This document shows, piece after piece, positions 1-34,778 of a stretch of 34,778 nucleotides of DNA (positions within the stretch are counted from its first letter, which is position 1; the number at the start of each line of letters is the position of its first letter). The notes beneath the pieces are model-generated. The model saw only the letters and a program-made list of their open reading frames with translations, did not search any database and had not been told where the DNA came from. The position numbers and the translations under genes are program-made. Source of the DNA: an uncultured Lachnospiraceae bacterium (GTDB lineage Bacteria; Bacillota; Clostridia; Lachnospirales; Lachnospiraceae). The stretch covers positions 1 to 34,778 of the forward strand of contig CANQME010000025.1 in NCBI GenBank assembly GCA_947624815.1, in the 5' to 3' direction.

Positions 1-303
1 ACCGGCTGGAACGGCACCGGCAAGCGTATCTCCATCAAGGATACCCGCGGCATCATCGACGCGATCTTAAACGGCGACATCAAGGGTGCCCCGACCAAGA
101 AGATCCCGTACTTCAACTTCGAGGTTCCGACGCAGTTAAACGGCGTGGACACCGGCATTCTCGACCCGCGCGATACCTATGCGGACCCGTCCGAGTGGGA
201 TGCGAAGGCGAAGGATCTGGCTCAGAGGTTCATCAAGAACTTCGCCAAGTATGAGACGAACGAGCACGGCAAGGCTCTGGTAGCCGCCGGCCCGCAGCTG
301 TAA
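1..303 (+). CDS. pckA: Phosphoenolpyruvate carboxykinase (ATP), C-terminal part
   Basis: This is the last 100 codons of a gene whose start lies outside the window; the frame is open from base 1 to a TAA at 301-303. The translation matches the C-terminal end of ATP-dependent PEP carboxykinase: it opens with [16 protein letters not shown], continues with a proline-rich segment ending in [10 protein letters not shown], and closes with ALVAAGPQL, all typical of the family. The enzyme interconverts oxaloacetate plus ATP with PEP plus CO2 in the cytoplasm, and in fermentative Clostridia it often runs in the carboxylating direction. The identification is secure; the nucleotide-binding core is not in view. 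Confidence 0.95.
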
Positions 304-323
304 GATTCGGGGAGAAGCCGTTT

Positions 324-347
324 CCGCCGGCGAGTACCCGCCGGCGG
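324..347. repeat. GC-rich hairpin behind pckA
   Basis: A perfect 9-bp inverted repeat, CCGCCGGCG at 324-332 and CGCCGGCGG at 339-347, with a 6-nt loop. It starts 21 bases after the pckA stop. No T-run follows, so it may stabilise the 3' end of the message rather than terminate by itself. Confidence 0.5.
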
Positions 348-384
348 CCGGAGATCCCGGAGGATATACCGAATGATCAGACTC

Positions 385-420
385 AATACCGGGCATGGCG
401 CGACCGTCATGCCCGGTATT
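385..420 (+). terminator. Probable pckA terminator hairpin
   Basis: A perfect 13-bp inverted repeat: AATACCGGGCATG at 385-397 and CATGCCCGGTATT at 408-420, with a 10-nt loop. It lies between pckA and the araC-type gene. The following bases (CGGTTTCTG) hold only a weak T-run, so intrinsic termination is likely but not textbook. Confidence 0.6.
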
Positions 421-457
421 CGGTTTCTGAATACTTTTACAAAGGGGAACTCTTTCT

Positions 458-1321
458 ATGTACGAACCTGTCTTTAAGCTGGAGCGCACCGGCGTCAGCA
501 TTCATTTCTATACGAACCATAAACTCTACAATCCGGTACACTGGCACTCCGCCGTGGAACTGATCTACGTTCTGACCGGCGCCTCAGTCGTCACCATCAG
601 CCAGAAAACCCACACCGTCAGGGCCGGTGATTTTGTCGTGATCGACGCCAACGAGCTGCATGAATACCGCTACGAGAGGAATTCCAGCATCATGGTGATC
701 CATTTTTCCAGAAAAAGCATGCGGGAATTCGTGCCGGGCATGCGGGAGTACCATTTCCACTGCACGCTGGATTCGCTGAAGCCGGAACAATACAAGGCGT
801 ACAAGCGCATCTGTCAGTATCTGATGGAGATTCCGCTGATGCATGTGGAAAAGCCCATGGGATACCAGCTCAGATGTCATGCGGTCGCCATGGAGATCTT
901 CTACGATCTGCTGCATCACTTTACAACGAAGAAGTCGCGTTTCCTGACGGAGCGGACCCAGAACCTCAAGCGAATGTACGATATCACCGAATACATCGAT
1001 CAGCATTATTCCGAGCAGCTTACGCTGGATGACGTCGCCTCCCATTTCTTCCTCAGCAACGCCTACTTCAGCCGGCTGTTCCACAAGCACATGGGCGTTA
1101 CCTTCATCAGCTATTTAAACCAGGTTCGGATGTCCCATGTTTATTCCGATATCCGCAACACGAAAAGCGGAATCATGGAGCTGGCGGAAAAGCACGGATT
1201 CCCCAACTATAAAGTATTCAATCGCTTGTTCCACGCCACCTACGGCTGTACGCCGCGGGAAGCGCGGATCGTTCCTGTGAACGCCTATACGAAGAATCAG
1301 AAGGACGATACAGAACTGTAA
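458..1321 (+). CDS. AraC-family transcriptional regulator
   Basis: A 287-residue cytoplasmic DNA-binding regulator. The N-terminal half is cupin-like: HWHSAVELIYVLTG with H28, H30 and E34, then ANELHEYR near residue 65. Residues about 170-270 form the double helix-turn-helix AraC domain, with the first helix pair around 192-211 (DDVASHFFLSNAYFSRLFHK) and the second around 238-262, ending in the usual YGCTPREAR. The start has AAAGGGGA at 441-448, with 9 bases between it and the ATG. A reductase gene follows after 15 bases with its own ribosome binding site, so the two are probably co-transcribed and the regulator may respond to that enzyme's substrate. The ligand cannot be read from sequence. 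Confidence 0.9.
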   Translation: MYEPVFKLERTGVSIHFYTNHKLYNPVHWHSAVELIYVLTGASVVTISQKTHTVRAGDFVVIDANELHEYRYERNSSIMVIHFSRKSMREFVPGMREYHFHCTLDSLKPEQYKAYKRICQYLMEIPLMHVEKPMGYQLRCHAVAMEIFYDLLHHFTTKKSRFLTERTQNLKRMYDITEYIDQHYSEQLTLDDVASHFFLSNAYFSRLFHKHMGVTFISYLNQVRMSHVYSDIRNTKSGIMELAEKHGFPNYKVFNRLFHATYGCTPREARIVPVNAYTKNQKDDTEL

Positions 1322-1336
1322 GAAAGGAGTATTTTC

Positions 1337-2377
1337 ATGAATCAGGTCACCCTTGGGAAAACAGGCATTACCGTGAACAAAAACGGCTTCGGCGCGCTGC
1401 CGATCCAGCGCATTTCCAAAGAGGACGCCGTTTATCTGCTGCGCAAGGCGTACGATCACGGCATCACGTATTTCGATACGGCGCGCGCCTATACGGACAG
1501 CGAGGAGAAGATTGGCCTCGCCTTCGGCGGCGGCGACCGCAGCCGCCTCTATATCGCGACCAAGACAACGGCTTCCACCGCGGACCAGTTCTGGAAGGAT
1601 CTGGAGACCAGCCTGCGGCTTCTGAAGACCGATTATATCGATGTTTACCAGTTCCATAATCCGTCGTTCTGCCCGAAGCCGGGCGGTGAGGACGGTCTTT
1701 TCGACGCCGCCTTAAAGGCGCAGCAGCAGGGCAAGATCCGGTTCATCGGAATCACCAACCACCGGCTCTCCGTGGCATCCGAAAGCATCGAGAGCGGCCT
1801 CTACGCCACGCTGCAGTTCCCCTTCAGCTATCTGGCCACGGAGAAGGACATCGCCATCGTGGACGCCTGCCGGGCCCACGATATGGGATTTATCGCCATG
1901 AAAGCGCTGTCCGGCGGCCTGATCACCAACTCCGCCGCCGCCTACGCCTACCTGGCCCAGTACGACAACGTCCTTCCCATCTGGGGCGTCCAGCGGGAAT
2001 CAGAGCTGGACGAATTCTTAAGCTATATCGACAATCCTCCGGCGATGTCGCAGGAATACAAGGCCGTCATCGACGCGGACCTGAAGCAGCTGGCAGGCGG
2101 CTTCTGCCGCGGCTGCGGCTACTGTATGCCGTGCCCCGCAGGGATCGAGATCAACAACTGCGCCAGAATGTCGCTTCTGCTGCGCCGCTCTCCCTCCGCA
2201 GGCCATCTCTCGCCGGCCGGCCAGGAGAAAATGATGAAGATCAAAGACTGTCTCCACTGCAACCAGTGCGCCGGCAAGTGTCCCTACGGTCTGAATACGC
2301 CGGAGCTTCTGGCACGCAACCTTAAGGATTACGAGGAAGTGCTGGCCGGAAAAGAGATGACGCCGACGAATTTCTAG
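1337..2377 (+). CDS. Aldo/keto reductase with C-terminal Fe-S cluster motifs
   Basis: A 346-residue oxidoreductase of the ferredoxin-like aldo/keto reductase group. The TIM-barrel tetrad is visible: D47 and Y52 in FDTARAY, K76 in IATKT and H107 in QFHNP. The C-terminal region adds cysteine motifs CRGCGYCMPC and CLHCNQCAGKC, consistent with one or two 4Fe-4S clusters, as in the family that couples the NAD(P)H-dependent barrel to Fe-S electron transfer. AGAAAGGAGT precedes the start. It follows the AraC-type gene closely. Its stop codon shares a CTAG with the stop of the converging 1364-residue polysaccharide protein, and no terminator separates them. The substrate is unknown. Confidence 0.9.
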   Translation: MNQVTLGKTGITVNKNGFGALPIQRISKEDAVYLLRKAYDHGITYFDTARAYTDSEEKIGLAFGGGDRSRLYIATKTTASTADQFWKDLETSLRLLKTDYIDVYQFHNPSFCPKPGGEDGLFDAALKAQQQGKIRFIGITNHRLSVASESIESGLYATLQFPFSYLATEKDIAIVDACRAHDMGFIAMKALSGGLITNSAAAYAYLAQYDNVLPIWGVQRESELDEFLSYIDNPPAMSQEYKAVIDADLKQLAGGFCRGCGYCMPCPAGIEINNCARMSLLLRRSPSAGHLSPAGQEKMMKIKDCLHCNQCAGKCPYGLNTPELLARNLKDYEEVLAGKEMTPTNF

Positions 2378-5300
2378 TCGGTTCCGGCTGTCGCAAAGTC
2401 CTCTTTAATGACGTTCCAGGCGGCGTCCATGCTGTAATATTCCCGCACGTATTCCTGACCCCTCTGGCTCAGCGCCTGACAGCTTTCCGGGCTCTGGTAG
2501 ATATCGGATACCGCCTCCGCGAACGCCTCCGCCTGATCCGCGATCACCATCACATCCTCTGCATGGGGGATTCCCTCCGCGCCGATGGATGTGGTGACCA
2601 CGGCGGCGCCGTTGTAAAGCGCCTCCACGACCTTTCCCTTAACGCCGGCGCCGTAGCGCAGCGGCACGACCACCAGTCTGGTCGTATCATAAAGCCGGGT
2701 CAGCTCCTCATCGCTGACAAATCCCTTAACCACGACTCCCGGCACCGTCTGTTCCAGCTCCCGGATCTCATCGGTCACCCGCGAGCCGGCCACGTAGAAT
2801 TTCGGCGGTTCGGCTCCCGTCTCTCTCATGCGGCTTACGATCATCGGATAGACCTCCTTCGCAAACCACAATACCGCGTCCGCATTCGGCGGATGAGCGA
2901 ACCCGCCGACGAAGAGGATCCCCTCCCGCCCGGCGAAGTCCTCGGGAATCTGATCCCTGAACTCGTCGTACACATACGCCACGATATCCTTCACCGGGAT
3001 GTTCTCATCCTCGGCCCGGACCGCGTCCCTCTCTACAAAGGACGGATAATAGGACATATCCACCTTGTAGAACAGCGACATTTCGATCCCCTTCCAGTAG
3101 TCGGCGGCCCTGCGGCGGTCCGGATCCATGGTCAGCGCATACTCCCGGCTCTCCCGCAGATAATGCAGGTCATGTCCGTAATAGATCAGCCGGATATCCG
3201 TATTCTCCCGCAGATAATCCACATACTTGATGGCGATATGGGGCCGGTTCAGGTACGCAATGTCGATGTCCTTCCCATGGTCGGAAAGCCAGCTCCAGAT
3301 GCCCGCCTCATACTCCGCCCCGGACAGGATCTCGACGCCCATCTGTTCCAGCGCCGTGGAATACGGCTCCTCATGAGCGAAATTATCTCCCAGGAACTTC
3401 ACCACGTAACCGTGCCGGAGGAACATCTTCAGATACTGGAACGTGGTCCTGGAGCCGGCATCCTTGTCAAACGTAGGTACATAATGGTCGATCACCAGGA
3501 TGACCGGCCTGCCCATGCTGCGCTCCCTGGCCCGGAACGGATCCGGATTCCCGGTGTTCTCGCACTGGTGCTTCAGCTCCTCCGCCCATTTCTCCTTAAG
3601 CTTCTCCGTATTCTCTGTCTGATACCGCTTCAGACCGCTCCCCTGAACGTCGGTCCCGTTGGAGATCCCTTCGTAATGGATCACCTTCGACAGCGGCTGG
3701 TATACGACCCGGTAACCGGCCTTTCTCACCTCGAACGCCAGATCGGAGTCTTCGCAGTAGGCAGGGGCGTACCGCTCGTCGAAGCCGCCGATCTGCCTCC
3801 ACAGCTCGCTCCGGATCAGGATCGCGGCGCCGGAGATATAGTCCACATCCTTTACATAGTTGTACTGAGGCTTGTCCGGATCGTCCAGACGGCCGTAGTT
3901 CCAGCCGGAGCCGTCGCTCCAGATGATGCCGCCCGCCTCCTGCAGCCGCCCGTCTGGATAGACCAGCTTGGAACCGGTCATGCCGATGGAATCGTCGGAG
4001 CGGATCAGACGGGCCAGGGCCGAAAGCCACCCCTCCGTCACCTGGGTATCATTGTTCAGGAACATGATATACCGGCCGCGGGCCTTTTGCGCGGCCTGAT
4101 TGCAGTTTTTAAGGAAGCCCAGATTCATCTCGTTTCGGCATACCACCGCGCCTTCGACGTAACGGCCGATGTGCTCCGTGGCGTCAGTGGATCTGTCGTC
4201 GGCGATAATGACTTCATAGGCCACGTCCTTCGTATGTTCCAGGATCGAGACAAGGCAGGCGTAAGTGTATCCGATCTGGTTGCAGACCGGAATCACAATG
4301 GATACCTCCGGCTGCTCTGCCGGCGAAAACACCAGCTTCCGGTGCTCCCGGTACGGATCGCCGATCTCGAAATCGCCGTCTCTTAGATTCTTTCCTTCCT
4401 CCGTCCTGTAGAACCGGTAAGAACGAATCGGATGCGTCAGGTATTCCTTCCGATAGCGGAGCCGCTTTCTTTCCGGCGACCCCTTCGGATATTTCGCGTT
4501 GAATTTCTCTCCCAGTCTGCGGCGAAGCTTGAAGATCAGCGCCTCGTGGCCGTTCAGATAGGTCAGGGTCTTTCCCATCTCGTCGATCTCATGGTGCAGA
4601 TCGCGGATCATGATCTCCAGATTCGTCACATGGTTGTCCGTCAGCCGCTTGATCTCCGTCATCTTGCGGATCGCAGCGCTCTGATCGTGGAGCTGGGCTT
4701 TCAGCCGCTCCTCATTCTCCCGGGAATGGGCGAGCTCCGTCTCCAGACGTCGCAGTTCCTCATCCATCTCCGTTAAATTCTTCGCAGACCGCGGCTTTAC
4801 CAGATAGTTCTCCAGATAGAGGACCTGATTCTCCCCATGGACATAATACTGGAAATTCCGCTCCATGGAATCATAAAGCGCTGCCGCCTCCGGCGTAATG
4901 CCGAACTTCTCAAGCCATTCAGAAACCGTCGCGCCGCAGTCCATCAGGCTCTTAAACTGCCGGTACGCATAGAACAGGATCCGGTAGCGGATATAGTCGA
5001 TCGGTACCGGGAAATCAAACACCCATTCGTAGTCCAGACAGTAATTGCCGTCGTCGGTCAGAAGCACATTCTCAAACAGCAGATCGATATTGGATACATG
5101 GAAGCAGGGTACGCCCCAGCCGGCGTCCGGTTTCTCCCCGGAAGCTTCGTCTGTGCCGGCCTGAGCCGCTTTCTGTCCCGGATCCGCCGGAATCGCCGCG
5201 GATCCCGCAAGCAGAGCCATCTCCTTCTCGCCGAATACCGCCGCGAACTCCTTCGTGGGCGCAAATGGTTCGATATCGCCCAGCTCCGCCGCCAGAAGAA

Positions 5301-6468
5301 CGTCGATGCTCTGCCGGATCAGCTCCACAGGAGCCTCGCCGTTCTGAATCTCATCGGCCAGCCTCGCCGCCAGCGTCCGGCCCGTCAGATACGGGAACGT
5401 GACCGCATCCCCGGCGGGATTCACCTTCCCGGGCAGATATTTCAGAAGCTCGTGCTGCGCGGACAGCGCCTCGTACATGGAGGTAAAATACGCGATATGC
5501 GCTTTCCCCTCCTCCGTCAGTGCGCTTTTCTCCACGCGGCGCGCGCTGCCGTCCGCTTCGCCGAGGATCATCGTCTTCAGCTGAAACTCCTCCCGGCGCG
5601 TCCGGTTATATTTCATATACTGAGGGCCGTTTGGCCGGATCGTACTGCTTCCGCGCCTCCAGACCGCCAGATAGGCGTTGGCGTACTGATCAAACCTGCC
5701 CTCCCTGACAACCTGATCGAAGGCCGCTCCCATATCGAAGAACGGATAAACCGGGAAATCGTACGCCGCGATCGTGTCGGTCAGATCCCCCTCCCGCGGC
5801 AGATACGCGTCGGAATAGATCGTCACCGGCAGCTTATAGTCCGGCATCGGGTAATAGAACTCCAGACTGCCGCTGTCTCCTCCGCCGGAAAGCCATCTGG
5901 TCAGCGAATCCTTCGACAGGCTGTGGACGTCCTTCGCCGCACCGGCCCAGTATTTGATCCCGAGGGGATTGCATACCGCCGCGATCAGTTCTCCGTCCGG
6001 CTTCAGAAGGGCCTTCGCCGCCTGGATCTGGGCTGCGCTCTCCTCCTCGCTCAGTTCGTCCTGCTCCAGATCGCCGACGATCACCACGTAATCGTATAGC
6101 CCCTTCGCCTGGGGAAGATACTCGGCCAGCGTTCCCTCCACGTAGCTGATATTCTGATATCCGTCCTGCCCGCTGTGGCGCAGGCGGTTGATCTCAAGAT
6201 TGGCCCAGGAGGGATCGATGACATCCACCCGGGATACCTTCCGGGCATAGAGCCCCGTCAGGGCGCCGAAATCCGATCCTACCTGAAGAAGCGAGCTCTC
6301 CCTGCGGAACGGATACCATTCCAGCAGATTCTCCCTCTGGGGAGAGAGCGCGTAGAGAAATTCCAGCTTAGGATTCGCGCCGAGGATGGCCTTGACGTCG
6401 GCGCCGTAGGTCTTGATCAGACCAAGCAGCCTGCGTTCCACTTCTGTTCGTTCTTTCTCTGGTTTCAT
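2374..6468 (-). CDS. Methyltransferase / kinase-like / coiled-coil / GT2 / GT4 fusion protein
   Basis: A 1364-residue multidomain protein, last gene of the operon. Residues about 55-180 look like a class I SAM methyltransferase (LLQVGSDFGALTGLYA, then YDYVVIVGDLEQ). Residues about 285-500 look kinase-like: a possible N-lobe lysine at K314, a catalytic-loop-like segment HVSNIDLLFENVLL (457-470, D462 and N467), and LDYEW (478-482) where a DFG motif would lie. Residues about 564-636 form a charged coiled coil. Residues about 720-935 are a GT2 domain (VSIVIPVCN, DD757-758, NND805-807, CEDSDLAF). Residues about 988-1355 are a GT4-like domain (GAGVKGKVVEALYNGAAVV near 1273-1291). The start has AAAGGAACATC before ATG and overlaps the wzt stop by 4 bases (ATGA). 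The methyltransferase-kinase-coiled-coil order recalls WbdD of E. coli O8/O9a. The glycosyltransferase assignments are firm; the kinase assignment is by motif only. A role in chain extension and termination is inferred. Confidence 0.85.
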   Translation of the reverse strand: MKPEKERTEVERRLLGLIKTYGADVKAILGANPKLEFLYALSPQRENLLEWYPFRRESSLLQVGSDFGALTGLYARKVSRVDVIDPSWANLEINRLRHSGQDGYQNISYVEGTLAEYLPQAKGLYDYVVIVGDLEQDELSEEESAAQIQAAKALLKPDGELIAAVCNPLGIKYWAGAAKDVHSLSKDSLTRWLSGGGDSGSLEFYYPMPDYKLPVTIYSDAYLPREGDLTDTIAAYDFPVYPFFDMGAAFDQVVREGRFDQYANAYLAVWRRGSSTIRPNGPQYMKYNRTRREEFQLKTMILGEADGSARRVEKSALTEEGKAHIAYFTSMYEALSAQHELLKYLPGKVNPAGDAVTFPYLTGRTLAARLADEIQNGEAPVELIRQSIDVLLAAELGDIEPFAPTKEFAAVFGEKEMALLAGSAAIPADPGQKAAQAGTDEASGEKPDAGWGVPCFHVSNIDLLFENVLLTDDGNYCLDYEWVFDFPVPIDYIRYRILFYAYRQFKSLMDCGATVSEWLEKFGITPEAAALYDSMERNFQYYVHGENQVLYLENYLVKPRSAKNLTEMDEELRRLETELAHSRENEERLKAQLHDQSAAIRKMTEIKRLTDNHVTNLEIMIRDLHHEIDEMGKTLTYLNGHEALIFKLRRRLGEKFNAKYPKGSPERKRLRYRKEYLTHPIRSYRFYRTEEGKNLRDGDFEIGDPYREHRKLVFSPAEQPEVSIVIPVCNQIGYTYACLVSILEHTKDVAYEVIIADDRSTDATEHIGRYVEGAVVCRNEMNLGFLKNCNQAAQKARGRYIMFLNNDTQVTEGWLSALARLIRSDDSIGMTGSKLVYPDGRLQEAGGIIWSDGSGWNYGRLDDPDKPQYNYVKDVDYISGAAILIRSELWRQIGGFDERYAPAYCEDSDLAFEVRKAGYRVVYQPLSKVIHYEGISNGTDVQGSGLKRYQTENTEKLKEKWAEELKHQCENTGNPDPFRARERSMGRPVILVIDHYVPTFDKDAGSRTTFQYLKMFLRHGYVVKFLGDNFAHEEPYSTALEQMGVEILSGAEYEAGIWSWLSDHGKDIDIAYLNRPHIAIKYVDYLRENTDIRLIYYGHDLHYLRESREYALTMDPDRRRAADYWKGIEMSLFYKVDMSYYPSFVERDAVRAEDENIPVKDIVAYVYDEFRDQIPEDFAGREGILFVGGFAHPPNADAVLWFAKEVYPMIVSRMRETGAEPPKFYVAGSRVTDEIRELEQTVPGVVVKGFVSDEELTRLYDTTRLVVVPLRYGAGVKGKVVEALYNGAAVVTTSIGAEGIPHAEDVMVIADQAEAFAEAVSDIYQSPESCQALSQRGQEYVREYYSMDAAWNVIKEDFATAGTD

Positions 6469-7877
6469 GATGTTCCTTTCGTATTGCCGGATTCTGTTTT
6501 GCCCGCAGCCTTCGCGGCTTCTTCTCTCTGCGCGGGCGGTTTCTTCTCCGCCGAGACCTCTGATTCCATATCATAGACCCCCACCGTGTTCTTGTTCGAG
6601 ATCACGGTCAGGCTCAGCACGTCATAGAGGCGGTGATAGACTACATGCTCTCCCAGCTCAAAGCCGGTACAGCTCATGCTCAGCAGGTATTCCCCTCCCT
6701 GCAGCGTCATCTTCTGTGTAAATGAGACCTCATATTCATCTCCGTCCTGCACCGGCCGTATGTCGGTTCCCTCGTACATCGTATTCGTGCCGGTCAGCTC
6801 GGTTCCCTTCTTATCCTTGATCGTATACGTGAAGATCGGCGTCCGGATCGGCGCGTGGAAACGGATCTTCTCGCGGATCGTAAACCGTTCGCCCTTCAGC
6901 AGCAGATTCGTCAGGTTCCCCCGTCCGTCGAACAGTCCCATGTCGTAGATCTCCGCCCGGCCGTCTCCGTACTCGGTACGGTTGGGATTGACGGCCAGAC
7001 TGTCCTTCATAAGCACGGGACGCGCCGTGTCTCCGCTTCCGCTCTCCTGTCCGCGGCCTCTTTCCCCGGACAGGCTCTCCGAACCGCCGCCGGCCGGATC
7101 CGCCGCTTTCCTCTCTTCGGCAAGCTCTGCCTCCAGCGACTCCATCTGATTCGCCAGGATCTTCTTATACAGATCCACCATATGACCGGCGGTTCCCTCG
7201 GCAATGAAGTTGCCTTTATTTAACAGTACGACCTTATCGCAGTACTTCAGAATGCTTCCCATATCATGGGTCACCATCAGGATCGTGGTTCCCTTCTTCC
7301 GGATCTCCTCCATACGCCGGTAGCACTTGGCCTGGAAGAACACGTCTCCCACCGACAGCGCCTCGTCCACGATCAGGATCTCCGGATCCACATTGATCGC
7401 CAGAGCGAACGCCAGCCGGACGAACATACCGCTTGAATAGGTTTTCACCGGCTGATTCACGAAATCGCCGATATCTGCGAAATCCAGAATATCCTGCAGC
7501 TTCGCGTCCATCTCCTTCCGGGAGAAGCCCATCATGCTCCCGTTCATATAGATGTTCTCGATGCCTGTGTAGTCCATATTAAAGCCGGCTCCCAGCTCCA
7601 GAAGCGCCGAGACCGTTCCGTTCACCGTCACCTCTCCGGAGGTAGGCGACAGAACGCCGGTAATGATCTTCAGAATCGTAGATTTGCCGGAGCCGTTGGT
7701 TCCGATGATTCCCACGGTCTGGCCCTTCTCCACGGAGAATGACAGGCCGTTTAGGGCATAGAATTTCCTGTGGTACTCCTTATGAAAGGGGTGCAGGGAT
7801 TCCTTCAGCCTGTCAATCGGCTTGTCATACAGCTTATAGATTTTTGTCACATCTTTTACGATGATGGCATTCTCCAT
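6465..7877 (-). CDS. wzt: Polysaccharide ABC exporter ATPase with C-terminal Wzt-type domain
   Basis: A 470-residue ATPase of the Wzt/TagH/RgpD type. Walker A is GTNGSGKS (59-66), the signature is YSSGMFVRLAFALAI and Walker B is EILIVDEALSVGD. After about residue 250 comes a low-complexity Glu/Gly/Ser linker and then a beta-rich domain (DMGLFDGRGNLTNLLLKGE onward), which matches the C-terminal carbohydrate-recognition domain of Wzt proteins that select a modified chain end. I chose the ATG at 7877 because TAGGAGGAACTTC precedes it; an upstream in-frame ATG at 7898 lies inside wzm. The gene follows wzm by 10 bases and overlaps the next gene by 4. It acts with Wzm at the inner face of the membrane to export an undecaprenyl-linked polysaccharide. 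Confidence 0.93.
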   Translation of the reverse strand: MENAIIVKDVTKIYKLYDKPIDRLKESLHPFHKEYHRKFYALNGLSFSVEKGQTVGIIGTNGSGKSTILKIITGVLSPTSGEVTVNGTVSALLELGAGFNMDYTGIENIYMNGSMMGFSRKEMDAKLQDILDFADIGDFVNQPVKTYSSGMFVRLAFALAINVDPEILIVDEALSVGDVFFQAKCYRRMEEIRKKGTTILMVTHDMGSILKYCDKVVLLNKGNFIAEGTAGHMVDLYKKILANQMESLEAELAEERKAADPAGGGSESLSGERGRGQESGSGDTARPVLMKDSLAVNPNRTEYGDGRAEIYDMGLFDGRGNLTNLLLKGERFTIREKIRFHAPIRTPIFTYTIKDKKGTELTGTNTMYEGTDIRPVQDGDEYEVSFTQKMTLQGGEYLLSMSCTGFELGEHVVYHRLYDVLSLTVISNKNTVGVYDMESEVSAEKKPPAQREEAAKAAGKTESGNTKGTS

Positions 7878-7887
7878 GAAGTTCCTC

Positions 7888-8700
7888 CTAAAGCACATCC
7901 GAGAAATGAGGCCGCAGCCGCTTGAACACCTTAAGCCCCGCCAGGAACAGTACGGCCGTAACCGCCCAGAAATAGACCGTCACAAGTGGCCGTTCCCAGA
8001 AGCCGCTGCCGGTCAGCATGCTGTCGCGGTATCCGGTGACCAGATACCAGACCGGATTCAGCTTCATAACCTGGTCCAGCCACGCCGGATGGTTCGCGAA
8101 CATGGCCGGATCCCACATGATCGGGGTCACCCACATCCAGACCTGCAGAAAAATGCCGACGATCTGCGCCATGTCCTTGAAAAATACGTTGACCGCGCTG
8201 GTGAAATACACGACTCCCAGTGAGAATACCGTAGCTGCGAACGAATAGTATGCGATCTGCAGCCAGCTGATCCTGGGGAACGTCCCATACAGCAGAAACA
8301 CCGCCACCATGATCAGCACGAAGATCACATGCACCATCAGGCAGGAGATCACCTTGATGACCGGCAGGATCTCCACCTGGAAAACCACTTTCTTCACCAG
8401 GTAATTATACTCCTGCAGGCACCCGGTTCCCGCGTTCAGCGCCTCGCTGACAAAAAACCACGGTACGATACCGGGGATCAGCCACTGCACATAGGGATAT
8501 CCAGGAACCGGAGGCGCGTTCTTAAACCCCATCTGGAAGACGAAGAAATAAATCAGCACCGTAACCACCGGCTGGATGAACATCCAGATCACGCCGAAAT
8601 AGGACCCTACAAAGCGCTTCCGGAAATCGGATTTCGCCAGGTCCCAGATCAGCTTCCGCCGTCTCACCATTTCTTTTGTCAGTGTGACCAGATAATTCAT
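7888..8700 (-). CDS. wzm: Polysaccharide ABC exporter permease (ABC-2 type)
   Basis: A 270-residue integral membrane protein of the Wzm/TagG/RgpC family. It begins with the amphipathic MNYLVTLTKEMVRRRKLIWD and the family motif SDFRKRFVGSYFG, followed by about six hydrophobic segments. The segments around MFIQPVVTVLIYFFVF and VQWLIPGIVPWFFVSEAL are typical. The ATG at 8700 is preferred because GGGAGAGGCATCG lies before it; an alternative ATG at 8724 would add eight residues but has weaker spacing. It pairs with the adjacent wzt to form the export channel for a cytoplasmically polymerised glycan. Confidence 0.93.
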   Translation of the reverse strand: MNYLVTLTKEMVRRRKLIWDLAKSDFRKRFVGSYFGVIWMFIQPVVTVLIYFFVFQMGFKNAPPVPGYPYVQWLIPGIVPWFFVSEALNAGTGCLQEYNYLVKKVVFQVEILPVIKVISCLMVHVIFVLIMVAVFLLYGTFPRISWLQIAYYSFAATVFSLGVVYFTSAVNVFFKDMAQIVGIFLQVWMWVTPIMWDPAMFANHPAWLDQVMKLNPVWYLVTGYRDSMLTGSGFWERPLVTVYFWAVTAVLFLAGLKVFKRLRPHFSDVL

Positions 8701-8751
8701 CGATGCCTCTCCCGCTGTCTCCATCTGTGATCCATTCCGGCCATAGCCTCT

Positions 8752-8789
8752 CGCCGGACATAAGCATTCTCCGCAAAGGCAGTCCGGCG
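8752..8789. repeat. Inverted repeat between rfbC and wzm
   Basis: Arms CGCCGGAC (8752-8759) and GTCCGGCG (8782-8789) enclose a 22-nt loop in the 93-base gap between rfbC and wzm. There is no T-run, so it is more likely a message-stabilising or processing hairpin than a terminator. Function is not shown. Confidence 0.35.
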
Positions 8790-8793
8790 CGAT

Positions 8794-9348
8794 TTAGAAT
8801 TTGAATGTATCCGCGAGGCCGCCCCACTTCGTATCTCTCTCGGAAAAGATCAGCTCCATCCCCTCCTCGACGGGCCACTTGATGCCGATCTCCGGATCAT
8901 TCCAGATCAGACCGCCTTCGTCTCCGGGATGATAGAAATCTGTGACCTTGTAGGCAAACTCCGCCTCGTCCGACAGCACCAGAAAGCCGTGGGCGAAGCC
9001 CGGCGATACATAGAACTGCTTCTTGTTCTCCGCCGACAGCTCCACGCCGAACCACTGGCCGTAGGTCGGGGATTTGGCCCGCAAATCGACCGCCACGTCG
9101 AACACCCGGCCCCGGATTGCCCGGACAAGCTTCCCCTGCGGAAACTGCTTCTGGTAATGAAGCCCGCGCAGCACGCCCTTCACGGACATGGACTGGTTGT
9201 CCTGAACGAACACCATATCAAGCCCCTCGGCTTCAAAATCCCTCTGATTATATGTCTCCACAAAATATCCCCTGGCGTCCTCATGAACCTCCGGTTCGAT
9301 CACGTACAGGCCCTCGATGTGGCAGGGAGTCACTTTTATTTTACCCAT
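8794..9348 (-). CDS. rfbC: dTDP-4-dehydrorhamnose 3,5-epimerase
   Basis: A 184-residue RmlC/RfbC enzyme, the usual family length. It converts dTDP-4-keto-6-deoxyglucose to dTDP-4-keto-L-rhamnose in the dTDP-L-rhamnose pathway. Family motifs are clear: EDARGYFVETYNQRDF, GVLRGLHYQ with the catalytic-region histidine, KLVRAIRGRVFDVAVDLR, FYVSPGFAHGFLVLSD and GLIWNDPEIGIKWP. The ATG at 9348 has AAAGGAGATGGATCT before it; the open frame continues 36 codons upstream without a better start. It is the only rhamnose-pathway gene in the window, so rmlA, rmlB and rmlD must lie elsewhere. Its place in the operon supports a rhamnose-containing product. Confidence 0.96.
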   Translation of the reverse strand: MGKIKVTPCHIEGLYVIEPEVHEDARGYFVETYNQRDFEAEGLDMVFVQDNQSMSVKGVLRGLHYQKQFPQGKLVRAIRGRVFDVAVDLRAKSPTYGQWFGVELSAENKKQFYVSPGFAHGFLVLSDEAEFAYKVTDFYHPGDEGGLIWNDPEIGIKWPVEEGMELIFSERDTKWGGLADTFKF

Positions 9349-9401
9349 AGATCCATCTCCTTTTCGGCTTTCTTCTGAATTCTGCCGGCTGTGTATTCCG
9401 C

Positions 9402-9422
9402 GCGGCTCTCCGTCAGAGCCGC
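9402..9422. repeat. Hairpin spanning the stop of the DUF2142 gene
   Basis: A perfect 8-bp inverted repeat, GCGGCTCT at 9402-9409 and AGAGCCGC at 9415-9422, with a 5-nt loop. It straddles the TGA at 9413-9415 of the upstream gene in the operon. No T-run follows on the minus strand, so read-through into rfbC is expected. Confidence 0.4.
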
Positions 9423-11083
9423 ATACACACGACGCTGAACATACGCAGTACCACATATAGGTTGGCGCAGCACATCAAATACAATATACTACGGTTTCCA
9501 TCCTTTGTCAAAACCAACCGGTCATTTTTGCACGCCATGAGAAATACCGGCAGAAACGGCAGGAAATACCTGCCCTGCACGCCTTCGATCACGGCGGAGG
9601 TCCGCGGCGTCCAGGCGATCAGCATGGAGAGCATGATCGCCGCCGTGCAGACCGCGCACACGGTAAAGATCCACCATCTCCGCCCGCCGGTAATGACCAG
9701 GTTTTCACCCGGTACGCGAAACGCCAGCAGCAGAAGTCCCGCCGTATAAAACACGATCAGGAAATACGGCACGTTCAGAACCGGATCCAGATTCCCCAGC
9801 TCCGATCCGATCATGGTCAGATGGTATTCGTCCAGATGATGAAGCAGCGTATTGTAAAACATCTGCAGCAGAAGCACGGGCCGGTGCAGAAGCAGCGTCA
9901 GGCTGAATCCTTCCTCGCCGCTGACGGGAAGCACGGTACTTGCAGCGGAGGCATAGGCGTTTACCACGCCGGCGTTTACCAGCGCCATGACCGCGGCCCA
10001 CGCTCCCGCGACCAGAACCGCCGACGCCGCCCATTTCCCCCAGCCGCCGAACTTCCGGACCGGGATCAGCAGGCACAGACCCATCATCGCCGCGTAGACC
10101 ATCTTGCAGGGACCGCCCGCCGCCATCAGAAGCGCCAGAAGCGCCACGTCCCAAAGCCGGACCCGCTCCCTGGCGTAGGCCAGATCCAGGCATACCGCCG
10201 TAAACAGGAACATGCAGGCCAGGATCATCACGTCGTAGGAAAAGGACGCCGACAGATGCAGCGTCATCGGAAGAAGCGCCACGCCGAAAAGCACCTCCCT
10301 GCCGAACGGGAGCCGTCTAAGCGCCAGCCATGTCATGCCAACGAAAAACAGCAGATTCATGAAACGCCCCATATAGGCAAGCCAGATGCTGTTCATGTGG
10401 AACAGCCTCGCCAGCACGATCCCTACGGTCTGCGGCAGATAGGCCGCAGGCGTCGTGTCCACCGTATAGAACCGGGTCTCGGCCAGCAGGCCGTCCCCTC
10501 CGCCCGCCGCGGCCAGCTGCTTCTGCTGCGGAGTCTCCGCTCCGGTCAGAAGATTGTGGACCAGACGGTAGGTATCCTCCTTAAGGGTCTGCCCGGCGGC
10601 CGTCGCTTCCGTACTGCCGTCCGCGGCCTTCCAGTAGGCGCCGGAGGTATCAATCACGTAATCTCCTTCGGAATCTTCAAAGACCCAGTCCTGCACGCGG
10701 ACCAGGGTACGGCCTTCGTCGGACCGGACCGGCTGTCCCAGGACCCGGCTGGAAAGCTCGTACGCCGTAAGGTAGTGGCTGATCTCGTCGGGAGCCGACA
10801 TCGGCGGAAACACAAACAGGTACAGAAGGCCCAGAAGCAGTCCCGCCGCCGGATAGATCTGAACCAGACTCAGCCGACGCCCGCGTATCTGGCCCTGCAA
10901 CAGCCAGCCAAAAAGGATCGCGGCGCCAAGCGCCGGCACCCACAGCGCCAGATACCATCCGGCAAGCCATGCGTCCCCCGCAGCCTCCGCCCCTGCGCGT
11001 ACATCGAACAGATGCCAGAGGCCAAGTACGGCCAGCGCCCCGGTTGTGATCCCGATCATCGCCAATCCATGTCTGTCTTTCAT
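9413..11083 (-). CDS. DUF2142 membrane protein, probable GT-C-type transferase
   Basis: A 556-residue integral membrane protein with about a dozen hydrophobic segments. It carries the DUF2142-type first extracytoplasmic loop motif PPMSAPDEISHYLTAYELSS, where an acidic pair follows the first helices as in GT-C glycosyltransferases. The ATG at 11083 is preferred because GGAGGGACTG precedes it and it overlaps the upstream stop by one base (TGATG); a GTG at 11095 is possible. Proteins of this kind transfer sugars from undecaprenyl-phosphate donors on the outer face of the membrane. Downstream of a DUF2304 protein and a DPM-like GT2, it fits the position of streptococcal GacL. The donor sugar is unknown and the catalytic role is inferred. 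Confidence 0.8.
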   Translation of the reverse strand: MKDRHGLAMIGITTGALAVLGLWHLFDVRAGAEAAGDAWLAGWYLALWVPALGAAILFGWLLQGQIRGRRLSLVQIYPAAGLLLGLLYLFVFPPMSAPDEISHYLTAYELSSRVLGQPVRSDEGRTLVRVQDWVFEDSEGDYVIDTSGAYWKAADGSTEATAAGQTLKEDTYRLVHNLLTGAETPQQKQLAAAGGGDGLLAETRFYTVDTTPAAYLPQTVGIVLARLFHMNSIWLAYMGRFMNLLFFVGMTWLALRRLPFGREVLFGVALLPMTLHLSASFSYDVMILACMFLFTAVCLDLAYARERVRLWDVALLALLMAAGGPCKMVYAAMMGLCLLIPVRKFGGWGKWAASAVLVAGAWAAVMALVNAGVVNAYASAASTVLPVSGEEGFSLTLLLHRPVLLLQMFYNTLLHHLDEYHLTMIGSELGNLDPVLNVPYFLIVFYTAGLLLLAFRVPGENLVITGGRRWWIFTVCAVCTAAIMLSMLIAWTPRTSAVIEGVQGRYFLPFLPVFLMACKNDRLVLTKDGNRSILYLMCCANLYVVLRMFSVVCMRL

Positions 11084-11490
11084 CAGTCCCTCCACGCCTG
11101 CTTTGTCTCTTCCGTCTTCTCATCCAGAAGCTTCTGAAGCTGCGCCTTCTCTTCCTGATTCTTCTTCTCGTCAAGCGCCATCTTCTGCACCAGCTCCCGG
11201 ATCTTCGTCTCCATCTGGGAAATGTGGATCGTCATGTAGAACACCTTTACGATCAGCACGAAGATCGCAAACAGGAACAGAAAGTTCGCCGTAGAATAGA
11301 TCCCGAGGCAGTGCGCCGCGAAATCCGCCGCCGCCGGAAACAGGCTGAAAACCACCAGTACCAGCGCCAGCACGATCCAGAATACCGCGCTCTCGATCTG
11401 CATCTTCGACTGGCGGATCCTGCGCATCATCAGAAACAGGGTTCCTACCGACACAAGGATCAGCGCGACCCGCAGCGTCATCGTCATCAT
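11083..11490 (-). CDS. DUF2304 small membrane protein (GacJ-like)
   Basis: A 135-residue protein with three hydrophobic segments (LRVALILVSVGTLFLMM, VFWIVLALVLVVFSLF and FLFLFAIFVLIVKVFYM), then a charged coiled-coil tail ending in KTEETKQAWRD. This matches DUF2304. The family includes GacJ, a small membrane protein that stimulates the undecaprenyl-phosphate-GlcNAc synthase GacI in group A Streptococcus. The ATG at 11490 has AGGGAGCGGTT before it; two further ATGs follow within nine bases, so the exact start is uncertain by up to three codons. The stop overlaps the next start. Its likely partner is the DPM-like GT2 at 13971-14678, which is inference from family and context. Confidence 0.82.
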   Translation of the reverse strand: MMTMTLRVALILVSVGTLFLMMRRIRQSKMQIESAVFWIVLALVLVVFSLFPAAADFAAHCLGIYSTANFLFLFAIFVLIVKVFYMTIHISQMETKIRELVQKMALDEKKNQEEKAQLQKLLDEKTEETKQAWRD

Positions 11491-11541
11491 AACCGCTCCC
11501 TCACTTTCCGTATTCTGTCCGGGCAACCGGACCCGCGGCGC

Positions 11542-12504
11542 TTACCGGGCCGCAGCTCCGCCCTTCTTCCAGTATTCCCGGTCCGCGCTGCACCAGAGCA
11601 CGACCCGCTTTGGCAGATGCCGGTACAGCTTTCCAAGGCGGTAGCCGAGAAATTTCATGCCGCTTCCGGCCACCAGCGACGGCAGGAGCCATCCCCGCCC
11701 GGTTCGGATCAGCCACATGGCCGTCTGCTTCACCATTCGGATTCCCTCTCCCTCGGAAGGTATCCCGGCGAATACCTCCGGATGATCCGTCTGGGACACC
11801 GCCAGATCGAAATTCCGCCGGAACTGCTGCAGAAAGGTCAGATTGTGAGAATGGATCACCTTCGCGTCCGCCGCGTAGGCCACCGCGTAACCGGCCTTCA
11901 TCGCTCCCGCCATATAGATCATGTCTTCATTAAAGATTGTCCGGTTCACAAACCCGCCCTGCTTCTCGAACACGTCTCTGCGGTAAGCGCAGCAGACGTT
12001 GGAGGCAAAATAGGTTTTGATCCCAAGCTCCGGCAGATCCCGAATCGTCTTGATCCGGCTCTGATCCGGATAGTTGAAATTTCTCGTAAAACGCTCGATC
12101 GCCCTGCAGTCTCTGGCCGGAAGCTGCCTGGCGTACGCCGCGGCCACCGTTTCCTTCCCCGGCCCCTTCTGTCCGAGAGCCGCCGTCAGACATTCTACCA
12201 GCCGGTTGTCCTGGGGGACCGCGTCCTCGGTCATGAAGATCATCACGTCCGCGGAGGAATAGCCGGCGCCGCGGTTCCTGGTAGCCCCGTGGTCAAACTC
12301 CGCTTTCGTCAGGCTGTGAATCTCCACGTTCGGGATCTTCCGGAAGCTGTCCTCATCCCAGCCGCCGCCCTGCGTTTTCATGATAATGATCCGGCTGACC
12401 GGACAGGTCTGCTTCTGGAGCATCGCCAGAAGCCTGGCAAACCGTCTGTCCGGCCGGTATACCGGAATGATCACATCCACTGTCGTTTCTGTTCTGTCGT
12501 CCAT
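11542..12504 (-). CDS. Glycosyltransferase family 2, rhamnosyltransferase-like
   Basis: A 320-residue cytoplasmic GT2 enzyme. It has VDVIIPVYRPDRRFARLL at the N-terminus, the FDHGATRNRGA motif common in rhamnosyltransferase-like GT2 proteins, and IFMTEDAVPQDNRLVE where the metal-binding acidic motif lies. YAADAKVIHSHNLTF follows late in the domain. The ATG at 12504 is chosen for the GGAAGGGAAAAC before it; an ATG at 12522 lacks good spacing. It sits between the flippase gene and the DUF2304 gene in the same orientation. It probably adds rhamnose or a related sugar to the lipid-linked chain, but donor specificity cannot be read from the sequence. Confidence 0.87.
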   Translation of the reverse strand: MDDRTETTVDVIIPVYRPDRRFARLLAMLQKQTCPVSRIIIMKTQGGGWDEDSFRKIPNVEIHSLTKAEFDHGATRNRGAGYSSADVMIFMTEDAVPQDNRLVECLTAALGQKGPGKETVAAAYARQLPARDCRAIERFTRNFNYPDQSRIKTIRDLPELGIKTYFASNVCCAYRRDVFEKQGGFVNRTIFNEDMIYMAGAMKAGYAVAYAADAKVIHSHNLTFLQQFRRNFDLAVSQTDHPEVFAGIPSEGEGIRMVKQTAMWLIRTGRGWLLPSLVAGSGMKFLGYRLGKLYRHLPKRVVLWCSADREYWKKGGAAAR

Positions 12505-12550
12505 GTTTTCCCTTCCTGTCATTCCCCGGCCGTCCGTAAGGTACGCCGGA

Positions 12551-13858
12551 TCATTTCCCCGCCGCGGCGCGTTCCCCTCCGGCTACAGCCAGCCAGCCGC
12601 AGCCTGCAAAGCCCGCGGCCATGACAGCCATCAGCGCCAGATACGCATACGCTGCGCCGAAAATCCCGCTCCGCCGCACCATAACCGGCGCCAGGACCGC
12701 GGCCAGCGCCGTCATCACCGCGTAGATACCGAATATCGTCTTCTGCCTGCGCAGGATCACAAGCACATAGTAATACAGATTCAAAAGCGCGTAGAAGCCG
12801 CCGCCCAGCACCACCGCCGTGAACGGAACATGGTACCGTACCAGACTTCCCGCGTAAGCATTTCCCAGAACCGTCTCCATAATCCCCAGCACGGGGCGGC
12901 CCAGAAACCACGCCAGTCCCACCGCCAGAAGGCTCAGCGCGCCGATCAGACCGGAGATCCGCACAAGCATCCGCTTAAATCCCGCGAAATCCCCCTCCGT
13001 CCAGCTGCCGGTCAGCCAGGTAAGAACCGGCCTTATGACAAAGCCCGCCGCCAGGTTGATCACCGACGTAGGCATAAAGATCATATTAAAATACCCGGAC
13101 GCCGCATCGTCCATATGGGCGTCGATCGCATATTTTGCCGCCGAAAAGATATAAAAATCCAGAAATACCGAAACAAACAGCAGCGACGCCGCTCCAGTCA
13201 GCGGCCCCATACGCTTCCGGTTCCAGTTTCTGTCCACGAAAGGCATCCGGCGGATCACGACTGCGTCGAACAGCAGCACGCCTGCGATCTGCGCCGCAAC
13301 GGCCGCCGCGCAGGCCGCCGGCAGCGACCGGCTCGCAGTCAATACCGTCAGAAACACCGTCACCGACAGAAGCGTCCGAAAGGTATTGGACTTGCCGGTC
13401 AGATGGAGGTGCCCCTGCCGCTGGAACTCGGATTCATATACGTCGGCCAGTCCGTCGATCACCTTATAGCAGACCAGCAGAAACACGGCGGCCGTCTTCT
13501 CGGGCGCGTAACCGCTCAGCAGAAGATACGCCGCCCCGCACAGAACGGCGGCGGCGCAGGTCAAAAACCGGTGATGCAGATAATCCCCGAAACGGTACTC
13601 GCCGCGGCCGTCCGTGATCTGGAACGGGCGCAGGCCGAAATACGCCACGATGAACATCTGCTGGCCGAGGGTGCTGTAGCCGAACGCGAAGATACCGCCC
13701 TGCTCCTCGCCGGCGATCCGCATGACCAGAAACGCGAGGACCATGCTGGCGGACGCATAGCAGAAGCTGCCGATCATGTTCCAGACGATATTCTGTTTTT
13801 CCCTGTGAGGGCCGGCGCCCATCAGGAGGGCGGACCAGCGGGACAGGATGTGGGACAT
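12551..13858 (-). CDS. Wzx/GacK-like polysaccharide flippase
   Basis: A 435-residue membrane protein of the MOP exporter superfamily with about twelve hydrophobic segments. It starts HREKQNIVWNMIGSFCYASA near residue 17, typical of lipopolysaccharide-biosynthesis flippases. The ATG at 13858 has AAAGGAGTCCCTCTC before it; the open frame runs 42 codons further upstream through a palindrome-rich spacer and that extension is rejected. It follows the DPM-like GT2, and in group A Streptococcus a Wzx-type protein (GacK) in the equivalent place is proposed to flip undecaprenyl-phosphate-sugar. The flippase fold is secure; the lipid substrate is inferred. Confidence 0.87.
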   Translation of the reverse strand: MSHILSRWSALLMGAGPHREKQNIVWNMIGSFCYASASMVLAFLVMRIAGEEQGGIFAFGYSTLGQQMFIVAYFGLRPFQITDGRGEYRFGDYLHHRFLTCAAAVLCGAAYLLLSGYAPEKTAAVFLLVCYKVIDGLADVYESEFQRQGHLHLTGKSNTFRTLLSVTVFLTVLTASRSLPAACAAAVAAQIAGVLLFDAVVIRRMPFVDRNWNRKRMGPLTGAASLLFVSVFLDFYIFSAAKYAIDAHMDDAASGYFNMIFMPTSVINLAAGFVIRPVLTWLTGSWTEGDFAGFKRMLVRISGLIGALSLLAVGLAWFLGRPVLGIMETVLGNAYAGSLVRYHVPFTAVVLGGGFYALLNLYYYVLVILRRQKTIFGIYAVMTALAAVLAPVMVRRSGIFGAAYAYLALMAVMAAGFAGCGWLAVAGGERAAAGK

Positions 13859-13920
13859 GAGAGGGACTCCTTTCGCGGGGGCGGTTTTTGTACGAAACCG
13901 GGAGCGCTGGACGCGGCTCC

Positions 13921-13987
13921 GCAGTGCGGCGCTCGGGAACCTGCGGTTCCCTCGCTCGCGGGCGTTCGCCCTATGAATTCGCACTGC
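13921..13987. repeat. Nested palindromes between GT2 and flippase genes
   Basis: Outer arms GCAGTGCG (13921-13928) and CGCACTGC (13980-13987) enclose two further hairpins: GGGAACC/GGTTCCC (13935-13941 and 13945-13951) and GGGCG/CGCCC (13960-13964 and 13967-13971). The right outer arm lies inside the 3' end of the GT2 gene. The array fills most of the 112-base spacer, in an operon where other spacers are short or absent. It resembles a REP-like intergenic repeat or a processing structure. Other copies cannot be searched for here. Confidence 0.5.
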
Positions 13988-14678
13988 CCGTTGTTTGGCG
14001 AAATGTCTGTATCAAAAAAATAGACAAAAGCATCCGGATCATATAGCCGGCGGCTACGGTTGGCTTCAGGTAGCTTTCGCCGCCCTGCCGCGGAGCGATC
14101 ACTACGGGGACCTCAGCGACCTTCGCGCCCTGCTTCAGCAGATAGGAGATCGTATCCGGCTCCGGGCCGTAGTTCAGCTTCAGGGCAAACTCCCGGATCA
14201 TACTCCGGTTGAACATCCGCATACCGGAGGTGGGATCCGCAACCTTCACCCCGGTCGTCAGACGGATCGCCGCCGAAAGGATCCTGCTGCCGATCATCCG
14301 CATGGAAGCCCCCTTATGGCCTTCCACGAAACGGCTTCCGATCACGATGTCGCAGCCCTCGTTCATCTTCCGGAACATGGGCTCGATATACTCCGGCCTG
14401 TGCTGCCCGTCCCCGTCAAACTGGATCGCGCAGTCGTACCCTTCCAGGTACGCATACTTCATCCCGGCTTGAAAGCAGCCGGCCAGCCCCAGATTCACCG
14501 GCAGATCCAGCAGGTTGTAGCCGTTCTCCCGGCAGATCTGCGCCGTGCGGTCCGTCGAACCGTCGTTGACCACAAGATAGTCGAACTGCGGACATATCCG
14601 GATCAGCTCGTCCACCACCGCGCGGATATTCGCCTCTTCATTATACGCCGGTATTATGATCAGTAATCTGTTCTCCAT
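13971..14678 (-). CDS. DPM-like GT2, probable undecaprenyl-phosphate sugar synthase (GacI-like)
   Basis: A 235-residue GT2 enzyme of the dolichyl-phosphate-mannose synthase type. The N-terminus LLIIIPAYNEEANIRAVVDE, the VVNDGSTDRTA motif, the DGDGQH metal site, and VIGSRFVEGHKG followed by DPTSGMRMFNR are all diagnostic. Such enzymes move a sugar from a nucleotide donor to a polyprenyl phosphate on the cytoplasmic face. The C-terminal TVAAGYMIRMLLSIFLIQTF is hydrophobic, but two full C-terminal membrane helices as in GacI are not evident. With the DUF2304 protein, flippase and GT-C-like protein downstream it makes a plausible side-chain module. It sits 6 bases downstream of the first gene of the operon. 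Confidence 0.9.
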   Translation of the reverse strand: MENRLLIIIPAYNEEANIRAVVDELIRICPQFDYLVVNDGSTDRTAQICRENGYNLLDLPVNLGLAGCFQAGMKYAYLEGYDCAIQFDGDGQHRPEYIEPMFRKMNEGCDIVIGSRFVEGHKGASMRMIGSRILSAAIRLTTGVKVADPTSGMRMFNRSMIREFALKLNYGPEPDTISYLLKQGAKVAEVPVVIAPRQGGESYLKPTVAAGYMIRMLLSIFLIQTFRQTTGSANS

Positions 14679-14684
14679 CCTCCG

Positions 14685-15581
14685 TCACCATCTCATTCCC
14701 AGTATTTCCGTCAGAAAGCGGACCTCGCAGAGAACCGCTGCCAGCCAGATGCGCGCGCACATCCGGGCAAACGGTCCCGCGTGAAGGTATCTCCGGTAAT
14801 AGTAGAGCCGGCTTCTGTGAAGGATCCGCTGCTTAGCCGTAATGCTCCCGGCGCTTTTGTCAATGCTGACCGAATGGGCATGTACATAGAAGGCGTCCGT
14901 AACCAGCACCTCCTTAAGCCCCATGGCCCGCACCTTCTGGCCGAGCACCTTTTCCTCACAGTACAGGAACAGATTCCGGTCGAACAGACGCCTGGCCTGG
15001 CTGTCGGTAAAGCAGCTCCTCTTCAGCAGGAAGAACGAGCCCGGCACCGCCCCCACCAGACGTCCCGCGCCGTCCGCAGCCGGCGGAAGCTTCCCGACCG
15101 GCGTCGTGATGAGCCGCCTGAAGATCCTGCGGGAGACCAGCCCCGCATCCAGCAGCTCCTTCCACAGGGGAACCAGATCCCAGTAGCTGAACAGCTCCCT
15201 GCCGTCCGGACTTCTGACCATGGCGGAGCCCACCGCTCCGTCCGCCTGCCGCTCAAGGGCGTCCCGCACCCGCAGTATCGTCTCTTCCGAGATGCGGATG
15301 TCCGGATTGGCGATCATGATGTATTCCGGATCATCGTGCCGCAGGGCGTAACAGATCCCTGCCTGGTTCCCGAAGCCGTACCCTCCGTTCTCCTTTGTCC
15401 GGAGCAGACGCACATTCCGTCCGGCAAGAGCCTCCCTGAGCTTCTTCCACTGGCCGTCCCGTGAATGATTGTCCACAACGATCAGACCGTCGATGCTCGC
15501 ATAGCCTTCCAGCTGCCGGACCAGCTCCGCAGTGGTATCGCTGTCATTATAATTCAATATAATACAACTAATATTTCCCAT
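14685..15581 (-). CDS. Glycosyltransferase family 2, rhamnosyltransferase-like
   Basis: A 298-residue GT2 enzyme, first gene of the ten-gene operon. It begins ISCIILNYNDSDTTAELV, then VVDNHSRDG, ENGGYGFGNQAG and YIMIANPDIRISEETI, a motif series typical of rhamnosyltransferase-like GT2 proteins (COG1216). The ATG at 15581 has only a weak purine-rich site (GTAAGAAAA) before it, unlike the strong sites elsewhere in the operon. A candidate sigma-A promoter lies just upstream. It probably catalyses an early step in building the lipid-linked glycan. The acceptor and exact sugar are not known. Confidence 0.87.
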   Translation of the reverse strand: MGNISCIILNYNDSDTTAELVRQLEGYASIDGLIVVDNHSRDGQWKKLREALAGRNVRLLRTKENGGYGFGNQAGICYALRHDDPEYIMIANPDIRISEETILRVRDALERQADGAVGSAMVRSPDGRELFSYWDLVPLWKELLDAGLVSRRIFRRLITTPVGKLPPAADGAGRLVGAVPGSFFLLKRSCFTDSQARRLFDRNLFLYCEEKVLGQKVRAMGLKEVLVTDAFYVHAHSVSIDKSAGSITAKQRILHRSRLYYYRRYLHAGPFARMCARIWLAAVLCEVRFLTEILGMRW

Positions 15582-15613
15582 TTTTCTTACATTCCATAGT
15601 CATTTTATTTACG

Positions 15614-15642
15614 ATTTTACAATATCCGGCAAAAAAAGTAAA
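15614..15642 (-). promoter_or_regulatory. Candidate promoter of the ten-gene polysaccharide operon
   Basis: On the minus strand a -35 box TTTACT (15637-15642) and a -10 box TAAAAT (15614-15619) are separated by 17 bases, 33 bases before the first start codon. The -10 box matches consensus at five of six positions. It lies in the AT-rich divergent spacer shared with the L,D-transpeptidase gene. Confidence 0.55.
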
Positions 15643-15712
15643 TCACATATGGCATTTTTCGCATAAATGTGGTAAATTAAGAAAGGTACACCAATCACAG
15701 GAGGAATTGCGT

Positions 15713-17251
15713 ATGCGCAAAATATACCGCAGAACCTTAACCTTGCTGCTGACCGCCGCGATGTTGTCTGGTTATACATTGCAGGCGTCCGCATCCGGAC
15801 CGCTGGGAAATGCGGTATCGGAACCGGAACCACAGCCGGAAGTCTCCGCGGAAACCCATTCGTCCGGTCCGATGTCAGGGCCCATGTCCGGACCCATGTC
15901 CGGTCCGATGTCAGGAAGCAGCAGCTCCCAGGCTTCAGGGATCCCCAAGCCGGAGGCGACCTCCGGACCTCTTGGTCCGCTTAACACCTCCCCCGCGCCG
16001 GAAGAGACCGAACAGCCTGCCGCTGAACAGCCGGCTCCGCAGCCGGCGAACAACCTGGCCTCTCTGGCCGAGGACGTTCAGGAGATCATCGGCTCGACCT
16101 TGGTCAGTCTGACGATGCTTCAGCCGGATCTGACCTGGACTCCGGTCATCTATACGCCCTCCGGCGTTATGACGACCAATAACCAGGGCTTCATGACCAT
16201 GAGCCTTTACATCCATTCCCTGCCCGGCGACATCCAGTATCGGACCTATACTTCCTCGACCGGCTGGACCAACTGGTCGATCAACGGCGACCATACCGCA
16301 TGGAACCAAGGCGTTCTGGTAGAGGCCGTGCAGATCCGCCTGGAATCCATCCCGGCAGATTATTATGACATCTATTACGCCGCCACCTTAAGCGACGGCA
16401 CCGTCTGCGACTGGGCGCGCAACGGAGCGACCAGCGGAACCATGGCGTCCGGCAAGTATATCGCCGGCATGCAGATCGCCCTGTATCCGAAGGGCACCGG
16501 ACCTGCAGCCAACACGGCCAAAAGCGTCAGCGCTCCGGCCTACGAGGGCATCAGCTTTAACGGCGGCGCCCCCACTTATTCCAGCGGAACCGGCCAGCCC
16601 TTCACCGGATGGTTATGGTATGACAACACGACCCGCTACTATTTCGTGGACGGCAACGCCGTGACCGGCTGGCAGTCGATTGACGGCTACCGTTACTACT
16701 TTGAAGCGGACGGCAGGCTTGTGACCGATCTGGAGCCGTACTTAAACTCGGGCGGTCCGTTCTATCTCCGCATCAACAAGCAGATGAACTGCATCACCGT
16801 TTACATTCAGGATGAAGAAGGGAATTACACGATTCCCTATAAGGCGTTCCGCTGCTCGACCGGCGACGACACGCCCATCGGTACCTTCCGCACGCCGGAG
16901 AAGTACCGCTGGCAGCTGATGGTGACCGGAGAATACTGCCAGTTCTGTACGCGGCTGGGAAGCGGACTGCATATCCTGATGCACTCCGTCATTTACGAAA
17001 CGAACAATCCGTACACGCTGAAGAATACGACCTACAATTATCTGGGCTACAGCCGGTCCCACGGATGCATCCGTCTTCTGACGAGAGACGCCAGGTGGAT
17101 CTATGAGCACTGCCCGCTGGGCACCACGGTCAACGTATACGAGTCCAGTATCCCCGGACCGTTCGACCGCCCCGGCATTCCGGAATTCATCACGGATTCC
17201 CAGACATGGGATCCCACCGATGTGGAAGTCCCGGAGAACGGACTTCAGTAA
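15713..17251 (+). CDS. Secreted L,D-transpeptidase with cell-wall-binding repeats
   Basis: A 512-residue exported cell-wall enzyme. A signal peptide (MRKIYRRTLTLLLTAAMLSG) ends near ASA at residues 26-28. It is followed by a Pro/Ser/Glu-rich spacer holding four SGPM repeats (51-66). Residues about 160-260 resemble two ChW-type repeats. Residues about 296-340 are choline-binding-like (FTGWLWYDNTTRYYFVDG, TGWQSIDGYRYYFEADG). The YkuD domain fills about 350-478 with catalytic SHGCIRLL (C452). Such enzymes form 3-3 peptidoglycan cross-links or attach molecules to peptide stems. The ATG at 15713 is chosen because AGGAGG lies 8 bases upstream; the TTG at 15707 is too close. It is divergent from the polysaccharide operon, suggesting a linked envelope role. 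No strong plus-strand promoter was recognised. Confidence 0.93.
   Translation: MRKIYRRTLTLLLTAAMLSGYTLQASASGPLGNAVSEPEPQPEVSAETHSSGPMSGPMSGPMSGPMSGSSSSQASGIPKPEATSGPLGPLNTSPAPEETEQPAAEQPAPQPANNLASLAEDVQEIIGSTLVSLTMLQPDLTWTPVIYTPSGVMTTNNQGFMTMSLYIHSLPGDIQYRTYTSSTGWTNWSINGDHTAWNQGVLVEAVQIRLESIPADYYDIYYAATLSDGTVCDWARNGATSGTMASGKYIAGMQIALYPKGTGPAANTAKSVSAPAYEGISFNGGAPTYSSGTGQPFTGWLWYDNTTRYYFVDGNAVTGWQSIDGYRYYFEADGRLVTDLEPYLNSGGPFYLRINKQMNCITVYIQDEEGNYTIPYKAFRCSTGDDTPIGTFRTPEKYRWQLMVTGEYCQFCTRLGSGLHILMHSVIYETNNPYTLKNTTYNYLGYSRSHGCIRLLTRDARWIYEHCPLGTTVNVYESSIPGPFDRPGIPEFITDSQTWDPTDVEVPENGLQ
15863..15910 (+). repeat. Four 12-bp tandem repeats encoding SGPM
   Basis: Four in-frame copies of a 12-bp unit encode Ser-Gly-Pro-Met. 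Synonymous differences between units show that the peptide is conserved rather than the DNA being freshly duplicated. It lies in the spacer between signal peptide and wall-binding region and could vary in copy number. Confidence 0.85.
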
Positions 17252-17274
17252 CGATCTTCATGATACGTCACGAC

Positions 17275-17322
17275 AAGAGGCTGTCGAAGCAGTCCCGGGA
17301 GACCGGCTTTCGACAGCCTCTT
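17275..17322. terminator. Terminator between L,D-transpeptidase and licD-type gene
   Basis: A perfect 14-bp stem, AAGAGGCTGTCGAA (17275-17288) and TTCGACAGCCTCTT (17309-17322), with a 20-nt loop. On the plus strand the stem ends in TTTT, giving a good intrinsic terminator for the transpeptidase gene. It directly abuts the TAA of the converging licD-type gene and may serve both directions, although the minus-strand T-run is poor. Confidence 0.85.
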
Positions 17323-18201
17323 TTATGTCGTTCTGAAATACTCCTCATAGGGCGTATCCGGATCCACAACGAGCCCGCCGTGGATCGTGGGCGCTTTCGC
17401 CGGAGTCATATACTCGCCGTATTCCGCGCGAAGCCTGCCGTCGTACCCCGCCGGAACCGGGATCTGCCGGTTTTCAAAGGGCATGCGCACCGCCTCCGCA
17501 AACCACTCGCGTCTCCACTCCGGATGGTCCGTGTGCCGCAGAAACACGATATCGCAGACATATTCCGTATTCTTCCCGGCATAGCGCGTACAGATCCTCT
17601 CATAGAACCGATACGCCGTCTTCATCGGGATATGCAGAAGTTTTCCCAGTTTATGGAGCAGATATCCCGCCGCCGTCCTGGTTTCATAATAATCGAACCG
17701 GTACCAGGTATAAAGGGTCATCCAGACGATATCGAGCTCCTTCATCCACAGCTTCCGCCGGAAGGTTCCGTCCGGCATCGCGTCCAGCGGGAACAGATCC
17801 ACGAAGATCCCGCAGTTGTACCCGGCCTTTCGGTCCTCCTCGCTGCAGCCGGTCGTCCGGCTGTCGCGGAGCTGGGCGTGGGCCCGCAGGTAGTTCTCCT
17901 CCGTATACGCCGTCTGCAGCTTCAGATGGGGCGGAAGCTTCGCGGGCGCAGCCTGCACGAAGCGCTCATAGTCTTCGCGCAGCATGACCAGATCGATGTC
18001 GTCGTCCCAGGGAATATATCCGCCGTCCCGAACGGCGCCGATCAGCGTCCCGCTGTCGGCAAAATACCGGATCCCGTATTTGGCGCAGATCCGGTCGATC
18101 TCATCCAACATGGCCAGCTGAACCGCCCAGACGCGCTTGGTCCGGGCGGTAACACGATATTCGTTTCGGATCTCTTCCCTGTAAAAATCGCGGTTCTCCA
18201 T
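17323..18201 (-). CDS. LicD-family phospho-substituent transferase
   Basis: A 292-residue LicD/fukutin-type protein. The signature DSGTLIGAVRDGGYIPWDDD, continuing IDL, holds the nucleotidyltransferase-fold acidic residues, and NCGIFVDLFPLDAMPDG follows. Family members transfer phosphocholine, or other phospho-alcohols, from a CDP-activated donor to a glycan. The start has GGGAGGAATAG before it and abuts the stop of the upstream flippase gene, so the two are one operon. The LicC-CobD-like fusion gene, 2.8 kb away on the other strand, could supply the donor. The family is secure; the donor is inferred. Confidence 0.92.
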   Translation of the reverse strand: MENRDFYREEIRNEYRVTARTKRVWAVQLAMLDEIDRICAKYGIRYFADSGTLIGAVRDGGYIPWDDDIDLVMLREDYERFVQAAPAKLPPHLKLQTAYTEENYLRAHAQLRDSRTTGCSEEDRKAGYNCGIFVDLFPLDAMPDGTFRRKLWMKELDIVWMTLYTWYRFDYYETRTAAGYLLHKLGKLLHIPMKTAYRFYERICTRYAGKNTEYVCDIVFLRHTDHPEWRREWFAEAVRMPFENRQIPVPAGYDGRLRAEYGEYMTPAKAPTIHGGLVVDPDTPYEEYFRTT

Positions 18202-19683
18202 CTATTCCTCCCTGTGTGCCCTGCGCAGCAGACGCACCGTCTGTTTCATCAGAAATTCATCCCGGAGAAGATACAGTCCCAGGAAATACACTGCCGCCCC
18301 GGCGCACACCTGCAGGACCGTCGCAGCCGGTCCGACGGCCGTACGGCACCCGATAACCAGCACCGCAGCCAGCATCACAGCGGCGGCAAGAAGCCGTTTC
18401 CAGCTCAGTCTTACGAGCATCCCCGGCCGGATATCACGCCGGCAGAGATACAGATACATGCCGGTAATGAACAGCTCCGCCAGGAGCGATGCGGCCGCCG
18501 CGCCGGCGGAAGCCAGACGGGGGATCAGCAGCAGATTCAGTATCATATTCAGCACGGCGCCTGCCACGATCACTTTGGCGCTTTTCGCCCGCAGACCGCC
18601 CGGCGTCAGCAGCTGGCTCCCCATGCAGTCGCTTAAGCCGACGATCACGACCAGCGGGCAGAGCACATACAAAAGCCCGGCCACCGGCCCGTAACCGTCT
18701 CCCAGAAACCAGGGCACGAACCCCTTCGCGATACCGGCGAGCCCGATGGCGATGGGTACCGCCAGCATCAGCACGAAATCCAGGGAATCCCGGATCCGTT
18801 CACGGATCTCTTCCGTCCTCCCCGCGGCAAACAGGTAGGACATTCTCGCCGACATGACGGAATTGAACGAAATGATCAGGATCTTCCCCATATTGACAAA
18901 GCCGGTCGCGTATTCATAATAGCCGTTCTGGGTCTTGTCCCCGCCCGAAAACCAGCCGATCATGGTCTTGTCCAGGATCGTGTAAACCGAGGTGGCGATC
19001 GTGGGCACGAAGTAGACCATGGTTTCCTTCAGATGCCGTCTGATCCGCAGACTGCGCAGGTCCACCGGATCGATAAAACGCTTTACGCCCGCCCACATGG
19101 ACAGATTCCCCAGAAGGCCGGTCGCCGCCAGAAGCGCCACATACAGCAGAAGATCCTGCCGGCTCTTTACGAACAGGAACATGCAGAGAATGCCCGCCAG
19201 CTTCACGGCGATATTGCGTGCGGCGATCAGACCGTACCTTTCCAGACCGCCAAACAGCCACGAGATGTCTGTCGGAACCGCCAGAAGCGTCATGGTCAGA
19301 ACCGCGTAATACGGCGCGTACCGGTCGGAGAAACCGATCAGCGCCGCCCAGACGGCAAGGCATACCGCCGTCGTCATAAGGCACAGGCACTCGATCTCCC
19401 AGAATGTCCGGCTGAGCGCCGCACGGTCGTCGCGGTTCCTCGCCGCTTCCCTCTGGCCGTATGTGGCCGTTCCCAGCGCGGCGGCTATCGCAAAATACTG
19501 GGCCACCGAAGCCGTGTAGCTCTGCACGCCAGTTCCTTCCGGCCCCAGTACCCTGGAAATATAGGGGGTCGTGATAAACGGGGTCAGCAGCGTCATGACC
19601 TGATAGATTAAGTTGTAGATATAATTTTTCCGGATACTGGGCGAAGCGGATGCGCCGCCCTGCCGGATGCCGTCTGCTTCCAT
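18202..19683 (-). CDS. Oligosaccharide flippase (Wzx/RfbX type)
   Basis: A 493-residue membrane protein with about fourteen hydrophobic segments. Its N-terminus (NYIYNLIYQVMTLLTPFITT, then PYISRVLGPEGTGVQSYT) is the hallmark of Wzx/RfbX O-unit flippases. It would move undecaprenyl-diphosphate-linked repeat units across the membrane. The ATG at 19683 has GGGAGCAGACGC before it; a TTG at 19719 is possible but less likely. It is the second flippase in the window, in a separate operon with the licD-type gene and its own strong promoter. The 5' leader is about 140 bases. A Wzy polymerase was not found. Confidence 0.92.
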   Translation of the reverse strand: MEADGIRQGGASASPSIRKNYIYNLIYQVMTLLTPFITTPYISRVLGPEGTGVQSYTASVAQYFAIAAALGTATYGQREAARNRDDRAALSRTFWEIECLCLMTTAVCLAVWAALIGFSDRYAPYYAVLTMTLLAVPTDISWLFGGLERYGLIAARNIAVKLAGILCMFLFVKSRQDLLLYVALLAATGLLGNLSMWAGVKRFIDPVDLRSLRIRRHLKETMVYFVPTIATSVYTILDKTMIGWFSGGDKTQNGYYEYATGFVNMGKILIISFNSVMSARMSYLFAAGRTEEIRERIRDSLDFVLMLAVPIAIGLAGIAKGFVPWFLGDGYGPVAGLLYVLCPLVVIVGLSDCMGSQLLTPGGLRAKSAKVIVAGAVLNMILNLLLIPRLASAGAAAASLLAELFITGMYLYLCRRDIRPGMLVRLSWKRLLAAAVMLAAVLVIGCRTAVGPAATVLQVCAGAAVYFLGLYLLRDEFLMKQTVRLLRRAHREE

Positions 19684-19829
19684 GCGTCTGCTCCCGATCC
19701 CGATTGAGCGCGGACCCAAACCGGCGTCCGCAGTTGTTTTTTTACAAAGTATATCATCTCGACTGCCGTCTCGATGGAGACACTCGTCACATGCCGGTTC
19801 ATGCAGGCATGACCGTCACTTTCCTCGTT

Positions 19830-19858
19830 AGTATACCATGTTTTCCCCCCGTTTTCAA
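19830..19858 (-). promoter_or_regulatory. Promoter of the flippase-licD operon
   Basis: On the minus strand TTGAAA (19853-19858) and TATACT (19830-19835) are 17 bases apart, each matching the sigma-A consensus at five of six positions. The start codon is about 147 bases downstream of the -10 box, so the message has a long leader. Confidence 0.75.
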
Positions 19859-19872
19859 CGTGCGGGCGGCTA

Positions 19873-19901
19873 TTGACTTTTCTGCTGCATTATCCTAAAA
19901 T
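19873..19901 (+). promoter_or_regulatory. Promoter of the GlfT-like / LicC-CobD-like operon
   Basis: TTGACT (19873-19878) and TAAAAT (19896-19901) are separated by exactly 17 bases and each matches consensus at five of six positions. It is back to back with the divergent promoter of the flippase-licD operon, with only 14 bases between the two -35 boxes, which would let one regulator control both. Confidence 0.75.
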
Positions 19902-19965
19902 GAGGACAGCAGACGGCCGCGGCCTACGCGGCCCGAACGAAACCATATACGGACGGGGGACGGCT

Positions 19966-20937
19966 ATGAACGCTGGCGTGATCATCGTCACCTACAATCG
20001 GATACAGCTGCTTAAGGAATGCCTGGAATGCGTGATGCGGCAGACGCAGCCCTTTCGCCGGATCTGCGTCGTAGACAGCGCCAGCACAGACGGAACCGGG
20101 GATTTCCTGGATGAACTGGCGGCCGGGGACTTTTCTCTCATGGATGACCCGGACGAAGCCTCCGCTTCCGGGCCGGATCTCACGGTCTGCCATTTGGACC
20201 GAAATTACGGCGGCGCAGGCGGTTTCTCCGCCGGGCTGAAGCTAATGCGCGACAGCGGCTGCGACTGGCTTCTTCTGATCGACGACGACGCCATGCTGCG
20301 GCCGGATTATCTGAAGCGGCTGGCGGACGCCGTGAAGGATACGGACTATCTGGCCTGTTCCGGGACGGTGCAGACCCTGGGCGTTACCGATACCCTGCAC
20401 CGGCGGAGACTGGCGAACGCCTGTCTCATGACCTATAAGCCCGTAGCTCCGCGTGAATATGAAGCGGATACCTTTTCCTACGATATCGGCACCTTCTGCG
20501 GTCTGATGCTGCAGACGGATCTGGTACGAAGGATCGGGTTCCCCAAAAGCGAATATTTCATCTGGTTCGACGATACGGAATACTGCCTGCGGTTTCGGAA
20601 GCTGACCCGCATCCTGAACGTGAACGGGGCAGTTCTGGACCATAAAACCGCGCCGGCCTCCGACGCCCCCGCCGTCAGCTGGAAGAACTATTACGGCTTC
20701 CGCAACTCCATCGATATCGGGCGGACCTATTCGACCCATCCGGCGGTATACATGGCTTATATATGGCTGAACCATCTGGCGCATATTCTGATCGACAGCG
20801 CCGGGATCCTGATGGGAAACCGGCGGGAGGAAAGACGGTACCGGCGGCAGATCTACATCGACGTGCTCCGCGGCCGCCGAAGACCTCCCCGCGGCAGGGA
20901 TCCGCGGTATCTGCCGGGAAGCGGCTTTGGCGCATGA
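19966..20937 (+). CDS. GT2, galactofuranosyltransferase-like
   Basis: A 323-residue GT2 enzyme. The order of motifs fits the GlfT/rhamnosyl-galactofuranosyltransferase group: VIIVTYNRIQLLKECL, VVDSASTDGT, RNYGGAGGFSAGLKL, LLLIDDDAMLRPDYL, WFDDTEYCLRFRK and WKNYYGFRNSI. The ATG at 19966 has GGGGGACGGCT before it; the frame is open further upstream but that stretch covers the promoter. The C-terminus is rich in arginine. UDP-galactopyranose mutase, encoded 4 kb away, could make the UDP-galactofuranose donor. Donor choice is inferred. Confidence 0.85.
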   Translation: MNAGVIIVTYNRIQLLKECLECVMRQTQPFRRICVVDSASTDGTGDFLDELAAGDFSLMDDPDEASASGPDLTVCHLDRNYGGAGGFSAGLKLMRDSGCDWLLLIDDDAMLRPDYLKRLADAVKDTDYLACSGTVQTLGVTDTLHRRRLANACLMTYKPVAPREYEADTFSYDIGTFCGLMLQTDLVRRIGFPKSEYFIWFDDTEYCLRFRKLTRILNVNGAVLDHKTAPASDAPAVSWKNYYGFRNSIDIGRTYSTHPAVYMAYIWLNHLAHILIDSAGILMGNRREERRYRRQIYIDVLRGRRRPPRGRDPRYLPGSGFGA

Positions 20938-21024
20938 ACTCCGTACGGCAGGCAGCCGGGCGCGGTGCAGAAACGGCGCCGGTTCCGTTCGATACGCAAT
21001 GACCAAACGATAAGGAGAACCGAT

Positions 21025-22848
21025 ATGCAGGCAATCATTCTGGCTGCGGGCATGGGGAAACGCCTGAAGCAGCTGACGCAGAACAATACAAAATGTATGG
21101 TAAAGGTAAACGGAGTCCCTCTGATCAACCGGACCCTGAAACAGCTGGAGGCCCTCTGCCTTACCAGGATCGTTATCGTCACCGGCTACGAAGGGCAGCG
21201 GCTGAGAGATCACATCGACAGTCTCGGCGTCCGGACGCCTGTCGTCTATGTGGGCAATCCGATCTACGATAAGACCAACAACATCTATTCCCTCTATCTG
21301 GCCAGAGACTATCTCCTTCAGGAGGATACGCTTCTTCTGGAATCGGACATCATTTTCGAGGATTCGGTGCTGCGCTGCCTGGCGGAGGATCCCAGGGACA
21401 GCCTGGCCCTGGTAGCCAGATACGAGTCCTGGATGGACGGAACCTGCGTGCGCCTGTCGGAGCAGGACGACATCGAGGCGGTCATTCCCGGAAGCAAGTT
21501 CCGGTTCTCCGAAGCCGACTCCTACTTTAAGACCGTCAATCTCTACAAGTTCGGCCGGGACTTTTCCCGCCATTACTATGTGCCCTTCCTGGAAGCCTAT
21601 ATCCAGGCCCTGGGGAACAACGAATACTACGAGCAGGTCCTGAAGGTGCTGGTGGCTCTTGACAATCCCGGCATCAAAGGCAAACGCCTCGACGAGAACC
21701 AGCGCTGGTACGAGATCGACGATATTCAGGATCTGGACATCGCCGAATCCATGTTTGCTCCCGAAGGAGACCGCGTCCGCCTGCTGTCCCGCCGCTACGG
21801 CGGCTATTGGCGTTATCCGCAGCTGGTGGATTTCTGCTATCTCGTCAACAGCTATTATCCCCCGCGAAAGCTTCTGGACGAAATGAAAGCCAATTTCGAC
21901 GCGCTGGCCTGCCAGTATCCCTCCGGCATGTACGTCAATTCCCTGCTTGCCGCCCGGAATTTCTCCCTGCGTCCCGACCAGATCCTGGTGGGCAACGGAG
22001 CCGCGGAGCTGATCCGCTCGGTTCTGGGAACCCTAAGCGGGAAGCTGGGCGTGATACGGCCGACCTTCGAGGAATACTGCAGCCGCTATCCGGCCGAAGA
22101 TCTCGTGGTCTATTATCCCGGCGGCGACTGCTTCGCCTACGGCGCGGAGGATCTGATCCATTATTTTGAGGATAAGAAAATCCGCAATCTGGTCCTGGTC
22201 AACCCGGACAATCCCTCCGGCAATTATCTGTGCCGCAGGGATATGGAACGTCTGATCCGCTGGACCGGCGAGCGCGGCATTACGCTGATCGCGGACGAGT
22301 CCTTTGTTGATTTTGCGGACGAGGAGAACGCCTCGCTGATGGACGAAGCGCTCCTGGACCAGAATCCCCATCTGGTCGTGATCAAAAGCATCTCCAAATC
22401 CTACGGGATTCCCGGTCTGCGCCTGGGCGTGGCCGCCAGCGGCAATTCCGGCCTGATCGGACGTCTGAAGAAGGATGTGGCGATCTGGAATATTAATTCT
22501 TTCGGGGAATTCTATCTGCAGATAGAAGAGAAATACAAAAAAGACTATCTCCGGTCCCTGACCCTGGTCCGGGCGGAACGGGCCCGTTTTGCGCAGCAGC
22601 TTGCGGAAATTCCCGGCCTGCGCGTCATTCCTTCCCAGGCAAACTACCTGATGGTAGAGCTTACGGCGCCGGCCGGCGCTTCGAAGCTGGCCGAACGGCT
22701 GCTGAACGGGTATCACATTTTAATCAAGGATCTGTCCGCCAAGGCCGGCGTCGGCGAGCGGTTTATCCGTCTCGCCGTGCGGAACCGGGAAGACGACGAC
22801 AGACTGATCGCCGCGCTTCGGGAGACCCTGACGGGCGATCTGTTGTAA
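21025..22848 (+). CDS. LicC-like nucleotidyltransferase fused to CobD-like PLP enzyme
   Basis: A 607-residue two-domain cytoplasmic enzyme. Residues 1 to about 245 are a phosphocholine-cytidylyltransferase (LicC-like) domain: QAIILAAGMGKRLKQLTQ, NNIYSLYLA (85-93), ESDIIF, and WYEIDDIQDLDIAES near the end. Residues about 255-607 are a fold-type I PLP enzyme with GNGAAELIRS (323-332), NPDNPSGN (393-400), ADESFVDF (423-430), and SISKSYGIPGLRLG (455-468) with the PLP lysine K458. The C-terminal half resembles CobD (threonine-phosphate decarboxylase) and HisC. TAAGGAGAACCGAT precedes the ATG at 21025. A CobD-like domain could decarboxylate a phospho-amino acid to a phospho-amino alcohol, which the first domain would activate with CTP for LicD. 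An aminotransferase role, as in the PntC-type aminoethylphosphonate enzymes, is the alternative. Confidence 0.88.
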   Translation: MQAIILAAGMGKRLKQLTQNNTKCMVKVNGVPLINRTLKQLEALCLTRIVIVTGYEGQRLRDHIDSLGVRTPVVYVGNPIYDKTNNIYSLYLARDYLLQEDTLLLESDIIFEDSVLRCLAEDPRDSLALVARYESWMDGTCVRLSEQDDIEAVIPGSKFRFSEADSYFKTVNLYKFGRDFSRHYYVPFLEAYIQALGNNEYYEQVLKVLVALDNPGIKGKRLDENQRWYEIDDIQDLDIAESMFAPEGDRVRLLSRRYGGYWRYPQLVDFCYLVNSYYPPRKLLDEMKANFDALACQYPSGMYVNSLLAARNFSLRPDQILVGNGAAELIRSVLGTLSGKLGVIRPTFEEYCSRYPAEDLVVYYPGGDCFAYGAEDLIHYFEDKKIRNLVLVNPDNPSGNYLCRRDMERLIRWTGERGITLIADESFVDFADEENASLMDEALLDQNPHLVVIKSISKSYGIPGLRLGVAASGNSGLIGRLKKDVAIWNINSFGEFYLQIEEKYKKDYLRSLTLVRAERARFAQQLAEIPGLRVIPSQANYLMVELTAPAGASKLAERLLNGYHILIKDLSAKAGVGERFIRLAVRNREDDDRLIAALRETLTGDLL

Positions 22849-22861
22849 ATCGAAGCCCCGT

Positions 22862-23842
22862 TTATCTCTTCCTGCGGGCGTCGGTCACCCGCATTCCCAG
22901 CAGGCGGCTGATCAGACGGCGGGCAGGCGGACACACGACAGTCAGATAATCCATCAGATGATATGCGAACAGATAGAGCTCACGGCCTTTCTCCTTCGGC
23001 GTTCCGGCCCAGGGGGTAAGGGCCAGATAATTTTCATACGCCTTCCGGTAATGGTTCCGGTTTCCCGCATACCAGGGACGTTCGTCGCCGGCATAATGGA
23101 TGACGACCGGATGGCGCTTCGCTTCGCGCAGCTCCTCCTCCCTGACCGCATCTCCGTAAAGCGGCTCCTGCCTGACCAGCTCCCTGTAGCTGAAATACCG
23201 GTAATTCGTGAAGAAATTATACCGCGGCGGCAGGGGCAGGATCCGCCCCTTCAGGGCGCCGTTGATCGTATCCTGATCGCAGGCGAACAGGCCGCCGCCC
23301 TTTTTCTCGTAGAAATCCAGCAGAAGCCGCTCCGCGCCGGTCTGGCGCCAGCGCTTCAGATCGATCAGTAGCACCCCCGAATTGACGTAAATATCCCGGT
23401 CCGACAAACCGCATTCTCTCCTGACTTCCTTATAGATCGTCGGCTCCATGACCGCGCCCAGCACATTTCCGCGAAGCTCCGTACGCCAGAGCTCCTGAAC
23501 CGACTGCACCACCACGGTATCGCAGTCCAGATACAGGACCCGTTCCACATCCATGGGCAGAAGACTTCCCACGAACAGACGGCCCATGGCGCTGACGTCG
23601 AAGCCTCGGGTATCGATCTCACAGGAAAACCGCGCCTTCACATCATTAAGCTCCACGAAGCAGAGCTCCCGCCCGTACTGCGCCGCGATGGATTCCAGCC
23701 GTTCACGGTTCTCGCCGCCGATCCCCATGGAGATCACATAGACCGTAAGCTGCCTCACGCGCCGGTTCCGGTCGAAGAGGGAAAGCATGGACACGGCCAG
23801 ATGTCTGGCGTAGTTATCGTTGGACGCATAAACGACGTTCAT
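22862..23842 (-). CDS. Glycosyltransferase family 8
   Basis: A 326-residue retaining glycosyltransferase of the GT8 (LgtC/GspA) type. The family pattern is clear: MNVVYASNDNYARHLAVSML at the N-terminus, RVLYLDCDTVVVQS with the DxD metal site, IYVNSGVLLIDLKRWR, FACDQDTINGALKG and HYAGDERPWYAG. Members usually transfer glucose or galactose from UDP-sugars. AGGAGGTCGTTCC precedes the start. It lies 50 bases downstream of glf on the same strand and is the last gene of that group, converging on the LicC-CobD-like gene with a 13-base gap and no obvious terminator. Confidence 0.92.
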   Translation of the reverse strand: MNVVYASNDNYARHLAVSMLSLFDRNRRVRQLTVYVISMGIGGENRERLESIAAQYGRELCFVELNDVKARFSCEIDTRGFDVSAMGRLFVGSLLPMDVERVLYLDCDTVVVQSVQELWRTELRGNVLGAVMEPTIYKEVRRECGLSDRDIYVNSGVLLIDLKRWRQTGAERLLLDFYEKKGGGLFACDQDTINGALKGRILPLPPRYNFFTNYRYFSYRELVRQEPLYGDAVREEELREAKRHPVVIHYAGDERPWYAGNRNHYRKAYENYLALTPWAGTPKEKGRELYLFAYHLMDYLTVVCPPARRLISRLLGMRVTDARRKR

Positions 23843-23892
23843 GGAACGACCTCCTGCTGCTTCAATTCACCAAAACCGCCCCGATGCGGCTC

Positions 23893-24990
23893 TCAGATCC
23901 GCTCCGCCGCCCGCTTCAGGGCGGATTCGATCACCTTGTCCATATCGTAATACTTATACTCGGCCAGGCGGCCGCCGAAGATCACGTTCTGCTCCTCTGC
24001 CGCCAGCTTCGCATACCGGGCGTACAGCTCCTGGTTCTTCGCGTCGTTGACCGGATAGTAGGGCTCCATGCCCTCCTGCCAGGCGGCGGGATACTCGCGG
24101 GTGATCACCGTCTTCGGCTGGGTTCCAAACTCGAAATGCTTATGCTCGATGACGCGGGTGTAGGGCGTCTCCCGATCCGTGTAATTGACCACGGCCACGC
24201 CCTGGTAGTTATCCGTATCCAGAAGCTCCGACTCGAAGCGGAGGCTGCGGTATTCCAGCTTGCCATAGCGGTATCCATAATAGGAATCGATGGTTCCGGT
24301 ATAGACCACCGTCTCTCCCATCGCGTCGTATTTCTCCCGGTTTTCCAGATAATCTGCGTCCAGCTCCACGTCGCAGCCCTCAAACAGCTTCCCCACGATC
24401 ACATTGTAGCCGCCGATGGGAATGCCCTGGTAGAGGTCGTTGAAATAGTTGTTGTCATAGGTATAACGAACCGGCAGGCGCTTGATGATGAACGCCGGAA
24501 GATCCCTGCAGTCGCGGCCCCACTGCTTCTCGGTGTAGCCCTTGACCAGCTTCTCATAGATATCGCGGCCCACCAGACTGATGGCCTGCTCCTCCAGGTT
24601 CCGCGGCTCGCCGGAGACGCTGCCCTTCTGCTCGTCGATGATCGCCTTCGCCTGCTGCGGCGTGGAAATCCCCCACATCTTACTGAAGGTATTCATGTTG
24701 AACGGCATGTTGTACATCTCGCCCTTGTAATTGGCCACCGGACTGTTGGTGTAGCGGTTGAACTCGGCCAGGCTGTTCACAAAGTCCCAGACCTGCCGGT
24801 TGCTCGTATGGAAAATATGCGCGCCGTACTTGTGGACATGGATGCCCTCCACATCCTCGCAGTAGATATTGCCGCCCAGATGGCTGCGCTTCTCCACCAC
24901 CAGGCAGGTCTTCCCCGCCTTCCGGGCCATATAGGCCCAGACTCCGCCGAAGAGTCCGGCGCCGACAATCACATAGTCATACTTTTTCAT
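23893..24990 (-). CDS. glf: UDP-galactopyranose mutase
   Basis: A 365-residue flavoenzyme, full length for the family. It interconverts UDP-galactopyranose and UDP-galactofuranose using reduced FAD. The N-terminal FAD-binding motif VIVGAGLFGGVWAYMARK, then KRSHLGGNIYCEDV, VHKYGAHIFHTSN and YKGEMYNMPFNMNTF are diagnostic; GYTEKQWGRD and the C-terminal NVIFGGRLAEYKYYDMD also fit. The start overlaps the end of the upstream GH13-like gene by 14 bases, so translation is probably coupled. It implies that the surface glycan contains galactofuranose. Confidence 0.97.
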   Translation of the reverse strand: MKKYDYVIVGAGLFGGVWAYMARKAGKTCLVVEKRSHLGGNIYCEDVEGIHVHKYGAHIFHTSNRQVWDFVNSLAEFNRYTNSPVANYKGEMYNMPFNMNTFSKMWGISTPQQAKAIIDEQKGSVSGEPRNLEEQAISLVGRDIYEKLVKGYTEKQWGRDCRDLPAFIIKRLPVRYTYDNNYFNDLYQGIPIGGYNVIVGKLFEGCDVELDADYLENREKYDAMGETVVYTGTIDSYYGYRYGKLEYRSLRFESELLDTDNYQGVAVVNYTDRETPYTRVIEHKHFEFGTQPKTVITREYPAAWQEGMEPYYPVNDAKNQELYARYAKLAAEEQNVIFGGRLAEYKYYDMDKVIESALKRAAERI

Positions 24991-27067
24991 GATAAAGGTT
25001 CCTCGTTTCTGCCGTATTCTCCGGTTCCGCCGTCTTCCTCCGCGGCGTCCCCGACTTCTCCGCCCGCTTCCGCTCAGGCTTCTTCGCCGCGGTCCTGCGC
25101 CTCGTCTTCGGCTCAGGCTCCGTCTCCACCGTCTTGCCGATCAGCACCACAATGGACCGCGCGTCCACCGTATACGCTTTCTGGTTCTCCAGAAGCGGCT
25201 CCGCTCCCGGCTCCCAGAAGCCGTTCACATCCTTCCGGGCTGTATCCATGGCCGCGAACCACCGCCTGTCCTTCGGCAGGTTCGGCATGGCGAATTCACA
25301 CGGCTCCCAGTGCATATTGTACATGACATAAAGGAAATCGTCCGGACCTCCGTCCGCCTTCTTCCCGTATAGACCGCAGTACAGCACGCCCAGCTGCCGC
25401 CGGAAATGCTCGAATTCCGGATACCAGGCGTTGACGCCGTGGAACGACACGTCCGGACAGCCGCATGCCAGATGATCCATCAGCTTCGGCTGCTCCGCCA
25501 TATGAAGCACCGGATGGGCCTTCCGGAATGCAATGGCCTGTTTCGCGAATTCATAGACCGTCCGATTGCTGCGCAGCCGGCTCCAGTTGAGCCAGGAGAC
25601 CTCGTTGTCCTGGCAGTAGGAATTGTTATTGCCGGCCTTGGTATGGCCGAATTCGTCGCCGGCCTCCAGAAGCGGCGTTCCCTGGCTCAGAAGCAGCAGA
25701 AGCATGGCGTTGCGCAGCTGCTTCTTCCTGAGATCCGCGATCTTCTTCTTCCGGGTCGGGCCTTCCTCGCCGCAGTTCCAGCTGAGATTGTAGTCCGTAC
25801 CGTCCTGATTGTTCTCGCCGTTGGCCTCGTTGTGCTTCCGGTCATAGGAGACCATATCCATCAGCGTAAAGCCGTTGGTATGAGCCATGTAATTGACGAC
25901 GCCCATATCCTTCGGATTCCGGATGATGCGGTCCATGACCGTGCGGAGCATCCCCTCGTCGCCCTTTAGGAAGCGCCGCATATCCTGCTCAAAGCCGTCG
26001 TTGTATTCCACGCGAAGGCGGGACATCCCGCTCTGTACGGACGCCGGAGTGCTTCCCGGTCCCGGCTTCCGGGAATCGGACTCCTTCATCGGAATTCCGA
26101 TATACTTTTTCTGCCGCCATCCGGCTCCGCCTGCGCCGTCCCAGCTGTTCGCGAACAGCTTCACGCCTCTCAGATACGGATCATCGCCCGCTAAAGCGGC
26201 AGGCACATTCCCTACCAGATGAACGCCGTCCAGATGGAATTCCTTCACCCAGTAGCGTACCACATCCAGCACGAACGACGCGTTCTCGGTGCCGTTAAAG
26301 AACAGCTCGGGCACCAGCTCCATCCCGTTTTCGTGCAGCTCCTTCACCAGACTCTTCAGCTCCCGCACCGGATCCCTGCGCTTGCCGGAGCTGTATGCCG
26401 CCTTCGGCGCGAAATAGAACCCGTCCGCGTATCCCCAGTAATTCAGTCTTCCGGTGAACGTGGTCCGCGTAAACGGCCCCTGTCCGTCCTGTGTAATGAC
26501 CTCCTGAAACTCTGTCACCGGCATCAGCTCCACCGTAGTGACGCCCAACTCCTTCATATACGGAATCTTCCGGGCGAGAGCGGCAAAGGTACCCCTGTCC
26601 CGCACGCCGGAGGTATTATGCTTCGTAAAGCCCCTCGTATGCACGCGGTAGATCACGCAGTCCTCCATTGGGATCTCCGGCCGCCGGTCGTCCCCCCAGT
26701 CGAACTCATCCATCTTCACCGGCGAACGCAGCAGCCGCTTCATATGCTCCGGGTCTCCCCAGTCCTCCCAGCCGCGCATGGCCCGCCCGCAGGGATCCGC
26801 CATCCGCTGTCCGTCCACCTCAAAGCAATACTCCAGATCCCTGGGCAGCGTACCGGTATATTCCAGCGCGATCCGCCAGACGTCGCCCATCCGCTCCTTC
26901 GGATCCATGGGGACGGTCTGCCACGGTTCCTCCTCCCCGCGCTTTAAAAACACCAGGCTGCAGCTTTCGCCCGGCCAGATCACAGACGCATACAGCCGGT
27001 TCTTCGCCACAGTCAGTCCCATGGGGCAGTTCCCCTGTTCGCCGACTAACACCTTAAACTGCTTCAT
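24977..27067 (-). CDS. GH13 isoamylase/GlgX-like protein lacking catalytic residues
   Basis: A 696-residue protein with an N-terminal CBM48-like beta domain, a GH13 barrel and a C-terminal beta domain. Framework motifs of the debranching group are intact: YRVHTRGFTKH (140-150), LNYWGYADGFYFAP (208-221), GFTLMDMVSYDRKHNEANGE (399-418) and LEAGDEFGHTKAGNNNSYCQ (467-486). The active-site motifs are changed: DGVHLVGN (280-287) where DGFRFD is expected, ANSWD (306-310) for AEPWD, and HTNGF (396-400) for xHDGF. The segment between ELFFNG (254-259) and the second motif is also shortened. The last 50 residues are strongly basic (RRRTAAKKPERKR). AAGGAGAACGTTC precedes the ATG at 27067. It is probably a glycan-binding or scaffold protein; annotation as an active debranching enzyme would be unsafe. 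Confidence 0.85.
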   Translation of the reverse strand: MKQFKVLVGEQGNCPMGLTVAKNRLYASVIWPGESCSLVFLKRGEEEPWQTVPMDPKERMGDVWRIALEYTGTLPRDLEYCFEVDGQRMADPCGRAMRGWEDWGDPEHMKRLLRSPVKMDEFDWGDDRRPEIPMEDCVIYRVHTRGFTKHNTSGVRDRGTFAALARKIPYMKELGVTTVELMPVTEFQEVITQDGQGPFTRTTFTGRLNYWGYADGFYFAPKAAYSSGKRRDPVRELKSLVKELHENGMELVPELFFNGTENASFVLDVVRYWVKEFHLDGVHLVGNVPAALAGDDPYLRGVKLFANSWDGAGGAGWRQKKYIGIPMKESDSRKPGPGSTPASVQSGMSRLRVEYNDGFEQDMRRFLKGDEGMLRTVMDRIIRNPKDMGVVNYMAHTNGFTLMDMVSYDRKHNEANGENNQDGTDYNLSWNCGEEGPTRKKKIADLRKKQLRNAMLLLLLSQGTPLLEAGDEFGHTKAGNNNSYCQDNEVSWLNWSRLRSNRTVYEFAKQAIAFRKAHPVLHMAEQPKLMDHLACGCPDVSFHGVNAWYPEFEHFRRQLGVLYCGLYGKKADGGPDDFLYVMYNMHWEPCEFAMPNLPKDRRWFAAMDTARKDVNGFWEPGAEPLLENQKAYTVDARSIVVLIGKTVETEPEPKTRRRTAAKKPERKRAEKSGTPRRKTAEPENTAETRNLYHEKV

Positions 27068-27104
27068 GAACGTTCTCCTTCTCCCCCACAAGACCAGACA
27101 ATAT

Positions 27105-27857
27105 CTACGATATTACCAGCTCTACCGGACAGTGATCCGATCCGAACACCTCCGTATGGATCGCCGCGCTCCTAAGCCGGTCCTTCAGACATTCCGACAC
27201 GCAGAAGTAATCGATACGCCACCCGGCGTTCTTCTCCCTGGCCTTAAACCGGTATGACCACCAGGAGTAGATTCCTTCCTGATCCGGATAGAAATACCGG
27301 AACGTGTCGATGAACCCCGCCTCCAGAAGCTTCGAAAACTTCTCCCTCTCCTGATCCGTAAAGCCTGCGTTGTTCCGGTTGGACTTCGGATTCTTCAGAT
27401 CGATCTCCCTGTGAGCCACATTCAGGTCGCCGCAGAAGATCACCGGCTTCTTCTGCTCCAGCCCCTTCAGATACGCCAGAAACGCGTCCTCCCAGGTCAT
27501 GCGGTAATCCAGTCTCGCCAACCCGTCCTGGGAATTGGGCGTATAGCAGGTGACCACATAGAAATCCTCATATTCCGCCGTGATCACGCGCCCCTCGTGG
27601 TCGTGCTCCTCCACGCCGATGCCGTAAGCCACGGAAAGCGGCTCCGTCTTCGTAAACAGGGCCGTACCCGAATATCCCTTCTTCTCCGCGTAGTTCCAGT
27701 ACTGGTGATATCCCTCAAGCGGCAGCTCGATCTGCCCCTCCTGCAGCTTGCTCTCCTGGATGCAGAACACATCCGCATCCGCCTCTTTCACATATTCGCA
27801 AAAGCCCTTACCCACGCAGGCGCGCAGGCCGTTCACATTCCAGGATATCAGTTTCAT
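27105..27857 (-). CDS. xth: Exodeoxyribonuclease III
   Basis: A 250-residue DNA repair enzyme of the ExoIII/APE1 family (AP endonuclease and 3'-5' exonuclease). Catalytic motifs are complete: [20 protein letters not shown] with the metal-binding glutamate, [38 protein letters not shown] and the C-terminal GSDHCPVEL. The gene lies 37 bases upstream of the GH13-like gene on the same strand, so it may head that transcript, although the functions are unrelated. A palindrome overlapping a candidate promoter lies just upstream. Confidence 0.96.
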
Positions 27858-27889
27858 GGCGCCTTCGACTCCTTCTCAGATCAATCAAA

Positions 27890-27922
27890 ATGGTATACTA
27901 TGATGTTACCATAGTATACCAT
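27890..27922. promoter_or_regulatory. 13-bp palindrome upstream of xth, possible operator
   Basis: A perfect inverted repeat, ATGGTATACTATG (27890-27902) and CATAGTATACCAT (27910-27922), with a 7-nt spacer. The right arm overlaps the -10 box of the candidate xth promoter. It is AT-rich and is followed on the minus strand by only a short T-run, so a repressor-binding site is more likely than a terminator for the upstream sigma-factor gene, though both are possible. Confidence 0.6.
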
Positions 27923-27941
27923 AAACCTAAACCCCAGTCAC
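27913..27941 (-). promoter_or_regulatory. Candidate xth promoter
   Basis: On the minus strand GTGACT (27936-27941) and TATACT (27913-27918) are 17 bases apart. The -10 box is good and the -35 box moderate. It would drive xth and possibly the GH13-like, glf and GT8 genes behind it. Confidence 0.5.
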
Positions 27942-27959
27942 GATATTTTTCACGAATAT

Positions 27960-28499
27960 TTATTTATTTCTTTGCTCCATTAATTTTTTCCGCAGGATTT
28001 GTTTTGCGCGATAGAGACGCATTTCGACCGTTTTCTTCCCAATTTTCAATGCAGAAGCAATTTCATCATTATCAAGCCCATTGATGTATTTCATTTCTAA
28101 TACGGATTTATAGATATCATCCAGTTCGGCAATTTCATTGGATAAATCGTGAATCCATTCCTTCCGGATAAGCTGATCCAATACTCCATCAGATCCTGTC
28201 TTAATCATGGGAATTTCTTCAAAAGGAATTTCCGGTTTCTTCCGTTTATCGCGCAAAAAATTACTGCAGTAATTACGAGTAATTGTGATAATATAGTTTC
28301 TGGTCTTTTTCGGCTTGTCCAGATCAATATCATCCAAATGACGAAAAATGATGATAAAAATATCCTGTGACAGATCCTCTATCGTACATTCATCGAACGG
28401 ATATTGCTTCAGCGTATAATATATCATTTTCCCATAAGCTTCATAGATTGCTGTAAACTTATCCTCCTCTTCAGGCGAATCAAATTCGAATGTCATCAT
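27960..28499 (-). CDS. Sigma-70 family (ECF-like) sigma factor
   Basis: A 179-residue RNA polymerase sigma factor. Region 2 shows in FTAIYEAYGKMIYYTLKQY, EDLSQDIFIIIFRHLDDI and ITITRNYCSNFLRDKRKK. Region 4 shows in LEMKYINGLDNDEIASALKI followed by VEMRLYRAKQILRKKL. AAGGAG lies 11 bases before the ATG at 28499, and a second ATG follows directly. Its start overlaps the stop of the XRE regulator gene by 4 bases (ATGATG/TGA), so the two are co-translated. The gene is visibly AT-rich compared with its neighbours, suggesting acquisition. No anti-sigma factor was seen; the XRE protein may control it. Its target promoters are unknown. Confidence 0.9.
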   Translation of the reverse strand: MMTFEFDSPEEEDKFTAIYEAYGKMIYYTLKQYPFDECTIEDLSQDIFIIIFRHLDDIDLDKPKKTRNYIITITRNYCSNFLRDKRKKPEIPFEEIPMIKTGSDGVLDQLIRKEWIHDLSNEIAELDDIYKSVLEMKYINGLDNDEIASALKIGKKTVEMRLYRAKQILRKKLMEQRNK

Positions 28500-28855
28500 T
28501 TGTCTGTAAACTCCTTGCTTTTATTAAAATACTTTATTTCTACAGAAATAATAGCGTCAATCATATCAAATATTTTATCCTGTGTCTGAGGCAGCAGCGT
28601 CTTGAGCTGCCTTTCAATATATTTCAGCTTTTCAGATGCATAGTTTTCCAGTTCATTGCCAAGAAGAATATCAACCGGTATATTCAATGCCTTTGTCAAC
28701 TTTATCAGCGTATTCAGACTAGGGGATTTTTCCCCTCGTTCCATATATGAAATGAAGATAGCGCTGCATTCTATCGATTCTGCCAACGCTTCCTGACTAT
28801 ATCCGGCCTGCTCCCGATAGTATTGTAATCGTTTTCCAAAGGCTTTCTTATCCAT
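28496..28855 (-). CDS. XRE-family HTH regulator
   Basis: A 119-residue DNA-binding protein. Residues about 5-65 are a Cro/CI-type helix-turn-helix: GKRLQYYREQAGYSQEALAE, CSAIFISYMERGEKSPSL and LIKLTKALNIPVDILLG. The C-terminal half is helical and of unknown role. Two ATGs are possible; 28855 is preferred because GGAG lies 6 bases before it, while 28858 leaves only 3. It is the first gene of an AT-rich pair with the sigma factor. Such pairs are common on integrative elements, but no integrase is present here. Confidence 0.88.
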   Translation of the reverse strand: MDKKAFGKRLQYYREQAGYSQEALAESIECSAIFISYMERGEKSPSLNTLIKLTKALNIPVDILLGNELENYASEKLKYIERQLKTLLPQTQDKIFDMIDAIISVEIKYFNKSKEFTDK

Positions 28856-28906
28856 CATATTCTCCTATCCAGATAAAGGCATAATACTTAGAGTTATATT
28901 ATCTAA

Positions 28907-28935
28907 AGTATACTGAAAATTTCATATAAATTGAA
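28907..28935 (-). promoter_or_regulatory. Weak candidate promoter for the XRE-sigma pair
   Basis: On the minus strand TTCAAT (28930-28935) and TATACT (28907-28912) are 17 bases apart, about 50 bases before the XRE start. The surrounding 200 bases are so AT-rich that chance matches are likely. Confidence 0.35.
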
Positions 28936-28989
28936 ATAACTATCCGTTATATATATAATACTTTTAGTAAAATATATAGTCAGCATTTT

Positions 28990-29019
28990 TTCAGATACCA
29001 AAAAAAGTGTCAATATAAT
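28990..29019 (+). promoter_or_regulatory. Candidate promoter for the small ORFs and ABC transporter
   Basis: TTCAGA (28990-28995) and a consensus TATAAT (29014-29019) are 18 bases apart, with about 70 bases from the -10 box to the TTG start of the small DUF4177-like gene. The -10 match is perfect; AT-rich context lowers confidence. Confidence 0.45.
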
Positions 29020-29088
29020 GAAAAATTAGGGATTTTTGTAGAACAATACCCCGATCTCGTGTTAATATTAAAAAAGGAGGTGTTTCCG

Positions 29089-29277
29089 TTGGAGAGTATT
29101 AATCAGAGAATAGAATATATGTCTATTGACTTATCTCCTCAATGGTCTTTAAATGCTAAGAAAAAGCATACTGAGTTAATAGACCGTTTGAATGAGTTAG
29201 GCGCTGATGGTTGGATTCTCATATCAGGAATCGAGTATTTGCAATATGCTACTTTTATGAGAATTGTTATCTCATAA
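29089..29277 (+). CDS. Small DUF4177-like protein with TTG start
   Basis: A 62-residue protein. The start is read as TTG at 29089 because a strong site, AAAGGAGG at 29073-29080, lies 8 bases before it, and no ATG is suitably placed; the first in-frame ATG is ten codons later. The segment HTELIDRLNELGADGWILIS resembles the DUF4177 core, in which a helix leads into GxxGWE and a strand. Function of that family is unknown. The gene is AT-rich and sits between the XRE-sigma pair and an ABC transporter. Confidence 0.65.
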   Translation: MESINQRIEYMSIDLSPQWSLNAKKKHTELIDRLNELGADGWILISGIEYLQYATFMRIVIS

Positions 29278-29282
29278 GCCTT

Positions 29283-29381
29283 ATGACCAGAGAGCTTTCA
29301 AAAGTTGGATTTAAGAGTGTAGTTTTAGAGACTACTGCGGGTGAGTATGGTTCGTGTTGTACAATTTTGCTTATATTGTAG
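29283..29381 (+). CDS. Possible 32-residue Cys-Cys peptide
   Basis: A short frame from ATG at 29283 to TAG at 29379-29381, beginning 5 bases after the stop of the DUF4177-like gene. It starts MTRELSKVGFKSVVLE and ends TTAGEYGSCCTILLIL. The charged first half and hydrophobic Cys-rich end resemble a peptide precursor, and an ABC transporter starts 59 bases downstream. No ribosome binding site is visible, so translation would depend on reinitiation. It may be a chance frame; I report it with low confidence. Confidence 0.3.
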   Translation: MTRELSKVGFKSVVLETTAGEYGSCCTILLIL

Positions 29382-29440
29382 GAAAAATGTGCTTTGGCTA
29401 TTTTCGCGCAATTCGACCCGGAAGGACGCTGGAAACAATC

Positions 29441-30115
29441 ATGGAAATACTCAAAGCCGAAAATATCACTAAAACATACCGGGCAAACGATGTCGTTGTC
29501 CGGGCGGTGGATCATATATCATTTACAGCGGAGCCGGGAGATCTGTCCGTCATCCTGGGGAAAAGCGGCTCCGGAAAAAGTACGCTTCTGCATGTGCTGG
29601 GCGGTATTGAAAAGCCGGACAGCGGCGAGGTTTTCATTAACGGAAAAGCTCTGTACCGATTAAAGGAAGCGGAGCGCGCCCGGGTTCGAAGCGAATATGT
29701 AGGGTTCGTCTTTCAGAACTTTAATCTGATCGATGAATTGACCGTACTTGAGAATATTCGTCTGCCGTCGGATATCCGCGGGAATCGTTATGATCTCTCT
29801 TTTGAGGAAAGAATCCTTTCGGTATTGGAAATGACACCAAGGCTGGATTTCTACCCGGCCCAACTGTCCGGAGGCGAGCGTCAGCGAGCCGCAATCGCGC
29901 GGGCACTGCTGATGAAGCCGCAGATCGTGCTGGCAGATGAACCGACCGGGAACCTGGACTCCCAGACGGGCAGACAGTTCATGCAGCTGGTGGAGCGCTC
30001 AAACAGAGAGCTCGGACAAACATTCGTTATCGTGACGCATGATCACGCATGGGTGGAAATTGCAAAGAACGTGTATGCTATCTCAGACGGGCATTTGGGG
30101 GAACATCATGAATAG
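29441..30115 (+). CDS. MacB/LolD-type ABC transporter ATPase
   Basis: A 224-residue ATPase of the FtsX-permease-linked ABC group. Walker A is GKSGSGKS (40-47), followed by the Q-loop VFQNFNLIDELTVLENIRLP, the signature LSGGERQRAAIARALL and Walker B IVLADEPTGNLDS. The ATG at 29441 fits the family N-terminus MEILKAENITKTY; the frame extends 29 codons upstream but without family similarity. The start of the permease gene overlaps its end by 8 bases. These systems move peptides or lipids, or resist antimicrobial peptides, rather than import nutrients. Confidence 0.95.
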   Translation: MEILKAENITKTYRANDVVVRAVDHISFTAEPGDLSVILGKSGSGKSTLLHVLGGIEKPDSGEVFINGKALYRLKEAERARVRSEYVGFVFQNFNLIDELTVLENIRLPSDIRGNRYDLSFEERILSVLEMTPRLDFYPAQLSGGERQRAAIARALLMKPQIVLADEPTGNLDSQTGRQFMQLVERSNRELGQTFVIVTHDHAWVEIAKNVYAISDGHLGEHHE

Positions 30116-32714
30116 ACGGTTTTCCTTACTCAAAATATCCCTAAATGTAATAAAAGGCAGAAATGTATCCGCCCGCATGATAAGTATATGTTCCATCGTC
30201 CTGATCATCGTACCCATGGTTCTTCAGGGAGTATCTCAAAGCATTATGTCCGAAGCCGCAAATTCGAATAAGGACGTTTACGGAGAATTCACGGACGTGT
30301 GGTATACGGACGCCTCCGGTCAAAGCATAGATGCCATCCGGCAGGAAGCCGACGATGTTCTGAGAGAACTCAGCGACTATACTTCCGGTATTATATACTC
30401 CGTAATCCGCGAAAAGCAGGAGGATTTCTATATCAACGCCGGGTACGCGGACGCCGGCGCGATCAAACTGGGACGGATAAAAGCGCTTCAGGGCGCGTTC
30501 CCGGACAGCAGACAGGAGATCGCTGTTACCAGAGGTCTTCTGGAAAAAATGGGATTGGAGCTCCGTCCTGGGCAAACGATCACATTCCACGGCGAGACTT
30601 ATGAGCTTGCAGGCATCATAGAGGATTACGGCCAGTTATGGCCCAGAAGAACGAAAGAGATCGAAGACGGAATCGCAGCTGCCGATATCTTCCTGTCAAA
30701 AGAAACCGCAGAAGAAATGATCTTTGCAGGAAATGAAGTCCTTGTACAGGTGCTGATAAACCGAAGCTCCTACGAGAGCATAACCGACGACCGGGGTGAA
30801 CTGATCCGCAATATTAACAGCCTGTCGAGCTTACCGGCCTCTGTTTTCCAGGTTCCGCGCGGACTTTTTGCCATGCTGTATTTGTGCGAGCTCTTTATCT
30901 TTTATCATGTCCTGCTTCTGTCCTATGAGAGGCTTCATAAACGCTGTATGGTCTATTCGTCCCTCGGGATGACGAAAACAGATATCTCCCTGTGTCTGGC
31001 TGGCGAACTGTTTGGCCTGCTCTTTTTCAGCACGTGTATTGGGGCGATATTGGGACTGGGAATCACAAAACTCGTCAAAGCGGTTCTCAGCCGTATGTTT
31101 TTCATGAACATGCGTCTGAATGATCTTTGGCAGAACCTTTCAGCCGGCCTGTTCTTTCTGGTTCTCGCGGTTCCCTGTCTGATTCTGTTCACAGGCAAAC
31201 TGTTAAATCATCTGGACGGTACATCCGACCGCAAAGGGCGCAGCAGGCGGTCTCATTACAGAAAATACGGTTTTTGGCGTCTGACGTTCAGCGAATTTCA
31301 ATCCCAGAAAAATATATGTATTTTTCTGGTACTGTTAATTTCCGCATGCACAGCGTTTCTGGGTTACAGTATCATGTATAAGAACTATTTTGCGGATGAA
31401 GCCTCTTATAAACAGTATAATGGGGAAATGCCCTTTGATTACGATATCGAATTCGCCGTCATGCCGAGAGAATCTGCTATCTCCATGGACGATCCTCTTT
31501 ATTTTGACAATACCTACGAACACGACGGTGCGACAGAAGAGCTCGTTTCCAGGCTTCGCAGCGAAGATGGCATAGATAAGATCCTGTCCTATAAGGAAAA
31601 CAATAAGATTCGTCTGCTGCTGGATAAAGACCAGACGGATCGGTATCTGACCGCATCCGATTACACGGACAATGAAACGTATTCCCCGATAACTATGAAC
31701 AACAGGATAAACGATGTCTTCGGATACGGCGACCAGCTGCTGGTCCAGACCAAACTGGCCGGTTATCATGAAGATGAAATCCGGCAGTTTGAAGCATATG
31801 TAACAGAGGGATCCATCGATATCGAAAAGCTCAATTCCGGTGAAGAAGTGATTCTGGTCGCTCCGCCGTATATGCTGACGAAGCAGGACGACGGGGGAAT
31901 CCGCAAAAGCCACTATCAGCCGGGCACGCCCGGAACTTACCGCAACACCCTGCTCCATGCCGGAAATGAGATTACGCTGACGCGGATTGAAAGCAGCATC
32001 CCGTATAACAGAGGCGTTGACCGGAAGACTCTTGAAACCTCCTATCAGCGCAAGGATCAGACGGCGGTAATCGGCGCCGTCGTGGAAGCTTACGTGGGAT
32101 GGTTCGGAAATGACACTACCATAGGAGAAACGTATTTCATTTACACCACTCAGACGGGTTTTGAACATCTGGGAATCGATGCGACATACAACCGGCTTCG
32201 GATTTATATGGAAGCCTCCGCCGATTATGACAGGACGGCTGAGATCATAAGAAATTATTCATCAGAACTGCCCTATATGCACATGCAGGATCTCCGGCGG
32301 GAGCTGGAAACCTACCGTCGTCTGAAGCTGCTGATTGAACTGTACTGCCTGACGCTTATGATTCTGGTTATTCTGGTGTTCAGTTTATGTATATCGGGTC
32401 AGATGCTGGTTAAAACAAGACTGAACCTTAGAAAATACGCGCTGCTGAGACTCAATGGATTAAGCGTAAGAAAGCTCACAGGCATGCTCATGATCCAGCT
32501 TCTCCTGTTGGGCGGTCTTGGCATCATAATCTCCGTGCCGCTTATGTGGATCGCCATTGCCAGAACGCTCCGCTTAAGCTTCTCCATCGTAAAGCAGTAT
32601 TTTATTCCATCGGAGATGCTGGGCGCTCTGGGGATATTGATCCCGTTCTTTTTGATCGCGGCGCTCCCGTCGGCTGTACTAATCTCCAGAGCAAGGATAA
32701 AAGACGAGCTATAA
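30108..32714 (+). CDS. FtsX-like ABC transporter permease
   Basis: An 868-residue membrane protein. One hydrophobic segment lies near residue 25-45 (ICSIVLIIVPMVLQG), followed by an extracellular region of about 200 residues. Next come an FtsX-type helix bundle, a second large extracellular region of about 350 residues, and a C-terminal FtsX bundle with LLLGGLGIIISVPLMWIAIA. The ATG at 30108 has TTGGGGGAACATC before it. It pairs with the ATPase encoded just upstream. The substrate is unknown; the adjacent small ORFs make a peptide possible. Its last codons share sequence with the converging HD-domain gene and a terminator. Confidence 0.92.
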   Translation: MNRRFSLLKISLNVIKGRNVSARMISICSIVLIIVPMVLQGVSQSIMSEAANSNKDVYGEFTDVWYTDASGQSIDAIRQEADDVLRELSDYTSGIIYSVIREKQEDFYINAGYADAGAIKLGRIKALQGAFPDSRQEIAVTRGLLEKMGLELRPGQTITFHGETYELAGIIEDYGQLWPRRTKEIEDGIAAADIFLSKETAEEMIFAGNEVLVQVLINRSSYESITDDRGELIRNINSLSSLPASVFQVPRGLFAMLYLCELFIFYHVLLLSYERLHKRCMVYSSLGMTKTDISLCLAGELFGLLFFSTCIGAILGLGITKLVKAVLSRMFFMNMRLNDLWQNLSAGLFFLVLAVPCLILFTGKLLNHLDGTSDRKGRSRRSHYRKYGFWRLTFSEFQSQKNICIFLVLLISACTAFLGYSIMYKNYFADEASYKQYNGEMPFDYDIEFAVMPRESAISMDDPLYFDNTYEHDGATEELVSRLRSEDGIDKILSYKENNKIRLLLDKDQTDRYLTASDYTDNETYSPITMNNRINDVFGYGDQLLVQTKLAGYHEDEIRQFEAYVTEGSIDIEKLNSGEEVILVAPPYMLTKQDDGGIRKSHYQPGTPGTYRNTLLHAGNEITLTRIESSIPYNRGVDRKTLETSYQRKDQTAVIGAVVEAYVGWFGNDTTIGETYFIYTTQTGFEHLGIDATYNRLRIYMEASADYDRTAEIIRNYSSELPYMHMQDLRRELETYRRLKLLIELYCLTLMILVILVFSLCISGQMLVKTRLNLRKYALLRLNGLSVRKLTGMLMIQLLLLGGLGIIISVPLMWIAIARTLRLSFSIVKQYFIPSEMLGALGILIPFFLIAALPSAVLISRARIKDEL

Positions 32715-32727
32715 AGCCTCGTCTTTT
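32699..32727. terminator. Bidirectional terminator across converging stop codons
   Basis: AAAAGACGAG (32699-32708) pairs with CTCGTCTTTT (32718-32727) around a 9-nt loop. Both stop codons (TAA at 32712-32714 plus, TAG at 32709-32711 minus) lie in the loop. The stem is flanked by T-runs on either strand, so it can end transcription in both directions. Confidence 0.8.
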
Positions 32728-33224
32728 TCCCTCAGAATTCCCAGGTTTTCTTTCACATTCCTGCAGTACGGCATCCGCAGCGTCTCGCCCGTCGCGCAGA
32801 TCTTGTCCGCAAGGCACACAATCACGCTCTCCCGGTACTTCGGCGGGCGCAGATTCATCGGAAACATGTGCTTTCGGATCGCGTCCTTCTCGATCTCTCC
32901 CAGTTCAAAATCCCGGGACGCGTTCTCGCAGGCTTTCTGCGCGTGAAACAGGCCGTGGAGCCGGTGGCTCTTGTCCGGCACATGCCAGTCATACAGAAAA
33001 TAGTCGTGCAGCAGCGCACCGCGCACCAGCGCCCGGTGATTCACCCGGATATGCAGATACCCGGCGATCAGCAGACAGACGCAGGCCACAATGACCGAAT
33101 GCTCAAACACGCTCACATCGCCGTGCTGCATGAACATTTTCTCCATCTGCATATTCGAAGATTCCAGAATATCCGCGCCGTAGCGCAGGATCATGGCCTC
33201 GCAGGCCGCAAGCTTTTTCATCAT
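32709..33224 (-). CDS. HD-domain phosphohydrolase-like protein
   Basis: A 171-residue soluble protein of the HD superfamily. H42 (VFEHSVIV) and H73-D74 (GALLHDYFLYDW) supply the metal-binding signature, and a late aspartate lies in VCLADKICA. Family members hydrolyse phosphate esters, often in nucleotide signalling, but the substrate here is unknown. The start is one of two adjacent ATGs with GGGGATGG before them. A good promoter lies upstream. It overlaps the end of the converging permease gene by 6 bases. GC-rich codon use returns here, marking the right edge of the AT-rich island. Confidence 0.88.
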   Translation of the reverse strand: MMKKLAACEAMILRYGADILESSNMQMEKMFMQHGDVSVFEHSVIVACVCLLIAGYLHIRVNHRALVRGALLHDYFLYDWHVPDKSHRLHGLFHAQKACENASRDFELGEIEKDAIRKHMFPMNLRPPKYRESVIVCLADKICATGETLRMPYCRNVKENLGILREKDEAL

Positions 33225-33254
33225 CCATCCCCATATCTTTCATAATCTGATCCT

Positions 33255-33284
33255 ATGTTAACATCCGGTCAGACCGCTTGTCAA
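33255..33284 (-). promoter_or_regulatory. Promoter of the HD-domain gene
   Basis: On the minus strand a consensus TTGACA (33279-33284) and TAACAT (33255-33260) are separated by 18 bases. The spacer contains a short inverted repeat, CGGTC/GACCG, which could be an operator. Confidence 0.6.
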
Positions 33285-33298
33285 TGACGTTGTGAAGC

Positions 33299-33415
33299 TT
33301 ATCTCTGATCCTTCTTCACCAGCCGGCATACGCCGGCGATCATGCCGAAGATCACCGCCGCCACCGGCCAGATGGCCCAGCTGACGCCCCACTTTGCGCT
33401 TTCCCACTCAATTCC
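33299..33415 (-). pseudogene. Possible 3' fragment of a small membrane-protein gene
   Basis: A minus-strand frame ending in TAA at 33299-33301 encodes about 37 residues, including WGVSWAIWPVAAVIFGMIAG and ending VKKDQR. This resembles the hydrophobic C-terminal end of small clostridial membrane proteins. An in-frame TGA lies just upstream and no start codon precedes the coding-like part, so it looks like a truncated remnant. It may also be chance. Confidence 0.35.
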
Positions 33416-33471
33416 GGCCCCCGGCCTCTGTCATGCAGCAAATGTACCAGATTTGCGGGTTGCAGACAACA

Positions 33472-33500
33472 ACGCCCCGGACTGTTATGATCCGGGGCGT
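33472..33500 (-). terminator. Terminator behind rpsR
   Basis: A perfect 10-bp stem, ACGCCCCGGA (33472-33481) and TCCGGGGCGT (33491-33500), with a 9-nt loop, 32 bases beyond the rpsR stop in its reading direction. The following minus-strand bases (TGTTGTC) are a modest T-run. It probably ends the rpsF-ssb-rpsR transcript. Confidence 0.7.
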
Positions 33501-33531
33501 CCATGTTCATCTGTTCCGATATGATCCCGCA

Positions 33532-33804
33532 TTAGTCGCAGGTATACGGCATCAGGGCGATATGGCGGGCTCTCTTGATGGCCACGGTCAGCGCTCTCTG
33601 GTGCTTCGCGCAGTTGCCGGTGATCCTTCTCGGGAGGATCTTGCCGCGCTCGGAGACATATCTCTTCAGCTTGTTGGTGTCCTTGTAATCGATCTCACCG
33701 TTCTTCTCGCCGCAGAATACGCATACTTTCTTCCTTCTGCGGATCGGGCCGCCTCTTCTGACCTTCGCGCCGTCAGCCGGCTTGTCAGTTTTATTGAATG
33801 CCAT
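33532..33804 (-). CDS. rpsR: Small ribosomal subunit protein bS18
   Basis: A 90-residue ribosomal protein that binds the 30S platform next to bS6. The family core [20 protein letters not shown] followed by [14 protein letters not shown] is intact. It also has CVFC and the later NCAKH, a cysteine set fitting the zinc-binding form of S18. The ATG at 33804 has AGGAGGTAATTATC before it. It is the last gene of the rpsF-ssb-rpsR operon. Confidence 0.97.
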
Positions 33805-33829
33805 GATAATTACCTCCTGTCTCAGTTTT

Positions 33830-33848
33830 CCGCCGGACCTGCCGGCGG
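33830..33848. repeat. Hairpin upstream of rpsR
   Basis: CCGCCGG (33830-33836) and CCGGCGG (33842-33848) form a 7-bp stem with a 5-nt loop in the ssb-rpsR spacer, close to the rpsR ribosome binding site. It could modulate rpsR translation or mark RNA processing. Confidence 0.4.
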
Positions 33849-33887
33849 TCAACGCGTCTGAAACGCGCACCTGTCATGGATCAGCCT

Positions 33888-33903
33888 CCGGCCTTCGGGC
33901 CGG
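33888..33903. repeat. Tetraloop hairpin just downstream of ssb
   Basis: CCGGCC and GGCCGG flank TTCG (CGAA in the transcript orientation), 8 bases beyond the ssb stop. There is no T-run, so it is probably a stabilising or attenuating hairpin within the operon. Confidence 0.45.
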
Positions 33904-33910
33904 CTGCCGT

Positions 33911-34420
33911 CTAGTTAAAAGGCAATCCTTCGTCCTCAACGCCGTCCGGAATATTCATGAATCCGTCGCCGATCGCGCTGGAAGGAGCGGGTCTGGAAGG
34001 CTGCTGGTAACCGCCGCCGTAATTGCCGCCGCCATAGTTACCGCTTCCGCCGGCATAGCTGTCGCCGCCCGCGTTCGAATTCTTGCTGTCTGCAAACTCC
34101 TGATCATCCACGATCACTTCCGTGGTATAAACTTTCTGTCCATCCCTGTTGGTGTAGCTTCCGGTCTGGATCCGGCCCGACACGAGAACCCTCATGCCCT
34201 GGCGGAAATACTTTTCAGCAAACTCTCCCGCGCGGTCGAACGCGACGCAGGGGATGAAATCCGCCGTCTGCTGCTGGTCTCCGCCGTCCTGGTTCTGACT
34301 TCTGCGTCCCCTGCGGTCCACCGCAAGGGTATATCTGGCAATCGCCATGGAGCGCTCTCCCTGGGAGTAGCGGACTTCCGGATCTCTGGTTAATCTTCCC
34401 ATCAGGATAACTCTGTTCAT
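33911..34420 (-). CDS. ssb: Single-stranded DNA-binding protein
   Basis: A 169-residue SSB. Residues about 1-105 form the OB fold: MNRVILMGRLTRDPEVRYSQ, TADFIPCVAFDRAGEFAEKY and GMRVLVSGRIQTGSYTNRDG. A Gly/Tyr/Asn-rich linker with GGGNYGGGY repeats follows, then the acidic tip. The tip reads DEGLPFN, with an asparagine after the usual terminal Pro-Phe. AAGAAAGAG lies 9 bases before the ATG. The gene sits between rpsF and rpsR, the common arrangement in Firmicutes. Confidence 0.97.
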   Translation of the reverse strand: MNRVILMGRLTRDPEVRYSQGERSMAIARYTLAVDRRGRRSQNQDGGDQQQTADFIPCVAFDRAGEFAEKYFRQGMRVLVSGRIQTGSYTNRDGQKVYTTEVIVDDQEFADSKNSNAGGDSYAGGSGNYGGGNYGGGYQQPSRPAPSSAIGDGFMNIPDGVEDEGLPFN

Positions 34421-34436
34421 ATGATCACACTCTTTC

Positions 34437-34724
34437 TTATGCGTTCTGCTTCACGCAAAGATATCTGATGACCGGCTCCATGATGCGAACGTGGGATTCC
34501 ACTTCGCCTGGGCATGTCGGCTCAGCCTCGAACTGGATGAAATAATAGAAGCCTTCTTTCATCTTCTGGATCTCGTAAGCAAGTCTCTTCTTGCCCCAGT
34601 CGTCCACATTCGTCACCGTTCCGCCGTAGCGGGCGATGTAACCCTGAATCTTCTCCAGGGCTGCGGCTCTCTCCTCATCCTCGAGCTTTGCGCTAAGAAC
34701 AACCGCTAATTCGTACTTGTTCAT
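34437..34724 (-). CDS. rpsF: Small ribosomal subunit protein bS6
   Basis: A 95-residue ribosomal protein. MNKYELAVVLSAKLEDEERA, DDWGKKRLAYEIQKMKEGFY and the EPVIRYLCVK end are typical of bS6, which pairs with bS18 in the 30S subunit. AAGGAGGTAAGACACT precedes the start. It is the first gene of the rpsF-ssb-rpsR operon; the promoter lies outside the window. Confidence 0.97.
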   Translation of the reverse strand: MNKYELAVVLSAKLEDEERAAALEKIQGYIARYGGTVTNVDDWGKKRLAYEIQKMKEGFYYFIQFEAEPTCPGEVESHVRIMEPVIRYLCVKQNA

Positions 34725-34778
34725 AGTGTCTTACCTCCTTATGGTCTCTGGCCCCCGCTTTCAGTTCGGGAGCAAGGA
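34725..34778 (-). promoter_or_regulatory. Part of the rpsF leader, possible S6:S18-binding hairpin
   Basis: The minus strand of this stretch contains CCCGAACTGAAAGCGGG, a short hairpin with an exposed CCG, about 35 bases before the rpsF start. Many bacteria carry an RNA motif here that binds the S6:S18 complex for feedback control. The window cuts the leader, so the full motif cannot be tested. Confidence 0.3.

Follow-up and report, generated by a model that had tools for sequence, protein, structure and literature searches.

We asked what a 1364-residue protein that joins five enzyme and spacer domains might do at the surface of an uncultured Lachnospiraceae bacterium. The protein is encoded by one gene (2374..6468, minus strand) in a window of 34,778 nucleotides, the whole stretch of DNA that was analysed. 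An initial annotation had read the product as a chain terminator joined to glycosyltransferases (GTs), in the order methyltransferase, kinase, coiled coil, GTs. The multidomain gene proved to be real, and the predicted folds together with the Pfam GT matches support that order.

Domain layout and genetic setting

All five domains are encoded on the minus strand. The methyltransferase domain spans residues 1–274 (5647..6468) and carries the conserved positions R45, G64, G68 and N167 and a PxPDY motif (207–211). In an alignment of 40 sequences, L61, G159, N167, G176, Y205 and P207 never vary, R45 appears in 39/39 aligned sequences, and G64 and G68 each appear in 38. The kinase domain follows at residues 280–560 (4789..5631) with an aminoglycoside/choline-kinase-like fold, in which the catalytic loop D462-x4-N467 and the presumed metal-site motif D479-Y-E481-W482 (5023..5085) are present in 41/41 sequences. 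A coiled-coil helix, delimited by DSSP on the predicted model and a heptad test, occupies residues 562–639 (4552..4785). It is followed by a GT2 domain at residues 720–934 (3667..4311; Pfam Glyco_tranf_2_3 and Glycos_transf_2) and by a GT4 domain whose C-terminal half covers residues 1183–1325 (2494..2922; Pfam Glyco_trans_1_4). Pfam matches are clear for GT2 (E 1.4e-22) and GT4 (E 1.1e-20) but weak for the methyltransferase (E 0.0082), and the kinase of this protein draws none. Structure prediction nevertheless returned, with high confidence, both the S-adenosylmethionine (SAM) methyltransferase fold that the annotation had placed in the first 200 residues and the kinase fold that it had placed at residues 285–500.

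The gene follows a row of export genes on the same strand. Its ATG overlaps the stop codon of Wzt, an ABC exporter ATPase with a C-terminal Wzt_C domain (6465..7898, minus strand; Pfam ABC_tran E 2.9e-24, Wzt_C E 2.1e-41), which is preceded by the ABC-2 permease Wzm (7888..8724, minus strand; ABC2_membrane E 3.7e-14). Three genes upstream of the terminator gene lies rmlC, encoding dTDP-4-dehydrorhamnose 3,5-epimerase (8794..9456, minus strand; TIGR01221, 252.4 bits against a cut-off of 155.75). Because rmlD is present in two copies elsewhere in the same genome, dTDP-rhamnose is likely available to the host, and rmlC upstream with rmlD elsewhere makes a rhamnan-type glycan plausible.

Other glycan genes share the window. 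A DUF2142 membrane protein, a DUF2304 protein and a short GT2 labelled dolichol-phosphate-mannose-synthase-like (9413–11526 and 13971–14678, minus strand) turn up close to the terminator in many of the 40 relatives inspected, suggesting an added side-chain glycosylation step. An NTP-transferase domain is fused to a CobD/HisC-like PLP enzyme (20965–22848, plus strand; best NCBIfam match CobD, E 3.9e-51, below cut-off), and a LicD gene (17323–18201, minus strand) is about 2.8 kb away. The product of the fusion protein may be a CDP-activated aminoalcohol for attachment to a glycan by LicD. An L,D-transpeptidase (YkuD) with a choline-binding repeat is encoded in the same region as LicD (15707–17251, plus strand) and may dock on a glycan decorated by LicD. 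Finally, a GT8 glycosyltransferase adjoins UDP-galactopyranose mutase (22862–24990, minus strand); the glycan of the terminator locus, or another one, may contain galactofuranose.

Comparison with WbdD and ORF6^O7

The order methyltransferase, kinase, coiled coil is also that of E. coli O9a WbdD (4AZS) (PMC3482155), whose gene likewise adjoins wzt and wzm, and the initial annotation had called the protein WbdD-like. Descent from a WbdD-like ancestor, with the same kinase mechanism, is favored by this identical order and by a Foldseek search with a model of residues 1–640, in which the WbdD entry 4azt ranked first (E 2.3e-9) and another four entries for WbdD stood among the 50 matches listed, although the top match is a loose two-domain one (TM 0.22/0.31, rmsd 17.9). 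The separate domains argue against such descent. Compared with WbdD, the kinase profile reached an hhalign probability of 0.2 with no WbdD kinase columns aligned, its best hmmsearch match (−1.2 bits) fell outside the WbdD kinase, and the methyltransferase profile covered just 75 SAM-core columns (probability 68.5). The motifs also differ, the kinase family of our protein having N-x-D-x4-N and DYEW where the eukaryotic-type kinase of WbdD has HxDxxxxN and DFG; WbdD moreover lacks fused GTs and works with a separate WbdA polymerase (PMC3482155). With a kinase-only model, Foldseek returned no WbdD entry among the 50 matches listed, which alone excludes nothing. We regard WbdD ancestry as very improbable. 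What holds of the WbdD comparison is the working plan; what falls away is membership in the WbdD kinase sequence family.

Our comparisons instead point to ORF6^O7 of K. pneumoniae O7, reported in 2024 as a methyltransferase–kinase–coiled coil–GT–GT terminator that adds methyl phosphate to rhamnose (PMC11231755). On a mimic of the rhamnose repeat it places phosphate and methyl at O3 of the terminal residue, as seen by NMR; its D441A variant is inactive, and two dTDP-rhamnose GTs are located in its C-terminal half (PMC11231755). Reported orthologues come from cyanobacteria and from alpha- and gammaproteobacteria, and an archaeon has a homologue of ORF6 (PMC11231755). A tblastn search of plasmids surfaced a 1457-residue protein on plasmid pCC1524 of Pseudomonas asturiensis, encoded directly downstream of an ABC permease and ATPase. 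Its Y28, Y66, G91, G93, E112 and Y158 match the published SAM-site residue numbers of ORF6^O7 exactly, its D443 lies two positions from the D441 that is catalytic there, and two GT2 domains are present. Since these residue numbers and the domain order agree with published ORF6^O7, we take the P. asturiensis protein as an ORF6^O7 orthologue, and by way of this stand-in and the published residue numbers the sequence comparison places the 1364-residue protein with the ORF6^O7 type.

This relationship is the stronger in the methyltransferase. A profile of the Firmicutes methyltransferases matched the P. asturiensis protein with an hhalign probability of 99.9 (E 4.7e-34) and scored 138.9 and 137.5 bits by hmmsearch against two gammaproteobacterial homologues; among the 35 columns kept in at least 85% of Firmicutes rows, 20 hold the same residue in both. 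The kinase profile also aligned to the P. asturiensis protein with catalytic residues in register (hhalign probability 94.2, E 1.1e-7), and 12 of its 23 columns kept at that level are the same in both homologues, but by hmmsearch (30.3 bits for P. asturiensis, 6.6 for Citrobacter) the homology is far weaker than that of the methyltransferase. Individual positions vary with the alignment. H359 faces K314 in P. asturiensis, and in Citrobacter braakii the counterpart is K360 (hmmsearch alignment) or R361 (column-comparison alignment). H324 is kept in neither homologue by column comparison and faces a P. asturiensis His in the hhalign and hmmsearch alignments, while the Citrobacter counterpart of D479 is E464 by column comparison.

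A kinase-like domain that is dead, or that serves as a structural or acceptor-binding scaffold, would leave capping to methylation alone or to no enzyme at all. In line with this, the domain has no significant match in Pfam (APH in 1/40 members, E 0.0049) or among PDB sequences, where the best hit is a glycosyl hydrolase (E 0.18) and corramycin phosphotransferase (E 0.36) and JAK1 (E about 1) are likewise non-significant, and K314 is not kept in P. asturiensis. Against it, D462, N467, D479, E481 and W482 are kept without exception, and K314, like R291 and H324, in 40/41 sequences (one kinase, L079, is absent from the 40-row alignment A2 and included in the 41-row count). The equivalent Asp is, in addition, essential in ORF6^O7 (PMC11231755). 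By structure, the kinase-only model drew APH-type matches with a few eukaryotic protein kinases among them (AAK1, E 2.6e-4). We judge a dead kinase improbable and retain an active one.

Within one polypeptide, then, the protein holds a methyltransferase homologous to that of the ORF6^O7 type, an APH/AmiN-like kinase with the catalytic Asp at the same place by alignment to the presumed orthologue, and a coiled coil ahead of two C-terminal GT modules; as for ORF6^O7, the gene clusters with wzm, wzt and rml genes (PMC11231755). The proposed terminator role is supported. The two proteins differ in that ORF6^O7 carries an Ig-like CBM after the kinase, ahead of its coiled coil, and both of its GT modules are GT2 (PMC11231755), whereas the Lachnospiraceae protein has GT2 plus GT4, a Gram-positive host and no CBM insert: in the predicted model the helix begins at 562 right after the kinase, and DSSP assigns no strand of at least 3 residues to 545–562. 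We do not treat the CBM as defining, because the published list of features common to all orthologues, as available to us, omits it (PMC11231755).

The annotation had offered the fusion of terminator and GTs as a novelty. That claim fails, because the single-polypeptide plan was already published for ORF6^O7 (PMC11231755). What appears new is a family widespread in Lachnospiraceae that lacks the O7 CBM, has GT2 plus GT4 in the clade of our protein, and often carries the methyltransferase as a separate upstream gene. Other known systems share parts of the plan. The terminator of Klebsiella O12 WbbB is a Kdo transferase leaving a Kdo cap, not a methyltransferase–kinase. WbbB joins polymerase, coiled-coil ruler and terminator in a single polypeptide (PMC11231755), a plan that our protein would share. 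WsaE of G. stearothermophilus, a member of the Firmicutes from a poly-rhamnan cluster, also compares by description: it has an N-terminal methyltransferase and two rhamnosyltransferase domains in one protein, with wzm–wzt upstream, but its cap is 2-O-methyl and the account available to us describes no kinase (PMC2943079).

Distribution and exporter pairing

The kinase profile matched 28 of 60 genomes from the same GTDB family, our own included, one of them weakly (G005, E 4.5e-5). Two broader counts are not used. A phylum-wide search with a combined profile (346/398 genomes) was rejected since most of its listed matches cover the SAM core only (profile positions about 43–160), and a single 640-residue query (214/397 genomes at E <= 0.001) may include matches of that kind.

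A methyltransferase scan of the genome collection gave at least 522 confirmed matches among 594 stretches listed, and we studied the best 80 loci, chiefly from Lachnospiraceae but also from Paenibacillus, Clostridium, Schinkia and others. Lacrimispora xylanisolvens and [Clostridium] aerotolerans are among the carriers. In 78 of these loci the methyltransferase has a kinase as fusion partner or neighbour: 29 fused, 43 next to it, 4 with an overlapping kinase ORF and 2 whose methyltransferase ORF the ORF picker missed. The remaining two are L100, which ends at a contig edge, and L119, where no kinase was seen. Fifteen fused methyltransferase–kinase proteins without these GTs, 631–786 residues long, are about the size of WbdD. 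On a quickly built tree of 105 kinase domains (44 fused to a methyltransferase, 61 not), fusion to the methyltransferase switches on or off no fewer than 13 times, and fusion to GT2 no fewer than 5. Of its 102 inner branches 36 are starred; counting these alone, fewer switches are required (3 for the group fused with GTs, 5 for the group fused without them). That the two domains joined and parted again and again speaks for a methyltransferase and a kinase working as a pair.

Two loci of note lie outside the Firmicutes. Methyltransferase and kinase genes (L137, 8001–8849 and the next ORF) stand behind Wzm/Wzt in a metagenome-assembled genome labelled as the Methanomassiliicoccaceae archaeon UBA472. 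The Citrobacter braakii plasmid pF217-3 (L171, 1279–12568), typed conjugative, carries rmlB, A, C and D, an ABC permease and ATPase, GTs and a 649-residue methyltransferase–kinase, an O-antigen-like terminator cluster on a plasmid.

The exporter is a steady companion. Of the best 80 loci, 72 have 4 kb or more of sequence upstream, and the other 8 were dropped for lack of room. In these 72, the 6 kb upstream hold a Wzt with Wzt_C in 71, a Wzm like that of our locus in 59 and rmlC in 33; the Wzm count depends on distance, being 49/70 loci at a 3.5 kb limit. In the 60-genome sample, a hand count that leaves out the weak G005 match found Wzt_C within 5 kb in 25/27 kinase genomes. The exceptions are G034, with Wzt_C on another contig, and G010, with none; a second kinase copy in G018 also has none on its contig. 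Conversely, 25 of 26 Wzt_C matches at E <1e-34 lie beside a kinase, as do 0 of 19 weaker ones (Fisher p 8e-12, on a threshold chosen after seeing the data and with close relatives that are not independent). In characterised systems, Wzt CBDs bind the modified chain end (PMC9445017).

Cap chemistry and biological meaning

Taken together, the protein probably makes a surface glycan chain and also terminates it, with phosphate and then methyl. We put at roughly 0.7 the probability that it is a Gram-positive ORF6^O7-type methyltransferase–kinase terminator, fused to a two-module polymerase, that caps with methyl phosphate an ABC-exported glycan in which rhamnose is the likely sugar. For this Gram-positive branch we found no description or enzyme assay in the open-licence PMC literature, mainly titles and the beginnings of abstracts. 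From the observed domains, folds, catalytic-residue conservation, ORF6^O7-type homology and Wzt_C co-occurrence we infer substrate, product, ruler function and export check as follows. GT2 and GT4 would extend a lipid-linked glycan, likely of rhamnose, on the cytoplasmic side, with the coiled coil setting a constant distance between the GTs and the N-terminal pair of kinase and methyltransferase. With D462 serving as catalytic base, the kinase would phosphorylate the sugar at the non-reducing end; methylation of this phosphate by the methyltransferase would then halt chain growth. The Wzt_C domain of the adjacent exporter would read the cap, so that only capped chains enter Wzm/Wzt.

The spacing bears on the ruler step. 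From DYEW to the GT2 start, 52 of 59 GT2-fused proteins measure 219–237 residues (full range 172–293), and by eye the sorted distances show no heptad-stepped spacing in these 59 proteins, being nearly constant instead. A near-constant coil fits a structural spacer as well as a one-length ruler.

The kinase and methyltransferase might make another cap: the phosphate could be 2,3-cyclic, or the methyl group could sit on a hydroxyl of the end sugar instead of on its phosphate. The rhamnose-rich, ABC-exported S-layer glycan of C. difficile Ox247 ends in 2,3-cyclophosphoryl-rhamnose, the sole phosphate cap that we found reported for a Clostridia glycan, and it is cyclic, not methylated (PMC6254364); the 2-O-methyl cap made by WsaE speaks for the second form (PMC2943079). 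Cyclic phosphate as in Ox247 is the main rival for the product. We considered that it might be an alkali artefact of methyl phosphate and dropped the idea, as it is present in the native proteinase K glycopeptide (PMC6254364). Against either form, the methyltransferase is by profile of the ORF6^O7 kind, whose product is methyl phosphate at rhamnose O3 (PMC11231755). We hold another cap to be unlikely, and methyl phosphate remains our reading.

At about even odds, methyl-phosphate capping is a widespread way of finishing surface glycans among Gram-positive gut Lachnospiraceae, used by up to nearly half of them, in which the terminator is separate, fused or joined to the polymerase, a matched Wzt_C exporter accompanies it, and glycans are made to a set length with the near-constant coil as a fixed ruler. 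Chain-end methyl phosphate is, in the open-licence PMC literature (again mainly titles and abstract beginnings), shown in Gram-negative O antigens alone, and we found none in Gram-positives, where the nearest case is the cyclic phosphate of C. difficile. If the proposal is true, the O-antigen chemistry of Klebsiella and E. coli extends to Gram-positive gut commensals and governs chain length and export there too. The naturally occurring split and fused forms, with their pairing to one Wzt_C group, would then offer a ready system for asking outside the Gram-negatives whether a cap serves as an export ticket.
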